Shown here piece after piece: positions 1 through 64,000 of a DNA stretch of 64,000 nt. The stretch covers positions 47,706 to 111,705 of the IMG/VR virus record IMGVR_UViG_3300043411_002995, one strand, 5' to 3'. This stretch comes from a virus. Under the pieces are notes generated by a model. The model was not told where the DNA came from. It ran no database searches and saw only the letters and a list, made by a program, of their open reading frames with translations. A program made the position numbers and the translations under genes. Position 1 is the first letter of the stretch, and every line of letters starts with the position of its first letter.

Positions 1-2
1 CG

Positions 3-464
3 CAGAAGGATGCGGGCGCGCGGCGCTCGCGCGAAGAGGTGCGCCAGCGGGCGGAGGCTGTCGACAAGGCGCTCGCCGAGGCCGGCCTCCTCGACGATGC
101 CGACAAGCGCCTCCAGGCGAAGCTCTCGCAGTCCGTGCAGCCGATCGTCTACGCGTCGTTCCGCGTGCCCGGCTCGAAGTGGCGGCTCGAGCACGCGCGC
201 GCCGGCGACGACTACGTCATCCAGCTGTTCCCGCTGAAGCCGCCGCGGCTGGTCTGGCAGGATGTGGTCCTCGCGATCATCGCGACGATGGACACGATCT
301 TCCCGCGCAACATCAAGATCACCTACCGCCCACCGCGCGAGGACTACCAGATCAAGTACTACACCATCACGGTGGAGAAGGTGGTCGGGCAACCCGGATG
401 GGAACGAGCCTGCAAGGAGCGGGCACTACGTGGCCTCGCCGCGATCGACGTCTGGTCGGAGTAG
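3..464 (+). CDS. Unknown protein, C-terminal part, cut by window edge
   Basis: The reading frame is open from the first bases of the window and ends at TAG 462-464, so the 5' end probably lies outside. A GTG at 39 could be a start, but it has no spaced ribosome-binding site and the upstream codons continue a charged helical stretch (residues such as REEVRQRAEAVDKAL). The rest looks like a compact alpha/beta domain with conserved-looking aromatic and basic residues (YRPPREDYQIKYY). I do not recognise the family. It runs on the plus strand, towards the end of the large minus-strand virion block. Confidence 0.6.
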   Translation, partial: QKDAGARRSREEVRQRAEAVDKALAEAGLLDDADKRLQAKLSQSVQPIVYASFRVPGSKWRLEHARAGDDYVIQLFPLKPPRLVWQDVVLAIIATMDTIFPRNIKITYRPPREDYQIKYYTITVEKVVGQPGWERACKERALRGLAAIDVWSE

Positions 465-525
465 CCGACCTCGAGGATGGGGGGTCGAGGTCAAGTCGGG
501 CCGCCGAGCTCGGTGGACCGCGCTG

Positions 526-711
526 GTGCGCCCCGGGACCGAGACGGTCATGTCCACGTCCTTGGCCTGCGCGCGGGCCTGGGCGGCGGACTACGCGGCC
601 CGCGGCTGCCTGGTGCGGCTGGTGGAGCTGCAGCAGCCCCGTGGTCATCCCTGCCGCCCGCCGGCGACCGCTGACGCAGCGCCGCTGCCGGGCCAGCTGG
701 TGCTGTTCTAG
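526..711 (+). CDS. Small hypothetical protein
   Basis: This short plus-strand frame has strongly GC-biased third positions, like real genes here. It could begin at GTG 526 or ATG 550; neither has a clear Shine-Dalgarno sequence. The frame stays open and coding-like further upstream (about 484-525) without a start codon, so the true start or a recoding event is unclear. The product is about 53-61 residues, with an Ala/Arg-rich helix followed by a Pro-rich tail. Its stop overlaps the stop of the convergent minus-strand gene. Function is unknown. Confidence 0.4.
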   Translation: MRPGTETVMSTSLACARAWAADYAARGCLVRLVELQQPRGHPCRPPATADAAPLPGQLVLF

Positions 712-1007
712 GGCCGACGGCGGTTGGCCATCCGCCCCAGGGCCTTGAGGAGCACGGCGGCCAGGGCGCCGCCGGCCGCCCCCTTGCCCAGGGCCCCCAG
801 CGCCGTCCCCTCCGGTCCGTCGTAGGGGTTGCCGGTGGCGAGGGCCTTGGCCTTGGAGGCGCCGTGGAGCACGCCCGAACTCAGGGCGCCGGTCGCCACC
901 AGGCGCTCGACCAGGCGGTCTGGGCGCGGCGCCAGGAAGCCGGCGGTCTTCCGCAGCGGGCTGACCGCGGTCCGAACGAGCTCGTCGCTGAAGGCCTGGA
1001 GCTTCAT
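708..1007 (-). CDS. Small protein with N-terminal F-x-DEL motif
   Basis: The 99-residue product starts at ATG 1007, which overlaps the TGA of the upstream tube gene (ATGA), so the two are translationally coupled. Residues 5-14 read AFSDELVRTA, a member of the short F-x-D-E-L-x-K/R motif seen near the start of several proteins in this window. The C-terminal half is Gly/Ala-rich and could form a membrane-associated helix (GALGKGAAGGALAAVLLKAL). A longer upstream extension of the frame lies inside the tube gene and is rejected. Function is unknown; a virion or assembly role fits the operon. Confidence 0.75.
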   Translation of the reverse strand: MKLQAFSDELVRTAVSPLRKTAGFLAPRPDRLVERLVATGALSSGVLHGASKAKALATGNPYDGPEGTALGALGKGAAGGALAAVLLKALGRMANRRRP

Positions 1008-1798
1008 CACTGGTTCGCGTAGAGCGGCTGGCCGGCGCCGGCGAGCCGCATGCGGATGGGGCGGATCTGGTCGAACTGCAGCGACACGCCCTCCATCAGC
1101 AGGACCGAGCCCGAGGAGATCGAGAGCTGGTGGCCCTGGATGTAGCACTCCTCGAGGTAGACGGCGCCCACCGTCATGTCGAGCTGGTTGCGGAAGTAGA
1201 TCGCCAGCCCGGTCGGCTGGTTGAAGATGTCCGACGCCAGGTTGAGCCACAGGTCGTCGTAGCCCGGGTTGTACTTCACCCGGTGCAGCTGGGACTGCAG
1301 GAGGGGCAGGTCCAGCATCGAGGCGTTGGGGTCGGGCACCTCGACGCCGCCGACGTTGATCGTCGCGCCCTTGGGCTTGTGGTTGAACTGGAACGGCGCG
1401 TCCGCCGCCGACTGCTTGTAGTGAGCGTAGAGCGCCTTCATCAGCGACGGCCCGTGGTAGAGCACGCGGCCGAGGGTGACCGAGCCGACGGTCCGGCCCG
1501 GGATGAAGTAGCTGCGGTTCGAGCCGATCTCGAAGATGCGCTGCAGCTGCTTCGACTGCGAGAGGCCGACGTTCTCGAGGACGCCGATCGGGAAGACCAT
1601 GTCCCCTTCGTCGGTGGTGTCGAGATCGCCCTCGGCGCCGGGCGGGCCGCCGGTGATGTCCGTGAGGCGCGGCGGCCCGGCGGCGATGAGCGTCGTCTCG
1701 GCGGAGACGAACTCGCCGCCGAGCAGCTCGGCCTGGACGTGGTGGTTGTGGAAGTCCCAGTTGTTGAAGGACGTGGTGGCTGCGGGGCGAAGGGGCAT
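1007..1798 (-). CDS. Tail tube protein (probable)
   Basis: This 263-residue protein is encoded directly downstream of the tail sheath gene, the usual place for the inner tube protein of contractile tails. The middle contains a segment typical of tube-like proteins in large myoviruses (QRIFEIGSNRSYFIPGRTVG), followed by beta-rich stretches and a C-terminal strand region. There is no signal peptide or membrane helix. The stop overlaps the next start. The assignment rests mainly on gene order and overall character, not on a diagnostic catalytic motif. An alternative is another tail structural protein. Confidence 0.75.
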   Translation of the reverse strand: MPLRPAATTSFNNWDFHNHHVQAELLGGEFVSAETTLIAAGPPRLTDITGGPPGAEGDLDTTDEGDMVFPIGVLENVGLSQSKQLQRIFEIGSNRSYFIPGRTVGSVTLGRVLYHGPSLMKALYAHYKQSAADAPFQFNHKPKGATINVGGVEVPDPNASMLDLPLLQSQLHRVKYNPGYDDLWLNLASDIFNQPTGLAIYFRNQLDMTVGAVYLEECYIQGHQLSISSGSVLLMEGVSLQFDQIRPIRMRLAGAGQPLYANQ

Positions 1799-1827
1799 CG
1801 GCGGGTCTCCTTACCGGAACCGGTCCA

Positions 1828-4653
1828 TCAGACCAGGAGGGTCAGCGTGATGTTGTTGAGGGGCAGCGGCACGCTGATGTCGATGTCGACCTCGACGGTG
1901 TCCGGCTGCGAGGAGGATTCCTCGATCCGCGACATCTGCCCGCCGCGGAGCGGCGCCCCGACGCGCGGCGCGCGCTGGGACTTGAGGAACTCGATGCCGC
2001 CCTCGCCGCGGGTCTTCAGGACGTCCATCAGGCCGTCCGTGATGTTGTAGATCCCGAGGAACGGCCGGAACAGCCCGCGGAAGAACCGGGCGATCAGGTC
2101 GACGTTCTTCGTGACCGAGAACTCCTGGAAGTAGATGGTGGAGACGTCGGTGGTGAGCTGGTGGCGGATGCTCAGGGCGGCGTCGACCACCGGCTGGACG
2201 AACACCATGTTGCCGCCGCCGGCGATGGTGTCGAGCTGGGTGTCCGAGAACAGGTCGTCGGAGTGCTCGCGGCCGACGAAGCCGGTCACCGCCAGGTTGG
2301 TCATGCCGGCCTGGCTGGGCAGCCCGGCGGTGAGCCCGGCGATGACCGGCCCAGCGAAGTACCCCGGGACCTTCGTCGCCAGGGCGTTCACCGAGATCGC
2401 CAGGACGTCGGGCCAGGTGTGGACGCACCGACGCGACGCGAACGACGTCGCGTAGCCGGCGATGAGCTGGGCCTGCTCGGTCAGGCTGAGGTCGCGGGTG
2501 ATCCGGTACTCGACGTCCTCGAGCGTGCCGCCGAAGCCGGCCGTCGGGTCGGAGGCCAGGGTGAGCTGGCTCTCCGAGACGATCGCCTCGATCTCGTGGC
2601 GGGTGCCGGTGATGTACGCCTCCTCGTCCGCGGACGGCTCGATCGAGACGATGTCGAGCACGGTCAGCGTGGTGGTGGTGAGGCCGTTGAACTCCTCGGT
2701 CACCGGCACGGTCGTGTTGTCGGTCTTCACCTGGGTGGGCGAGATGACCGTCTCGATCACGTGGTCGTCGTTGTTGGCCCCGTTGGTGGCGCCGGCGACG
2801 CGCAGGACGCGGCCGACGTCGGCCGCCGTGAAGGCCGCGCCGAGGACGGTCCACACCCGCGAGGTGCCGTTGACGCCGTCCGCGTTGACGTCGCGCCCGG
2901 GCTCGCGGTTGATGCCGTAGACGGCCTGGGTGACGCCGCCACCGAAGGTCTCGTTGGCGCCGGGGGCCTCGACCGTCAGCACCGAGGTGGTGCTGACGAC
3001 CGTGCCGATCGTGAACGCGCCGTTGTTGCCGGCGTTGGCGGCGCCGCGCACGAAGAGCAGCTTGCCGACGTCGCCGGCGACGAAGGCCCCGTTGACGAAC
3101 GACCAGGCCTTGGTCGCCGCCACCACCGCGTCCGCGGCGTTGTGGGCGACCTCGCGGTCGAGGTCGCAGATCCACGCTCGCGTGGTCGACAGCATGACCT
3201 CGGGGGTGTCGGGCTCCGGGTCGACCGTGACGCGCGCGCCGCTGACGATCGTGAGGATCTCGTACTCGACGTCGTTGAGGGCCGTGGTCGCGCCGTCGAC
3301 GATGATGAACCGGCCGACGTCGGTGCCGGTGAAGGACGCCGCCGTCATCTGGATCACGTCGGCCGGCGCGTCGTCGAACCAGTCGCGCTCGTTGGGGGTG
3401 ACCGAGCGGTGGACGCCCTCGACGGGGAGGTAGTCGGTGATCTCGAGGAAGTACCCGACGCCGACGTCGTCGGTGATGAACTGCCCGTTGGTGGGGTCCT
3501 TGAAGGTCAGGTTGGTCGCACCGCTGGTACCGTTGCCGGTGCCGGCGCTGGTCGCGACGCCGAGGCCGCTGGCCGGCACGACGACCTCGAGCTCGACGAG
3601 CTTCCGGTTGAAGATGCCGACGCGCTCCTTGCCGACGGTCGACGCCGACATCCCATCGACGTGCGCCTTCACCAGCTGGTGCACCGCGGTGTTGTGGGTC
3701 ATCACCGCGATGGCGTAGACGTCCTTGGCCTCGAGGTACTCGAGCGCGTCCTGGAACGCCTGCTCCTCGTCGTCGAGGAAGCCTTCGTCCAGGCCGACGA
3801 AGCTGACCTCGGTGGTCGTGTTCTGGATCGCCAGGTTGACGCCGTAGGCGCCGACGTTGGAGGGGACCACGGCGCCGACGCCGAAGACCGCCTCGATCGA
3901 GTCGAGGTCGGTGAAGACGGTCAGGGCGTTGGCCAGGTCGGGGCGGATGGCGCGCCACGACAGGACGACGTTGCCCTCGACGACGTCGAGCGGGGTCGCG
4001 TCGGTCACCGACTGGAGGCCCGAGGCGATCTGGACGCCGGTCGCGGTCGGGGTGATGCTGCGGTCGCCGAACGAGGTGACGGGGTAGACCTCCTCCTCGC
4101 GGAACTCGAGCACGCGGTAGACGATGTTCGAGAGGGGCAGGCCTCCGCTCTGCCACTCGGCGGCGACGATCAGCTCGTTGTCGCTGTTCTTGCCGATGAC
4201 GAGCTTCCGCCCGAGGTCCGCGGCGGTGACGCCGCCGCCGGAGATGATGTCGACGTAGAACGTCGGGGCGCCGGCGGCATCGGGGTCGAACGCGGCGAAC
4301 GCGTCGGTGGTCACGTCCTGGAAGAGGTTGGGCGTCGCCAGCTTCCCGGTGATGGCCTGCGCCTTCTTCACCAGGTAGGCGTCGGTCAGGGTCACGCCGA
4401 CCGGCTTGTGGGCGTTCGCCTCGGCCTCGGCCTCCGGCACGTCGGAGAGGTCGACGACGGCGCCGGTGGTCAGCCCCGTGTACGGGAAGATGCTGGTGCC
4501 GAGCTCGTCCTCGGAGTAGATCCCCGCCACCACCTCATCGGCGATCTGGAAGCCCGGGGCCACGACGCACACGGGGAGGCTGGGAAGGGACAGCGAGACG
4601 GCGGCATCCTGGAACTCCTGGATGACTTCGATTGCGGGGCGGCGGTAGGCCAT
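1828..4653 (-). CDS. Contractile tail sheath protein
   Basis: At 941 residues this is much longer than T4 gp18 (659). The C-terminal third has the sheath signature layout: the WPDVLAISVNALATKVPG segment, then GxxNLAVTGFVGREHSD, and a final part ending in a basic/amphipathic segment and a beta-rich tail. The centre (about 380-650) is filled with related repeats built on a DVGR/K-x-L-x-V-x-G-A pattern (near residues 445, 528 and 612), with a possible divergent copy near 147. These look like surface-exposed inserted domains. The sheath polymer surrounds the tube and contracts during DNA delivery. It is followed directly by the tube gene. Confidence 0.93.
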   Translation of the reverse strand: MAYRRPAIEVIQEFQDAAVSLSLPSLPVCVVAPGFQIADEVVAGIYSEDELGTSIFPYTGLTTGAVVDLSDVPEAEAEANAHKPVGVTLTDAYLVKKAQAITGKLATPNLFQDVTTDAFAAFDPDAAGAPTFYVDIISGGGVTAADLGRKLVIGKNSDNELIVAAEWQSGGLPLSNIVYRVLEFREEEVYPVTSFGDRSITPTATGVQIASGLQSVTDATPLDVVEGNVVLSWRAIRPDLANALTVFTDLDSIEAVFGVGAVVPSNVGAYGVNLAIQNTTTEVSFVGLDEGFLDDEEQAFQDALEYLEAKDVYAIAVMTHNTAVHQLVKAHVDGMSASTVGKERVGIFNRKLVELEVVVPASGLGVATSAGTGNGTSGATNLTFKDPTNGQFITDDVGVGYFLEITDYLPVEGVHRSVTPNERDWFDDAPADVIQMTAASFTGTDVGRFIIVDGATTALNDVEYEILTIVSGARVTVDPEPDTPEVMLSTTRAWICDLDREVAHNAADAVVAATKAWSFVNGAFVAGDVGKLLFVRGAANAGNNGAFTIGTVVSTTSVLTVEAPGANETFGGGVTQAVYGINREPGRDVNADGVNGTSRVWTVLGAAFTAADVGRVLRVAGATNGANNDDHVIETVISPTQVKTDNTTVPVTEEFNGLTTTTLTVLDIVSIEPSADEEAYITGTRHEIEAIVSESQLTLASDPTAGFGGTLEDVEYRITRDLSLTEQAQLIAGYATSFASRRCVHTWPDVLAISVNALATKVPGYFAGPVIAGLTAGLPSQAGMTNLAVTGFVGREHSDDLFSDTQLDTIAGGGNMVFVQPVVDAALSIRHQLTTDVSTIYFQEFSVTKNVDLIARFFRGLFRPFLGIYNITDGLMDVLKTRGEGGIEFLKSQRAPRVGAPLRGGQMSRIEESSSQPDTVEVDIDISVPLPLNNITLTLLV

Positions 4654-4677
4654 CGTCGGTTCTCCTGGTCGCGGCGG

Positions 4678-5340
4678 CTACGGGGTGCTTATCCGGGTGA
4701 CGACGGTGCGCAGCTTCTGATCGCCTTGCGGCTCGACGCTCCAGCGTCGTTGAACTCTCGCCTGGAAGGCGACGGGAACTACAGAGATCTCGGGTCGAGC
4801 GCCCCCCTTGACGAGGGCCTCTTCGCCCATCTGGGTGGCTTCGATCTTGAAGAAGCCCAGGTGGGAGGCCTGCATGATACCGCGACTGGCCAATTTCCGC
4901 AGGACGTCGCGGAGCGCCTGGAAGGATTCGAACAGGTACCCGGCGATGAGCTCGGCCTCCGCGCCCGACCGCGAGAAGCAGCTCAGGACCATGCTGCCTG
5001 CCACCAGATCCGTGTAGGTTCGCCGATCCGTTCGCAGGTCCAGCGACTGCATCTGGCGGAAGCCGCTCGTCCTCGACCACTGCATCGGCCCGCGGTTGGC
5101 GACGATCGCCGGCGTCGTCCCGACCCGGGCCAGGTTGAAGGCGTACTTGTCGCAGATCGTGATCTGGGTCTTCTCCTCCTCGGGGGACCAGACCAGGTTC
5201 CCGAGCGGGTTGCCCTCGTAGAACAGGAGCTGGGCCACCTCGAGGGCGAACCCCTTGATGACCTCGTGGGGCCAGACGTACCGACGGTCCTCGTCGTGGA
5301 GGCTGCGGGCGTTCTCCTGCTGCACGACCGGCTCGCTCAC
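4678..5340 (-). CDS. Virion protein, possible tail-terminator or neck protein
   Basis: This 220-residue protein lies immediately upstream of the sheath and downstream of a row of connector candidates. It begins with a charged segment and then alternates helices and strands. The centre contains LIAGYLFESFQALRDVLRKL followed by a beta-rich C-terminal domain (EISVVPVAFQARVQRRW). Tail-terminator and head-tail joining proteins often sit here, but I see no decisive motif. It overlaps the upstream gene by 4 bases, indicating cotranslation. Confidence 0.7.
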   Translation of the reverse strand: MSEPVVQQENARSLHDEDRRYVWPHEVIKGFALEVAQLLFYEGNPLGNLVWSPEEEKTQITICDKYAFNLARVGTTPAIVANRGPMQWSRTSGFRQMQSLDLRTDRRTYTDLVAGSMVLSCFSRSGAEAELIAGYLFESFQALRDVLRKLASRGIMQASHLGFFKIEATQMGEEALVKGGARPEISVVPVAFQARVQRRWSVEPQGDQKLRTVVTRISTP

Positions 5341-5861
5341 GGGGCACCCGGGTGGCGGCGGTTGACGGTGGCCGTGGCCTGGTCGTAGGCGTCGACCACG
5401 CCGTTCCGCAGGACGTCCGTCGTGGTCTGCTCCACGACCCGATCCTGCTCCTGCTGCTTCTGCTCACCAAACAGGGCGGCGAGCGAGATCGTGCGGAAGG
5501 TCAGCTTGGTCTCGCCGTCGGCCCCCTGGGCTGCGCTGGGCACCCCGGAGCCGGGCGCGAACAACTCCTCGACCGACCCGGCCTCGTCGCCGAGCTCGCC
5601 GGCGACCATCTCCGAGCTCGCGGCCAGGACCGCGCCCTGGTCCTCGGAGTCGATCACCATCCGGTCACCCTCGCTGGTCACGCGCACCGCCTGGGCCCGC
5701 AGGGCGGCCGCGACGTCGATGCCCGGGTCGATGCGACCACGCAAGCGGGTCTGGAGGTTGCCCGCCAGGATCGTCCGCGCCTCGGCGTCGACCTCATCCA
5801 GCCGGGCGACGCCGGCGGTGTCCTTCGGGCCGAAGAAGATCCAGTCGTTGAACCCGCTCAC
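5337..5861 (-). CDS. Hypothetical virion-region protein
   Basis: The product has 174 residues, starts at ATG 5861 overlapping the upstream stop, and ends in an overlap with the next start. The first ten residues are aromatic-rich (FNDWIFFGPKD). The rest is acidic and probably helical, with a Gln/Glu-rich segment (FGEQKQQEQDRVVEQ). There is no signal peptide or membrane segment. Position among head-tail connector genes suggests a structural or assembly role, but the family is not recognised. Confidence 0.7.
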   Translation of the reverse strand: MSGFNDWIFFGPKDTAGVARLDEVDAEARTILAGNLQTRLRGRIDPGIDVAAALRAQAVRVTSEGDRMVIDSEDQGAVLAASSEMVAGELGDEAGSVEELFAPGSGVPSAAQGADGETKLTFRTISLAALFGEQKQQEQDRVVEQTTTDVLRNGVVDAYDQATATVNRRHPGAP

Positions 5862-6115
5862 TCACCGCCCCCGCTCTTCGAGGCGTAGTCCACCATCTGG
5901 TTCGGCGAGGTCAGGGGCGTGGGCGCGCGCTTCGCGGACGCGGGCTTGGGCTGCAGCGGCGCACCGGACTTCAGCCCTGTCTTGGCGTTGGGGCCCTGGG
6001 TCTGGTCCATGACGTCAGCGACGCCGGCGTCGTACGGCGCCGGCGCCTCGTGCTGCTGGGGGAACGCCCCCAGCTTCACGAGCTCGTCCACGAATCCACG
6101 GAGGTAGGGTCCCAT
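5858..6115 (-). CDS. Small protein with N-terminal F-x-DEL targeting-like motif
   Basis: The start is taken at ATG 6115, overlapping the TGA of the upstream gene; an upstream in-frame start would extend into that gene. The N-terminus reads MGPYLRGFVDELVKLGAF, one of the clearest copies of the recurrent F-x-DEL-x-K-x-A/G peptide. The remaining 65 residues are Pro/Ala/Lys-rich and look disordered. Such a layout (targeting-like peptide plus disordered body) fits a small internal head protein, but this is inference. Confidence 0.75.
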   Translation of the reverse strand: MGPYLRGFVDELVKLGAFPQQHEAPAPYDAGVADVMDQTQGPNAKTGLKSGAPLQPKPASAKRAPTPLTSPNQMVDYASKSGGGE

Positions 6116-6993
6116 CAGAACATCCGCTCTTCCTTGAGCCGTTCCCATTCTTGCACGACGGCCCGGAGGGTTTCGGCCGGAATGCGCTGGACCAGCACCT
6201 GGTACTCGACCTCGTCACGGCCGACCGCCGAGATCCGGCAGACGTGTTGGATCGTGGTCCCCTGCGGCTGGATCGTGTGGACCTTCGAGACCGCCCAGAG
6301 CGTGCCGGGCATGACCTCGTAGATGATGTCCCCCGGCTTCATCTGGGGGTAGGCCGAGAACCAGCAGTCCTTCTCCTTCTGCTGCATCTCGCCGAAGCTG
6401 GTGATCGACGTCAGCTTCTCGTCGGGGTTGTAGTCGACGTAGAAGGGGATCGGCTCGAAGAACGGGTGCTGCCGACCGGTGTTGAGGCAGAGCGTGCACC
6501 TCGAGGTGGTCTGCCGCTGCATGGTGACGTCCCAGCAGGGGCAACGCGCCGAGTCGGCGGTGCGCTCGATGAAGGCGAAGCTCGGCGTGCCCTGCAGGTA
6601 GCGCAGCACGAAGTCGTGCTGCTCGATGATGCAGAGCTCGTGAGGACGCGGCGAGGTCTCCCAGGTCCGCGTCTCGGAGACGACCTCGCCCTCCGGCGTC
6701 GTCGCCACCACCCGGTAGTAGTACTTCCGCCACCAGCTGATCAGGTTGGGCGTGACGTCGTCGAACTCGTAGACCAGCTGGCGCGCTACGCCTGCGACCT
6801 CGGCCACGAGCTCGACGAACTCGCCGGCGGTGAACTGCGGCGAGAGCGAGCGCTCGACGCGGAAGGTCACCTCCGACAGCCCGCTGTGCTGGGTCACCAG
6901 CTCCCAGCAGACCATCACGGTCGCGTTCCCATCCGGTGGCGACCCCGGTTGGGCAACGATGATGTCGAGCCGTCGGAAGGCCAGCATGGTCAC
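6115..6993 (-). CDS. Virion protein with zinc-ribbon-like cysteines
   Basis: This 292-residue protein has a beta-rich N-terminal domain resembling an Ig/fibronectin type III fold (about 25-115). A cysteine cluster follows in the middle: CPCWDVTMQRQTTSRCTLC, with two Cys pairs that could bind zinc. The C-terminal region is beta-rich (GDIIYEVMPGTLWAV) and ends with an amphipathic helix. It lies between connector-type genes and overlaps both neighbours by a few bases. A head-closure or neck role is plausible. No catalytic residues are evident. Confidence 0.72.
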   Translation of the reverse strand: MTMLAFRRLDIIVAQPGSPPDGNATVMVCWELVTQHSGLSEVTFRVERSLSPQFTAGEFVELVAEVAGVARQLVYEFDDVTPNLISWWRKYYYRVVATTPEGEVVSETRTWETSPRPHELCIIEQHDFVLRYLQGTPSFAFIERTADSARCPCWDVTMQRQTTSRCTLCLNTGRQHPFFEPIPFYVDYNPDEKLTSITSFGEMQQKEKDCWFSAYPQMKPGDIIYEVMPGTLWAVSKVHTIQPQGTTIQHVCRISAVGRDEVEYQVLVQRIPAETLRAVVQEWERLKEERMF

Positions 6994-7466
6994 CAGAAGT
7001 AGTTCAGCAGGGCGTACTCCGACGCCACCCCGCCGGCGAGCGCGTTCATCACGTTGAGGGAGATCTTGTAGTTCGACTTCTTCCGCTCGTACTCGGCGAC
7101 GAACTGGGCGATCCAGGCCTGGTAGTTCTGGGTCTTGTCGAAGATCCTCACGGAGACGCCGCCCGAGCTGTACGTGAGCTCGTTGCGCGACTGCAGGATG
7201 CCGGCGCTACGCAGGACCTGGATGGTCGCGCCGTAGATCAGCATGTACAACGACGGGAAGGTCTCGACCCGGTAGGTCGAGATCAACGGCGAGGTGATGT
7301 TGAAGTCGTCCAGGGCCAGCGCGATGGCCAGGTCGAGCTTCGGGTCGTCCGACTCCTGGCGGCGGATGAGCCGGTTGAGCTCGGGCGTGTCGTTCAGGAA
7401 CATGCGCAGCAGGCGCCGAGCCTGTTGCTGCGCCCTGTCTGCCGCCGTTCCGGTAGTCGTTGCCAC
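6990..7466 (-). CDS. Head-tail connector-type virion protein (putative)
   Basis: The 158-residue product carries an N-terminal helix (RRLLRMFLNDTPELNRLIR) followed by LDLAIALALDDFNITSPL, a pattern seen in head-completion or neck-type proteins of myoviruses. The C-terminal part is helical and basic, then hydrophobic (GVASEYALLNYFW). The gene follows the capsid region and precedes the neck candidates, matching the usual order from capsid to tail. The assignment is by context and overall layout only. Confidence 0.65.
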   Translation of the reverse strand: MATTTGTAADRAQQQARRLLRMFLNDTPELNRLIRRQESDDPKLDLAIALALDDFNITSPLISTYRVETFPSLYMLIYGATIQVLRSAGILQSRNELTYSSGGVSVRIFDKTQNYQAWIAQFVAEYERKKSNYKISLNVMNALAGGVASEYALLNYFW

Positions 7467-7494
7467 GGGCTACTCCCGGCGTCGCCGGGGACGC

Positions 7495-8025
7495 CTAGTT
7501 CTTCTTGCCGACGCGGAGGTTGTCATGGAACCCGGCGACCGCGGCGATCGGCGTCGGCCGCGGGTCCACGAGATCCTCGAGCTTGCCCTTGGCCACGTCG
7601 GCCTTGGTGACCGACGGGATGTCCAGGTCGTCCTCGTCGTCCGAGGACGCCGCCAGGACCTCGGCCTCGCTGGCGTCCTCGTCGTCGGCCCCCGCGGCGC
7701 GCAGCGGCACGACCTTCGACGACTTCCGCTTGTCGACCGTGACCAGCGTCGCGCGCTCCGTCGACGGCGCCGCCTTGGGGCGCGGCGCGTCGTCGTCGTC
7801 CTTGTCGACGACCTTCGCCTTCTTCGGCGGGACGTAGGGCGGGAACGCCCCCTCCTCGACCTTCAGGTCGAGGCAGTCGACGAGCTCGGAGGTTCCCTTG
7901 TCGAGCCGGTTGATCGGCGCGGCATCTCCTGGCTGGAGCAACCGACCCGCCTCCGTGAGGAAGATCGGCCGCGCGTGGGCGGGCCCACGATCAGCGGAGG
8001 TGTTGGTGACCCTGTACTTGTACAT
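7495..8025 (-). CDS. Acidic/basic low-complexity virion-region protein
   Basis: The 176-residue product has a short beta-rich N-terminal domain (about 1-60) that resembles small tail or head adaptor domains. A linker rich in Lys, Asp and Ala follows, with runs such as DKDDDD and SSDDEDDLD. It begins 84 bases after the capsid gene, behind a strong hairpin and a TTGACC promoter-like element, so it may start its own transcript covering the connector and tail genes. Function is not recognised. Confidence 0.68.
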   Translation of the reverse strand: MYKYRVTNTSADRGPAHARPIFLTEAGRLLQPGDAAPINRLDKGTSELVDCLDLKVEEGAFPPYVPPKKAKVVDKDDDDAPRPKAAPSTERATLVTVDKRKSSKVVPLRAAGADDEDASEAEVLAASSDDEDDLDIPSVTKADVAKGKLEDLVDPRPTPIAAVAGFHDNLRVGKKN

Positions 8026-8034
8026 GCCTGAAAC

Positions 8035-8062
8035 GGTAAGCCCGCGCAGGCGCCCTGGTCAA
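8035..8062 (-). promoter_or_regulatory. Putative minus-strand promoter TTGACC-N16-CTTACC
   Basis: On the minus strand TTGACC (8062-8057) is followed after 16 bases by CTTACC (8040-8035). The same -35-like hexamer with a -10-like box ending in TACC occurs at two other minus-strand block starts (20623-20597 and 46553-46526). It lies between the capsid gene and the connector genes and overlaps the hairpin at 8040-8077. Activity is inferred. Confidence 0.4.
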
Positions 8063-8077
8063 GGCGCGAGCGCGGGC
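8040..8077 (-). terminator. Strong hairpin after the capsid gene
   Basis: GCCCGCGC (8040-8047) pairs perfectly with GCGCGGGC (8070-8077), and an inner GCGCC/GGCGC stem (8050-8054, 8063-8067) extends it around an 8-base loop. There is no T run, so it may attenuate transcription or protect the capsid mRNA 3' end instead of being a full terminator. Confidence 0.55.
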
Positions 8078-8109
8078 CCCTCAGCCAGCGTCGGATCAGC
8101 TCGAGCCGA

Positions 8110-9006
8110 TCAGGTCAGCGTCATCTTGGCCGCGGCGCGCAGGTTGCCGTAGCCCATGCCGACGTACTCCCAGGTCTGCCACGACACCATGTCACCGCGC
8201 TTCTCGATGTAGAACTTGGTGTCGTTCAGGATGTAGAAGTTGCCGAGGTACTTCGGGTCCGTGAAGATGTACAGGGTGCCGGGCACCACGATCGACGACT
8301 TGATCGTCACCACCAGCTTGTGGCCGAGGATGGTGTTGTACTTGTAGCCGTTGACCAGGATCTCGCTGGCCAGCGGGGAGCCGATCACGGCGCCCTCCTG
8401 GGTCATGAAGTCGTCCCAGTCGGCCTTGTGCATCAGGATGGTGCCGACGGCGAGCTCGTCGGTGTCCAGCGCCTTGAAGAGCTTGACCAGGTTCTCGCTG
8501 GTCGCCGGGCCGGCGGCCGCGGGGGCGATGGTCTTGCCGTTCGCCGCGATCACCGCGTCGGTGAACTCGATGAACTTGCCGTCCTCGATCTTCTGGATGT
8601 CCTTGACCGAGTTCTCCTCGATGACCTTGGTCACCGGGTAGTCGTAGGCCAGGAGCTCCGCCTCGTTCTTCTTGAACTTGTCGGACTCGATCTTGAAGAA
8701 CGGGATCTCGTAGCGGTCGCTCTCGATGTACCGCTCGTGGGTCTTGCCCCGGAAGTTGACCGCGGCCGCCGAGCTCTGCGGCTCGATGTCGACGATCTTG
8801 ACCAGGGTGTCGTGGTTGACCGACCGCTGGCAGTCGGCCTTGGTGAGGTACTCCGGCGGCAGGATGCTGCGCACGAAGCTGACCTCGCGGAGGCGCTCGC
8901 GCACGAAGGCACCGCCGGCCTGGGCGGCCTTCTCGAGGCCGTCCGCCGTGTCCAGGCGCGAGACGAAGAGGTTGTTGAAGGTGGCCGCGTCGATCTGGGG
9001 GTCCAT
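8110..9006 (-). CDS. Major capsid protein
   Basis: The 298-residue product fits the HK97-like capsid layout: an N-terminal arm, a long helix region (about 45-120) and alternating strands and helices to the C-terminus. The C-terminal half has features typical of these proteins: a P-domain-like stretch (KADWDDFMTQEGAVIGSPLA), LGHKLVVTIKSSIVVPGTLYIF, and a final region with EKRGDMVSWQTWEYVG. It is flanked by small head-protein genes, with the protease a few genes upstream. Residues 24-28 read LEKAA, close to the KxA pattern of nearby proteins, so a short N-terminal propeptide may be removed. Near-capsomer stoichiometry would be expected. Confidence 0.85.
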   Translation of the reverse strand: MDPQIDAATFNNLFVSRLDTADGLEKAAQAGGAFVRERLREVSFVRSILPPEYLTKADCQRSVNHDTLVKIVDIEPQSSAAAVNFRGKTHERYIESDRYEIPFFKIESDKFKKNEAELLAYDYPVTKVIEENSVKDIQKIEDGKFIEFTDAVIAANGKTIAPAAAGPATSENLVKLFKALDTDELAVGTILMHKADWDDFMTQEGAVIGSPLASEILVNGYKYNTILGHKLVVTIKSSIVVPGTLYIFTDPKYLGNFYILNDTKFYIEKRGDMVSWQTWEYVGMGYGNLRAAAKMTLT

Positions 9007-9059
9007 CTGGTCGTTCTCCTGGCGCTGAGGTGGTTGGTGGGGGTGGGCCTACCGTGGCC

Positions 9060-9566
9060 TCAGAGACCCGGCGACTCGTAGTGGAGGACGCCGCTGGCGA
9101 CCTCGATGACGCGCCCGACGACGCCCTGCAGCTGGCGCGCGTCCATGGTCGCCGGGTTGGGGGCGTCGAGGTAGCCGCGGTCCTCGGCGGCGTCGAACAC
9201 GACGACCAGGAGGTAGCCGGGGGCGAAGGTGCCGCCGGTGTTGTAGAACGTGGTCTTGGCCTGGTACGTCCCGCTCAGGACGGTGATCGCGCCGGTGGCC
9301 AGGGTGTCGGACTGGCCATCGCCGCCCGGCACGCGGAGGGTCCAGCAGACCTTGGCGCCGAGGGCGGGCGAGTTGATGTCGTCGGCGACGACGACCTTGG
9401 CGGCCTTGGTGACGCCACCGCTGGTGGCGGGCTTGACCCACTCGCCCGGATCGAACCGGAGGGTGGTGTCGACGACGAGCAGGTCCTGGCGGAGCATCTC
9501 GTCGCCGCCACGGACGATCTCGAAGTCGCGGGCGGCGCGGACATCCTTGGGAACGGGGAAGGTCAT
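9060..9566 (-). CDS. Putative capsid decoration or head protein
   Basis: The 168-residue, beta-rich product is encoded just upstream of the capsid gene. A hydrophobic strand (PGYLLVVVFDAAEDRGYL) and a central segment with Gly/Thr-rich turns suggest a compact beta-sandwich. Decoration or cement proteins commonly lie next to the major capsid gene, which motivates the call. No specific family is recognised and no catalytic motif is present. Its start has an AGGAGA ribosome site close upstream. Confidence 0.62.
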   Translation of the reverse strand: MTFPVPKDVRAARDFEIVRGGDEMLRQDLLVVDTTLRFDPGEWVKPATSGGVTKAAKVVVADDINSPALGAKVCWTLRVPGGDGQSDTLATGAITVLSGTYQAKTTFYNTGGTFAPGYLLVVVFDAAEDRGYLDAPNPATMDARQLQGVVGRVIEVASGVLHYESPGL

Positions 9567-9588
9567 CTGTCTCTCCTGGGGTCTGGGG

Positions 9589-9915
9589 TCAGTCGGCCAG
9601 CGTGTGGAAGAACGCCGTCACCGCAGAATCGCCGCCGGCAACCGTGCCGCCAGCGCTGGCGACCTTGCCGAGATCCGGCATGTCGACGTCGAGCTCGAGC
9701 GCCTGCTCGAGCACCTCGAGGTTCTTCTCGAGGAGCGAGGCCACCTTGATCTGGAAGGCCTCGTAGGACTCGAAGGGCGGGATCTTCCCCCGCTCCACCA
9801 TCGAGAACGCGAGCTTCGTCGCGTCCTCGCGCTTCTGCGCCCGGTCCAGCGCGTCAGCCGCCTCCTTCAGGAGGTCGTTCTTGTCGTCGATCTTGATCAC
9901 GTCGTTGGTCGCCAT
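9589..9915 (-). CDS. Small acidic helical head-region protein
   Basis: ATG 9915 is preceded by a clear GAGGAG site, which decides the start against a longer upstream frame. The 108-residue product is acidic and mostly helical (DDKNDLLKEAADALDRAQKR), with a coiled-coil-like core around 55-85. Position just upstream of the capsid pair would suit a scaffolding-type or small head protein. No membrane segment. The family is not recognised. Confidence 0.65.
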   Translation of the reverse strand: MATNDVIKIDDKNDLLKEAADALDRAQKREDATKLAFSMVERGKIPPFESYEAFQIKVASLLEKNLEVLEQALELDVDMPDLGKVASAGGTVAGGDSAVTAFFHTLAD

Positions 9916-9966
9916 GTTCTCCTCGGGGTCGTGTCGATGATCGGCTGACCGTCCGGGAGTCGCAGC

Positions 9967-10018
9967 TTGAGATCCCATCCTCTCACGGGATCTCAATACG
10001 TCAACTCAGCCGTTGACG
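9967..10018. repeat. Two adjacent perfect inverted repeats
   Basis: TTGAGATCCC (9967-9976) and GGGATCTCAA (9987-9996) form a perfect 10-base inverted repeat with a 10-base loop. Directly beside it CGTCAAC (9999-10005) and GTTGACG (10012-10018) form a second, flanking the stop codon of the upstream minus-strand gene. Neither has a T run. They could be hairpins in the mRNA or operator half-sites; the minus-strand TTGACG hexamers also resemble -35 boxes. Confidence 0.6.
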
Positions 10019-10863
10019 ATGACCACGCCGGACTTCTTCTTCTCGGGCTCGGACTTCCCGCCGTTGATCGCGCGGTACGCGAGCGCGCCGCCGCCGAGGT
10101 ACAGCGCCGGCTTCTTCATCTTCTTGAGCTGGTCGTTGGTCACGCCGAGCTGCGTGCCGCCGATGTTGACGCCGAGCGCCTTGCCACCGGCCGCCCCGCC
10201 GCTCGCCGCCGAGGCGGCGGGCGTGACCGCCTGCCGGAGCTCCTTCATGGCGGGCAGGTGGGCGAAGCCCTTGTTGTCGCCCAGGATCGCGTGGACGGTG
10301 GCGTCGGGGTACTTCTTCCGGAGCTTCTCGACGAACTTCATCTTCTCGATGTCGCCGAGGCCATCGTAGGCCCGCGCCGAGCTCTTCCAGCTGCGGAGCG
10401 CGCTCTCCGCATGCTGCTTCGCCTTGTCGACGGTGGACCCGGCGCGACTGGAGCGCAGGCTCGAGCCGATCTCGCCGAAGAACCGGCGGATGCCGCCGGG
10501 TGCCGCGGCCTTCTCGAGGAACTCGGCGATCGCCTCGGGCGAATGGCCGGCCTCGAGCGCCACCTTGATGAAGGCGGCGGTGTCCACGGTGGGCGCCGCC
10601 GGCGCCGCCGTCTTGGTCTGGCCGCCGTCGATGGCGGCGATCTCCGCCATCGTCCGACGGATGATCTCGACGGACGCGACCTTCTCGGCCAGGGTCGCGT
10701 TCCCCGCCGCGACCTGGTCGGCCGGCGAGGCCTCGGCTGCACGGCGACACCGCGCGGCGAGCTTGGAGAAGTCGGGCTTCGCCGGCGCCGCCGTCTTGGT
10801 GTGCCGAGCGCCGAGGTTGTTCACCCCGGTCTCGTTGAGCAGCTCGTCGAGTGTGAAGCCCAT
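10006..10863 (-). CDS. Lys/Ala-rich probable internal head protein
   Basis: The 285-residue product starts MGFTLDELLNETG and then carries several copies of a hydrophobic-x-K-x-A motif: HTKTAAP, DFSKLAA, LAEKVAS, QTKTAAP, FIKVALE, FLEKAAA. The N-terminal 120 residues are helical and low in complexity, and a more ordered basic region follows (RRFFGEIGSSLRSS and later). The tail is Lys-rich. Repeated KxA motifs near the prohead-protease gene suggest a processed head component, which is inference. No enzyme motif is evident. Confidence 0.7.
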   Translation of the reverse strand: MGFTLDELLNETGVNNLGARHTKTAAPAKPDFSKLAARCRRAAEASPADQVAAGNATLAEKVASVEIIRRTMAEIAAIDGGQTKTAAPAAPTVDTAAFIKVALEAGHSPEAIAEFLEKAAAPGGIRRFFGEIGSSLRSSRAGSTVDKAKQHAESALRSWKSSARAYDGLGDIEKMKFVEKLRKKYPDATVHAILGDNKGFAHLPAMKELRQAVTPAASAASGGAAGGKALGVNIGGTQLGVTNDQLKKMKKPALYLGGGALAYRAINGGKSEPEKKKSGVVIVNG

Positions 10864-10901
10864 GTGAGTTCCCCCGGATCGAAGATCGGAAGCGACGGGG
10901 C

Positions 10902-11387
10902 TCAGCGGCCCATGTGCTTGGCGAGCAGCCGCGACACGTACTGCGGATCCGCCGCCATCTTGGCGAGGATCTTCTTCTTCCGCGCCCGGACCTTGGCGGC
11001 CGAGGTCTTCTCCTCGCCGCTGTCCTCCTTGGACTCGCGCGGCTCGGTCTTCTCCTCGTACTCGGAGTCGTCCTCCTCGTCGCCCTCCTTCTTCTCCTTC
11101 TTCTTGCCGCCCATGGCCGCGGCCATGGCCTCCTCGAAGGCGGACTTCTTGTCCGCCTCGCCGGCGCCCGGCATCGCCTCGTCGACGGCGATCTTCACCA
11201 TGTCGGCGAAGACGTGGTGGGCGAGGGTACGACCGATCGCGTCGTAGTCCTGCGCCTGCTTGAGGAGGCCGGGGTCGACCTGGCTGAGGTCGCGGGCGGG
11301 CGGGAGCCCCTGCGCGGCGCGCACCTGCGCGACCTTCTCGTGATCGCGCGACTGCATCGCGCCGAAGACTGCCTTGAGCGAGTTCAT
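10902..11387 (-). CDS. Paralogous head-region protein, copy 1
   Basis: ATG 11387 is chosen because the encoded N-terminus (MNSLKAVFGAMQSRDHEKVA) matches that of the neighbouring gene's internal Met region; the longer frame runs into that gene. The 161-residue product shares a module, KQAQDYDAIGRTLAHHVFAD, with the two related genes at 11434-12147 and 14824-15228. The C-terminal half is a highly charged Lys/Glu tail. It is not a known enzyme. A role in head assembly fits the cluster. Confidence 0.7.
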   Translation of the reverse strand: MNSLKAVFGAMQSRDHEKVAQVRAAQGLPPARDLSQVDPGLLKQAQDYDAIGRTLAHHVFADMVKIAVDEAMPGAGEADKKSAFEEAMAAAMGGKKKEKKEGDEEDDSEYEEKTEPRESKEDSGEEKTSAAKVRARKKKILAKMAADPQYVSRLLAKHMGR

Positions 11388-11433
11388 GGTGTGCTCCGCG
11401 TTCGTGGGGGGAGGTGGGTCGGCTACGCCAGGC

Positions 11434-12147
11434 TCAGGCCTGGAGGTCGCGGACCGTGGCGAAGCCGAGCGGCGAGCCGCCACCCAGGCCGATCGCGGCC
11501 GCCTCGGGGTCGGTGCCGGTGCCCTGGCCGGCCGAGATGGTCTTGGTCGGGGCGAGGGTGTCCGAGTAGGTCTGCTTCGGGCCGGGGCCCGAGGTGACCA
11601 TCTTCTCGTCGTGGTTCGCCGACCCGGCGAAGTTGGTCTCGAGCGTGGGCAGGCCGCGCTCGCCGAGCGCCGGGGTCTTCGCCCCCGACTCCGACTCGGT
11701 CATCTGGTTGTCGGGGGCGGTCGTCGCCAGGCCCTCGGCCAGCTTGTGGAACTCGGAGAAGAAGCCGCGCGCCATGATGCGGCCGGCGGCGTCGTACTCC
11801 TGCGCGACCTTCATGATCTGGCCGTCGTCCTCGTCGGCGACCTGCTCCTCGGCCTCGGCGGCCGCGAGCTTCTCCGCCATGGCGGCGAAGTCGACGTCGT
11901 CCTGCTCGACCTCGGGCGCCGGCGCGTGAGCGGCGGCCGCGGCCTGCTTGACGTGATCCTGATCGGTGAGCGCGAGGTAGAGGCTGGCGAGCGAGTTCAT
12001 CTGGTCTCCTCCGGAGGCGAGCTTGGTGTGGTCGCCGCCGGTGGCGGCAGGCTTGCGCGCCGGCGGCGCGCCGGTCGCGGAATCGTGGGTCGTGGTCTCG
12101 GTGCTGGCGGACGCGAACTTGTTCATCAGGTCGCTGAGGGTGGGCAT
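11434..12147 (-). CDS. Paralogous head-region protein, copy 2
   Basis: The 237-residue product contains MNSLASLYLALTDQDHVKQA at about residue 50, resembling the start of the downstream paralog. The shared module VAQEYDAAGRIMARGFFSEF follows at about 115-135, ending in HKLAEG. Flanking sections are Ala/Glu-rich and disordered, and the C-terminus is Gly/Thr-rich. The frame starts at ATG 12147, two bases from the stop of the protease gene. An internal start producing a shorter form is possible. Confidence 0.7.
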   Translation of the reverse strand: MPTLSDLMNKFASASTETTTHDSATGAPPARKPAATGGDHTKLASGGDQMNSLASLYLALTDQDHVKQAAAAAHAPAPEVEQDDVDFAAMAEKLAAAEAEEQVADEDDGQIMKVAQEYDAAGRIMARGFFSEFHKLAEGLATTAPDNQMTESESGAKTPALGERGLPTLETNFAGSANHDEKMVTSGPGPKQTYSDTLAPTKTISAGQGTGTDPEAAAIGLGGGSPLGFATVRDLQA

Positions 12148-12149
12148 GG

Positions 12150-13967
12150 TCAGATCTCCTTCATGCGCCGCGCGAGCCGCTGGACCGACTCGAGGATCGA
12201 GGCGTCGAGAGCCGGATCGCTCATCAGCCCGCCGAACTTGGTGAGGTGGTGAGTCGCGCGATCGTGCGGTGCTGCAACAGACGCGAGTCGCTCGAAGCCT
12301 CCACGGCTCCCGGCTTGCGATCGTTGCTGTTGAACACCTGCATGGATGTACGCGAGTGGGATCAATCCTGTGATCCCGGCCGTCTTGCGCTGATGGTAGG
12401 CTGGGCCGTTTTTTGCGTCAAGTCCGGCACCTGTGCCGTGGGGCTCCAGATCCCGCGGCGCCCCCAGCTGTTGCGCTGCCACGGTCGCCCCGACACCTGC
12501 GCTGATCAGGAGCGGGAGCATCCAAGGGTGCTTCGCGATCGCGCGCACCGGCGACGGCGCCTTCTCGACCAGCTGGGGGAACGCCCGACGGAAGACCATG
12601 AACCCGGCGGCGAGTGCGAGGCTGGCGGGCACCACGCCGGGCATACCCGACGAGAGCCGTCGCTGCTCGTTCGTCATGGGATACCACTGGCTGTCGCGGT
12701 TGTACCCCTCGATCTCCCCGCGCTTCTCCATCCGCTCGAGGCGGGCGGCGAGGATCTCGGGATAGCAGCTCCGGTCGGCGATGTAGGGGCGCAGCTGCAG
12801 CGCGACCTTCTCGCTGACGTCGTGCTCGCTCAGGTGCTCGAGCTCGCGTGCCCACTTCGGCATCGGGCCAGGCCGGTGCTCGTCGAACACCAGGCGGTGG
12901 GCCGCCAGCTTGTCCGCGAGGGCACGGGCGCCCTGCTTGACCAGGATGATCCGCTGGAACTCCTGCGGGCGCAGGTCGATCCCCAACGCGGCGAGCGTGG
13001 CGAAGATCTCGCGCAGCGGGAAGCCCGTGAGCTGGTTGAGCAGCGCCGGCGGCAACGCCGGCTCGGTCGACTTGACCGCACCGGCGTCCTCCATGAAGGC
13101 GTCGACCTTCGCCTGGTCGGACGGCGTCACGCCCTCGATCTTCGTCTCGCCCGCCGGGACCTCCTTGGTCAGGTCGGCGGTCTTGCGCGCCGAGCTCGCC
13201 TTCTCGGCGGCCGCGTACTTGGCGTAGAAGCTCTCGCCGAGCTCGGCCGAGCTCGGCCGGATCTCGTAGATGCACCCATCGTGCGCGACCTTCTTCAAGA
13301 CGTGGCTCGCCTTCTCGGCACCGATCGTCACGAAGGAAATGTCGAAGAACTTCGGCTTGTCGTTGAACGCGAAGACCCGCCGTCCGTCCGGCAGGATCTT
13401 GTTCATCTGGTAGCGGAGGTGCGGGCAGTACTCGGCCCGGTTCTTCGCGCGGTTGCCGCAGACGGAGCAGCGGTCCCACGGGACCCGGCACCCCATCGAG
13501 ACGTCCCAGTACCGGTTCGCGGCGAGGTCGCCGAGGATGTCCTGGCACTTCGCGTCGTCGACGCGGACGATCAGCAGGACGCGGTGCATGCCCGGGTCGT
13601 AGGCCGAGAGCGTGACCTTCTCGCCGTACGCCCGCGCCGGGTCCTTGTTGACGTGGTGCTTGAACGGGTAGGCGTAGTGCTGGAACGTCTCGTAGCCGTA
13701 CTCGGGACCGGGGTGGCGCAGCGCCTCCTCGGGGAAGTAGTCGCCGTTGACGTTCGACCCGTAGTACTCGCCCGACCCCATCGCGTCGATGAGCAGCTGG
13801 GTCTTGCCCGGGATCGGCGCCGCCGATCGCAGGTACTGCTCGATGGACGCGGGGAGCTCGCGCGCCATCTTGATGTGGCCGATCGACCGCTCGAGGTTGG
13901 CCTCGATCGGGAAGATGTGCGGGCCGGTCCGCGCGTCGTACCCAGCGTAGTTGATCAGCTTGTACAA
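12150..13967 (-). CDS. Prohead protease with long C-terminal extension
   Basis: The 605-residue product begins at TTG 13967, preceded by GGTGGAAG. It has the layout of herpesvirus/T4-gp21-type prohead proteases: a conserved SNVNGDYFPEEAL segment (71-83), a histidine motif FKHHVNKDP (102-110) and a serine motif DVSMGCR (155-161), with KFFDISFV (206-213). His104 or 105 and Ser157 are the likely catalytic pair. A CxxC...CxH cluster (167-183) may bind zinc. Usual proteases of this class are near 200-250 residues, so about 370 additional C-terminal residues are unusual. It probably cleaves scaffold and head proteins during maturation. Confidence 0.8.
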   Translation of the reverse strand: MYKLINYAGYDARTGPHIFPIEANLERSIGHIKMARELPASIEQYLRSAAPIPGKTQLLIDAMGSGEYYGSNVNGDYFPEEALRHPGPEYGYETFQHYAYPFKHHVNKDPARAYGEKVTLSAYDPGMHRVLLIVRVDDAKCQDILGDLAANRYWDVSMGCRVPWDRCSVCGNRAKNRAEYCPHLRYQMNKILPDGRRVFAFNDKPKFFDISFVTIGAEKASHVLKKVAHDGCIYEIRPSSAELGESFYAKYAAAEKASSARKTADLTKEVPAGETKIEGVTPSDQAKVDAFMEDAGAVKSTEPALPPALLNQLTGFPLREIFATLAALGIDLRPQEFQRIILVKQGARALADKLAAHRLVFDEHRPGPMPKWARELEHLSEHDVSEKVALQLRPYIADRSCYPEILAARLERMEKRGEIEGYNRDSQWYPMTNEQRRLSSGMPGVVPASLALAAGFMVFRRAFPQLVEKAPSPVRAIAKHPWMLPLLISAGVGATVAAQQLGAPRDLEPHGTGAGLDAKNGPAYHQRKTAGITGLIPLAYIHAGVQQQRSQAGSRGGFERLASVAAPHDRATHHLTKFGGLMSDPALDASILESVQRLARRMKEI

Positions 13968-13971
13968 GCGA

Positions 13972-14811
13972 TCACTTCCACCGGGCGTTCCCGCCCGCGA
14001 CGGACGCTGACGGCCTGACCCGCGGCGTCTGCGGCGCCTGCTCGCTCCGAGCTTCGGCCGCCTGCATCCGCTGCACCTTCTCCTCGATGGTGACCGGCCC
14101 ACGCTTCGGCGCCGTCGGCCGGACTGCGCCGCCCATCCGCCCCTCGCGGATCTCGCCCACGTTGCGGTTGGCATCGGACCAGCGCTGAGCCTTGTTCGAG
14201 GGGGCGTTGTAGGCGGCCTCGGCGCGCGCCTTGGTCGCGGTGTAGTCCGTCCTCCGCGCCTGCATCCGCGCCTTGCGCGCGTCGGCCTCGGCCTGCGTGA
14301 GCTGCTTCCCAGAACCTGACGCGCGCGCCTGGGCGTTGACCAGCTCGCCGCCGACCATCACCTTGCGGCCCGGCGCGTTGTTGGCGTCGAACTTCTTGTT
14401 GTAGGCCTGCTCGCTGATGACGCGCTGCGCGCGCTGCGGGGCTGTCTCCCACGGCACGCCGGGGTCACCGCGACCGCCACCGCCCCCCTGCTTCTTCGGG
14501 GTGGCGGGCGGTGGAGTCGGATCTCCGGCCTTGCTCGGGCGGTAGCCGGGCGACGGACGCCATCCCTGGGGTGCGTTCTTCGCCGGCGACTCCATCTTCT
14601 GGGTCGGGATGGCGCCGAGCAGGTTGCCGCCGGGCGCGCCCATCTGGTTGGGCGGCTTGGGCGCCGGCGCGCCGGGGACGCCGGTCGAAGGAGGGCGAAC
14701 GATGCCGCCGGGCGGCGGCGGACGTGGAACCGACGGCACGCCAGCCGGCGCACCCCAAGGCCCTGCGACCTTGAGGAGCTCGTCGGCGAAGCCTGCGAGG
14801 TATCGGTTCAC
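13972..14811 (-). CDS. Pro-rich protein with N-terminal F-x-DEL targeting-like motif
   Basis: The 279-residue product starts MNRYLAGFADELLKVAGPWG, spaced like the T4 capsid-targeting peptide (aromatic residue, F, acidic residue, then A-G). A long Pro/Gly-rich low-complexity region follows (about 20-120), then a charged helical C-terminal half rich in Arg and Ala. It lies directly upstream of the protease gene. It could be an internal head protein delivered to the prohead and cut by the protease. No enzyme motif is visible. Confidence 0.7.
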   Translation of the reverse strand: MNRYLAGFADELLKVAGPWGAPAGVPSVPRPPPPGGIVRPPSTGVPGAPAPKPPNQMGAPGGNLLGAIPTQKMESPAKNAPQGWRPSPGYRPSKAGDPTPPPATPKKQGGGGGRGDPGVPWETAPQRAQRVISEQAYNKKFDANNAPGRKVMVGGELVNAQARASGSGKQLTQAEADARKARMQARRTDYTATKARAEAAYNAPSNKAQRWSDANRNVGEIREGRMGGAVRPTAPKRGPVTIEEKVQRMQAAEARSEQAPQTPRVRPSASVAGGNARWK

Positions 14812-14823
14812 GTCGATGGCCGA

Positions 14824-15228
14824 TCAGCCGCCCTGCGGGCGCGGCGGGAGCGGACCGTTGCCCAGGGTGACCTTGGCCTTCGGCGCGGCCTTCGGCGCGG
14901 GCATGCCCGGGTTCTTGTGCTGGCCGGTGACCGGGTTCATCTTGGTCTTGCTGCCGAACGCCTGGCCGGGGGCGTTGGTGTCGGTGGGCGCCGGGACCTT
15001 GGGCACGCCGCCGCCCGGGCCCTTGCGGCCGGCGCGGCCACCCGCGAACGGGTCGTAGCCCGAACCGGTGGCGTCGGCGAGCTTGCTCAGCTCGTCGGCG
15101 AACGCGCGCGCGGTGATCCGGCCCGCGGCGTCCTCCTCCTCCGCCTGCTTGATGATCTCGGCAGCCTGCTTCTCGAGCTCGGCATCCTTCGACGCCATGG
15201 TGTCGTACACGTCCGTGAGGGTTCGCAT
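14824..15228 (-). CDS. Paralogous head-region protein, copy 3, with DEL motif
   Basis: The 134-residue product starts MRTLTDVYDTMASKDAELEKQA, then carries EEDAAGRITARAFADELSKL, joining the paralog module of the two genes at 10902-12147 to the F-x-DEL-x-K peptide seen at other N-termini. The rest is Pro/Gly/Lys-rich and probably disordered. This copy links the two repeated elements, suggesting they are one targeting or processing signal. Function is otherwise unknown. Confidence 0.7.
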   Translation of the reverse strand: MRTLTDVYDTMASKDAELEKQAAEIIKQAEEEDAAGRITARAFADELSKLADATGSGYDPFAGGRAGRKGPGGGVPKVPAPTDTNAPGQAFGSKTKMNPVTGQHKNPGMPAPKAAPKAKVTLGNGPLPPRPQGG

Positions 15229-15246
15229 CTCCGTGTCTCCTTCGGG

Positions 15247-16236
15247 CTAGCGCCCCGTGATCAGTTTTCGCACGCCGCCCAGAACAGTACCAGCGGCGTT
15301 GACAGGCGGCTTGCGCCCGAACATCCGCCCCACCCGGCGCGTCGCGCCGCCGGCGAGGCCCAGGCCCATCTTGCCGAGGACCAGGGCGGCGATGGCCGAC
15401 CCCTGTGGGCTGCTGGTGATGGCCTTCACGGCCTCGTCGGCCTTGCCGGCCGCGCCGCGCGCGGCGATGCCGACGTTCTTCTTGAACTCGCTGCCGCGAT
15501 CGCCGATGTAGTTCGAGGCGCGGTTCGCGTACTCCTCGGCGGAGGCGGCGCTCTTCTCGATCCCGAAGGACGTGCCGAGGAACCGGGGCGAGGCGTGCTT
15601 GCCCATCTGCGAGCTCGAGGTTGCGCGGAGCGACATCGAGCCGCCCTCCACGAGCCCGTGCTTCGCGCCGGGGGCGCCGTGGCTGGGCGCGCGCGCCTCG
15701 CTGCTGTGGAAGCGCTCGCCACCGGCCTCGAGCGGCGCCGGCTGCTCCTTGGCCGGACGGTGGAACCCGGTCGGCAGGCCGCTGTCGGCGTCCCAGTCGC
15801 TGGGCGCCGCGCCCGCGCACTTCACCGCGCCCTTCTTCTTGGGCTGGCCGGTGCCGTACATGCCGCCGCCGGCCTCCTCGCCACCGGAGTCCATCCCGCC
15901 AGGGGTCACGGCGGGGCTGGCGCCGGCCGGCTCGCTCGGCTTGGCCGGCTTGGTCGACGGGTCGTCCTTCGCGGCCTCCGCCATCTTCTGGTGGAAGGTC
16001 GCGTCGTCACGCCCGGGGAGGTCGCGGAAGAACCGCCCGCCGCGCGGCTGCGCGGCCTTCTGGAAGAACATCCCATCGCCAGCGACCTTCCCGAGCGGCT
16101 GGCGCTCGGGGTTGGTCTGCGGGTGCTTCTTCTCGGGGAGGTCGCTCATGTTCGGGGTCTCCTTCGCCCACTCTCGCGCCTTCTTGGGGTTCGTGGCGAA
16201 GAAGAGGCGCTGCTGGGCCTTGGACTCGAAGGGCAC
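15247..16236 (-). CDS. DUF3008-like N-terminus on a large disordered protein
   Basis: GTG 16236 is preceded by GAAGG at suitable spacing. The first 38 residues (MPFESKAQQRLFFATNPKK, then AREWAKETPN..LPEKK) match the short SKAQ-type domain (DUF3008-like) common in phages and plasmids, usually a protein of 60-80 residues by itself. Here it is fused to about 290 further residues rich in Gly, Pro, Lys and Ala with KxA motifs (GKVAGDG, FQKAAQP, IEKSAAS), and a C-terminal Gly-rich hydrophobic stretch. Function is unknown. Confidence 0.7.
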   Translation of the reverse strand: MPFESKAQQRLFFATNPKKAREWAKETPNMSDLPEKKHPQTNPERQPLGKVAGDGMFFQKAAQPRGGRFFRDLPGRDDATFHQKMAEAAKDDPSTKPAKPSEPAGASPAVTPGGMDSGGEEAGGGMYGTGQPKKKGAVKCAGAAPSDWDADSGLPTGFHRPAKEQPAPLEAGGERFHSSEARAPSHGAPGAKHGLVEGGSMSLRATSSSQMGKHASPRFLGTSFGIEKSAASAEEYANRASNYIGDRGSEFKKNVGIAARGAAGKADEAVKAITSSPQGSAIAALVLGKMGLGLAGGATRRVGRMFGRKPPVNAAGTVLGGVRKLITGR

Positions 16237-16240
16237 GCGA

Positions 16241-17092
16241 TCAGCCTTCGCTGGCGCCGCCGCGGAGGCGCTCCTGCAGGGCGGTGTGGTAGGCCATCAC
16301 GCCCTCCTTCCGACCGAGCATCCGGGCCTTCTGGGCGACCTCCATCACGTCGTTGGTCCCCTCGTCGTAGCCCTTCTGCTTGCCCTTGCTGCTGCCGAGC
16401 GCCGCACCACCGACACCGGCGGCGGCGCCGAGGCCGAGCATCTTGGCGACGCCGCGGCCGGCGCTGGGCGCGGTCTGCGCGGCCGGGCGCCCGAAGCGCA
16501 TCATGCGGGCGAGGCGCCCCGCACCGGGCGAGGCGACCTTGACGAGTTCGTCCTGGAATCCGCGCATGAAGTTCATCGGCATCGCCTTCTTCTCCTGGGG
16601 CTGACTCGACTGCTCGAGCATACAGCGGACGAACGCCGCCTTGGGTGGAACTGCCTTGCGTGTCGCTACGTGATCGATGAGGTACTCGCTGAACGTGTCG
16701 GCGAAGTCCTCTTCCGGGCTCGTCTTGGCGTACTCGTCGACGAACCCAGCGCCGGCGGTGGACGCCGTCCACGCGGCGAGCAGCCGCGGGTTCGTTCGCA
16801 CGATCGTGTGGGCGAGTTCATGAAAGACAGATCGCCGAAACTGCTCAGGATCGATCCGGTCGCCATCGTACACGCCCTTGTCGTAAACGACAATTGCACC
16901 CTCGGCCGGCTCGTACTTCGAGTGCCCCGGTGCGCTCGGCGGCGCATCTTCGAGGACCGGGCGCCGGACGAGCGTGCGGAGGTTCGGGTTCTCCTCGAGC
17001 CAGCGCGCGGGGAGCGGTGCGAGGAACCGCTGCAGCTCGGCCACCTCCGCCGGCGTCCAACGGCCCTCGAGCTCGAGCCCGCGAACCCTCAC
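16241..17092 (-). CDS. HExxH metalloprotease-like domain fused to DEL-motif region
   Basis: The 283-residue product starts at GTG 17092, overlapping the upstream stop. HELAH at 91-95 is a zinc-metalloprotease signature, and EEDFADTFSEYL (about 127-138) offers a downstream acidic ligand. Residues 173-187 then read MNFMRGFQDELVKVA, a copy of the recurrent targeting-like motif placed internally, followed by a Gly/Ala-rich tail. One uninterrupted frame covers both parts, so this is a fusion, although an internal start could release the second part. Substrate unknown. Confidence 0.72.
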   Translation of the reverse strand: MRVRGLELEGRWTPAEVAELQRFLAPLPARWLEENPNLRTLVRRPVLEDAPPSAPGHSKYEPAEGAIVVYDKGVYDGDRIDPEQFRRSVFHELAHTIVRTNPRLLAAWTASTAGAGFVDEYAKTSPEEDFADTFSEYLIDHVATRKAVPPKAAFVRCMLEQSSQPQEKKAMPMNFMRGFQDELVKVASPGAGRLARMMRFGRPAAQTAPSAGRGVAKMLGLGAAAGVGGAALGSSKGKQKGYDEGTNDVMEVAQKARMLGRKEGVMAYHTALQERLRGGASEG

Positions 17093-18576
17093 AGGACCTT
17101 CTTGAGGTCGGCGAAGAGCTTCGTGAGGATGCCGCCGGCGAGCGCCGACCCAAGGCCGACCAGGCCGGCGAATCGGAGCGGGTGCTGCTCGCGCCAGCTC
17201 TCGGACGCGTGGCGAATCCCCGGCGTCGGCGTCTTGATGGTGGGGAGCAGCTCGTAGGGGTGTCGCCCGGTGATGAACGCGTCGCGCTCGGAGGGATGGA
17301 TGCGGGCGCGGATGTGCTTGCCGGACTCGGTGCCGTAGAGGTACATCGCGCCCATCGCGGCGGGGATCGCGGTGGTCAACGCGCCGGCGACGAAGTCCGG
17401 GGAGGTCCCGACCTCCTTGGCGGCGCCGGCGATCCGACGGCCGGCACCAGGTGAACCCATGATCTCGGCGGACTGGTGTCCGATCTGCGAGCCGATGTGC
17501 TTGAGGTCGTCCCAGGTATCACCGACGAAGCGGCCGATGCCGATGGCTCCACCTCTGGCGGCGTCGATGATGCCGCTGGTCTTCTCGATGTCCTCCGGCG
17601 GCTCCTGCGCCTCCACCCGCGCCTGCCGCATGTACTTCCGCGCGAGCGCCAGGCCGACGATCGGCGGGATGGTGCCCAGGAGGTAGCTCGCCCAAGCCGG
17701 ACCGAGCCGCTTGAACGACGCCCGCGCGGCCGCGGGGCCTTCGGTCTTGGCGATGTGCGAGAGGGCGAGGATCGAGGCCTTGGCCTCGGGGTAGAGCTGC
17801 GTCGCGGCCAGCGTGGCGCCCATGATCTCCGGGGCGTTGTCCTGCATGAAGGAGATCGCCTTGTCGTCGATCGTGCCTGGCATCATCTCCTTGATGCGGT
17901 CGCCAGCGATCAGCGCGATCGGCAGCGCCGCGTAGGCGGCGCGCTGCAGGCCGGGGCCGACCTTGGAGCGCACCTTGCCGAGCCGGCTGCCGGTGAAGTC
18001 GGCGGCATGGCCGAGTTCGTGGAGGACCTTCTCCTTGCCGATCTCCTTGAGGAAGACCTCCTTGGTCGCGTGGTTGTAGTAGTTCCCGCTGAGCAGGCCG
18101 TTCTGGAAGTTCAGGCGAACGCCCTTGTTGGCCAGGTCGTGCTTGCCGATGAAGGAGTCGACGACCTTCTGGATCTCGGGGATCTTCTTCGCCGCCTCCA
18201 TGATGGCGTCCTTGTCCGCGGCATCGTGGGCCAGCCGCAGACGGGCGGAGACGTTGAAGAGGCCCATCAGCTTGGACGGCTGCACCTGCGGCCGCGCTTC
18301 CGCCAGCGTGGGCGCGTTGCGGAGCTGCAGCGCGTTGTGCCAGGAGACCGATCCCTTGTCCGCCACGTTCCCGAGCGCCCAGCCGGCCCCCATCGTCGCG
18401 AGCCGGCGCGCGAACGGCGCGGTGCCGAGCGCGACGAGGCTCGCGATCGCGCGCTCGCCAGGATCGAGGCTGGTCGGGCTCGTCTCCCGCTCGGGCGGCA
18501 GGTACGGCGCCGTCGACGGCGCGTCGACGGCCGTCTTCTCGCTCAAGAAGACGCGGAGCGGGTCAGGGCGGGCCAT
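17089..18576 (-). CDS. HELGH putative metallopeptidase with hydrophobic segments
   Basis: The 495-residue product has HELGH at 186-190, after an extended segment (NYYNHATKEVFLKEIGKEKV) typical of the edge strand before a zinc-binding helix. A clear third ligand cannot be assigned by eye. Residues beyond 210 include several Ala/Gly-rich hydrophobic stretches that may be membrane-inserting. The start has ELDEK-free, Pro-rich N-terminal sequence with LSEKTAV, a KxA motif. It overlaps the downstream metalloprotease-like gene by 4 bases. A virion-packaged enzyme is possible. Confidence 0.7.
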   Translation of the reverse strand: MARPDPLRVFLSEKTAVDAPSTAPYLPPERETSPTSLDPGERAIASLVALGTAPFARRLATMGAGWALGNVADKGSVSWHNALQLRNAPTLAEARPQVQPSKLMGLFNVSARLRLAHDAADKDAIMEAAKKIPEIQKVVDSFIGKHDLANKGVRLNFQNGLLSGNYYNHATKEVFLKEIGKEKVLHELGHAADFTGSRLGKVRSKVGPGLQRAAYAALPIALIAGDRIKEMMPGTIDDKAISFMQDNAPEIMGATLAATQLYPEAKASILALSHIAKTEGPAAARASFKRLGPAWASYLLGTIPPIVGLALARKYMRQARVEAQEPPEDIEKTSGIIDAARGGAIGIGRFVGDTWDDLKHIGSQIGHQSAEIMGSPGAGRRIAGAAKEVGTSPDFVAGALTTAIPAAMGAMYLYGTESGKHIRARIHPSERDAFITGRHPYELLPTIKTPTPGIRHASESWREQHPLRFAGLVGLGSALAGGILTKLFADLKKVL

Positions 18577-18583
18577 GTGGAGA

Positions 18584-19288
18584 TCACACCCCCATCGCCT
18601 TCGTCGCGAACTCGCCGGCCTTGATCGGCGAGGGGCGCCCGCTGCCGCGGCGCTGCTCGTTCATCTCGTCGATGCTGGCCTGGGCCTCGGCGAGCATCTT
18701 GACCTCGCCGGGGGCGACGTTCCGGCTCATCGTGCTCGCGGTCAGCCACGTGCCCGCGACGAGCGGATCGGCGGCGAGGGTGGGGGCGTAGCGGGCGAGC
18801 ACCCCGAAGTGGCTCGCCACCAGCCCCGGCTTGGTCTCCTCGACGTCCTTCAGGTTCGGATGCACGTCGTAGAGCTGCGCGTAGGACGACTGGATGTCGT
18901 TGTCGACCTGCTTGTCGCGGCTGTGGCGCAGCAGGCCCTGCACGCCCGCGGTGGCGCCCGCGGTCATCGCGGACAGCGCGAGCATCTTGGCCAGGTTGAG
19001 CCCGACGTCCGACCAGCCCGGCGAGAGCCGGCCCGCGCCCTCGGCCACCTCCTTCACGCCGGTCGCTCCGCCCGTGCGGAGCTTCTCGAGGAGGCTCAGC
19101 GGTGGCTGGACGACCTTCTTGGCCACGTCGTCGGCGCCGCCGCGGAGCCGACTGAACCAGCTGGCAGCCTCTTTCTGGAGGGCCTGCTTGATCAGGCGCT
19201 GGCGAACGGTCGCGACCTCGTCCGCGGCCTGCTTGGACAGGAGACCGTTGGCGAGGCAGGCATCAAGGAGCTCGGCGGACGTGGCCAT
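18584..19288 (-). CDS. Head-region protein, function unknown
   Basis: ATG 19288 is chosen over a start 27 bases upstream that overlaps the neighbouring gene. The 234-residue product is helical with repeated KxA motifs near its start (LSKQAADE, LIKQALQKEAASW). It has one hydrophobic Ala/Gly-rich stretch (about 95-115) and a C-terminal half containing FGVLARYAPTLAADPLVAG. I recognise no enzyme family. It resembles other alanine-rich proteins of this block and may be an internal virion protein. Confidence 0.68.
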   Translation of the reverse strand: MATSAELLDACLANGLLSKQAADEVATVRQRLIKQALQKEAASWFSRLRGGADDVAKKVVQPPLSLLEKLRTGGATGVKEVAEGAGRLSPGWSDVGLNLAKMLALSAMTAGATAGVQGLLRHSRDKQVDNDIQSSYAQLYDVHPNLKDVEETKPGLVASHFGVLARYAPTLAADPLVAGTWLTASTMSRNVAPGEVKMLAEAQASIDEMNEQRRGSGRPSPIKAGEFATKAMGV

Positions 19289-19292
19289 CTGA

Positions 19293-19631
19293 TCACCTCT
19301 TGAACTTGGCGGCATCGTAGTCCCGGTGGAGCCGCTTCAGCTGGCCCTTGGCGGGGCGCTTGTTGAAGAGGTCGTTGAAGTTCGTGTAGGCGGCCTCGCT
19401 CGCCTGTGCGTGGCCCGTGTTCGGGTCGACGGCCGCGGCCAGGTAGCGCGGCTTGTCGCCACCGCGGAGCCCGCGCTTGTAGGCGCTCGAGCTCGCCATG
19501 CCCGTGGCCGCGACCGTGCCGGCCGCGGTGACCGCGATCAAGGGGTGCTTGACCGTGAACTTGCCCACGCCCTTCAGCACGCCGCCGACCTTGACGAGCT
19601 CGTCCGCGAAGCCGGTGAGGAACGCATCCAT
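19293..19631 (-). CDS. Small protein with N-terminal F-x-DEL motif and hydrophobic segment
   Basis: The 112-residue product starts at ATG 19631, overlapping the upstream TGA. The N-terminus is MDAFLTGFADELVKVGGVLK, a clear copy of the recurrent peptide. Residues 28-48 (KHPLIAVTAAGTVAATGMAS) may form a transmembrane helix. The C-terminal half is basic. A giant alternative frame extending upstream through the next gene is a shadow and is rejected. Function unknown. Confidence 0.75.
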   Translation of the reverse strand: MDAFLTGFADELVKVGGVLKGVGKFTVKHPLIAVTAAGTVAATGMASSSAYKRGLRGGDKPRYLAAAVDPNTGHAQASEAAYTNFNDLFNKRPAKGQLKRLHRDYDAAKFKR

Positions 19632-20566
19632 CACAGATCCCGGAGCTTCTGCTGGTTGATCGTGATCTCGTCGTCGATGCGCAGGATGTCGCGCAGGCCG
19701 TTCTTGATCTCGTCGGTCTTGCGCTGGATGGTGTCGAGCGACACGAGCACCGGGTGCGCGCCGTTGATGATGGTCGTGTTGCCGAGGTTCTCGCTGATCA
19801 GGTCGGCGGCGACCGGCGCGATCGCGAGCTTCACCAGCCGGGACCGCACGTCCCCGTGCGTGTCGGCGATGAGGCGGGCCTCGAACTTGGGGATGAGCTC
19901 GCCCGCGAGCTTGGCGTGCCCGGCGATCACCGAGGCGACCAGGACCTGGCGCATCGTGGCGCCACCGAGCACGGTCTGCTTGACCTGCTCGAACGCCCGC
20001 TTCTCGAGGGACTCGACCTCCATGCCCAGGCGCATGACCTGGTCGGCGAGCTGCTGGCGTGCGGCCGCCTGCTTCTGCAGGATGACGATCACTCGCTGGC
20101 GATCGCTGGGCCCCGCGAGCCCGTTGTGCACCGCGGCGGGGTCGACGCCCATCATCGAGGCCATCGATGGGCCGGGCTGCGGGATGCCGCGCGGCGGGCC
20201 GGCGTAGTCGGAGGTGGTGACAGGCAGCGTCTCCGGGTCGACCGATCCGTCGCCGGCCCCGCAGCCGCAGGCTGCGAGCACGACCTTCGAGTCGGCGAGG
20301 GGGAAGGCGATCTTCTCCTTCTGCGCGGTCTTCGACCAGAGCCCCTGGTGCGTGGCGATGTTCGCCATCTCGCAGACCCGGGCGATCTGGTTCGCGTTGA
20401 GCTCGTTCTCCTTCGCGAGCTTCGTGATCACGTCGTTGAGCTTGGAGCCCTCCTCGAGGTAGCGCTTCGCCGCGATCTTGGCGAACGACTCGAGCCGATC
20501 CGACGCCACCTTCGAGACCTGCGGCTTGCGGCCCTCGAGCAGGTATGAGAAATGCCCAACGTTCAT
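19631..20566 (-). CDS. KxA-rich head-region protein, first gene of its block
   Basis: ATG 20566 starts a 311-residue product; an upstream start is possible but lies across the putative promoter. The sequence has many hydrophobic-x-K-x-A motifs (VSKVASD, FAKIAAK, ITKLAKE, WSKTAQK, LVKLAIA). The core contains LAACGCGAGDGS with clustered cysteines, then helical regions and a C-terminus with NTTIINGAHPVLVSLDTIQR. Being the first gene behind the TTGACC-N15-TATACC element, it probably heads the long transcript that reaches the tail genes. Function unknown; virion-associated by context. Confidence 0.7.
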   Translation of the reverse strand: MNVGHFSYLLEGRKPQVSKVASDRLESFAKIAAKRYLEEGSKLNDVITKLAKENELNANQIARVCEMANIATHQGLWSKTAQKEKIAFPLADSKVVLAACGCGAGDGSVDPETLPVTTSDYAGPPRGIPQPGPSMASMMGVDPAAVHNGLAGPSDRQRVIVILQKQAAARQQLADQVMRLGMEVESLEKRAFEQVKQTVLGGATMRQVLVASVIAGHAKLAGELIPKFEARLIADTHGDVRSRLVKLAIAPVAADLISENLGNTTIINGAHPVLVSLDTIQRKTDEIKNGLRDILRIDDEITINQQKLRDL

Positions 20567-20596
20567 CGAGGCCTCGCTTCTGGTGTTGACGTCGAG

Positions 20597-20623
20597 GGTA
20601 TAGGCTACGCCAGGTCGGGTCAA
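20597..20623 (-). promoter_or_regulatory. Putative minus-strand promoter TTGACC-N15-TATACC
   Basis: On the minus strand TTGACC (20623-20618) and TATACC (20602-20597) are 15 bases apart, 31 bases upstream of the ATG at 20566. It resembles the elements at 8062-8035 and 46553-46526 and is the best candidate for transcription of the block from 20566 leftwards. Confidence 0.5.
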
Positions 20624-20654
20624 GGAAGCGGAAGTACACCGAAAGGACCGCCAG

Positions 20655-21329
20655 ATGAAGTTCTGTCCTCACTGCGGGGGCGACCTCTCGCAGTACAGCA
20701 TGGCCGGCGCGCCACACGCGCCGGCCACCACCGGCACCGTCTACAACCAGACCACGATGTGGAAGGCGCTCGTGGAGCGCGCTCGTGCGATCGAGGGCAC
20801 GCCGCCGCCGCTCGAGAACCTGGTGCTGCCCATCGTCTCTCAGATGACTGCGGCGTTCGCGGCGCGCCCGGACCGGGAACGAGACGCGCCGCTGAAGACG
20901 GTCGTGCACTTGGCCTTCGACCGCGACGTCGTGCCACGCGGCGGCGCGCTCCACTACATCACGATGACCGAGGGTCGGGGCGCGATGGACCTCGGCCGCC
21001 TGCAGGCGATGGGCTACGCCGTGCTGGACGGGAAGGTCCAGGTGGTCGACGACGTGCCCGTGGGGCCGGCCTACCAGCTGCTCAGCTACTGGGGCGGCGC
21101 TCGGCAGCACAAGCGCTGGCACCTCGAGGCGCCCTGCGAGATCAACCCGTCGCGGAACGGGGACCCGGCGTTCATGGACGCGAACATGATCGGATTCGTG
21201 GCGACGTGGAAGGACACGGAGCGGATGACGGAGGCGCTGATCGAGCTGCTCGAGATGTTCGCGCACGGGTTCGGCGAGCATCGCGTGACGATCGCCATGC
21301 CGCTGGTGCTCGAGCTGGCGGCGCGCTGA
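20655..21329 (+). CDS. Plus-strand protein with N-terminal zinc-ribbon motif
   Basis: The 224-residue product begins MKFCPHCGGDLSQYS, a CxxC knuckle typical of small zinc ribbons; the second pair is not obvious. The remaining domain is alpha/beta, with LKTVVHLAFDRDVVP and HRVTIAMPLVLELAAR at the end. ATG 20655 has an AAAGGA site upstream. It is divergent from the minus-strand head block. It is not preceded by the GGCATAAG motif shared by the next plus-strand genes. Function unknown. Confidence 0.72.
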   Translation: MKFCPHCGGDLSQYSMAGAPHAPATTGTVYNQTTMWKALVERARAIEGTPPPLENLVLPIVSQMTAAFAARPDRERDAPLKTVVHLAFDRDVVPRGGALHYITMTEGRGAMDLGRLQAMGYAVLDGKVQVVDDVPVGPAYQLLSYWGGARQHKRWHLEAPCEINPSRNGDPAFMDANMIGFVATWKDTERMTEALIELLEMFAHGFGEHRVTIAMPLVLELAAR

Positions 21330-21336
21330 TCGGGAT

Positions 21337-21359
21337 CACTCCTCCTTTGCGGGCATAAG
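21337..21359 (+). promoter_or_regulatory. GGCATAAG promoter-like element 1
   Basis: CAC at 21337-21339, then 12 bases, then GGCATAAG at 21352-21359. It lies 22 bases before the ATG at 21382. The upstream half closely matches the copy at 46565 (CACTCnnCCTTT). It is one of six such plus-strand elements; see findings. Confidence 0.6.
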
Positions 21360-21381
21360 AAAGGACAGAAGGAGCCACACC

Positions 21382-21717
21382 ATGTCCATCGATCCCAAGT
21401 CGCAGTCCACCGTTTCCCCCATCACCCCGCCGACGAAGGTCGACGAGTCCCCCACCCGCGAGCAGCAGGCGTTGGACCTCCACAGCAAGCTGCTGTCCGC
21501 CAACCCCGGCTGCGATCTGGAGGTGACGCTCGGTGCCAAGTACGGCCCCGACGCGATCAACCTCGAGACGCGCAACCGGGGTGCGGACAAGTTCGCTGCG
21601 GGGGTCCTCGCCGGCATCGCGTTCGCGGGACTCGCCGGCCTCATCGGCGTGGCGGTGGCGAAGGCCGTGACGCCGCGCCCCCAGGTCAAGAGCCTCGGGG
21701 ACGACGACACCAAGTAG
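21382..21717 (+). CDS. Small single-helix membrane protein
   Basis: The 111-residue product has a polar Ser/Thr/Pro-rich N-terminal half and one strongly hydrophobic helix (FAAGVLAGIAFAGLAGLIGV, about 72-91), with a short charged C-terminus ending in DDDTK. There is no cleavable signal peptide. It is a single-gene unit with the promoter-like element upstream, an AGGAG ribosome site, and a hairpin terminator downstream. Function unknown; possible host-membrane modifier or minor virion protein. Confidence 0.75.
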   Translation: MSIDPKSQSTVSPITPPTKVDESPTREQQALDLHSKLLSANPGCDLEVTLGAKYGPDAINLETRNRGADKFAAGVLAGIAFAGLAGLIGVAVAKAVTPRPQVKSLGDDDTK

Positions 21718-21728
21718 CAACCTCAACC

Positions 21729-21784
21729 ACCACTCGTGAGAGTGTTTTCCGCCGCGCAAGCGGCGAAACACCCTCGCGGGTGGT
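21729..21784 (+). terminator. Long imperfect hairpin with T-rich tail
   Basis: The arms ACCACTCGTGAGAGTGTTT and AAACACCCTCGCGGGTGGT pair with a few mismatches around an inner CCGCCGC/GCGGCG stem and a GCAA loop, followed by TTTCTT. It directly follows the stop at 21717 and precedes the next promoter-like element, isolating the upstream gene as its own unit. Confidence 0.75.
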
Positions 21785-21798
21785 TTCTTACCCATGAC

Positions 21799-21821
21799 CA
21801 GGATCGCTCCGCGGGCATAAG
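21799..21821 (+). promoter_or_regulatory. GGCATAAG promoter-like element 2
   Basis: CAG at 21799-21801 then 12 bases and GGCATAAG at 21814-21821, 30 bases before ATG 21852. The CAC half is degenerate here (CAG), while the right half is exact. Confidence 0.55.
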
Positions 21822-21851
21822 AAGAGGGAACCCCCAACCAAAGGATTCCCC

Positions 21852-22274
21852 ATGCGCAACAAGCTCGTGGCGACGCTCGACATCGTGTTGAGCGCCCGCC
21901 TCATCCATGCAGAGATTGAACGCACCGTGGAGCAGGCCCACAAGGTCTGCGACCCCCACCTGGCGATCTCGTTCGCCAACGCCCGGCAGACCGTGTCGAA
22001 CCCCGTCGACATGGCCGTCGAGCTCGAGATGCTCGACGCCGCCATCGACCTCTCGAAGGAGAACCTGGCAGAGATCGAGGGCCTGAAGCGCTCGATCGCC
22101 AAGTCGCTCCAGGGCCACGAGGTCCTGGAAGCGCTCGGCAGCGCGCTCGTGTCGCAAGACATGATCGACGCCGTCGAGGAGAAGTTCCAGGTCACCGGGC
22201 TCAGGCTCGAGGAGATGGAGAAGCTGCGGGACCTCACCGTGTCCCGCGCCCGCGACCTCACCAGCCAGCTCTAG
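21852..22274 (+). CDS. Helical protein of unknown function
   Basis: The 140-residue product is acidic and almost entirely helical, with leucine/glutamate periodicity (MLDAAIDLSKENLAEIEGLK and LRLEEMEKLRDLTVSRARDL) that suggests a coiled coil. There is no membrane segment or enzymatic motif. It has its own promoter-like element upstream and no clear hairpin downstream, so transcription may continue into the next plus-strand gene. Function unknown. Confidence 0.72.
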   Translation: MRNKLVATLDIVLSARLIHAEIERTVEQAHKVCDPHLAISFANARQTVSNPVDMAVELEMLDAAIDLSKENLAEIEGLKRSIAKSLQGHEVLEALGSALVSQDMIDAVEEKFQVTGLRLEEMEKLRDLTVSRARDLTSQL

Positions 22275-22331
22275 GGCTGGTGGGTGCGCGGGGCTTCTCT
22301 GCTCTCTTAGCCTTCGGGTACACTCGCCACC

Positions 22332-22829
22332 ATGACGCCGTTCCTCCAGGCCTTCACCGATGAGCTGGTCAAGCTCGGCGCGGACAACGACCTGGTCGAC
22401 GTCTTCCGGGAGGCCAAGAAGGAGACCCGGAGGCAGCCGGCGCGGGACAGCGCCCTGAGCGCGCTGCGCGGGAACGGCACCCCGGTCAGCCGCAACTACC
22501 TCGCGTCGATGTTGATCGGCGGGATCTCGGTGCCGGCGGTGGCGGTCATGAGCAAGCGGATCTCGCGGGCCCTGAACAACAAGACCGTGCAGCGTGAGCT
22601 CCGCGGCCTTGGGCCGATGGCGCACCCGAAGAAGGTCCGGGCGCTGCGCGACGAGTTGCACACCGGCCCGTCGTTCGGGCGCGCGCGCCCCGGCACGCCG
22701 TTGAACACCCGGCCGCTCATCACGCACGGCGAGGCCGCCGGTCTTGCGGCGAGCGGCGTCGCGACCGGTGGCCTGGTGCAGATGATCCGGGACTACTTCG
22801 CGGGCAGCGCGCCGACGACCCCGCGCTAG
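22332..22829 (+). CDS. Plus-strand protein with N-terminal F-x-DEL motif
   Basis: The 165-residue product starts MTPFLQAFTDELVKLGADND, a clear copy of the targeting-like peptide, although it is on the opposite strand from most others. A charged helical region follows, then a hydrophobic stretch (ASMLIGGISVPAVAVMSKR) and a basic tail. The stop overlaps the convergent terminase stop by 4 bases. The motif on an independently transcribed gene argues that it is a protein-level signal and not a by-product of one gene cluster. Confidence 0.75.
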   Translation: MTPFLQAFTDELVKLGADNDLVDVFREAKKETRRQPARDSALSALRGNGTPVSRNYLASMLIGGISVPAVAVMSKRISRALNNKTVQRELRGLGPMAHPKKVRALRDELHTGPSFGRARPGTPLNTRPLITHGEAAGLAASGVATGGLVQMIRDYFAGSAPTTPR

Positions 22830-24601
22830 AAGCGGTTCGAGCTGATGTCGGCGGCGAGCTTGCAGTAGACCAGCGAGTGCAGCCCGTCGTCGGGCTGGTC
22901 GATCGGGTGGTCGTAGTTCATCGTGCGCGTGCGCTCGTTGTACTCGATGTACTCGGCGAGGATGTCCTTGCCGAAGGACTCGAACTCGGCCCACTCGGGG
23001 AGGATGAACTTCTTCTGCTTGAAGCCGAGGAAGGTGTCGGCGAGGACGGCGTTGCGGTTGATGATGAACTTGTGGGCCTCAGGGTCGTACTTCTTCCGCT
23101 CGCCGAGGCTGGTGGAGTAGGCGAACTGCATGACGCCGGTGCGGCCGCGGGCCTTGAAGAGGCGGCTGTTGACGCCCCAGCCGTGGCCCCAGTCGGCGCC
23201 GAGGACCTCGACACCCCAGTGGCCGCAGATGTTGAGCACGTCGGGGACGATGATCTCGGGATCGATGTCCTTGCCGGTGTAGCGCTTCCAGAGGAAGGGC
23301 CAGAAGAGCTCGTCGTTGACGTAGGCCCCGAGCGTGAGCACGGTCCACGACGCGAACTTCTTCCGCCCCTTCTCGGCCGAGCCCTCCTGGCGTCCTTCGC
23401 CCCAGTCGATCCCGCCGAAGATGCGGAGGCCGTGCATCTTCGAGTTCTTGGTGTGGATGATCTTGCGCGTCTCGCGCGTGGGGATCTGCTTGTCGGGGTA
23501 GCAGCACTTCTGCAGGTCCATCCGCGTCACGGGGGCGGACGCGGTGTCGTACGAGAAGCCGAGGATCTCGTTCTGGAACTTGTTCTCGGGCCACTTCTCG
23601 TAGGGGAGGACGATCTCCTTCCGCCAGGCGTTCTCCCCCTGCTTCCAGGGGACCATCAGCTGGGAGATGTGGTAGCCGACGTAGTACTCGCCGGGGCAGA
23701 AGGTGACCCACTGACCCTGGGAGGCGTCGAGGGCCTTGCCGCAGTTGGAGCAGATCAGGCCGGTCTTGCCGATGTTCCGCTCGTCGAGGAAGTTCCAGTA
23801 GCTCCCCGCCTCGCCGCTCTTGCAGTCGCAGGGGACGAGCCACTCGTTCTGCGTGGACCACTGCCAGTACTCCTCGAGGGTGTTGGAGTGGGTCAGCGGC
23901 GTGCCGGTGATCATCTCCGAGCCCTGGACGCCGGCGGAAAGCAACGAGGCCGACAGCGACTGGCTGATGACCTTGATGTTGTCCTTGAGCAAGTCCTGGG
24001 CTTCGTCGAAGAACACGCGCGACGCCGGGATGCCGCGGGCGCGGGCGGCGGTCAGGTACGCCGCGCGCAAGAAGATGTACGACCCGTTCATCAGGGTCTT
24101 CTCGAAGACCTGATCGATGACGCCCTTGCCGAGGTACAGGTTCTTCAGGAAGGGCGAGTCGTAGAGGGTCGGCCGCAGCTTCTCGTTCGAGTACTGCCGG
24201 GTCTGTTGGTGCGACGGCGAGACGTAGAGCGTGCGCCAGTGGGGGTGGAGCACGGCCTCGAGGATCTGGAGGCAGCAGACCGTCGTCGACTTCGCGACCT
24301 GGCGCGAGGTCTTCATGACCAGCTGGCTGTCCTGGTCGTTGTAGATCGGGATCAGGAAGGCGTGGTTGTCGAGCCGGAGCGGCTTGCCGAGGTGGTAGAG
24401 GATCGCCTGGGCGATGTCGGATCGGCGCCCGTGGAACGTGGGGATGCCGCCCTCGGACTTCGCGGCGAACTCCTTCAGCTGCGGCGCCCACTTGTAGGCC
24501 GCGTTCCAGTTGATGTCCCGGATCATCGCCGGGCGCGCTTCCCCCTTGCCCTCGAAGTCGAAGGGGTCGTCCTCGAGGACGCCATCGGCTTCGTCCAGCA
24601 C
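22826..24601 (-). CDS. terL: Terminase large subunit
   Basis: The 591-residue packaging motor ATPase-nuclease starts at GTG 24601 behind AAGGAG. It has a Walker A-like SRQVAKST (99-106), Walker B RVFFDE (195-200) and a C-terminal RNase H-like nuclease with GIDWGEG and GADWGHGWG acid clusters. A CxC...CxxC cluster (about 258-287) may bind zinc. The P-loop has Ala where T4-type terminases have Gly (SRQLGKTT-type), which is unusual and may be a sequence variant to check. It cuts concatemeric DNA and pumps it through the portal. The start overlaps the stop of the upstream gene. Confidence 0.9.
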   Translation of the reverse strand: MLDEADGVLEDDPFDFEGKGEARPAMIRDINWNAAYKWAPQLKEFAAKSEGGIPTFHGRRSDIAQAILYHLGKPLRLDNHAFLIPIYNDQDSQLVMKTSRQVAKSTTVCCLQILEAVLHPHWRTLYVSPSHQQTRQYSNEKLRPTLYDSPFLKNLYLGKGVIDQVFEKTLMNGSYIFLRAAYLTAARARGIPASRVFFDEAQDLLKDNIKVISQSLSASLLSAGVQGSEMITGTPLTHSNTLEEYWQWSTQNEWLVPCDCKSGEAGSYWNFLDERNIGKTGLICSNCGKALDASQGQWVTFCPGEYYVGYHISQLMVPWKQGENAWRKEIVLPYEKWPENKFQNEILGFSYDTASAPVTRMDLQKCCYPDKQIPTRETRKIIHTKNSKMHGLRIFGGIDWGEGRQEGSAEKGRKKFASWTVLTLGAYVNDELFWPFLWKRYTGKDIDPEIIVPDVLNICGHWGVEVLGADWGHGWGVNSRLFKARGRTGVMQFAYSTSLGERKKYDPEAHKFIINRNAVLADTFLGFKQKKFILPEWAEFESFGKDILAEYIEYNERTRTMNYDHPIDQPDDGLHSLVYCKLAADISSNRF

Positions 24602-25497
24602 TAGGACTCCTTCTTGTCGGCGGTCTTCTTCGTGGGAACCGCGACCTGGCCGGCCAGCTGCGCCAGGGAGATGTGGGAGGACTTCTCGGGCTTCACCGAG
24701 AAGAGCCCCTGGAAGTCGGCGGTGCTGGGGGTGCCGTCGCTCTTCGGCACGCCGAGCCCGGCGGTCTTCTTGACGCTGAGCGCGCGCAGGGTGAGCTCGG
24801 CCCACCGCATGGCGCCAGCGAGCTCGGGTTGGGGGGTGTCCATCGCCAGCTTGAACTGCTGGTACGTCTTGTTGATGATCGTGTTGACGATCTGCTCGTC
24901 GCTGTGGACCGACGCGACGCCGAGCATGTCCCGCACCTCCTCCGCGGTGGGCGAGGCGACGCCGAAGGCGACGTAGCTGCGCTCCTCCTGGGAGATGAGC
25001 TTCTTGTAGAAGTCGTCCCAGGCCTTGCGGCTGAGCAGCTTGACGTCCCAGTAGATGTGCCGGTAGGTGCTCAGGGCGTCGTTGCTGAGCTCGATCCCGT
25101 AGTGCTCGAAGAGGAGCTTCTGGATCTCGCCGGCGCTGGCGCGCGAGAGCAGCAGGCAGCCCAGGATGGCGCGCGTGTGGACGTTCGTGAAGAGCCGGAA
25201 GGCCAGGTCGGCGTGGGGCGGCGCGGCCGCGCGGCCGAACTCGCGCTGCATCCGCCAGAGGTCACCGACGCCCTCGGCGTCGGCCCAGGCGAGCACTCCC
25301 TCCAGGTCGGTGATCTCGGTGTCGGTGCCGTCGATGAACGCGCCGACCGACGTCGGCGCGGTGTCGCGGAGGTGCTGGCGGCAGTCGGCGAGCCACAGGT
25401 CGCCGACGCGCGGCAGCTCGTAGCGCTCAAGCGTCGAGTTGATCTCGATCTTGCGCGAGACGAGGAACCGGAGGAATCGCTCGTAGGGGTACCTCAC
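24601..25497 (-). CDS. Putative small terminase subunit or packaging partner
   Basis: The 298-residue product starts at GTG 25497. It lies directly upstream of the terminase, the usual place for a DNA-recognition subunit. The centre has a helix-turn-helix-like stretch (KLLFEHYGIELSNDALSTYR), and the C-terminal tail is basic and disordered with KKTADKKES, ending in the terminase start overlap. The length is above the common 140-190 residues of TerS. The assignment is by context and one weak motif, so it remains tentative. Confidence 0.55.
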   Translation of the reverse strand: MRYPYERFLRFLVSRKIEINSTLERYELPRVGDLWLADCRQHLRDTAPTSVGAFIDGTDTEITDLEGVLAWADAEGVGDLWRMQREFGRAAAPPHADLAFRLFTNVHTRAILGCLLLSRASAGEIQKLLFEHYGIELSNDALSTYRHIYWDVKLLSRKAWDDFYKKLISQEERSYVAFGVASPTAEEVRDMLGVASVHSDEQIVNTIINKTYQQFKLAMDTPQPELAGAMRWAELTLRALSVKKTAGLGVPKSDGTPSTADFQGLFSVKPEKSSHISLAQLAGQVAVPTKKTADKKES

Positions 25498-25503
25498 GCG
25501 AGC

Positions 25504-27684
25504 TCATCGAGCCATCCCGATGGGCTGGCCGTCTCGCAGGAGGCGGCCCCCCACGTGTCGGGGCGCCACCGCGGCCGCGGTCTTGGTCTTCTGTTCCTCG
25601 AGCATCCTCAGGCGGCTGAGGCCATCGATGACGCGCTGCAGGTGCCCGAGCGCCGAGCGCACCGCCTCTTCCGGGATGTCGTCCATCCCGAGCCGGCTCG
25701 CCAGCAGCAGGTTCGCCAGCATGTGGCTGGTCTCCCAGAGCAGCGGCTTGACCGAGGCGAAGCGGGCGATGTTCTCCTCGTTGACGAACCCCAGGGACAG
25801 GACCGAGTCAACGGTCTGCGCGTCCTCGAGGTTGGCGGCGATCTTGAGCAGCTCGCTGAATGGCGCACGCATGCTGGCCACGACCATCTGGCGCATGGGG
25901 CTGGCGACCTTCTCGGCCCGGCCCGGCAGATCCCGCGTCCGCAGGTGGTGGAGCTGCAGCTCGAGGCGATCGCGGACGCCATCGAGCACCTGCGCGCGCT
26001 TCTCCCCGGGCAGGCCCCAGGTGGCGAGCAGGAAGTCGGCCTCGTGCCGCGGCAGCGAGGCGAAGTCGAAGGCCGCCTTGACCATCTTGGCGTTGCCGCG
26101 GATGGGCGTCTGGCGGCACGCCGCGTACTTCTCGAGGCGGCCACCCCGGAAGATGTAGCGCCCGTTGGCGGCCGCCACCTTCACCGGCTGGGTGTCGAGC
26201 CACGAGGCGGTGATCCGCTTGAAGTCGTCGGGCGCCTCCGACACCGGGCACAGCCGCGGCATGCGGATGAACGACATCTTGGCCGAGACGATGTAGTTCG
26301 CCTTCGGGCCCAGCAGCGGTCGCATCTCCGGCGACTTGTTGGTGTCGGAGAGCCGGACGATCCCGTCGACCGTCGGCGAGATGATCAGGTTGATGATGTT
26401 GCCCTTGTAGTCGACCGCCGCGATCGCGCGGAGGTTCTTGTAGACCGTCACCCCGGTGACCTGGAAGGGCACGGTCGCGAGGACGTCCTTCCCGTCGCGG
26501 TAGACCAGGGTGCCCATCTTGCCCGGCTCGGGCCGGTCGGCCTGCAGGCTGGTGTCGGGGTCGTCGGGCAGCGGGATGCCGGCGAAGCGCGACTGGATGG
26601 AGGCCAGGGCCTTGCCGAGGAAGAGCTTGGTGTCGGCCTTCCCGCCCTCGAACGTGACCACGTTGGGGATGACCCAACCCTTGGCCATGACGCCGTCCCG
26701 ATCGCGCACGCCGTAGCGGCCGTACTCGTCGATCTGCTTGACGGTGCGGTCGTCGCTGCGCGGGTCGAAGACGAACGGGTTCTTGTGCACGCCCAGCTCG
26801 CCGGGCGGTCCCTCCATGTCCTTGCCGTAGACGGTCGCCGGCGGGTCGAGGGTGAAGTGGCCGACCTGGTCGGCGACGGTCAGTGGGTCCTTCTCGTAGT
26901 TCTGGAGCTCGGCCTTCCGCAGCTCGAGGAGCGAGCGGATGCCCTGCCGGTTGGTCGTGATGATGACCGGGTCGAAGACCTCGTCCGAGGAGGTGTAGAG
27001 CCGGTAGACGTCGGGGCCGTCCTTCTTGACGGTGAAGACCGCCTGCGCGCGCTCCTTGTTGAGCTCGTCCTGCTCGGTCACCGCCGGCGTCTCCGCCGCG
27101 TACTTCTTCAGGACGTCGAAGGTCTTGCGGCGGTAGAAGCCACCGAGCAGCGTCGGCTGCTCCGCCACGGCCTGCTTGAACAGGCGGAGGTCGTCGGCGC
27201 CCAGGGTGCCGCCGAGGAGGTCCACCATCGACAGCGGCGCGGAGTAGGAGTACTTGCCGCCCAGGGGCGGGTTGCGGCTGTCGGCGAAGGTGTCGTCCGC
27301 CATGCTCGGCGGCGGCGTCGCCGATGCCACGCCCGCGCCCAGGCTGTTCTGGTAGAAGATCTTCGCCAGGTTGTCGTCCGTGAGCGGGTAGAGCTTCCCG
27401 CTCTCGAAGAACAGGTCGAGCGGCGCCATGTGCCACGACTTGATGATGATCGGGACGCCGATCGACGACCCGTCGTTGCCCGCCTTGGCGATCGCCGTGC
27501 CGTAGCCGTAGCCCTTCTCGTCGTCGAGGTCCTGGAAGACGACCGTGACGGTGACGCCCAGGTCCTTCGGGAGCTTCTCCGCGACCATCGCGGAGATCTC
27601 CTGCTGCCACTCGCGGACGTTGTCCGAGAGCTTCTTGTACTGGGTCCGGCGGAACATCGGATCGTCGGAGAACAGGTTGTCCAT
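25504..27684 (-). CDS. Large virion structural protein, KxA-rich
   Basis: The 726-residue protein has a mixed alpha/beta N-terminal region with EWQQEISAMVAEKLPKDLGV, long beta-rich middle sections and a helical C-terminal third. KxA motifs occur there: LEKYAAC, AEKVASP, LLKIAAN, KTKTAAA. A start with AGGAG upstream is clear. It lies between the packaging genes and two smaller virion-like genes. No enzyme signature is visible, so function is inferred from position and size only. Confidence 0.68.
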   Translation of the reverse strand: MDNLFSDDPMFRRTQYKKLSDNVREWQQEISAMVAEKLPKDLGVTVTVVFQDLDDEKGYGYGTAIAKAGNDGSSIGVPIIIKSWHMAPLDLFFESGKLYPLTDDNLAKIFYQNSLGAGVASATPPPSMADDTFADSRNPPLGGKYSYSAPLSMVDLLGGTLGADDLRLFKQAVAEQPTLLGGFYRRKTFDVLKKYAAETPAVTEQDELNKERAQAVFTVKKDGPDVYRLYTSSDEVFDPVIITTNRQGIRSLLELRKAELQNYEKDPLTVADQVGHFTLDPPATVYGKDMEGPPGELGVHKNPFVFDPRSDDRTVKQIDEYGRYGVRDRDGVMAKGWVIPNVVTFEGGKADTKLFLGKALASIQSRFAGIPLPDDPDTSLQADRPEPGKMGTLVYRDGKDVLATVPFQVTGVTVYKNLRAIAAVDYKGNIINLIISPTVDGIVRLSDTNKSPEMRPLLGPKANYIVSAKMSFIRMPRLCPVSEAPDDFKRITASWLDTQPVKVAAANGRYIFRGGRLEKYAACRQTPIRGNAKMVKAAFDFASLPRHEADFLLATWGLPGEKRAQVLDGVRDRLELQLHHLRTRDLPGRAEKVASPMRQMVVASMRAPFSELLKIAANLEDAQTVDSVLSLGFVNEENIARFASVKPLLWETSHMLANLLLASRLGMDDIPEEAVRSALGHLQRVIDGLSRLRMLEEQKTKTAAAVAPRHVGGRLLRDGQPIGMAR

Positions 27685-27694
27685 GAGAGGGCTC

Positions 27695-28144
27695 CTAGAG
27701 CAGGGGGGCGATGACGCCCGGCGGCACCGTCACCTTGACGGCCCCCAAGGTCAGGCGGCTGATGAGCAGGGCCACGCCGTTGGCTTGCTGCTCCGGGGTG
27801 GCGTTGGCAGGCTGCGGGCTGTTGAGGTTGGTGGTGGTGGGGATGAAGGCCGTCACGACGCCGGCCTGGGCGGGGATGGTCATCCCCATCCAGTAGAGCT
27901 GCAGCGCGCTCATGAAGAGCACCGGGCCGCTGCCGGCGAGCTCGGGGGCGAAGGCCCGCTCGAGCGAGTTCGCCAGCGAGGACCTCCGGGACTGCGCCTC
28001 GGGGATGCCGCCGGCGACGAGGTAGCCGGCGTAGGCCTTGGCCCAGTCGACGGCCGCCTTGCGCGTCGAGGTCGGCGCGGTCGCGGCTCGGAAGAGCGGG
28101 ACCAGGCCGGCGGTCAGGACCGGGGTGACGACGGCGACAGGCAT
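27695..28144 (-). CDS. Virion-region protein, function unknown
   Basis: ATG 28144 gives a 149-residue product; a longer upstream frame overlaps the next gene and is rejected. It is rich in Ala, Val and Thr with amphipathic helices (WAKAYAGYLVAGGIPEAQSR) and a hydrophobic segment (SALQLYWMGMTIPAQAGVV), so membrane association is possible. The stop of the upstream gene lies 4 bases before its start. No family recognised. Confidence 0.65.
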   Translation of the reverse strand: MPVAVVTPVLTAGLVPLFRAATAPTSTRKAAVDWAKAYAGYLVAGGIPEAQSRRSSLANSLERAFAPELAGSGPVLFMSALQLYWMGMTIPAQAGVVTAFIPTTTNLNSPQPANATPEQQANGVALLISRLTLGAVKVTVPPGVIAPLL

Positions 28145-28148
28145 GGGG

Positions 28149-29138
28149 CTAGAGGTCCGCGGGATCTTTCGAGAAGAAGGCGAAGGTCGACAGGATCTTA
28201 TCAGAAAGCTCGGAGCGCAGTTTCTCGAGATCGATGGGCGTCGGTGGCAGCGGCGGCGTGGACGGCCCCCACGCCGTGTTGACCTTGAGCGCCTTGATGA
28301 TGTCGAACAGCCGCCCGAAGACCTCGACGAGCGCCAGCCCGAGCACGGCCGGCTCGTTGGCGCCCGCGCCGCCCCACTGGTACTTCGGCCCGGATCCGAC
28401 CCACTCGCCATCGCGGTTGTAGGTCTCGCGGGTCTTCACCGTGACGGTCTCAGCTCCGGCCACGGTCGCCACCGCAGCGAGCTCGAGCTCACGCCGGACG
28501 CCGTCCTCGAGGGCGCCGTGGCGCACGGTGAACCGGTCGGCGCTCGGGCCCACCTGGTGGAGGAACGTCTCGTCGTGCACGGTCGCCGGGTCGGTCTTGC
28601 CGACGACCTTGCGTCCCCGCGCGGCGCTGTAGCCGTCGGCGATGTGACCGAAGTTCGTCGCGCGGAGGGTCATCGTGTTGTTCAAGGGGTTGAGGATCAC
28701 CCCCGTGCCTGCGCCGCCTTCGATGATCACCGCCCCCCCGCGCTTCAGGATCAGCGTGGCCTCGCCCGCTGTGCGGTAGACCTTGTCGCCGGCCGACTGG
28801 TTGTCGTCGGGGTTGCCGACCGAGGGAGGATCGTCGGTCTCCTCGTCGACCGTGGGCAGGCGCAGGAAGCCGATGATGCAGCACTGGGCGCCGTTGGTCG
28901 TCATGACGGCGATGCAGTAGGAGCCCGGCCGGGGCCGGGTGTTCTCGCCACCGCCGTCCGTGTCCACATCGGGGCTGAGGATGTGAGCGTCGTTGACGAC
29001 GAACCCATCGCTCGAGGAGAACCGGTAGGTGCCGGGGTGGTTCGGGTGTTCCTCGCCCAGCCGCCCGAACAGGATGGCGCCGGCGGGGACTCCTCGTCCT
29101 GCCCAGAACTTGTCGTTCACGAGGCCATCGTACAGCAA
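28149..29138 (-). CDS. Beta-rich virion protein, possible baseplate/spike component
   Basis: TTG 29138 is chosen because a GGAGGAG site lies about 7 bases upstream; ATG 29162 is an alternative but overlaps the plus-strand promoter-like element. The 329-residue product is beta-rich, with repeated Gly/Thr-rich strands around residues 115-170 (GGAVIIEGGAGTGVILNP) that resemble spike or puncturing-device beta-helix folds. A C-terminal helical domain follows. It may be a baseplate hub or spike protein. The assignment is tentative. Confidence 0.5.
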   Translation of the reverse strand: MLYDGLVNDKFWAGRGVPAGAILFGRLGEEHPNHPGTYRFSSSDGFVVNDAHILSPDVDTDGGGENTRPRPGSYCIAVMTTNGAQCCIIGFLRLPTVDEETDDPPSVGNPDDNQSAGDKVYRTAGEATLILKRGGAVIIEGGAGTGVILNPLNNTMTLRATNFGHIADGYSAARGRKVVGKTDPATVHDETFLHQVGPSADRFTVRHGALEDGVRRELELAAVATVAGAETVTVKTRETYNRDGEWVGSGPKYQWGGAGANEPAVLGLALVEVFGRLFDIIKALKVNTAWGPSTPPLPPTPIDLEKLRSELSDKILSTFAFFSKDPADL

Positions 29139-29142
29139 AGAG

Positions 29143-29165
29143 GACTCCTCCCCCCCTGGCATAAG
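29143..29165 (+). promoter_or_regulatory. GGCATAAG promoter-like element 3
   Basis: GAC at 29143-29145, 12 bases, then GGCATAAG at 29158-29165. ACTCCTCC matches the copy at 21337 at the same distance. It precedes the SSB operon by 44 bases, so a replication gene is under this element. Confidence 0.6.
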
Positions 29166-29209
29166 GAACACGAAGCAGCATCCAATCTGCTGAGAACAAG
29201 GAGCCAACC

Positions 29210-29665
29210 ATGTCTTCCGTGAACAAGATGATCCTGATCGGCCACCTCGGAGCCGATCCCGAACTCAAGCACATCCCATCGGGGCAGCCCGTCTGCACCT
29301 TCACGATCGCCACCAACGAGGTCTGGAAGGACAAGTCGGGTGAGAAGCAAGAGCGCGTCGAGTGGACCAACATCGTCGCGTGGGGTCCGCTCGCCGAGGT
29401 CTGCGCGAAGTACCTGGCCAAGGGCCGGCAGGTCTACGTCGAGGGCCGCAAGCAGACGCGGACCTACGACGACAAGGAGGGCGTGAAGCGCTACTTCACC
29501 GAGTGCGTCGCCCAGGAGGTGAAGTTCCTCGGCGACGGCAAGGGTGACGGGGACGGTCGCGGTGAGAGCCGCGGCCGCAGCGACAGCAAGCCGTCGGGCC
29601 GCCGCGATGACGGCCCTCCGCCCCGTGGCCCGGGCCCCGGCGCGGACGACGACATCCCGTTCTGA
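29210..29665 (+). CDS. ssb: Single-stranded DNA-binding protein
   Basis: The 151-residue product has a typical OB-fold SSB N-terminal domain: [20 protein letters not shown], then [20 protein letters not shown] and [21 protein letters not shown] Gly/Arg/Asp-rich flexible linker leads to the acidic DDDIPF tip used for partner binding. It coats single-stranded DNA during phage replication. The start has AAGGAG and GGAGCCA upstream. It heads a three-gene plus-strand unit that ends at a terminator at 30723-30767. Confidence 0.93.
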
Positions 29666-29691
29666 TCCCCTGCAACCAATGGGGGTGATCA

Positions 29692-30201
29692 ATGTCTTCG
29701 TATCTCGTCATCATGAGACACCGAGCCAAGTCTCTCGTGGCTAAGGCCACGGATTGTCGGCTCACCCTGGGCGAGTTCCTGCTCGACCAGACGGGCATCG
29801 TGGCGCGGCTCAACGGCGCGCTGGCGAAGTACTCGCGCCACATCGGCTGGCCCTACGTGCCCATCGGGTTCGCGACGCTGCGCGCCCTGATGGAGGACAT
29901 CCGCTACGGCGAGGCCGACACGTTCGATCTGGTCTGCCGGCGGTTCGGGTTCTCGGAGTCCGCCTCAGCGCCGATCGTCGAACGGGCGATCGGCCGGGTC
30001 GAGTGGCACATCGGTCCTGACGCACCGTGCGAGACCATGTGGCACGAGTCCGACCTGATCGAGGACGCCCAACGGCTCATCCGCTGGGGCGAGAGCCTCG
30101 TCACCCGCTGCCCCAACGGCGTCGTCGCGCACCAGCTGCAGGCGCTGGTGGCGATGTCGCGCGAGGACCTCGGGCGGTACGTCGCCCGCGCTCTGGGGTA
30201 G
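29692..30201 (+). CDS. SSB-operon protein of unknown function
   Basis: The 169-residue protein is encoded 26 bases after SSB on the same strand. It is largely helical, with YRLTLGEFLLDQTGI-like and RLNGALAKYSRHIGWPYVPI segments and several conserved-looking Trp and Cys residues (CPNGVV, EWHIGPDAPC). No membrane segment, signal peptide or catalytic motif is clear. Cotranscription with SSB suggests a DNA replication or host-takeover role. I do not recognise its family. Confidence 0.65.
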   Translation: MSSYLVIMRHRAKSLVAKATDCRLTLGEFLLDQTGIVARLNGALAKYSRHIGWPYVPIGFATLRALMEDIRYGEADTFDLVCRRFGFSESASAPIVERAIGRVEWHIGPDAPCETMWHESDLIEDAQRLIRWGESLVTRCPNGVVAHQLQALVAMSREDLGRYVARALG

Positions 30202-30211
30202 CATCCTCGGG

Positions 30212-30691
30212 ATGCGGAAGCCCCCCGAGGACATGACCAGCACGGAGGACCTCTGGCTCCGTGCGCTCGATCGCCAATGGCAGGAAACCCCCGAGCACCT
30301 CAAGGAGCTCGGGCAGGTCCTGCGCCGCAGCGTCGACCACGATGTGGACGAGCTCGCGGCATTCCTTTCCAAGCACGAGATCCAGGTCGCCGCGGAACAC
30401 CTCGCGGAGTTCCGCGACGTCCTGATCGTCAAGCGCATCGACATGAAGGACCTCGAGCCAGCGGCGCGCGCCCGCCTGCGCGCCCGCCTCCTTCAAGCCG
30501 ACGACCCGCGCCACATGACGGCGGACTACGCCGCGGCCATCCAGGCCGGCGAAGTCCCGCGGTGCCGCAGCTGCCGATGGTTCGTCACCGCACCCGGTGA
30601 CACCACCGCCGGCGGCGACAAGCCCTGCACCAGCTTCGGAACCAAGGGCGCCGACCAGGCGTGCTTCGGCTTCACGAAGACCGATCTCTGA
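30212..30691 (+). CDS. SSB-operon protein with cysteine cluster
   Basis: The 159-residue product has a helical N-terminal part (DLWLRALDRQWQETPEHLK) and a C-terminal cysteine-rich domain reading CRSCRWF, later KPCTSF and ACFGFTK. Four cysteines in this arrangement suggest a metal site or zinc-finger-like fold, similar to small uncharacterised phage domains. The start at 30212 has no clear ribosome-binding site; ATG 30233 is an alternative. It ends one base into the hairpin terminator. Confidence 0.62.
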   Translation: MRKPPEDMTSTEDLWLRALDRQWQETPEHLKELGQVLRRSVDHDVDELAAFLSKHEIQVAAEHLAEFRDVLIVKRIDMKDLEPAARARLRARLLQADDPRHMTADYAAAIQAGEVPRCRSCRWFVTAPGDTTAGGDKPCTSFGTKGADQACFGFTKTDL

Positions 30692-30767
30692 AAAGGCTCT
30701 CGCTCCTTCATGAGCCTTTTCGACGGCGCACGGGGCGGTTGGCTCCCAACCCCTGCGCCGTTTTTTT
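30690..30767 (+). terminator. Tandem hairpin terminator with T run
   Basis: GAAAAGGCTC (30690-30699) pairs with GAGCCTTTTC (30712-30721). A second stem ACGGCGCA (30723-30730) pairs with TGCGCCGT (30754-30761), with an inner GGGG/CCCC pair, and is followed by a run of seven T. This is a classic intrinsic terminator for the SSB operon, and the minus-strand gene ends inside it, so it may serve both strands. Confidence 0.88.
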
Positions 30768-31869
30768 AGCCTGAGGGCGTCGCGAGCCGCGAGCCGCGAG
30801 CCGGGTTGTAGAGCGACTCGACCATGTCCTTGTAGAAGGCGGTCTTGCTCGGCGGCTTCGCCTGGGCGCGCTCCTTCGCCGGCCCGCCGACCTGCCCAGG
30901 ACCGATGCTCTTCGGCTTGGGCGGGCTGGTCCCCATGCGCCAGGCCGAGCTCGCGCTCGAGCGCAAGGCCCCCGGTGCCTTGACCTCGGCGCCGGCCGCC
31001 GCCGCCCCGAGCTTCTCCTCCTGCGCTTCGAGCTCGCCCGCCCGCCGCTTCGCCGCCGCCCCTTCCCTCAGCGCCTCGACCAGCCGCTTGGCCAGGATGG
31101 TCGCCAGGACCGGCGCCGCCGCCGCCGCGACGTAGGTGCCGAAGGACGGGGCGAGCTCCTTCAGTGCGCGCATGGTGCCGTAGCCGCTGTGGCGAGCCCC
31201 CTGCAACGCCTTGTAGGACGCCCGCGCCTCCTCGATGAGTTCGGGGGCGGTGGTGGCGGCCACCAGCGCGGGGGCGTGGTCGTAGACGAACCGCCGGACC
31301 CGCTCCCCCTCCTGGGGCTCCGAGATCGTGCTGGCCGCGAGCCCCGCCCGAACCAGGTGGCCGATGGTGGACCCCGTGCCGAGCGTCTTGCCCATCGACT
31401 GGAGGGCCCGCCGCAGGTCGTGGCTGCCGGCGATCGGCGAGGCGTGGCCGATCTCGTGGAACGCCTGTGGGACCGACGACCGGTTGAGCCCGATGTGGGG
31501 GGTGACGTCGCCGACGGGCTCGCCGGCGATGCGCATGAGCAGGCTGCGGAGCGGGCCGGGGCGGTCCATGAAGTAGCCGGACTCGAACCCCGGCCCACCG
31601 GCGATGATGGGGACGGTGACGCCGCTCTTGCGGGCGAAGTCGGCGATTGCCTCCGCCTCGGCGCGCGTGAACTTCGAGAGCCGCTTCAGCGGCGTGCCGG
31701 TGTCGTCGTCGAGCGGCACGCCGGACATGAGCAGCTTCGCGAGCCCGTGCGGAGCGTCGCTCGTGAGCGGAGAGATCACGCGAGGAAGCCCTTCGTACGC
31801 GGCCGCGGCCGCGAGCGCTGGCGCGACGCCGAGCCCCCCACCGTCTTCCTGGTCCCGATCGTCGGACAT
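30766..31869 (-). CDS. HEIGH metallopeptidase-like protein
   Basis: The 367-residue product carries HEIGH at 138-142 within PQAFHEIGHASPIAGSH, a zinc-metallopeptidase-type helix. The N-terminal region is Ala/Leu-rich, and the second half holds a long Ala-rich helical region (about 235-300) and a Lys/Pro-rich tail. It is encoded directly after the RNA polymerase gene, sharing the TAG/ATG region. It resembles the HELGH protein at 17089-18576 in layout. Substrate unknown. Confidence 0.68.
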   Translation of the reverse strand: MSDDRDQEDGGGLGVAPALAAAAAYEGLPRVISPLTSDAPHGLAKLLMSGVPLDDDTGTPLKRLSKFTRAEAEAIADFARKSGVTVPIIAGGPGFESGYFMDRPGPLRSLLMRIAGEPVGDVTPHIGLNRSSVPQAFHEIGHASPIAGSHDLRRALQSMGKTLGTGSTIGHLVRAGLAASTISEPQEGERVRRFVYDHAPALVAATTAPELIEEARASYKALQGARHSGYGTMRALKELAPSFGTYVAAAAAPVLATILAKRLVEALREGAAAKRRAGELEAQEEKLGAAAAGAEVKAPGALRSSASSAWRMGTSPPKPKSIGPGQVGGPAKERAQAKPPSKTAFYKDMVESLYNPARGSRLATPSG

Positions 31870-34800
31870 CAGTAGACGCCTTCCTTCCTGGAACGACCCT
31901 GCGGGGCATCACCGAACTCGGCGCCGTAGGCGAAGGCCGGGACCGGTGAGTACCCGTGGAGGTCTGACTCGCTCATGGTGGCAGCGCCTTCGATGAGGCC
32001 CCTGGCCAGCTCACGATACCCCATCTGCCCCATCCAGTCGTCGCGGAGGAGGGGTACCCGCTGGATGCCGGCGAGGAAGGGTTCGTGGACGACCCGCTTC
32101 GGGCCCACGCCGATCGTCTTCTTCCCGCGGCGCTCCAAGACCGCCTTCATCGTCTCGTCGAAGGTCTCGCCCTTGGTAGCGCCGGGCACATCGTCCTCGT
32201 GCACGACATGCCCGACGGCTTCCTCGAGAGGCAGGTCACCGACCTTCTTGTTGTTGTAGTCGTTGACGACGGTCCACGACGCCACGTCACCCGGCAGGTA
32301 GGGGCCATCGCCAGGATCCAACACCCGCGTGGTGTTCCCCGCCGCGCGCACGACGGTCTCGATCGCCCGCCGCTTCAGCTTCACACCCTGGCCGTCGAAG
32401 GCCTTGTGGATCTCCTCGACGACGTAGTTCATCGCAGGGAGCATGCCCTTGAGGCGAACGAGGTCCTGCGGCTGCGCGATGCCCTTCGACAGGATGTCAC
32501 CACGCTTCACCTCGGACCCGACCCGGACGCGATCGCTGTCCCAGAGCCCCTGCTCGACGAAGACCGGCTCCTTCGAACCGCGGATGAAGATGTTCGTGCC
32601 GCCGCCGCCGGGCACGTCCTCGATCCGGTCGACCTTGCCGTCGGCCTCGGCCAAGGCCGCGCGGCCGCGCTTGATCTGGTGCAGCTTGAAGAGCTTGTCG
32701 ATCGCGGCGTACCCATCGAGGACGCCGCGCGTGCCCGAGACGCCGCCCTGGTGGAAGGTGCGCATCGTCATCTGGGTCAGCGGCTCGGACATCGCCTGAC
32801 CGGAGATCGCCCCGACGTTGTCGCCGATCGCCGGCAGCTTGCCGTTCTCGGTGATGCCGTAGCTCTTGGCGCTGATGCCGTGGGGCGTCGGGTCGGTCAA
32901 CGGCGACATCACCCACAGCGTCTTCTGCTTGCGGTCGCGCAGGGTGTTCAGCAGCGCCGCGGTGACCTGGTCGCCGGCGTGGGCGATGACCGTCCCGCCG
33001 ATGCGGATGTCCTTCGACAGGAAGCGGTCCTCGAGGTCGTTCGACCGGTTGTCGACCGGCAGCTCGATGCCTTCCTGCGGCCCCGAGTCGTGCCGCGAGA
33101 CCACCTGGGTCACCGAGGTGGCCATGATGTCCTTGTTGAAGGCGCCGGGCTCGGAGGTCTGCATCTGCTTGTCCACCGCGGCGGCCCGCGCGCCGTAGAG
33201 GGTCGCCCAGTAGTCGGACAGCGGCAGCCCCTCGGCGAACGAGCGCATCACCGGCGCGAGCTGGGCGTTGCCCCGGTGGTCGTCGACCATGAACGGCGCC
33301 GAGACGATCTGCTTGAGCTGGTTGCGGTTGCCGCGCGCGCCCGACCGCACCATCAGGTCGAAGTTGTTGTCCTGCTCGGGCAGGCGGACCTTGAGCATCG
33401 CGTTGAGCTCGTCGTTGGCCGCCGAGATGAGCTGCTCGCCGCTCGCACGCCCCTCGGGGGTGTCGAGCTTCAGCCCCAAGAGCCCCTTCCGGGTGCGCTC
33501 GAAGATCGCCTTCTTCTCGGGCAGGTCGGGGAGCAGGTCCTTCAGGCTCACGGTGAACCCGGTCTTGTAGGTGTGGAGGTCCCCCATCTTCTTGAGCTTG
33601 TCGACGACCCCGCCGTGGTCCTTCGGCAGCACGCGCGCGAGGTCGCGCATCAGCTCGTCGAGCCCCTTGCTGTCGAGCTCGCGGTCCGCGAACTTCGTCT
33701 GCAGCTCGGGTGGCAGCACCTGCAGCAACTCGGGCTTGTACTTCGGGTCGCGCGACATCTGGTACAGCCCCAGCGCCGCCTCGTTCTGCGGCTTGATCAT
33801 GATGCCGCCGGTGCCCGGGTTGAAGAGGTTCCGCGACGGCATCATCCGGTACGCCTCCTCGATCGCGTCCTCGAGGATGGGCACGTGGACGTTCATGGCG
33901 TCGCCGTCGAAGTCGGCGTTGAAGCCCTTCACGACGAGCGGCGGGATCTTGATCGCCCTCCCATCGGTCATCTGCGGCGTGAAGCCCATCACCGAGAACT
34001 TGTGGAGCGAGGGGGCGCGGTTGAGCAGCACCGGGCGCGAGGCCATCTCGGCCTGCAGCGCCGATAGCGCGATGGGGGATCGCTTGTCGATCTCCTCCTC
34101 CGCGGCGAGCGGCTTCATGCCCGAGTGGTTCACCAAGCGCCGGGTCACGAACGGGCGGAAGAGCGTCCAGGACATCTCCTCGGGGAGTCCGACCTCGTCG
34201 ACGCCGAGCTTGGGCTCGGGGATGATGGTGCCGCGGCCGACCAGGTTCTGTCGCCGGCGCAGCACCTCGTACTGGAAGTAGCCGGTCTTCGCCGGCTTGC
34301 CCTTGACCTGCTCGAGCACGCCCTTGGGCCGGCGGGCCTCGGGGTAGAAGGCGATCGGCTTGCCGATGCCCGAGAGCGCCTGCATGCCCTTGTAGAGGTC
34401 CTCGCGGAGCGGCGCGCTCACCGAGTCGGGGATGAACGGGATGTCGTTCTGCCACTTCAGCTCGTTGTTCACGAGCGCAAGGTCGCGGTAGAGCGTGTTG
34501 AGCCCGGGCGTCGACAACGACCCATCCTCCATCTCGACGACGGGGCGGAAGTTGGGGGGGATGACGGGGAGCTTCGTCTGGACGTAGGCGTCCTCGGGGC
34601 GGATCTTGAGCTTCTTGAGCGCGGAGAGGTACTTCAGGCTCTTGTTCGCCTTGTCGAGCTCCTCGGGGGTCCGTGCCTGCTTGGCCTCCTCGGTCCACTG
34701 GGAGATCTGGTCGTCGACGTTGATCTTGCCGAGCAGCGCCTTCACGGCGGCGCCGCTGGTGACGGTGACGGGATCCTTCTCGTCGCCGAACTCCCCGGTC

Positions 34801-37800
34801 TCGGGGTTCACCCAGAGCTTGCCGGTGACCAGGCCACTGAACTGCTGCTCGTTGAGCCCGGTGAGCTGTCGGATCGGCTTCTCGAAGATGGGGTTCGGGA
34901 CGGGCTCGGCCAGATCGATGTGCCCCCAGCGGTCGCCCTTGCGGCCGCCGAAGACCGTGCGGTCGAGCAACCCGCCGCGCTCCTCCTTCAGGTCCTTGGC
35001 GTTGACGAAGACCGGATCGACGACCGCGCCGTTGCTGATCTTGTCGACGTCGGCGTCCGTCATCGGCTGCAGGACCATCTTCGAGCCGTTCCGCTTCACG
35101 TTGATGCCGGCGGCCTGGAGGTAGCCCTCGAACTTCTTGTAGGCGAAGGTCGGGGTCGGCGGCGGCTTCATCAGCCCTGAGCCGGCGCCGCCGGCGAGCC
35201 AGGTCCAGAACGGCTCGTTCTTGGACGCCTTGTAGGTCGCCATCTCGCGCAGGTTCGCGCGCGCGCCATGCGACAGCATCGAGTAGAAGGTGATGAGGTC
35301 GAGCGCCTTGGCGCCTTCCTCGCCGCCGCTCACGGGGTTCCCGTTGGAGTCGTACTTGCCCTCGCCGCGCGCCGAGTACTGGGTAGTCGCCTGCTTTCCG
35401 AGCTTCAGGATGTACTGCGGCCCGGTCATGACCTGCCCCAACGCCTCCTTGCTGTGGGGGTCGTAGAGCGTCTCGGTGTCGGAGACGCCGGCCTTGGCCA
35501 GCTCGTCGCTGACCCGCTGGGCGTACCCGTCCTTGCTCGTGATCGCGTTGTCGACGATGTAGGGCTTGCCCCGGTGCTCGGCGAGCTTGGCGGCCGCCGT
35601 CTCGAGCATCTGGGACGGGTTCACGCGGCTGGTGATGCCGTGCGGGTTGAGGAGGATATCGATCGGCTCGTGCGTGCCGTCGGGCTTGATCGAGTACGGC
35701 GCCTCCGCATCCTCGATGATCTTCGTGATGATGCCCTTGCCGCCGTGACGGTTCGTGACCTTGTCGCCGATCTGCGCTGGCTCGCGCGTGCGGACGTAGA
35801 CCTTCACCTTCTTGCCCGTGCGGACGACGTCGACGACCTCGCCGTCGTAGTCCTCGGTCCACTCCTCGGCGACCCCCCGCTTCGGGGGCATGTTGGCGCC
35901 GAGGCGACGCATCGCGAGGTAGTCGGGGTCGTTCTTGTTGTCCTTGGTGCCGACCCAGAGCGGGTCGCCCTTGCGGACGATCTGTCCCTTCCGGATGACC
36001 CCATCCTTGTCGAGCTTGGCCGAGGTCTCGTCGTCGATCGCCCCGGGCTTCCACGCCCGGTACTGGTCGAGCGAGAGGGTCGTCTGCTCGTTGAGCATCG
36101 TCGAGTACTGGTGCATGTGCTCGCTGGTGAGCTTTTTGCGCGCGCTCTCGGTGATGACGATGCCGTCCTCGAAGTTGTAGCCCTTCCAGGGGATGTAGGC
36201 GGCCTTGAGGTTGGTGCCGATCGCCATCACCCCGTCGGAGGTGAAGTTGGTGTCGGCCAGGGTCTCGCCCTTCTTGACGGCCTGCCCCTCGACCACGCGC
36301 ACCGTCGAGTCGACGAACGCCTTGTTGTTCAGCGGGAGGTTGCTGAACAGCGGATGCTCGTTCTCGCCGTCCTTGGTCTTGACCACGATCTTGTTCTTCG
36401 AGATCGACTGGACGACGCCGTCCTCGAGGGCGGCGGTGGAGAAACTCCCGCCGATCGCCCGCTCGATCGTGCCGCCCCCGACCTTCACCTGCACGAGCGG
36501 CGCCTCGCGGTTGACCAGCGGGATCGCCTGCTCGAGCATCTTGGTCGCCATCTGCGCCCGGACGCCCATGGCGGCGGGCAAGAAGGGGATGGTGTTCGAG
36601 GCGATCGAGAAGGCCTGCCGTGGTGAGTGCAGCACCACGTCGACCTGGTCGGCATCGACCAGCCGGCGCTCCCCGTTGACGTGGGCCAGCACCTTCTTGT
36701 CGATCGCCACGCCGTCCTCGAACTGGTCGGAGAAGGAGAGCGTGAGGTTCGCGGCCTCGGCCGCGGTGATCTTCCGGTTCTTCTTCGTCTTGACGTCGTA
36801 GACGGTGGTCTCGAGCTCGTCGCCGCGCTTGCTCACGCCCACCGGCAGGTGCATCGTCAGGCCGATGTGGCCGGAGTCGGGCGTGTGGATCGGATCGATG
36901 AACCCGAGCTGCGACGGGTGGACGGCGCGCTCCTCCGCCCGGACGTTCTGCGCGTTGGACCCCGCGCCGCCCTCGCCCATGATGGTGACCTTGGTCATCC
37001 CGTTGAGCATGTGGATCGGGTTCGTCTGATCGGGCACGTGGGCGTGCCCGCCGGTCTGCGTGAAGAACGACGAGAGCGTCGAGGAGAGCTGGTTCGAGCT
37101 CACGAGCTGCCCGACCTGCGTCGGGGGCTGCCGCTGGTTGTTCAGCTTCCGCAGGATCTTCCTGCGGTACTCGTTGAGGAACGGCTGGATCTCGCCGTTG
37201 TCCTTGACGAGACGCTCGCGCATCAGGTCCGAGACGGACATGATCTTCTTGAACTCGAGGGACTGGCGATCGTCGGGCGCCCGCTTCCCAGCGGCGGCGG
37301 CGATCAGCTCCTTGGAGCTGGCGACGATGGCCTCGGGGGAGACCTTGTCGAAGGCCTGGCCCACCGTCTTCTTGGTGACCTCGGGGCGGAGCTCGGTCTG
37401 GTCGAAGTAGGCCAGGAGCGCCTTGCCGGCCTCGTCAGGCGTCTCGAACCGCGGGCGCGTGTCACCCGCCCGCAGCCGCTTCAGGTCGGCGGCCTTGTCG
37501 GCGGCGAAGTACTCGGCGGCCTTCTTGACGGACTCGTTCGCCTTCTTCTTCGAGGCGGCCTTGTTCGCGCTGAGGATCTGGTCGCCCCAGGCCCGCGCCA
37601 GGGTTGAGTCGGCCACGCCCATGGCCGAGAGGATGGGGTAGAGCGCCGGGCCGCTCTTGTCCTCGGCGCCGCCGGCGCGGCGGGCGAGGCGGAAGACCGT
37701 GGAGGCGGGGTTGAACTCGACGTCGAAGGCGCGGCCGGCGACGTTGATCTCGGCCTTCGTCTCGCCGTTCTTCTTCTCGGTGACGTAGATGCCCGGCTTG

Positions 37801-38162
37801 CGGCGCAGCTGGCTCTGCACCTGGTAGTGCTTGCCGTCGACGATGAAACTGCCGAAGTTGGTGGCCTTGGGCAGGGTCGCGATCTTCATGCGCTTCTGCG
37901 TGGAGATCACCTTCCCGGTCTTGCGGTCGGTGAGCTCGAGGTTCGCGTAGACCGGGACGCCCCAGGTCTTGTCCTTCCGCACGGCCTCGCGCTGGCCCTC
38001 GGCGTCCCCGGGATCAGCCGAGTCGTCGACCCAGACCTCCTTGGCCCGGAGGCGGAGGCCGGTCTGCTCGGCCTGGACGTCGAGGGCCTTGGTGAAGGCC
38101 TCCGCGATGTCCTTCTTCACCTTCTCGAACTGGCTCTGGTAGTCGAAGCTCTCCATGGTCAC
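31869..38162 (-). CDS. Fused RNA polymerase beta/beta-prime subunit
   Basis: This 2097-codon frame encodes both catalytic subunits of a bacterial-type RNA polymerase in one chain. Beta features: FGSFIVDGKHYQVQSQLRRK, NVRAEERAVHPSQLGFIDPI, PWKGYNFEDGIVITESA, and the GDKVTNRHGGKG motif (about 799). Beta-prime features: WGHIDLAEPVPNPIFE, LLNRAPSLHKFSVMGF, the catalytic NADFDGD (about 1415), SGARGNRNQLKQI, and the C-terminal QMTMRTFHQGGVSG (about 1790). Bacterial beta plus beta-prime exceed 2700 residues, so insertions and the beta-prime zinc-ribbon cysteines are missing. The start may be GTG 38162 or ATG 38156. No alpha or omega subunit was recognised. Confidence 0.95.
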   Translation of the reverse strand: MTMESFDYQSQFEKVKKDIAEAFTKALDVQAEQTGLRLRAKEVWVDDSADPGDAEGQREAVRKDKTWGVPVYANLELTDRKTGKVISTQKRMKIATLPKATNFGSFIVDGKHYQVQSQLRRKPGIYVTEKKNGETKAEINVAGRAFDVEFNPASTVFRLARRAGGAEDKSGPALYPILSAMGVADSTLARAWGDQILSANKAASKKKANESVKKAAEYFAADKAADLKRLRAGDTRPRFETPDEAGKALLAYFDQTELRPEVTKKTVGQAFDKVSPEAIVASSKELIAAAAGKRAPDDRQSLEFKKIMSVSDLMRERLVKDNGEIQPFLNEYRRKILRKLNNQRQPPTQVGQLVSSNQLSSTLSSFFTQTGGHAHVPDQTNPIHMLNGMTKVTIMGEGGAGSNAQNVRAEERAVHPSQLGFIDPIHTPDSGHIGLTMHLPVGVSKRGDELETTVYDVKTKKNRKITAAEAANLTLSFSDQFEDGVAIDKKVLAHVNGERRLVDADQVDVVLHSPRQAFSIASNTIPFLPAAMGVRAQMATKMLEQAIPLVNREAPLVQVKVGGGTIERAIGGSFSTAALEDGVVQSISKNKIVVKTKDGENEHPLFSNLPLNNKAFVDSTVRVVEGQAVKKGETLADTNFTSDGVMAIGTNLKAAYIPWKGYNFEDGIVITESARKKLTSEHMHQYSTMLNEQTTLSLDQYRAWKPGAIDDETSAKLDKDGVIRKGQIVRKGDPLWVGTKDNKNDPDYLAMRRLGANMPPKRGVAEEWTEDYDGEVVDVVRTGKKVKVYVRTREPAQIGDKVTNRHGGKGIITKIIEDAEAPYSIKPDGTHEPIDILLNPHGITSRVNPSQMLETAAAKLAEHRGKPYIVDNAITSKDGYAQRVSDELAKAGVSDTETLYDPHSKEALGQVMTGPQYILKLGKQATTQYSARGEGKYDSNGNPVSGGEEGAKALDLITFYSMLSHGARANLREMATYKASKNEPFWTWLAGGAGSGLMKPPPTPTFAYKKFEGYLQAAGINVKRNGSKMVLQPMTDADVDKISNGAVVDPVFVNAKDLKEERGGLLDRTVFGGRKGDRWGHIDLAEPVPNPIFEKPIRQLTGLNEQQFSGLVTGKLWVNPETGEFGDEKDPVTVTSGAAVKALLGKINVDDQISQWTEEAKQARTPEELDKANKSLKYLSALKKLKIRPEDAYVQTKLPVIPPNFRPVVEMEDGSLSTPGLNTLYRDLALVNNELKWQNDIPFIPDSVSAPLREDLYKGMQALSGIGKPIAFYPEARRPKGVLEQVKGKPAKTGYFQYEVLRRRQNLVGRGTIIPEPKLGVDEVGLPEEMSWTLFRPFVTRRLVNHSGMKPLAAEEEIDKRSPIALSALQAEMASRPVLLNRAPSLHKFSVMGFTPQMTDGRAIKIPPLVVKGFNADFDGDAMNVHVPILEDAIEEAYRMMPSRNLFNPGTGGIMIKPQNEAALGLYQMSRDPKYKPELLQVLPPELQTKFADRELDSKGLDELMRDLARVLPKDHGGVVDKLKKMGDLHTYKTGFTVSLKDLLPDLPEKKAIFERTRKGLLGLKLDTPEGRASGEQLISAANDELNAMLKVRLPEQDNNFDLMVRSGARGNRNQLKQIVSAPFMVDDHRGNAQLAPVMRSFAEGLPLSDYWATLYGARAAAVDKQMQTSEPGAFNKDIMATSVTQVVSRHDSGPQEGIELPVDNRSNDLEDRFLSKDIRIGGTVIAHAGDQVTAALLNTLRDRKQKTLWVMSPLTDPTPHGISAKSYGITENGKLPAIGDNVGAISGQAMSEPLTQMTMRTFHQGGVSGTRGVLDGYAAIDKLFKLHQIKRGRAALAEADGKVDRIEDVPGGGGTNIFIRGSKEPVFVEQGLWDSDRVRVGSEVKRGDILSKGIAQPQDLVRLKGMLPAMNYVVEEIHKAFDGQGVKLKRRAIETVVRAAGNTTRVLDPGDGPYLPGDVASWTVVNDYNNKKVGDLPLEEAVGHVVHEDDVPGATKGETFDETMKAVLERRGKKTIGVGPKRVVHEPFLAGIQRVPLLRDDWMGQMGYRELARGLIEGAATMSESDLHGYSPVPAFAYGAEFGDAPQGRSRKEGVY

Positions 38163-38182
38163 CTGGTGCCGTCGGGCATAAG
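38160..38182 (+). promoter_or_regulatory. GGCATAAG promoter-like element 4
   Basis: CAC at 38160-38162, 12 bases, then GGCATAAG at 38175-38182. The CAC overlaps the GTG start of the polymerase gene on the other strand. It is followed by AGGAGGG and small plus-strand frames. Confidence 0.5.
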
Positions 38183-38206
38183 CCTCGTGAAGGAGGGATG
38201 TTACGC

Positions 38207-38401
38207 GTGAGCCATCGTAGCAAGAACCCCCCGCGGCCGCTGCGCTCCGTCACCGTCGGAGCGTTCGATGCCGTCTTGACCTGCTGGCACGAGGAGATAC
38301 ATGTCCGCGCTGATCGTCCTGCTCAACCCGCGGCCGCGGGGCCGCTCTGCACCCAGTCGCCAGTCGCCCCCGACCCGGATCCGGGCACTGGCCGACGCTA
38401 G
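38207..38401 (+). CDS. Possible small leader protein
   Basis: A strong AGGAGGG lies 10 bases before GTG 38207 (ATG 38198 is too close). The 64-residue frame is basic and Pro-rich with GC-biased codons only in its first half, and its second half overlaps the well-supported gene at 38301. It may be a short coding leader or a false frame. Confidence 0.3.
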   Translation: MSHRSKNPPRPLRSVTVGAFDAVLTCWHEEIHVRADRPAQPAAAGPLCTQSPVAPDPDPGTGRR

Positions 38402-38525
38402 CATCCAGTTCGGCCGCACCCTGATCGCAGGCTGGATGCTGCTGGCCTGGGTCCTCATCCTGACGAAAGAGGCGATGCGCGGCATCGCGTGGCTCACCGG
38501 CGCCACCGCCGATCTGTCGGCATAA
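38301..38525 (+). CDS. Small single-helix membrane protein
   Basis: The 74-residue product has a good GAGGAG site before ATG 38301. A basic Arg/Pro-rich start is followed by one hydrophobic helix (RTLIAGWMLLAWVLILTKEA, about 40-58) and a polar tail. It is too short for a known enzyme. Its TAA stop overlaps the next GGCATAAG element. It may be a membrane-acting early protein, but that is inferred only. Confidence 0.65.
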   Translation: MSALIVLLNPRPRGRSAPSRQSPPTRIRALADASIQFGRTLIAGWMLLAWVLILTKEAMRGIAWLTGATADLSA

Positions 38526-38526
38526 G
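38504..38526 (+). promoter_or_regulatory. GGCATAAG promoter-like element 5
   Basis: CAC at 38504-38506, 12 bases, then GGCATAAG at 38519-38526, overlapping the stop codon of the upstream gene. It lies 17 bases before ATG 38544. Confidence 0.55.
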
Positions 38527-38543
38527 CCAGGGAGAAGGAGACT

Positions 38544-38999
38544 ATGTCCTCGTACATCTGCCTGAGGCGCTACGGCCTCATCCGCAAGGCGGCGCCGGCA
38601 CCCCAGCCCGTCCGCTTCTACAAGACCATGCAGAGCCTCGCGGCGATCACCGCGAGCGTCACGGTGCCAGCCCACGGCATGCTGGTCTCGGGCTTCTCCC
38701 ACCAGTCCATCCCCATGCGATCCCAGATCTGGACCTTCTTCAAGCAGCTCCTCCGGGGGTGCGCTTGGGCCGCGGCGATCGCCGCGGGCATGTTGGTCTA
38801 CACGGCGTTCGTCTCCAAGTGGAAGGAGAACGGCTTCCCCACCATCCCCATCAGCGCGCTCGTGGCGATCGATCAGGCCATGCCCAAGAACGGTCCGTCG
38901 AACGTCGTCACGCTCGGTGGCGGCAGTGCGCAGGTCCCATCTCCGCGACCCGCCAACACCCGGCAGACGAACCTCATCGACATCGAGTACGAGGGCTAG
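38544..38999 (+). CDS. Single-helix membrane protein of unknown function
   Basis: The 151-residue product has a basic N-terminal region, then one hydrophobic helix (CAWAAAIAAGMLVYTAFVSK, about 73-92) followed by a polar Pro/Ser-rich domain. There is no cleavable signal peptide, so it is probably anchored with one domain on each side. AAGGAG precedes the start. Its stop overlaps the convergent lysis-region gene by 4 bases. Function unknown. Confidence 0.68.
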   Translation: MSSYICLRRYGLIRKAAPAPQPVRFYKTMQSLAAITASVTVPAHGMLVSGFSHQSIPMRSQIWTFFKQLLRGCAWAAAIAAGMLVYTAFVSKWKENGFPTIPISALVAIDQAMPKNGPSNVVTLGGGSAQVPSPRPANTRQTNLIDIEYEG

Positions 39000-39460
39000 T
39001 CGAGCGCGCGCGCTACCAGCATCCCCGCCAACAAGGAGGTCGAGATCGCAGCAACCGTCCACGCGACCGGCGACCCCCACATCGGCTTGACCCGCTCGAG
39101 CTGGTACTTCTTGTCGAGTGCGATCAGATCGGAGGAGAGCTTGTCGGTGCGTGCGACAAGCAGCGCCTGGCTCTTGGCGTAGGTCGCCACCTGGTCCTGC
39201 AGGGACGTCACCTGCAGCGCCAGGTTGGCGGCGCGCTCGCCCTCTTTCTTAGCCACCACCCGCTGGTGGATCAGCTCGGCGTCGACCTCGAGGACGGCCT
39301 TCCAGTCGTCGATGTTGACGTAGCCGCAGATGGTTCCGATTCCCGGCACCACGTACTTCGTGCAGGGGGGAACCAGCTGCGGCTGGTAGACGTCGTCAGC
39401 GTGTGCCGGGGACGTCGTCCCAAGAACGGATGCGATCGATAGCGCGACGATCAGCCTCAT
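38996..39460 (-). CDS. Secreted coiled-coil membrane protein, spanin-like
   Basis: ATG 39460 gives a 154-residue product with a cleavable-looking signal peptide (IVALSIASVLGTTSPAHA, about residues 4-21), a coiled-coil centre (AANLALQVTSLQDQVATYAK) and a C-terminal transmembrane helix (AWTVAAISTSLLAGMLVARA). This layout and its place after a holin-like gene suggest a spanin-type or lysis accessory protein. It overlaps the upstream gene by 65 bases, as spanin genes often do. A longer frame to 40375 is a shadow. Confidence 0.62.
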   Translation of the reverse strand: MRLIVALSIASVLGTTSPAHADDVYQPQLVPPCTKYVVPGIGTICGYVNIDDWKAVLEVDAELIHQRVVAKKEGERAANLALQVTSLQDQVATYAKSQALLVARTDKLSSDLIALDKKYQLERVKPMWGSPVAWTVAAISTSLLAGMLVARALD

Positions 39461-39845
39461 AGCGTGCCTCCTCGGCCCGTAGGTCGGCCGCGATGACCCG
39501 CAGGGTCTCCTGCGCAGCGTCGATCTCCTTCTGGCGCTCGGCGAGCACCAGGCTGTCCTTGGCGATCTGGGCGTGCATGGTGGCCTGGTCGGCCTGGATG
39601 CGCGCCTTCTCCTTCTCGTGGCGCAGCATCGCGAGCTCGCGGTTCCGCCGCCACGAGACCCAGGCCCAGATGGCGGCGGCCGCGAGCACCACCGCGAGGA
39701 TGATGATCGTCCCCAGCCACGACTTGCTGCCGCCGCCCGCCGCCGCGGGTTGCTGGTTGCGCTTGATGACCGCCTCGAGCTTCGAGAGGATCTCGGCCGG
39801 GTCGAGGGGCGGCTTCGCGACGCCCGTCGTGTCCTGGTCAGGCAT
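39396..39845 (-). CDS. Membrane-anchored coiled-coil protein, probable lysis accessory
   Basis: The 149-residue product has one transmembrane helix (SWLGTIIILAVVLAAAAIWA, about 42-61), then a long basic/acidic coiled coil (ELAMLRHEKEKARIQADQAT and onward). This N-terminal-anchor plus coiled-coil layout resembles inner-membrane spanins such as Rz. It overlaps both neighbours and sits between a holin-like gene and the signal-peptide protein. Function is inferred from topology and neighbours. Confidence 0.6.
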   Translation of the reverse strand: MPDQDTTGVAKPPLDPAEILSKLEAVIKRNQQPAAAGGGSKSWLGTIIILAVVLAAAAIWAWVSWRRNRELAMLRHEKEKARIQADQATMHAQIAKDSLVLAERQKEIDAAQETLRVIAADLRAEEARYEADRRAIDRIRSWDDVPGTR

Positions 39846-40434
39846 GCGTCAGACCTTCTCGGGCGCCGCGGAGGCCTTCGACGCGCAGCTTGAAGAGCTC
39901 GGCCTCGATGAGGCCCTCGAGGCGGCCGCGGGCGAGCTCGGGCAGCCCCTGGGACACGGCCATGTCGGTGGCCCAGTTGACGGCGACATCGAGCACCTCG
40001 GGACCCGGGACCTTCTTGTCGTCCGTCAGCTCCTTGGCCTTCTTGCGCGCCCACTCGGCGCCGCGCAGCGCGGCCTGGCGCGCCAACGACTTCCACTGCT
40101 CGGTCGTCTTGTCGGAGACGTCGAGGTGCAGCTTCTGCTTCGCCTTGTTGAGGAGCAGTCCGACGAGGCCAGCGATGAAGGTCGCGAACACGGGGATCAG
40201 CACGGCCAGCAGCTGGTCGCTCAGATTCTGGAGCCCCGTCTTGGCCGCCGGCGTCGGGGCGACCGTGGCGGGGGGCGTGGTGACCGCGATGGGTGCCGGA
40301 GCGGCTGGCTCCGTCACGGCGGCAACACCGCCATCGTCCGCCACTGCCGGCGCCGGCGCGCCGGCCAGGCAGCACAGGACCAGCAGGCTACCCAGCAGGC
40401 GCGATACGGCGGCGGTCTTCTTCGTCATCTTCAT
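39838..40434 (-). CDS. LLH-family holin-like protein
   Basis: The 198-residue product has a signal-peptide-like start (LLGSLLVLCCLAGAPAPAVA), a Pro/Ala linker, a transmembrane helix (LLAVLIPVFATFIAGLVGLL) and an amphipathic C-terminal region (VNWATDMAVSQGLPELARGR, then LEGLIEAELF). The latter resembles the C-terminal part of phage holin superfamily 6 (LLH). Holins permeabilise the inner membrane at lysis. No endolysin was recognised in the window. The N-terminal extension is longer than in most holins. Confidence 0.65.
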   Translation of the reverse strand: MKMTKKTAAVSRLLGSLLVLCCLAGAPAPAVADDGGVAAVTEPAAPAPIAVTTPPATVAPTPAAKTGLQNLSDQLLAVLIPVFATFIAGLVGLLLNKAKQKLHLDVSDKTTEQWKSLARQAALRGAEWARKKAKELTDDKKVPGPEVLDVAVNWATDMAVSQGLPELARGRLEGLIEAELFKLRVEGLRGAREGLTHA

Positions 40435-40732
40435 CGGAGTCTCCTCTGGTACGGGAAGGGGTCTTGGCCCAGTAGTGAACGAGGAGGATGATCTCCTCGG
40501 TCGTCGTGCTGATGTTGCTCCCGCCCTCCATCGTCTCGGTGATGGTCTTCTTGCGAGAGTACTCCTTGATCATGTCGACCTTGATCCCTTCGGAGAGGTC
40601 GTTCATCCGGTTGCGGAGCTCCGCGTAGGCCTCGCGATCCCCCTGCTCGAAGAGGTTGAACTCCTCGCAGTAGAACGTCCCGAGGTTGCGCCCGCCGACG
40701 CCGCCGAAGTTGACGGGGGTAGCCTTCGCCAT
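40388..40732 (-). CDS. Small protein between portal and lysis genes
   Basis: The 114-residue product begins with a Gly-rich segment (ATPVNFGGVGGRNLGTFYCE), has a charged helical centre and a hydrophobic strand (TTTEEIILLVHYWAK), and ends with an acidic/basic tail. It starts at ATG 40732, overlapping the portal stop, and its 3' end overlaps the holin-like gene by 46 bases. The family is not recognised; virion association is possible. Confidence 0.65.
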   Translation of the reverse strand: MAKATPVNFGGVGGRNLGTFYCEEFNLFEQGDREAYAELRNRMNDLSEGIKVDMIKEYSRKKTITETMEGGSNISTTTEEIILLVHYWAKTPSRTRGDSDEDDEEDRRRIAPAG

Positions 40733-42765
40733 CAGATCGGCCCTCCGTCACGCCGCGGAGGCGCCGCCTGGGGCAGTGGCTTCTGCTGGTCGGCGACGTC
40801 GCCGGCGGTGGCGCCGGGCGCCATCTGGGACAGGAGCTGCTCGACCAGGCGGGCCATGTTGGGCATCTTCGCGCGCAGCTCGTTGAGGACCTGGACGCGC
40901 TGGCCCTGGTCCATCTTGGAGATCTTGTTGGCCCACTGCTTGGCGACCCGGGCCGCATCGAGCTGCACGACCTGGCCGCCCTGGCCGCCCACGTCCGTCC
41001 CGCCGGCTTGAGTCCCCGCCTCGCCGGCGACGGCCGCCTGCTGCTGGGATGCCTGTTGCTGGGCCGCCTGCTGCGCCATCTGCTGGTCCTGGGCCATCTG
41101 CTCGGGCCCTGCGGCAGGCGCCGGCGCGCCGCCCATGGCCGGGTCCTGGGCCTGCCCTGGAGGCAACGCGCCCTGAGGCCCGGCGTTGCCCTGCTGCTCG
41201 TTCTGGGCCTGCCCCTCCATGCCCGGCTGTCCGCCGGCGGACGCGCCCTGGGCCTCCGCGAAGGCTTCCTGGGCGCGGGCCTGGTAGCGGGCCTGGACGA
41301 TCGACGACTCTCCCTGGGCCTCGGTCTGGGCCTTCATGGTGATCGCCTGGATGCGGTTCCGCTGCTCCGCCTCCTTCTCGATCATGTTGAGCTCGTCGTC
41401 GTAGTCGAACCCGAGCTCGGTGAGCATCGTGTGGTCCGAGATCTTGTTGGCAGCGTTCAGCTGGATGACGATCTGCTTGCGCTGGATGTCGTCCGCCATC
41501 TTGAACTCGGTGAACCCGATGACGACATCGGGCATCCCGAGGTAGAGGCGCACGCGGTTCTTCGCCCAGTTGACGAAGCGCAGCAGCAGCCGGCGGTACA
41601 AGAGGAAGTGGTTCTCGAGGGTGCGCAGCGAGACGGAGCTGCCCGACCACGAGAGGCCGCCGAAGACGAACTCGAGCGGCACGCCCATGCCGCCGGTGAT
41701 CTCCTTGTTCGTCACCTCGATCTCGGGCCCAAGGAGTAGGGCCCGGCCGTCGCCGCCCAAGCGCTCGAACCCGAGCGGTACAGCGACGACCGAGACGTAG
41801 TTCGGGTCGATGCGCCACTTGCGGATCTCCTCCTGCACCGTGCCCTGCCACGTGGACAGGTTGACGTGCTGGTAGGGGTCCTGCTGGGCGTTCGCCTGGG
41901 GGAAGATGAACTCGAGCGGGAGGATGCGCTGCAGCGCGATCGCCTCCTGCGCGCGGCGCAGGACGTAGAGGTAGAACATCCGCCCCATCGAGTGGATGAT
42001 CAGCGGCTTGCCCCACCCCATGTCCTGCTCGGCCAAGGTCGGGCGCTTGAAGTGGAAGAGGTTCTGGTCCGAGAGCGCGACGTCGCGGCTCAGCTTCAGC
42101 GCCAACAGGAAGACCGCGGGGATGTCGACCAAGATCTCGCGCGACCCTTCCTGGATCGCCTTGCGGATCTTGTTCGGGATCTTGTAGCGGTACTTCGACC
42201 GCCCCGTGATCGGGTTGTAGTGGATGTCGATGTTCTTCGGGTCCCACCGAACGAAGTTGATGCCGGTCCGGTCCTTGATCGGCCTGTCGACGATCTCCCC
42301 GACGACCTCGGCGCGGCAGGCCTGGCAACCGTAGTGGAACTGGAAGTTGCGGAACTTGTAGCTGAACGACTCGTCGGAGAGTCGAGCCATCGACTTGCAG
42401 GCTGGGCAGCGCAGCCACCGCACGAACGGCAGGTTCATCGAGATGAACGCGTTGCCGTAGCAGAAGTAGTCGAGGCCGATCTCGATCAGGAAGGGCTTGA
42501 GGTTGAGCTCGTCCTCGAGGAGGGTCTTCCACCCGTCACGGACGTGCTTCTCGTCGGCGTTGTAGACGAAGTCCGTGACCGGGTACTCGGCGATCTTGGT
42601 GACCACCGACCCGATCATCGGGTCCTTGTAGAAGAAGTACTGGCACCACCGGAAGAGCTCCTTCACGGTCGGCGGCATGTACGTCTGCGCGATGTCGAAG
42701 AACGGGGACGGGTACACCGTCCCCCGTCGCCGATCGAGTCGCCCTTGGAACATGCCGTCGGACAT
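40732..42765 (-). CDS. Portal protein with zinc-ribbon insertion and Gln-rich tail
   Basis: The 677-residue product has portal-like layout: a wing domain, a long alpha/beta core and a stem-like helix region (ENHFLLYRRLLLRFVNWAKN), followed by a beta segment and long helices. CPACKSMA (about 119) and GCQACRAEVV (about 145) form two Cys pairs that probably bind zinc within the wing. The C-terminal 150 residues are a Gln/Ala/Gly-rich low-complexity tail. The dodecameric portal is the DNA gateway of the head. It lies downstream of three head-region genes. Confidence 0.82.
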   Translation of the reverse strand: MSDGMFQGRLDRRRGTVYPSPFFDIAQTYMPPTVKELFRWCQYFFYKDPMIGSVVTKIAEYPVTDFVYNADEKHVRDGWKTLLEDELNLKPFLIEIGLDYFCYGNAFISMNLPFVRWLRCPACKSMARLSDESFSYKFRNFQFHYGCQACRAEVVGEIVDRPIKDRTGINFVRWDPKNIDIHYNPITGRSKYRYKIPNKIRKAIQEGSREILVDIPAVFLLALKLSRDVALSDQNLFHFKRPTLAEQDMGWGKPLIIHSMGRMFYLYVLRRAQEAIALQRILPLEFIFPQANAQQDPYQHVNLSTWQGTVQEEIRKWRIDPNYVSVVAVPLGFERLGGDGRALLLGPEIEVTNKEITGGMGVPLEFVFGGLSWSGSSVSLRTLENHFLLYRRLLLRFVNWAKNRVRLYLGMPDVVIGFTEFKMADDIQRKQIVIQLNAANKISDHTMLTELGFDYDDELNMIEKEAEQRNRIQAITMKAQTEAQGESSIVQARYQARAQEAFAEAQGASAGGQPGMEGQAQNEQQGNAGPQGALPPGQAQDPAMGGAPAPAAGPEQMAQDQQMAQQAAQQQASQQQAAVAGEAGTQAGGTDVGGQGGQVVQLDAARVAKQWANKISKMDQGQRVQVLNELRAKMPNMARLVEQLLSQMAPGATAGDVADQQKPLPQAAPPRRDGGPI

Positions 42766-42779
42766 GGTGGCCTACCGGC

Positions 42780-44108
42780 TCAGATGATGCCTTCGCCGCC
42801 GGTGACCGCGCCCTTGCCGGTGACCATGCGGTAGCCCGCGGCGCCGAGCGCGCCGGCACGGATGAGCGCGCCCTTCTCCTGCGGGCTCAGCGAGCCCCAG
42901 CCGTTGTTCGTCCACTTCTTGAACGAGTCCATCGCCTTGACCTCGCCCGGAGGATCCGCCGGCGGTTTGGGGCCGTCGGCGTCGACCTTGGCCTTCGGCG
43001 AGATGTCCGGCGCGGGACCGTCGGTCCCCGTCCCCTTGCCGCCCTGAACGACTGCCAGCTCGGGCTTGCCACGATCGGCCTTGGGCGAGGCCGCGTCGGC
43101 CGCATCGGCGGTCGCCTTGGCACGCTCGCCCTCGGCCTTGACGACCTTCGCCTCGCCGAGCTGCGCCGGGGGCGGCGTCGGGGCCTTGGTCGCGTTGGCG
43201 GGACTGCCCGCCGCGGCGTTGCCGCGCGCCACCGACGTGTTCGCCGGCGCGGCCGGGGCATCGTCCCAGCCAGCGTCGATCTTCTTCATCGTGGTGTCGC
43301 GCTTGTCGATCGCCCGCCGCGCCTTCTCCTGGGCCACCGCGACGTTCTTCTGCGCGGCCGGCAAGGCACCCTTCGCGGCCGCGCCGCGGAGGCCGGCCGC
43401 CTGGGTCGCGGCCTGGACCCGCGCGAGTTCGGCCCGCGCCTTGTCGGGCGCGTTGATCGTGCGCAGGTGGCGAGCCTCGCGAGCCTTGGTACCGACGAAG
43501 GGGGCGTTCTTGGCGACGCTGCGGCCCGCGGCCGCCACGGGCTTCGCAGCCGCCCGCGCCGCACCTGCGACGGGCTTCGCAACCGCCCGCGCCGCGCCGC
43601 CACCGAGGTGGCGTGCCACGCCCTTGAGGGCGCCGAAGCCGCCGCGGATGGCGCCGATCAGCGCCTCCTTCTCCATCATGGCCATGGAGACGAGGTCGTG
43701 GCCCACCTTGGCCAGCTCGGCCTCGACCACCGGATGCAGGTCCGGGGGGACCTCGCTGCAGAGCGAGGCGAACATCGCCTCGAGGTCGCCCTGGATCGCT
43801 GCCGCCGCGACCTTGTCGAACACCTCGCCGAACTCCTCCGGGCTCAGGTCGACCTGGTTGAGGATCTGGTCGATGTAGACGTCGGCGCGCTTCTGCATGC
43901 CGGCGTTGGCGCCGCGCATCCCGACCGATCGAAGGATCTCGATGTCACGGTCCAGTCGCCGCGCCACCTTCTCGAACGGGGTGGCCGCGGCTGCGGTCTT
44001 CGCCATCGGCGCCGGCGCGCGCGGCTTCACGCCGGCCTCGGCGTTCGCCAGCTTCTGGAAGAAGGCGTTGCTGGACTCGGCGGTGAGGTAGGAGAAGTGG
44101 TCGCGCAT
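42780..44108 (-). CDS. Ala/Lys-rich head protein with KxA motifs
   Basis: The 442-residue product starts MRDHFSYLTAESSNAFFQKL and then shows KxA motifs (FFQKLAN, MAKTAAA, FEKVARR, MQKRADV). A helical domain (about 50-150) with EFGEVFDKVAAAAIQ is followed by a very Ala/Lys/Pro-rich, histone-like middle (RAVAKPVAGAARAAAKPVAA) and a short ordered end. The basic character suggests DNA or scaffold contact inside the head. It lies directly upstream of the portal gene. Confidence 0.68.
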   Translation of the reverse strand: MRDHFSYLTAESSNAFFQKLANAEAGVKPRAPAPMAKTAAAATPFEKVARRLDRDIEILRSVGMRGANAGMQKRADVYIDQILNQVDLSPEEFGEVFDKVAAAAIQGDLEAMFASLCSEVPPDLHPVVEAELAKVGHDLVSMAMMEKEALIGAIRGGFGALKGVARHLGGGAARAVAKPVAGAARAAAKPVAAAGRSVAKNAPFVGTKAREARHLRTINAPDKARAELARVQAATQAAGLRGAAAKGALPAAQKNVAVAQEKARRAIDKRDTTMKKIDAGWDDAPAAPANTSVARGNAAAGSPANATKAPTPPPAQLGEAKVVKAEGERAKATADAADAASPKADRGKPELAVVQGGKGTGTDGPAPDISPKAKVDADGPKPPADPPGEVKAMDSFKKWTNNGWGSLSPQEKGALIRAGALGAAGYRMVTGKGAVTGGEGII

Positions 44109-44110
44109 GG

Positions 44111-44311
44111 TCAGCCTCCGGCGGCCCAGGCCGGGCCGCGGCCGCGGCCGCGCGCAGGGTCGAAGCCGTCTTCGACTACCTGGGCGAGTTCGCGTTCGAA
44201 GTCCTGGCGGGTCTTGTCCATGAACTCTCTGCGGAACTCGGAGATCGTGGCCGCCAGTTCTCTGGCTGCCTCGACTTCCGAGGGCGGGGTCGGGTCGTCA
44301 GACTGCATCAT
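44111..44311 (-). CDS. Small helical protein
   Basis: ATG 44311 overlaps the TGA of the upstream gene (a second ATG follows at 44308). The 66-residue product is acidic-to-basic and helical (AARELAATISEFRREFMDKT, then RQDFERELAQ), with a Gly/Arg-rich tail. It sits between two head-region genes. The longer frame upstream is a shadow. Function unknown. Confidence 0.6.
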   Translation of the reverse strand: MMQSDDPTPPSEVEAARELAATISEFRREFMDKTRQDFERELAQVVEDGFDPARGRGRGPAWAAGG

Positions 44312-45348
44312 GGCACAGGAGGCGCAACCGTTGAAGCGCCGGCCGGGGCTCCGGGCACCGCCTGGCGTAGCACGCCGCGCTCGTCCAGGTACGCCTTGAC
44401 CACCACGAGCTTCAGCAGGTGGATGTCCAGCGGGTGATCCGGTCGCCATTCGATCGTGGTTGGGTCGACGTCCTTGATCCGCTCCCACGCCGCGGCGACG
44501 TCCATGCGGAAGCCGACGGTCCACTTCTTCCGGTCGAGGAGCCCCTGCACCGGCCCGAAGAACTCCTCGGGAGCGTAGACCCAGCCGTGGTCCTCGAGGA
44601 TCGCCCCGATGTACGCGATGACCTCGGCGTCGAACTCCTCATCGGCGCGGATCGCGCGGAGGATGGACACGGCGAACGCCGTCTGCGCAGGGCTCATCGG
44701 CTGGAAGGCACCGATGATCGGGACGATGTCGTTCCAGGCCAGGCCGCTGTCCTCGAAGATGTCCCAGTCCAGCCACGGCATGTCGCTTGTCACGGCGACC
44801 CGCAGGGCCATGATCTTGTTGCGGGTCAGGTCTCCGACCGGGCCGAAGTCCTTGCGCAGTGCCCACCACAGCGTGGCGGGCTCCCAGTCGGCCCAGGCGG
44901 TGCGATAGCGCATCGTGAGGGTGTCGAGCAGCTGCAGCGGGTGGGCGCGCTTGTCGGTGAAGATCCGCCCGTGCGTCCGGCGGGATGGCAGCGCCGGCTC
45001 GGGCGCCGGCTCTTCGCCCTCCTCGAGCTCGGGCTCAGCGTCCGCGCGATCGAACCCGTCCACTTCCATGGCCGCCGATGGGGCGACGGCCTCGAGGCCA
45101 TCGTCCTGGGCATCCTGGGCCTCCTGGACCTCCTGGGGCTCTTGGGCTGTGTCTGCCACCGCCGGCGCCGTGGTGGCCGCCGGCGCCTGCCGCTCGAGCT
45201 CCTTCAGGATCGATGGCGAAACGGTCGGCAGGTCCAGCGCCTCGGCCACGCCGGGGTCAAGGTCGACGGCGGTCTTCGCCAGTGGGCCGCGCCCCATGAC
45301 CGTGGCGAAGAAGCTCTGCTCCGCCGAGTTGGGGATGTGCCGGGTCAA
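44308..45348 (-). CDS. Head-region protein with acidic linker
   Basis: TTG 45348 is supported by GCGAGG 7 bases upstream; the upstream stop is 2 bases away. The 346-residue product has a short N-terminal part (SAEQSFFATVMGRGPLAKTA), an acidic Glu/Ala-rich disordered region (about 65-125), and a helical C-terminal domain with several Trp residues (WADWEPATLWWALRKDFGPV). No enzyme motif is visible. Its place upstream of the portal suggests a packaging or head-vertex role, which is a guess. Confidence 0.65.
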   Translation of the reverse strand: MTRHIPNSAEQSFFATVMGRGPLAKTAVDLDPGVAEALDLPTVSPSILKELERQAPAATTAPAVADTAQEPQEVQEAQDAQDDGLEAVAPSAAMEVDGFDRADAEPELEEGEEPAPEPALPSRRTHGRIFTDKRAHPLQLLDTLTMRYRTAWADWEPATLWWALRKDFGPVGDLTRNKIMALRVAVTSDMPWLDWDIFEDSGLAWNDIVPIIGAFQPMSPAQTAFAVSILRAIRADEEFDAEVIAYIGAILEDHGWVYAPEEFFGPVQGLLDRKKWTVGFRMDVAAAWERIKDVDPTTIEWRPDHPLDIHLLKLVVVKAYLDERGVLRQAVPGAPAGASTVAPPVP

Positions 45349-45349
45349 G

Positions 45350-46495
45350 CTACGCCTCGCCGGAGATGACCTGCTTGATCAGCGCCTTCTCGGGGGCCGG
45401 GAGCGACTCGTAGATCTCGACCGGGTTGGCCGCGAACTGGCTGGCGAAGCTCGACCCCATGTAGCCGGCGATCTTCTTCTGGACAGCCTCCTTGCGCAGG
45501 TCGGCCTCGGTGATCGTCATCCCGTCGACCTCGTCGGACCACCCCTCGGCGACCTTGCCCATGGTGCTGGCATAAGGGTCGCTGAGCCCCCGATCGTAGT
45601 ACCGCGACAGCCCGGTCGCGGCGTCGATGGCCTGGAGGGCTGCTGCAGCGTCCTCCGGGCTGGTCTCCCCCAGGGAGGCCGCCAGCTTGTCGAGGACCGA
45701 CCGAGCGTCCTGGTTGCGAGGAAGGAGGGACTTGCGCTGCTCGATGTGGGCCAGCACGTGGCGGTTCCAGCCCGGCGACGCCCACTTCTCGAGGAGGTCG
45801 TGACCGGAGACGTCCACCTCGAGCTCGGCCGCGCGGGCCTGCACGTTGCGCGCGAACTGGTGACGGTGCGGAGGCGAGAGGTCCATGGCGTACTTGTCGA
45901 AATACTCGGCCGCCACCTTCACGTACTCGGCCGTCGGCATCGCGTACTTGCGCAGGATGGTCCCGTCCTCCGAGCGCACCACGAGCCCCCAGTGCTCGTT
46001 GGGCAGGTTGACGAAGGCCTCGATCTCCGCGGCCTGGGCCTGCTTCTCGATGAACTCGCGCTCGGCGAGCTTGCGCAGCATCCACCCAGTCTCCGATCCC
46101 TCGACGAAGGTGTTGCTCGTCGCCTCGTCATCACCCACCCGCGCCGCGTACGCGGCCACCATCTTCGAGTTCGGCACCCCGTACGCGTCGCATGCGGTCT
46201 TGATGAACTTGGCGGCGATGAACCTCGCCGGCCAGGCCAGCTTCTCGTGCGTCGCCTGGAAGTACTGGGCGCTCAACCAGGCGTTGCCCGGGTCGTTCAC
46301 CGGGTAGCGCCGCATCACCGCCGCGCGCTTGGTCAGGACGATCAAGCCGAAGTCGGTGTCCGGCAACGCGGCGTGCTGGTCCGCCGTCAAGACCGTGGTC
46401 TGCGCGCGCGCGATCGCGGCAGGCATGGCGATCTTGCTCATCAACTCGTGCTTGCTGTCGTCGTAGAAGTCGAGGACCGCGGCTGCGATGGTCAT
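45350..46495 (-). CDS. Protein with two copies of an L-P-D/N-x-x-F-G-L domain
   Basis: The 381-residue product contains two related units: LPDTDFGLIVLTKRAAVMRR with YPVNDPGNAW (about 44-75), and LPNEHWGLVVRSEDGTILRK with YAMPTAEYVK (about 165-195), each followed by a helical segment. This resembles a small domain family of phage proteins with a conserved RKYP motif. The N-terminus reads FYDDSKHELMSKIAMPA, close to the KxA motif pattern. It is the first gene behind a TTGACC-N16-GATACC element. Function unknown. Confidence 0.68.
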   Translation of the reverse strand: MTIAAAVLDFYDDSKHELMSKIAMPAAIARAQTTVLTADQHAALPDTDFGLIVLTKRAAVMRRYPVNDPGNAWLSAQYFQATHEKLAWPARFIAAKFIKTACDAYGVPNSKMVAAYAARVGDDEATSNTFVEGSETGWMLRKLAEREFIEKQAQAAEIEAFVNLPNEHWGLVVRSEDGTILRKYAMPTAEYVKVAAEYFDKYAMDLSPPHRHQFARNVQARAAELEVDVSGHDLLEKWASPGWNRHVLAHIEQRKSLLPRNQDARSVLDKLAASLGETSPEDAAAALQAIDAATGLSRYYDRGLSDPYASTMGKVAEGWSDEVDGMTITEADLRKEAVQKKIAGYMGSSFASQFAANPVEIYESLPAPEKALIKQVISGEA

Positions 46496-46525
46496 TCTGA
46501 TCGCCTTTCCCTGCGCAGCAGGAAC

Positions 46526-46553
46526 GGTATCACGCGCCTCGAAGGGGGGTCAA
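46526..46553 (-). promoter_or_regulatory. Putative minus-strand promoter TTGACC-N16-GATACC
   Basis: On the minus strand TTGACC (46553-46548) and GATACC (46531-46526) are 16 bases apart, 30 bases upstream of ATG 46495. It matches the elements at 20623 and 8062 and probably starts the portal/lysis block. The rest of the 46496-46685 gap holds the plus-strand element and no convincing gene. Confidence 0.5.
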
Positions 46554-46564
46554 CGCAGGGGAAC

Positions 46565-46587
46565 CACTCGACCTTTCCAGGCATAAG
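46565..46587 (+). promoter_or_regulatory. GGCATAAG promoter-like element 6
   Basis: CAC at 46565-46567, 12 bases, then GGCATAAG at 46580-46587. The upstream half (CACTCGACCTTT) matches the copy at 21337 very closely. The next gene starts 98 bases downstream, after a 20-codon frame of doubtful meaning (46625-46687). Confidence 0.58.
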
Positions 46588-46685
46588 AACCTTGAACGAG
46601 GAGCAATACCTCGATCACCTCCGTCGATGGTGCGCCACCACCGCCGGAGTTTCTTCAACGGCGCAGATACAGGGAGCCACCCATC

Positions 46686-47027
46686 ATGACCACCGCCGCC
46701 AACACCGCCGCCAAGTCCGAGTCCGCCACCCCCGTCGTCGAGAAGCCCGGGCTGTTCAGCCGCGTCGGTTCCTCGCTCACCGACTTCCAGACCAACGTCA
46801 CGGTCGCCAACCCCTTCCTCGGCACTGCCGCCGGGGTCGCCCTCTACTCCGGGGTCGCCGCTGTCGCGGCGCCCCTGGCCAAGAAGGCGATCTCCGGCGC
46901 GCAGAGCCTGTTCGGGCGCGGCGCCAAGACGGCGGTCGAGGAGGCGAGCAAGGAAGCCGCGCAGGAGCAGGCCGCGAACTTCGCGAGCGGCGGGGGCAGC
47001 ATCCTCGGCCTCTTCGGCCGCAAGTAG
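46686..47027 (+). CDS. Small membrane-associated protein
   Basis: The 113-residue product starts at ATG 46686 behind GGGAGCCACCC, the same ribosome-site context as other plus-strand genes. A Thr/Ala-rich N-terminus is followed by a hydrophobic stretch (NPFLGTAAGVALYSGVAAVA, about 45-64) and an amphipathic helix, ending in GSILGLFGRK. It forms a single-gene unit with promoter-like element upstream and terminator downstream. Function unknown. Confidence 0.72.
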   Translation: MTTAANTAAKSESATPVVEKPGLFSRVGSSLTDFQTNVTVANPFLGTAAGVALYSGVAAVAAPLAKKAISGAQSLFGRGAKTAVEEASKEAAQEQAANFASGGGSILGLFGRK

Positions 47028-47036
47028 CGCCACCGT

Positions 47037-47080
47037 CACCCCCGCCCGCAAGGGCGGGGGTGGTCTCACCCGTTTCTCTT
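47037..47080 (+). terminator. Hairpin terminator with GCAA tetraloop
   Basis: CACCCCCGCCC (47037-47047) and GGGCGGGGGTG (47052-47062) form a perfect 11-base stem around the stable GCAA loop, followed by a pyrimidine-rich TTTCTCTT. It lies between convergent genes, so it may act on both strands. Confidence 0.82.
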
Positions 47081-47085
47081 AGCCT

Positions 47086-47376
47086 TCAGATCAGCGTCGT
47101 GAAGTCGACGGTGACCTGGGCGGGGACGAGGATCTCCTTGCGGAGGTTGATCGTCGGGATCTCGAGCAGCACCGTGGCGCCCTGGATGAGATCGATCCCG
47201 AAGCTCCCGTCGTCCTCGCTGAACGCCTCGATCGGATCCGAGACAACGCCCTTCGTGCCCGCGACCTGGCCGCCCTGGTCCTGCTGCGTCGACTTGATCG
47301 TGGCCTTCACCAGCTGGTTCGCCAGCGGGGTCTCGTCGGCCTTGCAGATGGTGCCGGTCACGGTACAGATCGCCAT
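47086..47376 (-). CDS. Carboxypeptidase-regulatory-like domain protein
   Basis: The 96-residue product is beta-rich with a pattern of a VTGTICKADETPLANQLVKA segment and a DDGSFGIDLIQGATVLLEIP segment, as in carboxypeptidase-regulatory-like or Ig-like repeats. Similar sequence occurs in the protein at 48207-48827. Such domains often lie on the outside of tail fibres or capsids. It is the last gene of the tail-fibre/membrane block. Confidence 0.65.
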   Translation of the reverse strand: MAICTVTGTICKADETPLANQLVKATIKSTQQDQGGQVAGTKGVVSDPIEAFSEDDGSFGIDLIQGATVLLEIPTINLRKEILVPAQVTVDFTTLI

Positions 47377-47378
47377 GG

Positions 47379-47687
47379 CTACTGGGCCTCCTTCTTGCGC
47401 TGGTCAGGGAACCGGAGCTTCGAGCGGTGGAAGGCGTAGTGCGCGCAGAGCGCCGTCAGGATCGACGCGCCGGCCGTCGAGTAGACGACCAGGTCGACGT
47501 CGGCGGCGCCGGTGATCAGCCAGATCCCAGCGATCGCCCACCACATGATGAGCAAGATCGCCGCCGCCAGCGCGAGGCTCACCGGGTTGCTGCGACGGCG
47601 CCACTGCGCCAGGAAGTTGCGGAGGATCGGGGCCCAGAGCAGCACGCTGATCCCGGCGACCACGCCGTAGTAGTAGGAGTTCGACAT
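47379..47687 (-). CDS. Three-helix membrane protein
   Basis: The 102-residue product has three hydrophobic helices: YYYGVVAGISVLLWAPILRN, LALAAAILLIMWWAIAGIWL and VVYSTAGASILTALCAHYAF, with a basic loop between the first two and a basic tail. This size and topology fit a small holin or other membrane protein, but family membership is not proven. Its stop is 2 bases from the next start. Confidence 0.65.
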   Translation of the reverse strand: MSNSYYYGVVAGISVLLWAPILRNFLAQWRRRSNPVSLALAAAILLIMWWAIAGIWLITGAADVDLVVYSTAGASILTALCAHYAFHRSKLRFPDQRKKEAQ

Positions 47688-47690
47688 GGG

Positions 47691-47954
47691 CTAGCGGTGC
47701 TTCGCGGCCTTCTTCGTCGGAGGGTACCAGGAGACGTGGGCCTGCCTTGGACCGGCGGGCTGCGGGAGGTTGGTGGGCGGCCTGCCGAAGCGGGCGGTGT
47801 GGGCGCGCTCGGCGATCTCGCCGATCTGCGGCAGGGTCTGCTGCGCCACCCGTTCGGTCTCGTCCTGGACGACGTCGCGGCGGTGGCGCGTCGTGCGCGC
47901 GAGGATGAGCACCGTCACGACGAACATCACGAGGAACACGACGAAGGTGATCAT
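47691..47954 (-). CDS. Small N-terminally anchored membrane protein
   Basis: ATG 47954 gives an 87-residue product, chosen over an upstream frame running into the next gene. It opens with one transmembrane helix (MITFVVFLVMFVVTVLILAR), then a charged region (HRRDVVQDETERVAQQTLPQ) and a Pro/Arg-rich tail. It lies among other small membrane proteins, so a lysis or membrane-stress role is plausible. Confidence 0.62.
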   Translation of the reverse strand: MITFVVFLVMFVVTVLILARTTRHRRDVVQDETERVAQQTLPQIGEIAERAHTARFGRPPTNLPQPAGPRQAHVSWYPPTKKAAKHR

Positions 47955-48184
47955 GGTGTCTTGCCCTCCTGCAGCACCGGGTGGGGCCCGGTGAGGTTCG
48001 CTCGGTGAGGATGGACGAGGTGATCGTCCACCGACTTGGCGAGCAACGCCGTCGCTTGCATGAGCGAGGTCATCAGCTCGAACAGGCGATCCATCCGCTT
48101 CTCCAGCCTCCACATGAACCACATGGAGACGAAGACCGGGAAGCCGAACTCCCGCAGGAGGGCAACGCCTGATTCGAACGTCAC
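47951..48184 (-). CDS. YvrJ/BhlA-like small membrane protein
   Basis: GTG 48184 starts a 77-residue product with SVALLREFGFPVFVSMWF-type first helix and RLEKRMDRLFELMTSLMQAT amphipathic second part. This resembles the YvrJ or BhlA/UviB-type small proteins found near holins and bacteriocin genes. It overlaps the next start by 4 bases. The tail is polar. The function remains inferred. Confidence 0.6.
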   Translation of the reverse strand: MTFESGVALLREFGFPVFVSMWFMWRLEKRMDRLFELMTSLMQATALLAKSVDDHLVHPHRANLTGPHPVLQEGKTP

Positions 48185-48206
48185 GGCCTCAGGCTAACAC
48201 GGTGGG

Positions 48207-48827
48207 TCAGAGAGCGGTGAACAGGACCGAGGTGGCGTCAGGGATGGTGACCTTGCGGTCGAACCCCACCGCCAGAACCTGCAAGCGGAACACCCCTCCG
48301 CGGACCAGGGGAAGATCGAATTCCCCTTGCGCGTTCGTGTAGGTCGTCATCACCCGCTCCGACTGGACGCTCCGGCCCTGGGCGTCCAGGAACGACGGCA
48401 CCAGGGTGGCCTGCACCATCGCGTTCCGCACCGCGATCCCGTCCGGCGTGAAGATCGTCCCCTGCACCGAGCACAGCTGCAGCGCGGCCGCGCCGGCGAG
48501 CGGCCCGAAGACCAGGTCCTCGTACTCGGTCCGCGCGCTCCCGCCCAGGTTGGTCTTCCGGACGATGTACGTGACCGACCCCTCTTCCTCGTCCAGCGAC
48601 TGGTCGAAGTCGAAGTAGTACCGGCCGGGCAGGTTCACCGCGTCGAGCTGCGCCATGGCGTTCTGGACGACGGTCGACTGCCAGGTCCCGTCAGACGCCT
48701 GGAACCAGTAGTCGTCCGCCACCCGGCGGATGGCGATCGTCGGGGTCTGGCTGATGACGCCGGCGCCGGCGGTGACGACATCGAGGTAGAGGCGCACGGT
48801 GGCGCCGAGGCTGTGGCGGCTAGACAT
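48207..48827 (-). CDS. Beta-rich tail-region protein with regulatory-like domain
   Basis: ATG 48827 gives a 206-residue product; it overlaps the upstream stop. The N-terminal part is beta-rich (LGATVRLYLDVVTAGAGVIS) with an FDFDQSLDEEEGSVTYIVRK segment, and the C-terminal half (about 120-206) has a carboxypeptidase-regulatory-like pattern (QGTIFTPDGIAVRNAMVQAT and NAQGEFDLPLVRGGVFRLQV) like the gene at 47086. It probably belongs to the tail-fibre apparatus. Confidence 0.66.
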   Translation of the reverse strand: MSSRHSLGATVRLYLDVVTAGAGVISQTPTIAIRRVADDYWFQASDGTWQSTVVQNAMAQLDAVNLPGRYYFDFDQSLDEEEGSVTYIVRKTNLGGSARTEYEDLVFGPLAGAAALQLCSVQGTIFTPDGIAVRNAMVQATLVPSFLDAQGRSVQSERVMTTYTNAQGEFDLPLVRGGVFRLQVLAVGFDRKVTIPDATSVLFTAL

Positions 48828-49131
48828 CGGAGGCTCCCTTCCGGACCAGGCGGGTCTTCGGCTGATCGTAGACCCACTCCCCCTCGGGGAGCTGCAGGAC
48901 CTGCGAGATCCGCTGCACGATGCTGCGGTGCTGCACCTCGGCCTGGCGTGCCCGCGCGGAGACCCGCCGCAGGTGCGCTTCCGCCTTCTCGAAGGCTGCG
49001 CGCATCTCCTCGAAGCGCAGGTAGGCCTCCCCGAGCTCCGCACGCGCCGTGTCGACGAACTTGGCCGCCTCCTCGAGCCCGCGGCTCTGGTCGGGCGTCA
49101 GCACCAGCTCGTCGACCAGCTCCGGCATCAC
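48820..49131 (-). CDS. Small coiled-coil protein
   Basis: The 103-residue product has a long amphipathic helix (residues about 20-75, with RGLEEAAKFVDTARAELGEA and RAAFEKAEAHLRRVSARARQ), typical of a coiled coil, and a short basic C-terminus. It overlaps the tail-fibre gene start region by 4 bases. It could be a fibre chaperone or hinge-like protein. Family not recognised. Confidence 0.65.
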   Translation of the reverse strand: MMPELVDELVLTPDQSRGLEEAAKFVDTARAELGEAYLRFEEMRAAFEKAEAHLRRVSARARQAEVQHRSIVQRISQVLQLPEGEWVYDQPKTRLVRKGASDV

Positions 49132-52100
49132 GCCTTCCTGGTGGTGGTGGCGATCTCGACGACGTCCCAGACCAGGACCGCCGTGTCCAGCCCGCCCTCG
49201 TACGACCTCCCCGTCGGTCCCAGGTCACCGGAGAGCACGGCCAGCACGCCCGTGGTCTGCAGGTCGCCGCTCGCCACCGGCGCCGAGGTCAAGTCGGTGG
49301 AGATCGCCCAGGACGCCTCGGTGGCGCTCTTCCAGGCGATCCAGAACCAGTACATCACGCCGACCGTCGGCGTGAAGCCGGTGCTCACGACCGCGTACGC
49401 CGGCGTCACGTTGCAGAGCGAGAAGCGCAGCACGGCGTCGCCGTAGCTCGCCGTCGACTGGGAGAAGTAGGCGACCAGCGTGCCATCGCTGGGCCGCCGC
49501 AGACCGATGGTGTAGGCGTTGAGGGCCGCCGCCGCCGTGGTGAACGCCGCGCGCGCGCGGAACAGCGGCTTGCTGGTCCACGGCCCCACGACGCCTTGCA
49601 CCGTGGTCATCTGCGCCGTGCCACCGGCACCACCACCCGAGTCGAGCTGGGCTCGATGGGGCGCCAGCCAGGTGGTCACGCCGCCCGCGGCGTCGGAAGT
49701 GTGCTCCCAGACCGTGTTGTCGGCGTCGACCGGGTTGTCGTGGAAGTCGTCGTAGAAGTACTCGCCCAGGTGGGCAAGCTGCCCCCCTCGGTCGATCATC
49801 GTCTGGAGCCCGAGGGTCGCGAAGTAGCTCGAGCTGCGGAGCTCGAGCGGCCCTTCCATCGTGTCGCCGGCCTTGAGCACGCGCTCGTTGACGGCCGTGG
49901 TGATCACGTCCTCGGTCGCCCCGTTGAACTTGTCGTTCGGCGCGGCCGCGCTGAGCTTGATCGCATCGTCCGTGATGCCCGCACCGCGGGTGTTGTCGTC
50001 CTCGAACGCCAGCGCGTCCGCATCCGCCGGCACCCGCAGCGTCTTCCCGACGGTCGTCGCGAGGAAGGCCGTGTCACCGGTGACACGCCCCGTGCAGTTG
50101 GCCAGGTAGACCGGGGTCGACCGACCTGCCTCGATGTCCCAGACCACCGCAGCGCCATTGCTGCCGTCGCCGCCGCAGTCGATGAAGACCGGGGTCTGCG
50201 CCTCCGCGGTGACCCGAACCCGCCCCTTCCCATCGACCAGGCGGATGCCGCGGAAGCAGCCGTTCCCGTCGCGCGAGTGCTCGCCGCTGCCACGTACACG
50301 GAACGCGTACGCCGCCGCGTCGGCGGCGAGGCCGCGCAAGTCGATGTTCTCGATGACGGGCTGGTGGCAGGCGTTGAGATCCACCGCGGCGCCGGTCGCC
50401 GCGGCGGTCATGCTGCCCTCGATGCGGAGGTTCCTGATCGACGGCTGATACAGCCCCGCGCAGAGCAGGTGGAAGTGCGTCGCGCCACTCAGGGCGGCGC
50501 GGATCGTGAGGTTCTCGATCTTCACCCCGGCGGCGTACGCGTACGTGGCCGCGCCGAGCGCCGGCGCGCCGTTCTCGTTGTTCTCGAGGAGGTAGCGCAC
50601 GTCGGTGCCGACCGGCGCGAGGATCGCGCGGATCGTGTGGAACCCGCTGCCACCGTCGGCCAGATCGATGATGTCGCCGACCCGTGGCACGTAGCCGATG
50701 CCGGCGCCGAGGAGTTCGGCCTTGGCCAGCGTCACGATGTTGCCAGAGACCGCGTGGCCGATGACCACCCGGTTGCTGCCCGACGACACGAGCCCCACGC
50801 TCGAGGGGAACTCGAGGTAGGCGTTCGGCTCGCCTCGGAGCGAGACGCCGCCGCCGACCGTGAAGTAGTCGGTGCCCGCCGTGGTGTGGATCTTGTGGTA
50901 GCCGGCGCGCACCACGACGTCACCACCGCCGAGGCGCTGCGCCTCCGCGAGCGCTCGCCGCAGCGAGCCGAACCCCTGGTAGTCGCCCCGGTCGCCGACC
51001 AGGAATGGGTAGTTCATCTTCTTCGGCCGCACGTGCTGGACGGCGAAGATGCCGTCCTCGGCGAGAGGCCCGTTGCTGGCGAACGGGGCGGCGTCGCGGT
51101 CTGTGTCCGCGCCAACCTCGTACTGGAGCAGCGGCAGGTCCTTCGGGTGGTACTCGACCTGGAGGCTGTTCCACGACCCGCTGTAGAGCGGCGCGGTCGG
51201 CCGCAGGCCGCCCTGGCGTTGCGAGCAGGCGTTCATCGCGCCGCCGGCGCCCGTCCGCGAGAGCAACACGACATCGCCGGCCATGCCGAGCTCGATGCCG
51301 TAGTCGTCGAACGTGCCCAGCGAACCGGTCGTGACGATGTTCGCGCCGTAGGGCAACGATCGCTTCTCGAAGAAGCCGTTGCGGAACGGCTGGGGGTTGA
51401 GCGTGAAGAGGTGGTGGCGCGGGGCGGCGTGCGACGAGATGAGCCCGATGTGCAGCTGGCCCAGCTCGCCGGCGACGATGTCGCAGCTGTTCAGCGACCC
51501 AAGGTTCGCGGTGTAGCTGGCCTCGAGCAGCCCCGCGGTCGTCGCAACCGAGACGATCGGGAACCCGATGGCGCGCTGGAAGTCCGGGTGGAAGAGCAGG
51601 AGCTGATCGACCACCGGCGAGGACGCCGTCGACTCACCGAGCAGCGCGATGTAGACCTCGTCGTGTGGCGTGACGGTGATGTGGCAGTTCGTGAAGGCGT
51701 CGAAGGCCTCCGCGACGAACCCGCCGGCGCCGGCGTCCGGGTCGAGCAGCACCGAATCGTCCGTCGTACCGACGTGGACGCTCGGCGCGTAGGTCACGGT
51801 CGCGATCTCGATGTCACCGTTCGCGTCGCGCACCTGGTACTTCAGATCGCCGTCGATGCCGGTCACCCCGTTGACCCAGCAGACGTGGGCGCGGCCGTAG
51901 CGGTCGTGCGCCACGTCCGGCCACAGCGAGATCGATCCCTCTGCCGCGCCCTCGATGTAGTTCGGCGCCACCGCGGCCGTACCGAAGGACGTCACGGCGT
52001 AGCTGAACTTGCCGTAGTAGATCTCGCCGTTGCCGCCCTCCTGGCGACGGTAGACGACGCTGAAGGTCTCGCCGTTGGCGCGCGCGGCGCGCAGCTGGGT

Positions 52101-53147
52101 CTTGACCCCGACGTCCGAGTTCAGCGTGACCGCCGCGTCGATCACGGTGCCCGCCGCGGCGTCGAAGCTCACCATCTTGAGCTCGTTGCCGTTGTCGATG
52201 TAGATCAGGATGATCGCGTCGTCGCTGACGCGCTGTCCGACGATCCAGACCTGAGAGATCGTGCCACCGCCGACCAGTAGCGTCGTCGCGGCGAACCCGT
52301 CACCGGCCGGTCCTCCGATGATGCGGAGGTTCGACGGGGGACCGCCGGATGCCCACGCCCACCACTGATCGTTGTAGCCCCCACCGCGCTTGCCGTAGTA
52401 GTGAGGCCGGCAGACGCCGGAGGTGGTCTGCAGCACGGCGAGACCCTCCTCGCCATGCAGCGACCCCTGCAGGTGGACGATCTCCGACAGGTTCGCGTCC
52501 ACCTGGCGGCGGACGATGTGGTCGGTGCGGTCCCAGAGCGGATCGGGCGAGGTGGGCGTGAGGTTGAACGCCTCCGCGGTCGAGGCCGCGCCAGCGGCGA
52601 GGCGCCGGCGGACGCCGTCCGGGTCGACGACCTGGCCGCGCTCGACGTCGAGACCGGTGACGTAGGGGATCGGTGGCACGCCCGACGCCACGACGGTCGC
52701 GCGCCCGTTGGCACCGTCCTCGAGACCGGACTCCGATGCCCGCATCGCCGGGCCGGTCAGGTCAACCGGCACGGGGTTCTGCCAGGCGCCGCCGGCCTTG
52801 AAGGCGATGACGACCGAGTTGGTGGCGAGGGCGAGGCTGCCCGTCACCGTCACCGCCACCTCGGAGGCCGGGTTGTCGTCGGGCGTGCCGGCGATCACCC
52901 ACGCCGGCTCGATGAGGTCGGTGCCGTCGAGCAGCTCGGCGGGGATCGTGATGTCGACCCCGCCCGTCTCGCAGATGATGCCGCGCTGGACGAAGACGAA
53001 CGGCTGCAGCGTGATCTCGCCGAGCTCGTCCGCGCAGCCGCCGCCGCTGAGATAGCCGTCGCGCCCGTAGATCAGCTCGGTGAGGCGCTGGAAGGTCGCA
53101 CCCGTGTAGGGCGACTTGAAGGACACGGTCTTGGTGGCAAGCGCCAT
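49128..53147 (-). CDS. Large tail fibre or tailspike protein
   Basis: The 1339-residue protein has a beta-rich N-terminal adhesin-like part, a central region with propeller-like repeats (LWPDVAHDRYGRAHVCWVNG), a parallel beta-helix-like part (about 720-1020) with SLRRALAEAQRLGGGDVVVR and repeated strand-turn units, a GDTMEGPLEL connector (about 1098) typical of fibre stems, and a C-terminal lectin-like beta-sandwich (about 1130-1339). Spikes of this type bind or degrade surface polysaccharide; no catalytic residues were assigned. It is cotranscribed with other fibre genes. Confidence 0.82.
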   Translation of the reverse strand: MALATKTVSFKSPYTGATFQRLTELIYGRDGYLSGGGCADELGEITLQPFVFVQRGIICETGGVDITIPAELLDGTDLIEPAWVIAGTPDDNPASEVAVTVTGSLALATNSVVIAFKAGGAWQNPVPVDLTGPAMRASESGLEDGANGRATVVASGVPPIPYVTGLDVERGQVVDPDGVRRRLAAGAASTAEAFNLTPTSPDPLWDRTDHIVRRQVDANLSEIVHLQGSLHGEEGLAVLQTTSGVCRPHYYGKRGGGYNDQWWAWASGGPPSNLRIIGGPAGDGFAATTLLVGGGTISQVWIVGQRVSDDAIILIYIDNGNELKMVSFDAAAGTVIDAAVTLNSDVGVKTQLRAARANGETFSVVYRRQEGGNGEIYYGKFSYAVTSFGTAAVAPNYIEGAAEGSISLWPDVAHDRYGRAHVCWVNGVTGIDGDLKYQVRDANGDIEIATVTYAPSVHVGTTDDSVLLDPDAGAGGFVAEAFDAFTNCHITVTPHDEVYIALLGESTASSPVVDQLLLFHPDFQRAIGFPIVSVATTAGLLEASYTANLGSLNSCDIVAGELGQLHIGLISSHAAPRHHLFTLNPQPFRNGFFEKRSLPYGANIVTTGSLGTFDDYGIELGMAGDVVLLSRTGAGGAMNACSQRQGGLRPTAPLYSGSWNSLQVEYHPKDLPLLQYEVGADTDRDAAPFASNGPLAEDGIFAVQHVRPKKMNYPFLVGDRGDYQGFGSLRRALAEAQRLGGGDVVVRAGYHKIHTTAGTDYFTVGGGVSLRGEPNAYLEFPSSVGLVSSGSNRVVIGHAVSGNIVTLAKAELLGAGIGYVPRVGDIIDLADGGSGFHTIRAILAPVGTDVRYLLENNENGAPALGAATYAYAAGVKIENLTIRAALSGATHFHLLCAGLYQPSIRNLRIEGSMTAAATGAAVDLNACHQPVIENIDLRGLAADAAAYAFRVRGSGEHSRDGNGCFRGIRLVDGKGRVRVTAEAQTPVFIDCGGDGSNGAAVVWDIEAGRSTPVYLANCTGRVTGDTAFLATTVGKTLRVPADADALAFEDDNTRGAGITDDAIKLSAAAPNDKFNGATEDVITTAVNERVLKAGDTMEGPLELRSSSYFATLGLQTMIDRGGQLAHLGEYFYDDFHDNPVDADNTVWEHTSDAAGGVTTWLAPHRAQLDSGGGAGGTAQMTTVQGVVGPWTSKPLFRARAAFTTAAAALNAYTIGLRRPSDGTLVAYFSQSTASYGDAVLRFSLCNVTPAYAVVSTGFTPTVGVMYWFWIAWKSATEASWAISTDLTSAPVASGDLQTTGVLAVLSGDLGPTGRSYEGGLDTAVLVWDVVEIATTTRKA

Positions 53148-53149
53148 GA

Positions 53150-54694
53150 CTACCTCCGCGCGATCACGCGCATCTCACCGGTCGTCTGATCGTTGTTCGA
53201 CGAATCGGTGAAGAGCGCGTCGGGGTTCGCCGGATCCGTGCTGGCGTTCAGGATGGCCACGGTCACGTTGATCTCGGAGGAGTGGACGTAGACCGAGGGC
53301 AGGAGGAACGTCGTGGTCTTCGTGTCGCCGGGATCGAGGGTGACGTCGCCCTCGTCCACCGCGGTGACGACCTGGCGCTGCACCATGCCGCGGTACTGCC
53401 GCCCGGCCGCCGCATCCACGCGGAACCAGACCTGGACGTCCGACGGGTAGGTGCCGAGGTTGTGGATCACCGTCTTGGGGAAGTCGAGGCTGGCGTCGAC
53501 CGGCATCCAGCCGGAGTCGAACACGCCGCCATGGGCGAAGGTGACGATCGACGTCGGGTTGCCGCCGGTGTTGTGCGCGGCGCGGGCGAAGTAGACGCGG
53601 CCAGCGACCTGTGGAGGGAGCGTGGTCGGGTCGGTGTCCGTGACCACCGCACCGATGTTCGGGTGCCAGTTGTCGCGGATGTACCAGCTGGCCCCGGAAG
53701 CGCTGGCCTTGAACGCGCCCTTGATCGTGAGCTTCGTGTCGGGCGTGACGCCGTCGAGCGCGTCGATCACGTACTCGCCGGCGGCGGCGGTGTTCGTGAT
53801 CACGAGGGTGTCACCCTCCTTGATCTTCCCGAGGAACGCGGTGTTGAACAGCGCGCTCGCGCTGGTGAAGGTGCTCGTCGAGGTGACGCCGTCCGAGCCC
53901 GACTGGAGCTTCCGCAGGTCCTTCGTGGCGATCACGCCACCCGGCCCCTTGTAGCGGTAGTTCCCGTTGTTGTAGTCGCCCTCGACGCGGCTGACGTAGA
54001 TCCAGACGTACTCCCCGTTCGCCGGCGCGCCACCACCGTCGATGAGGTTCCAGTCCAGATCGAGGATCTCCCTCAGGCGGAAGATGTAGCCGTCGATGTT
54101 GAAGATCGCGGGCGTGGCGTCGGCCGTGATGCGGACCTGGCCGATGGCGATGCCGGTGACCAGCGGGTTGGCGCCACCCATCATCAGCCCGGGCGCCCAG
54201 GGCACGAACGGGGCCGCGATGGGGTTGCCGAACGGGCCACTGAAGTCCGCGGTCTGGAGCGCCATCGCGGAAGCGAACGACTCGGGCGGGAAGGCCGCGG
54301 TGGGACCGCCGGCCGGCATCGGCACGAAGCGGCCGCCGAGCACGGGCTGCGCGGCATCGTAGGCCTCGAAGTCGCCTGCGTCGAGCCGGTCGCGGGGGCT
54401 GCTGTACGCGCCGCGGACAGCCGACGTGGCCATCTCCAGGACGCCGGGGGACCCGGAGACATCGATGGTGCCGTCGGGGTTGATCGAGACGTCCAGGCGA
54501 TCGGCCAAGTTGTCGTGGGTGCCCACGAGGTCGGCCCACGTCGCAGACGCACCAGTGCCGACCAGGCCGGCGTGCAGGTCCTTGATCCAGTCGTCGAGGT
54601 CCTCGAAGTTCTGGTTCAGCGGCTCGTGCCACTTGTTCAGGAACTCGTTGAGCTCCGGCAGCGTCAGTTCGAGGAAGGCGGTGAAGTCAGGCAT
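53150..54694 (-). CDS. Tail fibre-associated protein with repeat module
   Basis: The 514-residue product starts with ELTLPELNEFLNKWHEPLNQ and has DGTIDVSGSPGV typical of fibre proteins. Around 268-330 it contains a module with FLGKIKEGDTLVITNTAAAG and EYVIDALDGVTPDTKLTIKG, similar to repeats in the sheath and baseplate proteins. The C-terminal domain is beta-rich. It lies directly upstream of the large fibre gene, suggesting a proximal fibre or baseplate-attachment role. Confidence 0.7.
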   Translation of the reverse strand: MPDFTAFLELTLPELNEFLNKWHEPLNQNFEDLDDWIKDLHAGLVGTGASATWADLVGTHDNLADRLDVSINPDGTIDVSGSPGVLEMATSAVRGAYSSPRDRLDAGDFEAYDAAQPVLGGRFVPMPAGGPTAAFPPESFASAMALQTADFSGPFGNPIAAPFVPWAPGLMMGGANPLVTGIAIGQVRITADATPAIFNIDGYIFRLREILDLDWNLIDGGGAPANGEYVWIYVSRVEGDYNNGNYRYKGPGGVIATKDLRKLQSGSDGVTSTSTFTSASALFNTAFLGKIKEGDTLVITNTAAAGEYVIDALDGVTPDTKLTIKGAFKASASGASWYIRDNWHPNIGAVVTDTDPTTLPPQVAGRVYFARAAHNTGGNPTSIVTFAHGGVFDSGWMPVDASLDFPKTVIHNLGTYPSDVQVWFRVDAAAGRQYRGMVQRQVVTAVDEGDVTLDPGDTKTTTFLLPSVYVHSSEINVTVAILNASTDPANPDALFTDSSNNDQTTGEMRVIARR

Positions 54695-54706
54695 CAGCTT
54701 CTCCGT

Positions 54707-55351
54707 TCACGACGAGATCGTGATGGTCCAGGTGACCGTGATGGTCACGTCTTCCGCCGGGTCGAAGGAGACCGACCGGAACGTTCGCATGGAGACCATG
54801 ATCTCGTCCGCGTCGATGGTGTCGGGCGGGACCTTGTTCACCTGCTTCTTGTCGTCGCCGACCGTCAGCACGCCATCGCCGATGATCAGCGCCGCCTCGT
54901 TGATCACCCGATCGGCGAGCGAGAAGCTCGTCACGTCGACGTCGACGGAGTTGAAGGCGGCCACGAAGCGCATCGTGGAGGCGGTGGGCGTGGTGAAGAC
55001 CGAGATGTCCTGGCGGATCACCTCGTGGAAGAGGTCCGTCTTCGCCGGCCAGGTCGCGTCCGGTGGCTTCGGATTGAACAGCTCACCGACCGGCACGCCG
55101 CCGTCGCCGACGGCCATGCGGAAGATCGAGCCGGCGAACCCCGCGCCGTTCACGCCGATGAGGACGTCACGGATGGCCGTGATGCCGGCGTCGACGATGA
55201 AGTTCTTGCTGTCGTAGACGGTCTCGAGCTCGCCGCCGCGGGGCTGCCGCTGCACGAGCAGGTGACCGCGCATGCGCAGCCCATCGCTCTCCGGTTCGAC
55301 CCGACGGGCGAGCCGGGGTCGAAGAAACTCGAGGAAACGGGGCAAGCGCAT
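54707..55351 (-). CDS. Baseplate/tail-fibre protein
   Basis: The 214-residue product starts at ATG 55351 and has a basic N-terminus followed by a segment NFIVDAGITAIRDVLIGVNG, then GSIFRMAVGDGGVPVGELFN, a pattern seen in tail-collar or fibre-attachment proteins. The rest is beta-rich. It follows a promoter-like element within an inverted repeat (55364-55406), so the fibre genes may be transcribed separately from the baseplate genes. Confidence 0.68.
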   Translation of the reverse strand: MRLPRFLEFLRPRLARRVEPESDGLRMRGHLLVQRQPRGGELETVYDSKNFIVDAGITAIRDVLIGVNGAGFAGSIFRMAVGDGGVPVGELFNPKPPDATWPAKTDLFHEVIRQDISVFTTPTASTMRFVAAFNSVDVDVTSFSLADRVINEAALIIGDGVLTVGDDKKQVNKVPPDTIDADEIMVSMRTFRSVSFDPAEDVTITVTWTITISS

Positions 55352-55363
55352 GATTCACCTCGG

Positions 55364-55406
55364 ATTCTAGTGGCGCGTCGCTGGGGCCGTCAATCCGGCC
55401 ACTAGA
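55364..55406 (-). promoter_or_regulatory. Sigma-70-like promoter inside an inverted repeat
   Basis: On the minus strand TTGACG (55393-55388) and TAGAAT (55369-55364) are separated by 18 bases, close to sigma-70 consensus. The outer arms TCTAGTGGC (55366-55374) and GCCACTAGA (55398-55406) form a perfect 9-base inverted repeat that overlaps the -10 box and the upstream gene's stop. This could be an operator or a hairpin controlling fibre expression. Confidence 0.55.
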
Positions 55407-57798
55407 TCTCGACCGCGTCCGTGACAGTTGGACCCGTGTTGTCGACGCGCACCAGTGCCGCCGACGCGAGCTTGTGACCCTGGAAGGCGATGGCCGGCGC
55501 CGCGGCGACGGTCAGATCACCGGTGGTGACGTCGGCGGCGGTGATCTCCTGGACCTCGGCCCCGCCGTTCGTGATGTCGATCAGCAGGAGCGCCGTCACC
55601 TCCGTGTTGGAGAGCCAGCTGAGGTCGGCGTCGGTCTTGGTGTTGAACCCCCCGCCGGGCGCCGAGTAGCTGAAGCCCGTGCGAGCGATGTGCTCGTTGC
55701 GGAGGCAGACGGCGTCGTGGTTGAGGCGGCTCTGCTCCTCGGTGAGAACGGCGTAGGTGAGGTTGAGCACGGTCTGCAGGTCGGCGTCGGGGATGTCGAT
55801 CGCCAGCAGCGTGGAGCTGAACCTGGCGAGCACCGCCCGGTAGCCGTAGAACGGCCCCGACGGGATCCAGATCGTGTCGCCGGCGTCGACGCCGAGCGTG
55901 ACGAAGTTGGCCATGTTGTCGAAGAAGTTGCCGGTGGCCTGGCTGCCGGAGCCGTCGATCCCGCCCGTGTGGACGAATCGGTAGAAGTGATCGAACGAGA
56001 AGGTGCTGTTGAACTCGTTGTTCGCGACGAGGGTGCTCAGGTCGATCGCGACGTCGAGGTCGACGTCGTCCTCGGTGACGGTGAGGGTCTCGGTCTCCTC
56101 GGACTGGAAGGAGAAGACGTACTCGGTCCACTGCGGCTTCATGTTGTCGAGGAACGTCACCAGCTCGGTGACGTTCACGCGGCGGGTCACCGCCTCGACC
56201 AGGATCTGCGGCAAGAAGAGGTGGTGCTCGAGCAGCCGCAGGGCCTTCGTCTCGTCGGTGTCGCCTGGCCCGCGGCTCGCGTCCGACGTGAGGAACCGGT
56301 TGATGCCGGCGCGGCCGAGGCGGTTCGCCACGAAGCCCGGCTCGTTGTTCCGGTCGATGATGCTGACGCCGGTGGTGAGCGAGTCGAACCGCGCGACCGC
56401 ATCACCGCGGGCGACCACGGGGGCGAGGCCGGTGGGGATCAGGTAGGTGATGACCTGGCCGCGTGGGTCGGTGACGTCGACCTCCCCGAGCGTCGTGTCG
56501 AGGCGGGTGACGGTGCCGGCGCGCTTGGCGAAGGGGAGGCCCAGCAGGATGTGCATGCCTCGCTGGAGATTCCCAGGCGTCGAGCCCGTCCAGAACGTGT
56601 ACCAGAGACCCTGCAGCGCGAGCTTGTACTCCTCGGAGTTCTCCCGGAAGAAGTCGATCAACACCCCGAAGTTGCGGTACGGCGTCTCGCGGTTGACCTG
56701 CGTGACCTCGGCCCACATCTGCCGGCGCCGGTCGGCCTCGGGGCCGAGCGACGAGACCCGGAAGGCCACGCGCGAGGCGAGCAGGCCGCCCTGCACGACG
56801 TAGTCGACGCCCTCGATCAGCACCTGGGTGGGGTCGTCGACCAGGTCGCGGAGGTTGGGGATCGAGACGATCGCCTTGTCGACCTTCAGGCCGTGGGGGA
56901 AGGCGTTGATGGTGTAGGGCACATCCCCGGCCTGGGTCGAGGGGAAGACTTCGGCGACGGTCAGCGCGATCGGGCTGACCACGGCGTTGATGGTGTAGGT
57001 CCCCGCGTTCGGCCCGCCGGTGATGACGAGCGTGCGCCCGGCCTTCACCGCGCTGAAGTCCGCGTTCACGTCGGTGAGCGTCGAGTCCTCGACCTCGCCG
57101 CTCGATCCGGTCATCGGCAGGGTCGCCGTGCCGTTGTAGGTGTACATCGCCCGCACCGTGGCGCCGTCGGCGATCGTGGTGCCGGCGATGCGGGCCACGG
57201 TGCCAGCCACCTCGTCGAGCTCGTAGTCGAGGTCACGCGTGTAGTAGCGGTGCTGGTAGCGGACGGTGACGGTCTCGTCGGTCGGGATGCGTCCGTCGTC
57301 GAGAGCCTGGATCACGCCCGTCGCCAGGTTGATCGCGTAGTCCCGGTTCAGCGTGAACTGCTGGCCACCCAGGACGACGGCCACCGTGCCCGGGATGATG
57401 TCGCCGTACCGCAGCGATCGCGCGGCGGTGTCGAAGAAGCGGAGGGTCTCCTCGTGGAAGATCTGGCCCGAGCTCGAGGTGAGCTGCAGCGTGTCGAAGA
57501 ACGCTGTCTCCCTCGAGACCGAGACCGCCGCCAGCAGCACGAGGGTGAGCTCGTCGGTCTGCGGGAAGAGGTCGCAGGTCTCGTCGTCCATGACGAGACG
57601 GTTCCAGCGCTCGCTGAGGAACACGGGGACCTTGGCGATCTCGGTCGAGAGGCCCGCCTCCATGACCTTCTGCTCGAGGTTCGAGGCGATCTGCACCTGC
57701 GCCGACCAGAAGGTCTCGAAGAGCTTGCGGTCCTCCGTCGGCAGGAGGTCCCACACGTCCTCGAGGAACCTCCACAGGAAGCCAGCGGAGACGCTCAC
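55402..57798 (-). CDS. Baseplate structural protein
   Basis: The 798-residue protein has an N-terminal helical part (GFLWRFLEDVWDLLPTEDRK), a beta-rich middle and a repeat-like module (about 238-281: FSAVKAGRTLVITGGPNAGT with TINAVVSPIALTV) related to those in the sheath. The C-terminal region is alpha/beta with LVANNEFNSTFSFDHFYRF. It lies between a gpJ-like protein and fibre genes, consistent with a baseplate periphery role. No exact family was assigned. Confidence 0.72.
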   Translation of the reverse strand: MSVSAGFLWRFLEDVWDLLPTEDRKLFETFWSAQVQIASNLEQKVMEAGLSTEIAKVPVFLSERWNRLVMDDETCDLFPQTDELTLVLLAAVSVSRETAFFDTLQLTSSSGQIFHEETLRFFDTAARSLRYGDIIPGTVAVVLGGQQFTLNRDYAINLATGVIQALDDGRIPTDETVTVRYQHRYYTRDLDYELDEVAGTVARIAGTTIADGATVRAMYTYNGTATLPMTGSSGEVEDSTLTDVNADFSAVKAGRTLVITGGPNAGTYTINAVVSPIALTVAEVFPSTQAGDVPYTINAFPHGLKVDKAIVSIPNLRDLVDDPTQVLIEGVDYVVQGGLLASRVAFRVSSLGPEADRRRQMWAEVTQVNRETPYRNFGVLIDFFRENSEEYKLALQGLWYTFWTGSTPGNLQRGMHILLGLPFAKRAGTVTRLDTTLGEVDVTDPRGQVITYLIPTGLAPVVARGDAVARFDSLTTGVSIIDRNNEPGFVANRLGRAGINRFLTSDASRGPGDTDETKALRLLEHHLFLPQILVEAVTRRVNVTELVTFLDNMKPQWTEYVFSFQSEETETLTVTEDDVDLDVAIDLSTLVANNEFNSTFSFDHFYRFVHTGGIDGSGSQATGNFFDNMANFVTLGVDAGDTIWIPSGPFYGYRAVLARFSSTLLAIDIPDADLQTVLNLTYAVLTEEQSRLNHDAVCLRNEHIARTGFSYSAPGGGFNTKTDADLSWLSNTEVTALLLIDITNGGAEVQEITAADVTTGDLTVAAAPAIAFQGHKLASAALVRVDNTGPTVTDAVEI

Positions 57799-58085
57799 CG
57801 GCGGTCCTTGTACGCCCGGTTGAACTTCTCGCGGTCGATCGGCTCGCGGGTCGTGGCAGGCGCGCCGAGCTGCCCCGGAACGACGGCGATCGGCGAGGCG
57901 GCGGTCAGCGGCAGGCGCGTGCCGGCGAGCGCCGGGTTGAGCAGGATGGACGGCGGGGTCACGCCCGGGGACATCATCCCGTGGGGGATCTCGCTGGTGT
58001 TGATCTCGCCGTCCTCCGCCCGCTTGTACAGGCAGCCCATCGCCCCGACCTTCACCAGCTCATCGACGAAGCTGAGCAAGTTCAT
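57795..58085 (-). CDS. Small protein with N-terminal F-x-DEL motif
   Basis: The 96-residue product begins MNLLSFVDELVKVGAMGCLY, a clear copy of the recurrent peptide, here inside a baseplate operon. The rest is Pro/Ala-rich and mostly disordered, ending in a basic tail (REKFNRAYKDRR). Its location outside the head gene block shows that the motif is not confined to one cluster. It overlaps the baseplate genes on both sides by 4 bases. Confidence 0.75.
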   Translation of the reverse strand: MNLLSFVDELVKVGAMGCLYKRAEDGEINTSEIPHGMMSPGVTPPSILLNPALAGTRLPLTAASPIAVVPGQLGAPATTREPIDREKFNRAYKDRR

Positions 58086-60136
58086 ACGAGGCTCCGGGCC
58101 AGGGTGATGTCCCGGGCGATGAACCGGGCGATGCGCGGCGACAGCGGCTTCTCGGTGGGATCGGGGATCTCGTCGTCGGGGATGCGGACGACGCCCTGGG
58201 CATCCGGGTTCGTGAAGATGACCGAGCCGTCGTGGTTGTGGATCTCCCCGCGGAGCGTCTGGATCGTCCCCATGTCCACGCGGGTCGCGCCGTTGTCGTA
58301 GAGGAGGTCGATCAGGTCGGAGAGCTCGAGGGCGTTTCCCTCGTCGATGTCGTCGATGAACGCCTTCAGCAGGTCGGTCATCTCGTCGACGGTGATGGCC
58401 GTCGTCGACGTCGACGTCGGGATGTCGTAGGTGATGGCGGTGGTCCCGTCGACGTAGACGGGGATGAAGTGACGGGCGAGCAGGGAGGCGGTCTCGCTCT
58501 GGTTGTTCCGGTCGTCCATGAAGGCCTGGATCGCCTGGATCGCGGACGCGTACTTGTAGTTCACGCGGAGCGATGCGCCGACCTGGGTGTCGGCCAGCTC
58601 GATGTAGTTGTCCTCGCGCTCGGAGTGCCGCAGCGTGGACTCGGTGACGATCAGCTGGAAGTCCGGGGACGAGCCGACACCGTAGCCGCCCGCGCCGTAG
58701 CCGCCCGCGCCGTAGCCGCCGACGCCGCTCAGCACGTCGCCGGTGGGGTCGCCCGAGAGCGGGTCGAGCACCTCGATGGAGGCGATGTACATCAGCGGCA
58801 CGTCGGTGATCGTGAAGTCGGTGCGGTCCACCGCCCGCGCCTCCTTGATCACGTCGATGGCGACGGGGTTGTACTCGTAGGAGACCGTCAGGTTGTCGTC
58901 CATCTGGAAGTCGACGCCCGTCTCGGCCGCGATCGGGAAGGAGCCGTAGATCTCGACGGTGTCGTCGTCGATCTTCCGCTTGATGGTGTAGGTGCCGGCG
59001 ACGGAGGCCGGGGTGTCGATCGTCAGGATCATCCCCGCCCGGGCCGAGACGAAGTCGCCGGTGGACTCGAAGATCTTCAGCCCCGTCACGTCAGCGCCGG
59101 TACCGTCGACGTGCACGATGCCCGAGCCGATCGGCCGGGAGATCAGGTTGTCGACGATCTCGTAGTCGATGGTGACGGCGTAGGTGACGGCGCCGTCGAT
59201 GCTCCGGACGACGGGCGCGACCTCCGAATCGTCGACCGGGTGCCCGAGGTCGTACCCCACGCCCTGGTCGAGCAGCACCACCGTGGTGGTCGTCGCGCGG
59301 CGGCGCGACGTGTCGACCTCGAGGCCGAAGAAGTCCGCGGCCCCGTCCGAGAGGGTGGCGGTCTTGATGTACACGTCGACGTTGCCGCCGATGTGCACGT
59401 TGTAGACGATGTCCCGCATCATCTCCGGCTGGCCGAAGCCGATGGGCTCGATCTCGACGATCGTCGTGAAGTTCTCGGTGAGCGTGACGATGATGCCACG
59501 GCCGGTGACGAGCGCCCGCACCGTGACGGCGACCTTGATGCGGTCGATCAGCTCGGTGTTGGTCTCGCGGTTTCGGCCCTGGTCGATGCCGAAGAGGTTG
59601 GTCGTGTTGGCGACGCCGGCGGGCTCCGACTCCATCGTCGTGATGGAGCCCTTGTCGGCGTTGAAGTCCTCGCCCTCCTCGAGCGCGATGATCGGGATGT
59701 CGAGGTAGTAGAGGGTGCCCTCCTGGTTCAGCGCCATCTCGGCGCTGGTCACGGAGACGGCCTCGGAGTTCGAGTAGCGCTGGCCCGTGGCGCCCCGGAA
59801 GATCAACACGCCCTTCTGCGCACCGAAGTCCTGGGGGCGGAAGAAGCGGATGCGCTGCACGTCCGAGCCGATGGCGCCCGGGATGCGTTCGACGAAGACG
59901 TTCGACGCCAGGCCGTCGACGATGTCCTCGGGGAACGCGTCGGGGTCGTCCGACTCGAGGATCGTGAGGATCGACTGGCTCGCCTGGACGACGGTCAGCT
60001 CGTCGATGATCGGCTGCAGGATGATGGCCTGCGGGTCGATCATCAGGCTCGTGGTGGGAACGCCCGAGCCGACGTCGAAGCTCGGATCGTACTCGAGCAG
60101 GCGCTGGATGATGAAGTCGCGGACGGGAAGGGCCAT
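58082..60136 (-). CDS. Baseplate J-like / gp6-like protein
   Basis: The 684-residue protein has features of baseplate wedge gpJ/gp6 proteins: an N-terminal helical domain (VRDFIIQRLLEYDPSFDVGS) and a middle part with GIDQGRNRETNTELIDRIKV, followed by long beta-rich domains. A module near residues 352-394 resembles the sheath repeats. A Tyr/Gly-rich stretch GGYGAGGYGAGGYGVG is encoded by three copies of a 15-base tandem repeat (58680-58724). It lies directly downstream of the gp25-like gene, as in contractile-tail baseplate operons. Confidence 0.8.
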   Translation of the reverse strand: MALPVRDFIIQRLLEYDPSFDVGSGVPTTSLMIDPQAIILQPIIDELTVVQASQSILTILESDDPDAFPEDIVDGLASNVFVERIPGAIGSDVQRIRFFRPQDFGAQKGVLIFRGATGQRYSNSEAVSVTSAEMALNQEGTLYYLDIPIIALEEGEDFNADKGSITTMESEPAGVANTTNLFGIDQGRNRETNTELIDRIKVAVTVRALVTGRGIIVTLTENFTTIVEIEPIGFGQPEMMRDIVYNVHIGGNVDVYIKTATLSDGAADFFGLEVDTSRRRATTTTVVLLDQGVGYDLGHPVDDSEVAPVVRSIDGAVTYAVTIDYEIVDNLISRPIGSGIVHVDGTGADVTGLKIFESTGDFVSARAGMILTIDTPASVAGTYTIKRKIDDDTVEIYGSFPIAAETGVDFQMDDNLTVSYEYNPVAIDVIKEARAVDRTDFTITDVPLMYIASIEVLDPLSGDPTGDVLSGVGGYGAGGYGAGGYGVGSSPDFQLIVTESTLRHSEREDNYIELADTQVGASLRVNYKYASAIQAIQAFMDDRNNQSETASLLARHFIPVYVDGTTAITYDIPTSTSTTAITVDEMTDLLKAFIDDIDEGNALELSDLIDLLYDNGATRVDMGTIQTLRGEIHNHDGSVIFTNPDAQGVVRIPDDEIPDPTEKPLSPRIARFIARDITLARSLV

Positions 60137-60561
60137 CAGGTCACCACCACGGCTTGCTGCTGCTGCTGTTCCTCGTTGACCACCGCGACCACCAACTCGA
60201 CCTCGGTCGAGGTGTCGTCGGGGACGATGTCCACCAGCTGGAGGTTGCGCAGGCGCTCGGACGGCGGACGCTTGGTCCGCACCTGCTCCTGCTTGATCTG
60301 CTGCTCGACGCGACTCACGATCAGCCGCATGTCGGTCATCAGCTCCGACGGGTCGGAGGGATCGATGTTGCTGCCCAGGAGGGCACGCAGGCCGCCGGCG
60401 CGGCCGGGCGACACGATGGACCGGCCGCCGTTCTCCATGAAGAGCAGCGCGACGATCTGGACCAGCAGATCGATCCCCGAGACGAACCTGGGAGGACGGG
60501 GAAGCCCGAGTCGCAGGCGACCCGTCTCAGCGTCGCGGATGAGGATCTGGAGATCCGGCAT
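60136..60561 (-). CDS. Baseplate gp25-like protein
   Basis: The 141-residue product has the layout of gp25/gpW-type baseplate proteins: RDAETGRLRLGLPRPPRFVS, then FVSGIDLLVQIVALLFMENG, RAGGLRALLGSNIDPSDPSE and SRVEQQIKQEQVR before a C-terminal beta part (NLQLVDIVPDDTSTEVELVV). In contractile tails this protein joins baseplate wedges and starts sheath assembly. Its start overlaps the gpJ-like region (60136) and its ATG is at 60561. Confidence 0.82.
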   Translation of the reverse strand: MPDLQILIRDAETGRLRLGLPRPPRFVSGIDLLVQIVALLFMENGGRSIVSPGRAGGLRALLGSNIDPSDPSELMTDMRLIVSRVEQQIKQEQVRTKRPPSERLRNLQLVDIVPDDTSTEVELVVAVVNEEQQQQQAVVVT

Positions 60562-60585
60562 AACCCACGGGAAACGCTATCACAA

Positions 60586-62574
60586 TCAGTCGCAGAGCAC
60601 GACGCCGGCGTTGGGATGGTCCGAGAACTCCTCGAGCCCGGCGGCCAAGCGGCCACCGGCGCCTACCGCCAGGTGATCGATGTTCGCCGCGAACCCGTTC
60701 AGCGCCTGCAGCTGATCGAAGGTCTGCTCCACGGCCTCGCCGGCGGCGAGGAGGATAGTCTTGAGCTCGCTGACGATGCTCTCGACGGTCTTCGCGTTCT
60801 TCTGGATCGACGCGACCTTGCCCTTCAACTTCTTCAGGGTGCGGGTCCGCCCCTGGTCGGCGCCGTCGGCGGCCGCGATGTCCATGTTCGAGCGCTGGGC
60901 GATGAGGCCATCCCGGATCTTCCCGATCTGCTGGCGCGTCTGGGCATCGTCGGTGCCCTTGATGCCGTGCCCCAGGCACTTGATCGCGATGCCGAGGTAA
61001 GACAGGTCCTCGAGGTCAGCGCTCAGGAACTCCTCGAACCCGCCCGTCGTGAGCAGGTCGACGCCGCGGTCCAGGCCGAGTCGACGCAGCGACTCCTGCA
61101 GATCCTCGAGCTTCGCGGAGGTCTTCAGGTCGATCGCCGCGAACGACTCGCAGAGCGCCTTCTGGCGCTTGGCCACGGTGATGGAGCGCTGGATCCGGCT
61201 GGTCTGGGCGGTCGCCGTCGTGACGGCTTCGAGGTGGAACGTGGCGAGGCGGTTCTCGGTCGTCCGGCCGTTCTCGAGGTCCTTCACGATCCGCCGGGCG
61301 CCCTTGGTGAGCGCCAAGACGCGGTCACGCAGCAGGAGCGGGTTCTCGATGCCCGCGGTCGTCTCGTCGTTCTCGATCGCCGTCAGGCCGGTCAGGAGCG
61401 CCTGGAAGGCCTGCTCGAGCTGGTAGGCCTTGTCCGGCCCCTCCACAGAGCCTTCCTGCAGGGTGAGCAGCCTCACCCGGTCCATGGTGGCCAGGATGGT
61501 CTTGACCCGCGCGGACCAGAGGAGCATCTCGCCGGACGCGGCCGACAGCGCCTGGCGACTCCGGGCTAGGTCGATCCGCTCGGCGAGGTTCGCGAGCCGG
61601 GTCTGGATCTCACGGATGGCGCGCGAGCGCTGCTCCGCGACCTTGCTGGCCTGCCCCGACCGCCGGTAGCTGCCGATCACCTCGCCCAGCTTGCCGACGT
61701 AGTAGTTGATCACCTGGACCTGGGTGACAACGGCCGAGATCTCCACCTCGATGAGCTGGATGAGCGACGGGATGACCAGGGTCACGAGCTTGCGGTTGCC
61801 GCGGGTCACGTTGGCGGTCGTGACGCTCCCGTAGAGCAGGATGTCGGTGGCGTCGAGCAAGGACGTGCCGTCCTTGTCGGGCGTGAGCAGGGAGCTGGCG
61901 TCGGTCAGCTGCTGGCGCGCGCGCTCGAACGCCTGGAAGTCGAAGTGCACTTCGCCCGCCTTGACCCGCTGGCTGAGGACCAGGTTCGCCTTGACCTGCG
62001 CCAGCAACGCCGCCACCGCGTCGAGGTCCTCGAAGGTCTCGTCCTTGTAGGTGGTGACGCTCTTCGCCAGGACGAGCACGGCGTTGACCAACTGCACGAT
62101 GTGCTTCCGCAGGCACTCCAGGTTCTTGGTCTTCAGGTCGTCGAGCTCGATGATGACCTCGCACATCTTCTGGCCGGCCGCGTAGGGCATGTCGGACAGC
62201 AGGGCAAGCATGGAGCTGCCGTTCGCGACCACGACGCTCGAGAGGTTGCGGGTCGCGTGGACCCGCTTCGTGACGCTGGGGTACTCCGCCGCCATCGCAC
62301 CCAGGATGTCGCTGGCCTCGCGCCGCACGAGCTGGGCCCCGATGCCGACCGCCGCAGATCCCAGGTTGCTGTAGATGTCCCCCTCGGACAGCGCGGCCAC
62401 GTCGGCGATCAGCGAGTCGACGTTCAGGTCGCCGAGGGCCGCCAGTGGGTCCGTGAACCCCTGGACCGCCGTCGCGATCTCGTCGGTCAACGCGGCGAGC
62501 TCCTTCGCCACGAACTGCGGGAAGACCGTGGAGAGGCAGCCGGCGGCCAGCTTGACGTCGTCGATGCTCGCCAT
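60586..62574 (-). CDS. Long helical virion protein
   Basis: The 662-residue protein is almost wholly helical, with long heptad-like segments (LEDLQESLRRLGLDRGVDLL; LVLSQRVKAGEVHFDFQAFE) and no signal peptide. Early residues read SIDDVKLAAGCLSTVF. It lies between the sigma-like gene and the baseplate set. A structural role, perhaps in the baseplate or tail interior, is plausible. The length is too short to be the main tape measure of such a tail unless the tail is short; that gene was not recognised in the window. Confidence 0.62.
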   Translation of the reverse strand: MASIDDVKLAAGCLSTVFPQFVAKELAALTDEIATAVQGFTDPLAALGDLNVDSLIADVAALSEGDIYSNLGSAAVGIGAQLVRREASDILGAMAAEYPSVTKRVHATRNLSSVVVANGSSMLALLSDMPYAAGQKMCEVIIELDDLKTKNLECLRKHIVQLVNAVLVLAKSVTTYKDETFEDLDAVAALLAQVKANLVLSQRVKAGEVHFDFQAFERARQQLTDASSLLTPDKDGTSLLDATDILLYGSVTTANVTRGNRKLVTLVIPSLIQLIEVEISAVVTQVQVINYYVGKLGEVIGSYRRSGQASKVAEQRSRAIREIQTRLANLAERIDLARSRQALSAASGEMLLWSARVKTILATMDRVRLLTLQEGSVEGPDKAYQLEQAFQALLTGLTAIENDETTAGIENPLLLRDRVLALTKGARRIVKDLENGRTTENRLATFHLEAVTTATAQTSRIQRSITVAKRQKALCESFAAIDLKTSAKLEDLQESLRRLGLDRGVDLLTTGGFEEFLSADLEDLSYLGIAIKCLGHGIKGTDDAQTRQQIGKIRDGLIAQRSNMDIAAADGADQGRTRTLKKLKGKVASIQKNAKTVESIVSELKTILLAAGEAVEQTFDQLQALNGFAANIDHLAVGAGGRLAAGLEEFSDHPNAGVVLCD

Positions 62575-62577
62575 GGG

Positions 62578-63426
62578 CTACCAGAACCTGTCGACCTTCT
62601 TCTTGATCTGACTCTTCAGGGAGCGGATCTTCTGCGGCGACAGGTTGAGCTGCTGGGCGAGCGCCAGGTCGTCCTCGATGACCGGCTTGCCGAAGCCCTC
62701 GAAGGTGTGCTCGAGCACGAGCTGCTGTTCGGGGTTCAAGGACCCGTGGAGGAAGACGATCTGGCGCCGGAGCTTGCTGTCCGCATCCACCTCAACCGCG
62801 CCGCCAGCCATCTCGGTGGTGAGATCCTGGCGCAGCTCCTTCCGCAGCGTGCCCACGACCTTCGGCGTGATCCTGTTGTTCTTGAGGTTCGCGGTGTCCT
62901 GCGCCGAGAGGAGCATGTCGTCGGCGAGCTCGGTGTCGGTGGGCACGCGCCCGAGCTTCTCCTTGAGCTCGTTCTCGCGCTGCTGCAGGAGGCCGATCAG
63001 GCCGGCACGCTCTTCGGGGATGCGGCCGACGTTCGTGTAGCGCTGCAGGTACCGACCGGTGCGGCCGACGCCGTTGTAGACGTGCGAGCTGAACTTGGTC
63101 CCGAAGGAGGGGTCGAAGGTCTTGAGCGCCTCCACGTAGCCGCGCAGCAGGCTGCCCTTCACCGCGCTCTTGGGCACCTGCGCCGAGCTGATGTACCGAT
63201 TGCCGGCGGCGTTGATCAGCGGCTGGTGCTTGTTGTACAGCCACTCGAAGTCCTCGGGGTTCGGCGTCTCCTGCCAGCGCTTGATGACCTCGGCCTCGCC
63301 GGCGTAGAGGTCGTTCGGGTCCAGCCCCTGCTCGAGCGCCTCCTTGACGAGCCACGCCGCGAGCTCAGCGTCGACATCGAAGTCGGCGCTCGGGTCGGTG
63401 TGCTCTTGCTCATCCAGTGAAGCCAC
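62578..63426 (-). CDS. Phage sigma-70-family-like factor
   Basis: GTG 63426 has GAGG upstream and overlaps the stop of the gene to its right. The 282-residue product has sigma-like parts: a region 2-type segment LYNKHQPLINAAGNRYIS (63-80), SLLRGYVEALKTFDPSFGTK (92-111) and FSSHVYNGVGRTGRYLQRY (112-130); a region 3-type ELKEKLGRVPTDTELADDM (153-171); and a region 4-type NPEQQLVLEHTFEG...ALAQQLNLSPQKIRSLKSQIKKK. The tryptophan pair usual in region 2.3 is absent. It may direct the phage or host polymerase to phage promoters. Confidence 0.8.
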   Translation of the reverse strand: MASLDEQEHTDPSADFDVDAELAAWLVKEALEQGLDPNDLYAGEAEVIKRWQETPNPEDFEWLYNKHQPLINAAGNRYISSAQVPKSAVKGSLLRGYVEALKTFDPSFGTKFSSHVYNGVGRTGRYLQRYTNVGRIPEERAGLIGLLQQRENELKEKLGRVPTDTELADDMLLSAQDTANLKNNRITPKVVGTLRKELRQDLTTEMAGGAVEVDADSKLRRQIVFLHGSLNPEQQLVLEHTFEGFGKPVIEDDLALAQQLNLSPQKIRSLKSQIKKKVDRFW

Positions 63427-63976
63427 GGGTCCTCGCCAGCTCTTCGCGGTAAGCGTCGATGATCGCCCGGCGCAGGTCAACGACCTGCTTCTCCGACAGC
63501 GGCTGGGGCAGCGCGTGGCGCTCCTCCTGCTCCAGGCCATCGCCGGTTGGCGCCTGCACCTTGGTCGGCATCGAGGTGGTCTTGCGCGCGCGGGCGTCGT
63601 GGCGCCCCTTCTTCTTGCGCGCGTCCTCGTCCTTCTTCCGGGCCTCGATGTCGTCCTTGCGCTTCTGCGCCGACGCCGCACGCTCCTCGGCCGTCTTCGG
63701 TCGGACGATGTTCCCCTTGGGGTCCTCGAGGAAGTAGTCCGACGCCTCCGCGTTCTCCTCGATCTTCCCCCCCGTGGGGGCGAAGCCGGCGTCGCGCAGC
63801 GACTGCTGCCAGAGCCGGAACTCGAAGTCGAACATCAGGGGGCGGCCGTCGTACCGCGCCCGATCGGACAGCGCCCGTTCGGCCCCGCTCTTGATCAGCG
63901 CGTCGCGGGTCTTCTTGTCCGTCGCCTCCTTCCCCGTGTGGATCTTCGTGTCGAAGACCGGGAAGGCTCCGGCCAT
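63410..63976 (-). CDS. Charged helical protein upstream of the sigma-like gene
   Basis: The 188-residue product contains YDGRPLMFDFEFRLWQQSLR in its ordered N-terminal half, a Lys/Glu/Ala-rich low-complexity middle (EERAASAQKRKDDIEARKKD) and a short helical C-terminus (KQVVDLRRAIIDAYREELAR). Its end overlaps the start of the sigma-like gene by 17 bases. It could be a partner or cofactor of that gene, but no family is recognised. The ribosome site at ATG 63976 is weak. Confidence 0.62.
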   Translation of the reverse strand: MAGAFPVFDTKIHTGKEATDKKTRDALIKSGAERALSDRARYDGRPLMFDFEFRLWQQSLRDAGFAPTGGKIEENAEASDYFLEDPKGNIVRPKTAEERAASAQKRKDDIEARKKDEDARKKKGRHDARARKTTSMPTKVQAPTGDGLEQEERHALPQPLSEKQVVDLRRAIIDAYREELARTRGFTG

Positions 63977-64000
63977 CCGATCCGGGGGAGGCGCAGCACC

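Follow-up and report, generated by a model that had tools for sequence, protein, structure and literature searches.

A short N-terminal tag on unrelated phage proteins as a likely capsid-targeting propeptide with a proposed Lys-based processing site

The analyzed window is a 64,000-nucleotide stretch of viral DNA that comprises bases 47706-111705 of a 111,705-base IMG/VR contig (GC 68%). Its genes include those for a large terminase subunit, a portal, a major capsid protein (MCP), a tail sheath, and a 2095-residue protein of the RNA polymerase beta/beta' type, and the terminase, portal, MCP, and sheath genes identify the source as a tailed phage with a contractile tail. The nearest annotated relatives are Salmonella phage Arash (180,819 bp) and the Vibrio phages D69, D148, and D181, with Bacillus phage G as a remoter one; in Arash and D69, the head module shows synteny with the window. 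Directly after the terminase gene, the minus-strand head module is broken by four small plus-strand genes (20655-22829), the last of which carries the tag described below and is kept in relatives.

Within the window, a short peptide of the pattern F-x-D-E-L-x-K-x-[AG] recurs at the start of several proteins and inside others (Table 1). An earlier note, made from the letters alone, had listed such copies, and its coordinates were correct for all of them, N-terminal and internal alike; a ninth, weaker copy at 11763 was absent from its list. The strict pattern occurs seven times in the predicted proteome of the window (20,467 residues), compared with a shuffle mean of 0.003 and an analytic expectation of 0.002, and these copies are joined by one with a K-to-R exchange and by the weak one. 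The internal copies at 15102 and 11763 are not mutually independent, because they have a longer homologous stretch in common (D-A-A-G-R-I-x-A-R-x-F). No copy of the motif was found in the remaining 47.7 kb of the contig, outside the window.

Table 1. Tagged proteins, LxKxA-containing head proteins, and the predicted protease of the window.
Feature	Coordinates	Strand	Remarks
Tagged 99-aa basic protein, pI 11.3	708..1007	-	MKLQAFSDELVRTA, K-to-R; motif 992-966
Tagged 85-aa protein	5858..6115	-	N-terminal MGPYLRGFVDELVKLG; motif codons 6094-6068
Major capsid protein	8110..9006	-	LEKAA at residues 24-28
Two head-module proteins	10006-10863 and 10902-11387	-	repeated KxA/LxKxA; between protease and capsid genes
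Scaffold-like acidic protein, 237 aa	11434..12147	-	weak internal copy AGRIMARGFFSEFHKLA, 11763-11737; position of Arash gp223
Predicted prohead protease, gp21/herpesvirus assemblin fold	12150..13967	-	from homologs, model, and invariant His/Ser
Tagged 279-aa basic protein, pI 11.0	13972..14811	-	GTG start; NRYLAGFADELLKVA; motif 14790-14764
Core/scaffold-like protein, 134 aa	14824..15228	-	internal AGRITARAFADELSKLA, motif 15102-15076; three LxKxA sites
Metallopeptidase-like protein with in-frame tagged C-terminal unit	16241..17044	-	weak Peptidase_Mx1; motif 16558-16532
Tagged 112-aa basic protein, pI 10.0	19293..19631	-	MDAFLTGFADELVKVG; motif 19610-19584; position of Arash gp221
LxKxA-rich core protein	19631..20566	-	5 sites, 0.6-0.8 expected; homolog of Arash gp220
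Tagged 165-aa basic protein, pI 11.1	22332..22829	+	MTPFLQAFTDELVKLG; motif 22353-22379; family kept in relatives
LxKxA-rich protein adjoining portal gene	42780..44108	-	4 sites, 1.2-1.5 expected
LxKxA-rich protein near portal gene	45350..46495	-	9 sites, 0.8 expected
Tagged 96-aa protein	57795..58085	-	MNLLSFVDELVKVG; motif 58070-58044

The tagged starts are supported by homologs. Homologs of the 85-aa protein in four relatives have the same ATG and the same tag, homologs of the 99-aa protein carry MNLESFADELLRL and MFLEAFTDELIRI, and the tagged start of the 279-aa protein is kept at that position by relatives. Simple gene calling picks later starts for the 85-aa and 279-aa proteins, and in both cases the upstream tagged start is retained in relatives. 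The gene for the 96-aa protein is not part of the head module; it is flanked by two large genes, of which one weakly matches tail proteins. Searches of the tagged window proteins against PHROGs and Pfam returned no family except the weak metallopeptidase match of the 16241-17044 protein. In this last protein, the motif is preceded by ...EKKAMPMNFMRG, and a conserved internal ATG at 16576 has a ribosome-binding-like aggaga ahead of MNFMRGFQDELVKVA, so that the one frame may give two products. The purine stretch before this ATG resembles a ribosome-binding sequence and at the same time encodes a conserved E-K, as seen in five genomes. The EKxA-M junction at this point could suggest a polyprotein, a reading weakened by the fact that the ribosome-binding-like sequence encodes that junction.

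The peptide proved to be kept well beyond the window. A degenerate DNA motif gave 69 matches in 24 contigs that had been chosen through their capsid protein, where the reversed pattern gave none, and 116 matches against 2 reversed in 25 further contigs, which were found by the motif itself and contain at least one match each by construction; 13 control contigs had none. Back-translated FxDELxKIA retrieved at least 120 stretches from IMG/VR, compared with 36 for the same codons in scrambled order; the contigs concerned are those among the matches listed and not a random sample, and some internal matches of this large scan look like chance. Among the matches listed, an ATG lies at most 10 codons upstream in 82 of 132 copies and a GTG or TTG in another 22, which places a start codon within 10 codons in 104 of the 132.

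Ninety-seven proteins among the matches listed have the tag within 12 codons of their start, and their comparison defines its anatomy. The distance from Met to Phe has its mode at 8 residues, and a small residue (A, S, or G) directly precedes the Phe in 88 of the 97, at a position that the query did not include. Hydrophobic residues prevail at positions -3 and -4, only the tag columns are invariant, and conservation ends abruptly at the A/G of KIA. The resulting consensus, M-x(2-6)-[hydrophobic]-x-x-[AGS]-F-x-D-E-L-x-K-[ILV]-[AG], spans roughly 17 residues. The relatives slightly widen the consensus given in the earlier note by the small A/G/S before F, and exchanges of K for R and of A for S occur. 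A literature search with the motif string retrieved no paper, and we found no description of this peptide in the open-access literature, in which work on targeting sequences concerns mainly T4, P1, and SPN3US.

Clustering of the 97 proteins without their tags at E 1e-3 gave 76 groups (among the matches listed), which bears out the proposal of the earlier note that the peptide is a portable signal on unrelated bodies. Recognizable bodies include an SNF2-type helicase, three C92 permuted papain-like amidases, a putative zinc peptidase, and others, in addition to small basic proteins; most of the tagged bodies among the matches listed have no Pfam match. Homologs of a single body may carry the tag, a variant of it (FTDELVKIS, FADELLRL), or no tag, and the helicase is tagged in some phages and untagged in others. 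The tagged proteins are strongly basic: their median pI is 10.0 (n=34) versus 5.96 for the remaining proteins encoded in these genomes (n=1228; P 1e-13), and 10.3 for a wider tagged set. All tag-bearing phages found here are metagenomic contigs, and the phages with the tag, large and for the most part uncultured, form a widespread group. Cyanophage PA-SR01 was considered as a member of this group and rejected: it has a homolog of the helicase, but neither a tag nor LxKxA enrichment.

The second half of the tag, L-x-K-x-A, recurs in proteins of the head. In the MCP, KxA is invariant in all 31 sequences examined, about 25 residues from the start and just before the conserved RERLREVSF arm, although distant capsid proteins have K, R, or T instead of L two residues ahead of the Lys. 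When expectations were derived from residue shuffles, scaffold-like and core proteins were enriched in LxKxA up to 12-fold (for example, 3 sites versus 0.2 expected in the 14824-15228 protein); no enrichment was seen in the sheath, the RNA polymerase, or most tail proteins. Most relatives show their top enrichment in the same families as the window. Among 250 scanned Arash proteins, the five most enriched are gp223 (8 copies), gp220 (8), gp225 (5), gp222 (6), and gp218 (4), against 0.5-0.9 expected; their genes are grouped immediately upstream of the capsid gene, and each of the five proteins has been detected in virions by mass spectrometry (PMC10585845). The control patterns LxExA and LxRxA are flat in the Arash proteome, with no enrichment of LxExA. 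The reversed pattern AxKxL is mildly enriched (1.4-fold in virion proteins, 1.7-fold in cargo), so part of the LxKxA signal reflects helical composition, but the 8-12-fold peaks do not. Protease homologs contain [LFI]-x-K-x-A roughly 25-40 residues after their own start: in close relatives as IxKxA (HIKMA) some 30 residues from the N-terminus, in distant ones as [LF]EKTA. In phage G, the protease homolog has LxKxA and the capsid protein lacks KxA. Tag, capsid protein, protease, and scaffold-like proteins share L-x-K-x-A or KxA, a correspondence that holds for the sequences and does not demonstrate cleavage. The scaffold-like proteins Arash gp223 (L096, 17505-18272) and D69_271 (L097, 12633-13442) are built of repeats of about 40 residues (LxxGxxFxxAxELVKEAS...LEKAAAV), which resemble small helical domains and contain two KxA per unit.

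The predicted head protease has homologs in Arash (gp222), D69 (D69_270), and phage G (gp19), three phages that also have a homologous capsid protein. Pfam and NCBIfam assign it to no protease family, and PHROGs gave weak matches to head maturation proteases, which does not single out one of the MEROPS families S77, S78, and S80. A model of its 210-residue core (mean pLDDT 82.5) aligned best with T4 gp21 in VIA-align (5jbl; Z 9.7, rmsd 2.9 over 129), followed by more than 20 herpesvirus protease entries (Z 5-7), which ranked above unrelated MCE-domain rows; in BFVD, it matched phage G gp19 (5e-14) and many annotated prohead proteases (E about 1e-6). Since Foldseek against the PDB alone returned nothing significant, the fold assignment rests on VIA-align and BFVD. 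His104/105 and Ser157 (in VSMG) are invariant in 18 homologs and follow each other as the catalytic residues of gp21 do; SPN3US gp245, aligned with gp21, has the catalytic order H, S, D (PMC5694885). We assign the His and Ser as putative catalytic residues from this order and from knowledge of the family, and proteolytic activity is likewise inferred. The protease family is associated with the tag: it is present in 30 of 39 contigs picked through the tag (among the matches listed) and in none of 16 picked through its scrambled version. Tag-picked contigs without it are mostly short or have only internal, chance-like copies. The contigs of the two sets differ in length, and the contrast is therefore somewhat inflated. 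In some relatives (L021, L022, L026, L029, L019, L030), the protease genes encode up to about 2030 aa or match only piecewise, and three proteins of the protease alignment include an inorganic pyrophosphatase domain; such genes may carry inserted domains or inteins.

The earlier note had likened the peptide to the capsid-targeting sequence (CTS) of T4, and the shared L-x-K-x-A site and the encoded head protease of gp21/assemblin fold strengthen this analogy. In T4 IPIII, residues 4 and 7 belong to the targeting part of the sequence and residues 8 and 10 to its processing part, gp21 cuts after [LI]-x-E, and the internal proteins are described as basic (PMC9026906). As on T4 IPI-III and Alt, the tag is a short N-terminal peptide on different cargo, in which an aromatic, targeting part is followed by a processing part; on this mapping, F-x-D-E would be the former and L-x-K-x-A the latter. 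Also as in T4, the site occurs in the scaffold, the capsid protein, and the protease, the carriers are basic, and a protease with the gp21 fold is encoded. The tag differs from the T4 sequence in its length (about 17 residues instead of 10), in its consensus (FxDELxKIA instead of MKTYQEFIAE), in its site (LxKxA instead of [LI]xE, with Lys rather than Glu at the conserved position), and in its far more diverse carriers, which include large enzymes.

Other phages offer partial parallels. The N-terminal 30 residues of P1 DarB suffice to package a reporter; the P1 capsid is cut after Glu120, and a separate scaffold seems to be absent (PMC9024508). DarB and the P1 protease Pro resemble the present case in the N-terminal signal, the contractile tail, and the enzyme cargo, but no common sequence is known (we compared DarB through that paper only), and DarB shows that a different N-terminal sequence can serve the same job. 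The phages phiKZ and SPN3US also carry an RNA polymerase and a head protease of the gp21 superfamily, which removes N-terminal propeptides from many internal proteins. However, the ejection-protein propeptides cut by gp175 or gp245 are mostly 111-254 residues long with AxE sites (PMC10052503), and these phages have no short portable consensus tag. Arash and D69 share with the window syntenic core genes and LxKxA-rich core proteins, those of Arash being the ones seen in virions, but only diverged forms of the tag were seen in them (GLVDGLLKAA in Arash gp221, LTDGMDKVA in D69).

We consider it likely that the tag is a capsid-targeting propeptide, which the gp21-like prohead protease would cut at LxKxA instead of the LxE used in T4. 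The F-x-D-E half, as a short amphipathic helix, would most likely dock the carrier to the scaffold or protein core of the head during its assembly, and the docked carrier would be enclosed as the capsid shell forms. The L-x-K-x-[AG] half would most likely be the recognition site of the protease, which would probably cut the same site also in the capsid protein, in itself, and, many times over, in the scaffold-like core proteins. Once cut off, the mature cargo, most of it basic, would lie free amid the packaged DNA, from where it would enter the next host by ejection. All four steps, from docking and packaging to cleavage and ejection, are inferred, and so is the delivery into the head that the earlier note had proposed, as virion proteomics is lacking for any tagged phage. 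Superposition of L-x-K on the T4 [LI]-x-E site suggests cleavage after the Lys, so that the scissile bond may lie between LxK and xA; the bond is not established, and a cut after the A/G is also possible. Ends produced by a cut after Lys cannot be told from those produced by trypsin, which suggests that such processing would be missed in ordinary virion proteomics.

Several observations count against this reading. In distant capsid proteins the L position is not kept, the bodies of the cargo are not significantly depleted of LxKxA (23 sites versus 28.7 +/- 5.2), and the 96-aa protein is encoded outside the head module. In addition, the Arash homolog of the helicase, gp217, has been found in virions by mass spectrometry (PMC10585845), which in itself favors this reading, but both it and the RNA polymerase are present there without a tag, which means that the tag is not the sole way in. 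The same proteomic study covers the core proteins and no tagged cargo beyond the diverged gp221 (PMC10585845). Its table gives 100% coverage for gp223 (PMC10585845), which would argue against removal of this protein, but the coverage column is unreliable, as gp193 is listed with 92% from two peptides. Since trypsin makes the same ends, these data cannot show cleavage after Lys.

The same evidence can be read as an uncleaved docking motif of the head core, in which LxKxA is a contact surface through which cargo, capsid protein, and scaffold-like proteins bind one partner and is kept on the mature proteins. The arrangement of LxKxA within the helical repeats of the Arash and D69 scaffold-like proteins could reflect contacts by a repeated docking helix rather than cuts; the core proteins of Arash remain detectable in virions, and the site is not strongly avoided in the bodies of the cargo. 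We nevertheless regard this explanation as unlikely, because the set of proteins that carry the site, namely the capsid protein, protease, and cargo at their N-termini and the scaffold many times, coincides with the substrates of T4-type prohead proteases (which cut the scaffold repeatedly and the capsid protein and cargo N-terminally; PMC9026906), of which the protease itself is a possible further one (PMC5694885), because such a protease is encoded, and because conservation stops at the A/G.

That the tag serves as an amphipathic signal for the membrane or for a host target, acting in the infected cell and not in the virion, is very improbable. The tag is amphipathic as a helix (helical moment 0.38 versus 0.24 shuffled), and some bodies are glycine-rich and hydrophobic, but membrane-like segments occur in only 7% of tagged bodies compared with 24% of window proteins, the fixed DE and K are not needed for membrane binding, and the LxKxA sites in capsid and scaffold proteins and the basic bias would be left unexplained. 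There is scarcely any room for recent paralogs or a spreading domain, that is, for one duplicated ancestor whose bodies diverged past recognition: the stretch common to the copies at 15102 and 11763 and the recurrence of a few body families between genomes would fit, but the number of body clusters (76 for 97 among the matches listed), the recognizable enzymes of unrelated folds, the sharp end of conservation at the A/G, and the gain or loss of the tag on the same helicase do not. Chance or low-complexity sequence, to which some internal matches of the large scan may be due, is excluded as the source of the motif by the shuffle (7 seen versus 0.002 expected), reversed (185 versus 2 in relatives), scrambled, and control-contig (0 in 13) counts.

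If the tag is a capsid-targeting propeptide, a single 9-residue pattern finds, by sequence alone, head-internal and probably injected proteins, including helicases, amidases, and peptidases, in a large and barely characterized phage group. It would also imply a new prohead-protease specificity, in which Lys takes the place of Glu, and provide a new capsid-targeting tag, open to testing as a handle for protein packaging. Capsid targeting of the T4 and P1 types is known; new here are the different consensus and the Lys-based site. We lean slightly toward the broader proposal of a clade-wide code in soil and freshwater phages, in which one interchangeable FxDELxK[IV]A address would load any protein that bears it into the head and a protease with a Lys-based LxKxA site, in contrast to the Glu-based ones of T4 and phiKZ-like phages, would release the load. 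In that case, the tag would offer a direct way to find injected phage effectors whose function is unknown.

Two further genes of the window were compared with their Arash counterparts. The polymerase-type protein is encoded by a single 2095-aa open reading frame (31869-38156) with matches to several RNA polymerase beta-subunit families; in Arash, beta (gp206) and beta' (gp216) are separate genes. The C-terminal 600 residues of the window protein align with gp216, and it may represent a fused polymerase. The tail sheath protein (1828-4653, 941 aa) matches Arash gp236 at its ends and has a longer middle part, which contains a weak pectin-lyase-like match.

Follow-up and report, generated by a model that had tools for sequence, protein, structure and literature searches.

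The window analysed here, a stretch of 64,000 nucleotides, belongs to an IMG/VR virus record of 111,705 bases. On its minus strand, which carries all window features given below, lies a gene that encodes the beta and beta-prime subunits of a bacterial-type RNA polymerase (RNAP) as a single-chain core of 2097 amino acids (31869..38162). It is probable (about 0.78) that this predicted protein is the working DNA-dependent RNAP core of a contractile-tailed phage of the mReC type, including the use of sigma and promoter proposed below. Judged from its sequence the single-chain, sigma-equipped core looks active, and we infer its partners and promoter.

Bacterial-type RNAPs normally contain at least five chains and are assembled on an alpha dimer, and the fused core with its sigma may be among the simplest bacterial-type transcription machines. 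If core and sigma suffice on their own, a large and widespread phage clade would possess a two-component transcription system of bacterial fold. A one-chain core that retains the bacterial fold and has its own sigma would allow direct tests of how small a sigma-dependent polymerase can be, and would offer an enzyme that can be expressed from one gene for structural and synthetic work.

The polymerase gene and its junction

Read from 38162 to 31869 on the minus strand, the gene comprises 2097 codons with no internal stop; the plus-strand translation of the same interval is interrupted by stops. The ORF begins with GTG, and an ATG two codons further in is the likelier start. At the other end the stop codon shares bases with the ATG start codon of the following gene (31869), an operon-like arrangement. 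The hallmark motifs GDKVTNRHGGKG, NADFDGD and QMTMRTFHQGG begin in that order at residues 799, 1415 and 1797. Pfam places Rpb2 domains 3 (residues 377-439) and 6 (581-938) ahead of Rpb1 domains 1, 2, 4 and 5 (within residues 1148-1824) in the same chain, and the top NCBIfam matches include models of beta/beta-prime fusions, at 462 bits against a cut-off of 5372. The open frame, the ordered motifs and the succession of Rpb2 and Rpb1 domains bear out the in-frame phage fusion proposed in the preliminary description.

The contig is metagenomic, and an assembly or frame error might in principle join two separate genes; no tool result favours this. The fusion is a single ORF in most of the 35 loci from our first scan. 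A profile scan of IMG/VR relatives gave at least 432 related stretches, and in 75 of the best 80 of these independently assembled relatives a single ORF spans nearly the whole query, so the fusion is due neither to chance nor to faulty assembly. The frame is intact in many contigs and the junction is the same in all 88 aligned fusions, leaving the artefact, raised beforehand as a possible objection, with a practically negligible probability.

The 88 fusions in the alignment have identities down to about 31% and a median length of 2089 amino acids. The junction lies at residues 1017-1036 (35055..35114) and contains no added linker; this span of 20 residues has the same length in every one of them. 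Set against the E. coli proteins, the chain has only a few residues in place of the end of beta (its final few residues) and the first 20 or so of beta-prime. The simplest reading of so constant a junction would be one ancestral joining event.

A scan of 84,980 prokaryote species genomes had no cellular genome with the same enzyme within its best 80 matches, all of which were ordinary beta and beta-prime. A Woesebacteria assembly has one beta/beta-prime ORF of 2362 amino acids (L162:7725-14810) that retains the zinc ribbon, and is probably a separate cellular fusion. Other peculiarities were seen among the phage relatives. A related phage contig of 205 kb (L105:8487-13952) contains in-frame TGA codons where relatives have tryptophan (GKTWGVPVY, GDWRKTSPMG and NDEYWRNLQ), and this phage probably recodes TGA as Trp. 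The RNAP genes of L018, L016, L122 and L026 carry LAGLIDADG inserts, most with intein-splicing matches and some near the catalytic barrels.

Fold, catalytic residues and zinc sites

The beta part (residues ~1-1022; 35097..38162), delineated by Pfam Rpb2_3 and Rpb2_6 and by AlphaFold, comprises protrusion/lobe, fork, double-psi barrel, flap and a C-terminal clamp segment. The beta-prime part (residues ~1023-2097; 31872..35096), delineated by Pfam Rpb1_1/2/4/5, AlphaFold and alignment to E. coli, continues with clamp helices, lid, rudder, double-psi barrel, bridge helix, trigger loop and a C-terminal switch segment. Relative to E. coli RpoB and RpoC, the fork, flap, lid, clamp helices, rudder position, bridge helix, trigger loop and C-terminal switch segment are all retained. 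AlphaFold was run on two halves separately. Residues 1-1040 gave a pLDDT of 78 and a pTM of 0.73, with Thermus RpoB as the closest PDB match (E 8e-63). Residues 960-2097 gave a pLDDT of 73 with a low pTM of 0.47, and the domain arrangement of this half is unreliable; its closest PDB matches are bacterial RpoC (E 1e-59). Structure prediction had been suggested as a check on the fusion, and run in this form it yields folds that match bacterial RpoB and RpoC.

Alignment places the catalytic residues where they are expected in a bacterial enzyme. The beta active-site lysines of GDKVTNRHGGKG (35733..35768) correspond to E. coli K1065 and K1073, and the Mg-binding aspartates lie in the catalytic NADFDGD (33900..33920). 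The bridge helix SDYWATLYGARAAAVDKQMQTSEPG is encoded at 33144..33218 and the trigger loop QMTMRTFHQGG at 32742..32774. DFDGD and both active-site lysines of the double-psi barrels are invariant in the 88 aligned fusions; the bridge-helix arginine is likewise kept in all 88, and the trigger-loop histidine in 87. Essential barrel or bridge-helix elements might have been missing, but the trigger loop, the bridge helix and both barrels are present.

The beta-prime N-terminal zinc ribbon is absent, and its place of deletion (E. coli residues 70-88) falls at 34917..34952. There is no cysteine at this place in any of the 88 aligned fusions, so that the loss of ribbon cysteines noticed earlier in this one protein holds for all of them. 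At the second zinc site, formed in E. coli by C814/C888/C895/C898, 81 of the 88 fusions have all four cysteines; the window protein reads S/D/S/S there. Three of the cysteines have become D, S and S in the aligned remnant at 32862..32894, and the fourth position is serine 1693 (33084-33086). All four cysteines are lost together in the window protein, L016, L064, L106 and L113, and one each is lost in L062 and L104. Such a pattern would be expected from loss of a metal site.

The inserts SI1, SI2 and SI3 of the E. coli enzyme, which are lineage-specific, are absent from the window protein when it is aligned to E. coli RpoB and RpoC. The chain is shorter than bacterial beta plus beta-prime, as the preliminary description stated, but part of the difference is simply the absence of these inserts. 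The leanest cellular pair compared (L142) totals 2390 amino acids; the chain is thus truly, though moderately, shorter, by about 290 residues.

Phage context, partners and promoter

The RNAP gene sits in a structural cluster, with genes on the same strand around it for tail sheath (1828..4653; PHROG 279, E 3.2e-9), major head protein (8110..9006; PHROG 2522, E 1.2e-15), terminase large subunit (22826..24805; PHROG 675, E 1.9e-51) and, upstream of it, portal protein (40732..42765; PHROG 64, E 2e-7). Since these genes surround the polymerase, we assign the virus as a contractile-tailed phage. Most genes in the left 48 kb of the record (G000:C1:1-47706) are on the plus strand, whereas in the right part the minus strand carries most of them; the two arms thus converge.

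Alpha and omega were sought in 25 phage records: besides the window contig, these were 20 contigs with lengths of 131-202 kb, two close relatives of lesser length, and the genomes of Vibrio phage D69 and Salmonella phage Arash. Neither subunit was found in any of the 25, while the same searches were positive in 13 of 14 control genomes for alpha (RpoA) and in all 14 for omega; the earlier failure to recognise an alpha subunit in the window is in this way borne out. Alpha or omega could come from the host, or exist in diverged form. A small ORF directly upstream of the RNAP gene was considered as a conserved extra subunit and rejected, being present only in D69 and Arash.

A factor of the sigma-70 family is encoded at 62578..63681, with its homologous part at 62581-63414 (PHROG 351, E 9.5e-9; SigA profile match). 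The window protein alone is under the Pfam cut-off. A profile built from ten members of its family matches regions 2-4 of SigA in the PDB (E 1.7e-17), and among these ten members Pfam finds region 3 in nine, region 2 in two and region 4 in three. Relatives of this sigma are present in 25 of 35 genomes with the RNAP, and in most large contigs the family tracks the fused polymerase; they were not found in the other 10 RNAP-bearing records, several of which are short. Another sigma, of the PF04542 type, occurs in some of the genomes with the RNAP. Jumbo phages with phiKZ-type RNAPs have been reported to be without recognisable sigma factors (PMC7598289; review PMC13282480), and the co-occurrence of RNAP and sigma is therefore unusual. 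D69 and Arash (L040 and L041) each have two sigma-like genes besides the polymerase, and in Cobetia phage Carin-5, whose two-gene RNAP is more distant, a sigma is also annotated next to the polymerase.

A short sequence element is a candidate promoter. The element CTTATGCCCG immediately precedes the RNAP gene (38173..38182), with further exact copies at 21350-21359 and 21812-21821; these three copies compare with 0.05 expected in the window. Its exact copies, strand bias and recurrence in relatives make it a candidate phage promoter or leader element. A blind k-mer search of the contig for promoters gave nothing clearly over shuffles; the motif CTTATGCC was spotted by eye in its output and then tested. 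It occurs nine times in the contig, always on the strand of the polymerase; one copy in the window falls within a coding region. Over the ten closest contigs all 46 copies are on the polymerase strand, against 11 occurrences on either strand for a reversed control pattern. Because most genes in these contigs run on that strand, and orthologous sites are not independent of one another, the strand bias alone is no proof of a promoter. Aligned sites, which were chosen to hold the core, have TTC upstream of CTTATGCC and GTG 12 bases downstream. The motif or a one-base variant precedes the RNAP gene in the window, in L001-L004 and in L045-L048, and the strand-specific CTTATGCC-N12-GTG sites of the window, preceded by TTC, are those at 38173-38182, 21812-21821, 21350-21359 and 46580-46587. 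This arrangement may be a phage promoter, or an element acting at the level of RNA. Just downstream of the last site (~46500-46560), before the gene at 45350-46495, is a sigma-70-like promoter sequence TTGACC-N15/16-GATACCGT, which is also seen in L004 at ~1900-1950; two types of promoter may control this gene.

In the mechanism that we propose, covalent joining would stand in for alpha-directed assembly, so that the chain would fold as a crab claw free of alpha and omega. The phage sigma would bind this core at the clamp helices and the flap tip that it has kept, and direct it to phage promoters, possibly CTTATGCC-N12-GTG, and the core would then transcribe middle or late phage genes, the structural ones included. 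In its strongest form, one polypeptide and one phage sigma would make up a complete promoter-specific RNAP of bacterial type that reads TTC-N6-CTTATGCC-N12-GTG and dispenses with alpha, omega and, in this phage, both structural zinc sites. We offer this complete version as possible rather than probable.

The fused RNAP might instead be packaged in the virion and injected for transcription of the early genes, with the phage sigma later reprogramming the host RNAP. The gene does belong to the structural cluster, with portal and terminase nearby, the order portal-small ORF-RNAP recurs in the annotated phage Arash, and jumbo phages provide known cases of virion RNAPs (PMC7598289). Yet position in a late cluster is no proof of packaging, annotations near the gene in D69 and Arash name no virion RNAP, and the phiKZ-type phages that have virion RNAPs are without recognisable sigma (PMC7598289), unlike the present clade. 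We therefore regard packaging as unlikely.

We hold it doubtful, too, that the sigma-like protein serves the host RNAP only, and that promoters are recognised by the core's own domains or by another phage specificity subunit, as with gp226 of AR9. The AR9 nvRNAP subunit has no sequence similarity to sigma (PMC9209446), and 10 of the 35 related records yielded no sigma; against this stand the tracking of the fused polymerase by the sigma family in most large contigs, and the clamp helices and flap kept in the chain. A hybrid enzyme, made up of the fused chain together with alpha and omega from the host, would accord with the failure to find these subunits in the 25 phage records and with the need of cellular cores for alpha. 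It is nevertheless improbable, since the phiKZ and AR9 RNAPs function without alpha or omega (PMC7598289, PMC9209446) and fusion makes the assembly of subunits unnecessary.

Relation to known polymerases

The clade is most probably the published mReC lineage of phage polymerases (Weinheimer & Aylward 2020, PMC7481178). The mReC sequences are from metagenomic Caudovirales, and have bacterial-like beta and beta-prime that lie apart from cellular RNAPs and are encoded near capsid, terminase and portal genes (PMC7481178). The window contig similarly pairs beta/beta-prime homologues with Caudovirales hallmarks (terminase, portal, sheath and head protein), and one relative (L084) comes from metagenome 3300017989, which is also the source of mReC1 and mReC3. 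The main text of the mReC paper treats beta and beta-prime as subunits, in contrast to the fusion found here, names a fusion only for crAssphage, and has no mention of alpha or sigma (PMC7481178). In the literature searched, which for the mReC paper means its main text, we found no published report of fusion in this clade. Of the novelty suggested in the preliminary description, the unusual one-chain core stands; the architecture is not isolated, and belongs to a large phage clade that is almost certainly mReC. What is new is that, across a broad clade of phages, a bacterial-like core without alpha consists of one chain and co-occurs with a sigma.

In our trees, whose cellular members are 8-16 bacteria, the phage RNAPs are separate from these bacteria, with bootstrap support of 84% for all phage RNAPs and 61% for the clade itself. 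Among isolates, Salmonella phage Arash and Vibrio phage D69 (GenBank OQ632216, OZ195729) have the related enzyme at ~30% identity over the full length, and sigma genes in the genome. They differ in that beta and the first part of beta-prime form a chain of ~1525 amino acids, with the rest in a separate gene of 606-609 amino acids. The same break in beta-prime is found in L014, L023 and L026, and L023 is also broken between beta and beta-prime. In D69 and Arash the break follows the active-site barrel, which is the split site of phiKZ-type and cyanobacterial beta-prime (PMC7598289). Split and fused forms group together with 61% bootstrap, and the split forms among themselves with 99%; the split lineage is nested in a fast tree but sister in the bootstrapped tree, with 42% support. 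Fusion and splitting of beta-prime inside one phage clade bear on the origin of the split phiKZ-type enzymes.

Like the window RNAP, the polymerases of the phiKZ and AR9 jumbo phages are phage-encoded, related to beta/beta-prime and without alpha or omega (PMC7598289, PMC9209446). They consist, however, of four or five chains and have no recognisable sigma, whereas here there is one chain and a sigma-70-like gene in the contig; the AR9/phiKZ nvRNAP has no rudder, and in the window protein both lid and rudder positions are filled (PMC7598289, PMC9209446 for the jumbo phages). Fusion of the large subunits is known in some bacteria (NCBIfam fusion models), in linear plasmids of plants and fungi (PMC7281927) and in divergent phage enzymes (PMC10770324). 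The Helicobacter and Wolbachia fusions (NCBIfam PRK09603, PRK14844) also have beta followed by beta-prime in one chain, but these are cellular enzymes with models of 2839-2890 positions, and the window RNAP scores below 10% of their cut-offs. Both barrels are likewise on one polypeptide in crAss-like gp66, P23-45 gp64/gp96, YonO and QDE-1, which are highly divergent, whereas the window RNAP is clearly bacterial-like throughout; the crAssphage RNAP has no match to the mReC beta/beta-prime HMMs (PMC7481178). In one split relative the separate gene for the C-terminal part of beta-prime (L014:18342-22532) itself carries a further half of ~750 amino acids with acylphosphatase-like and P-loop (AAA) matches.
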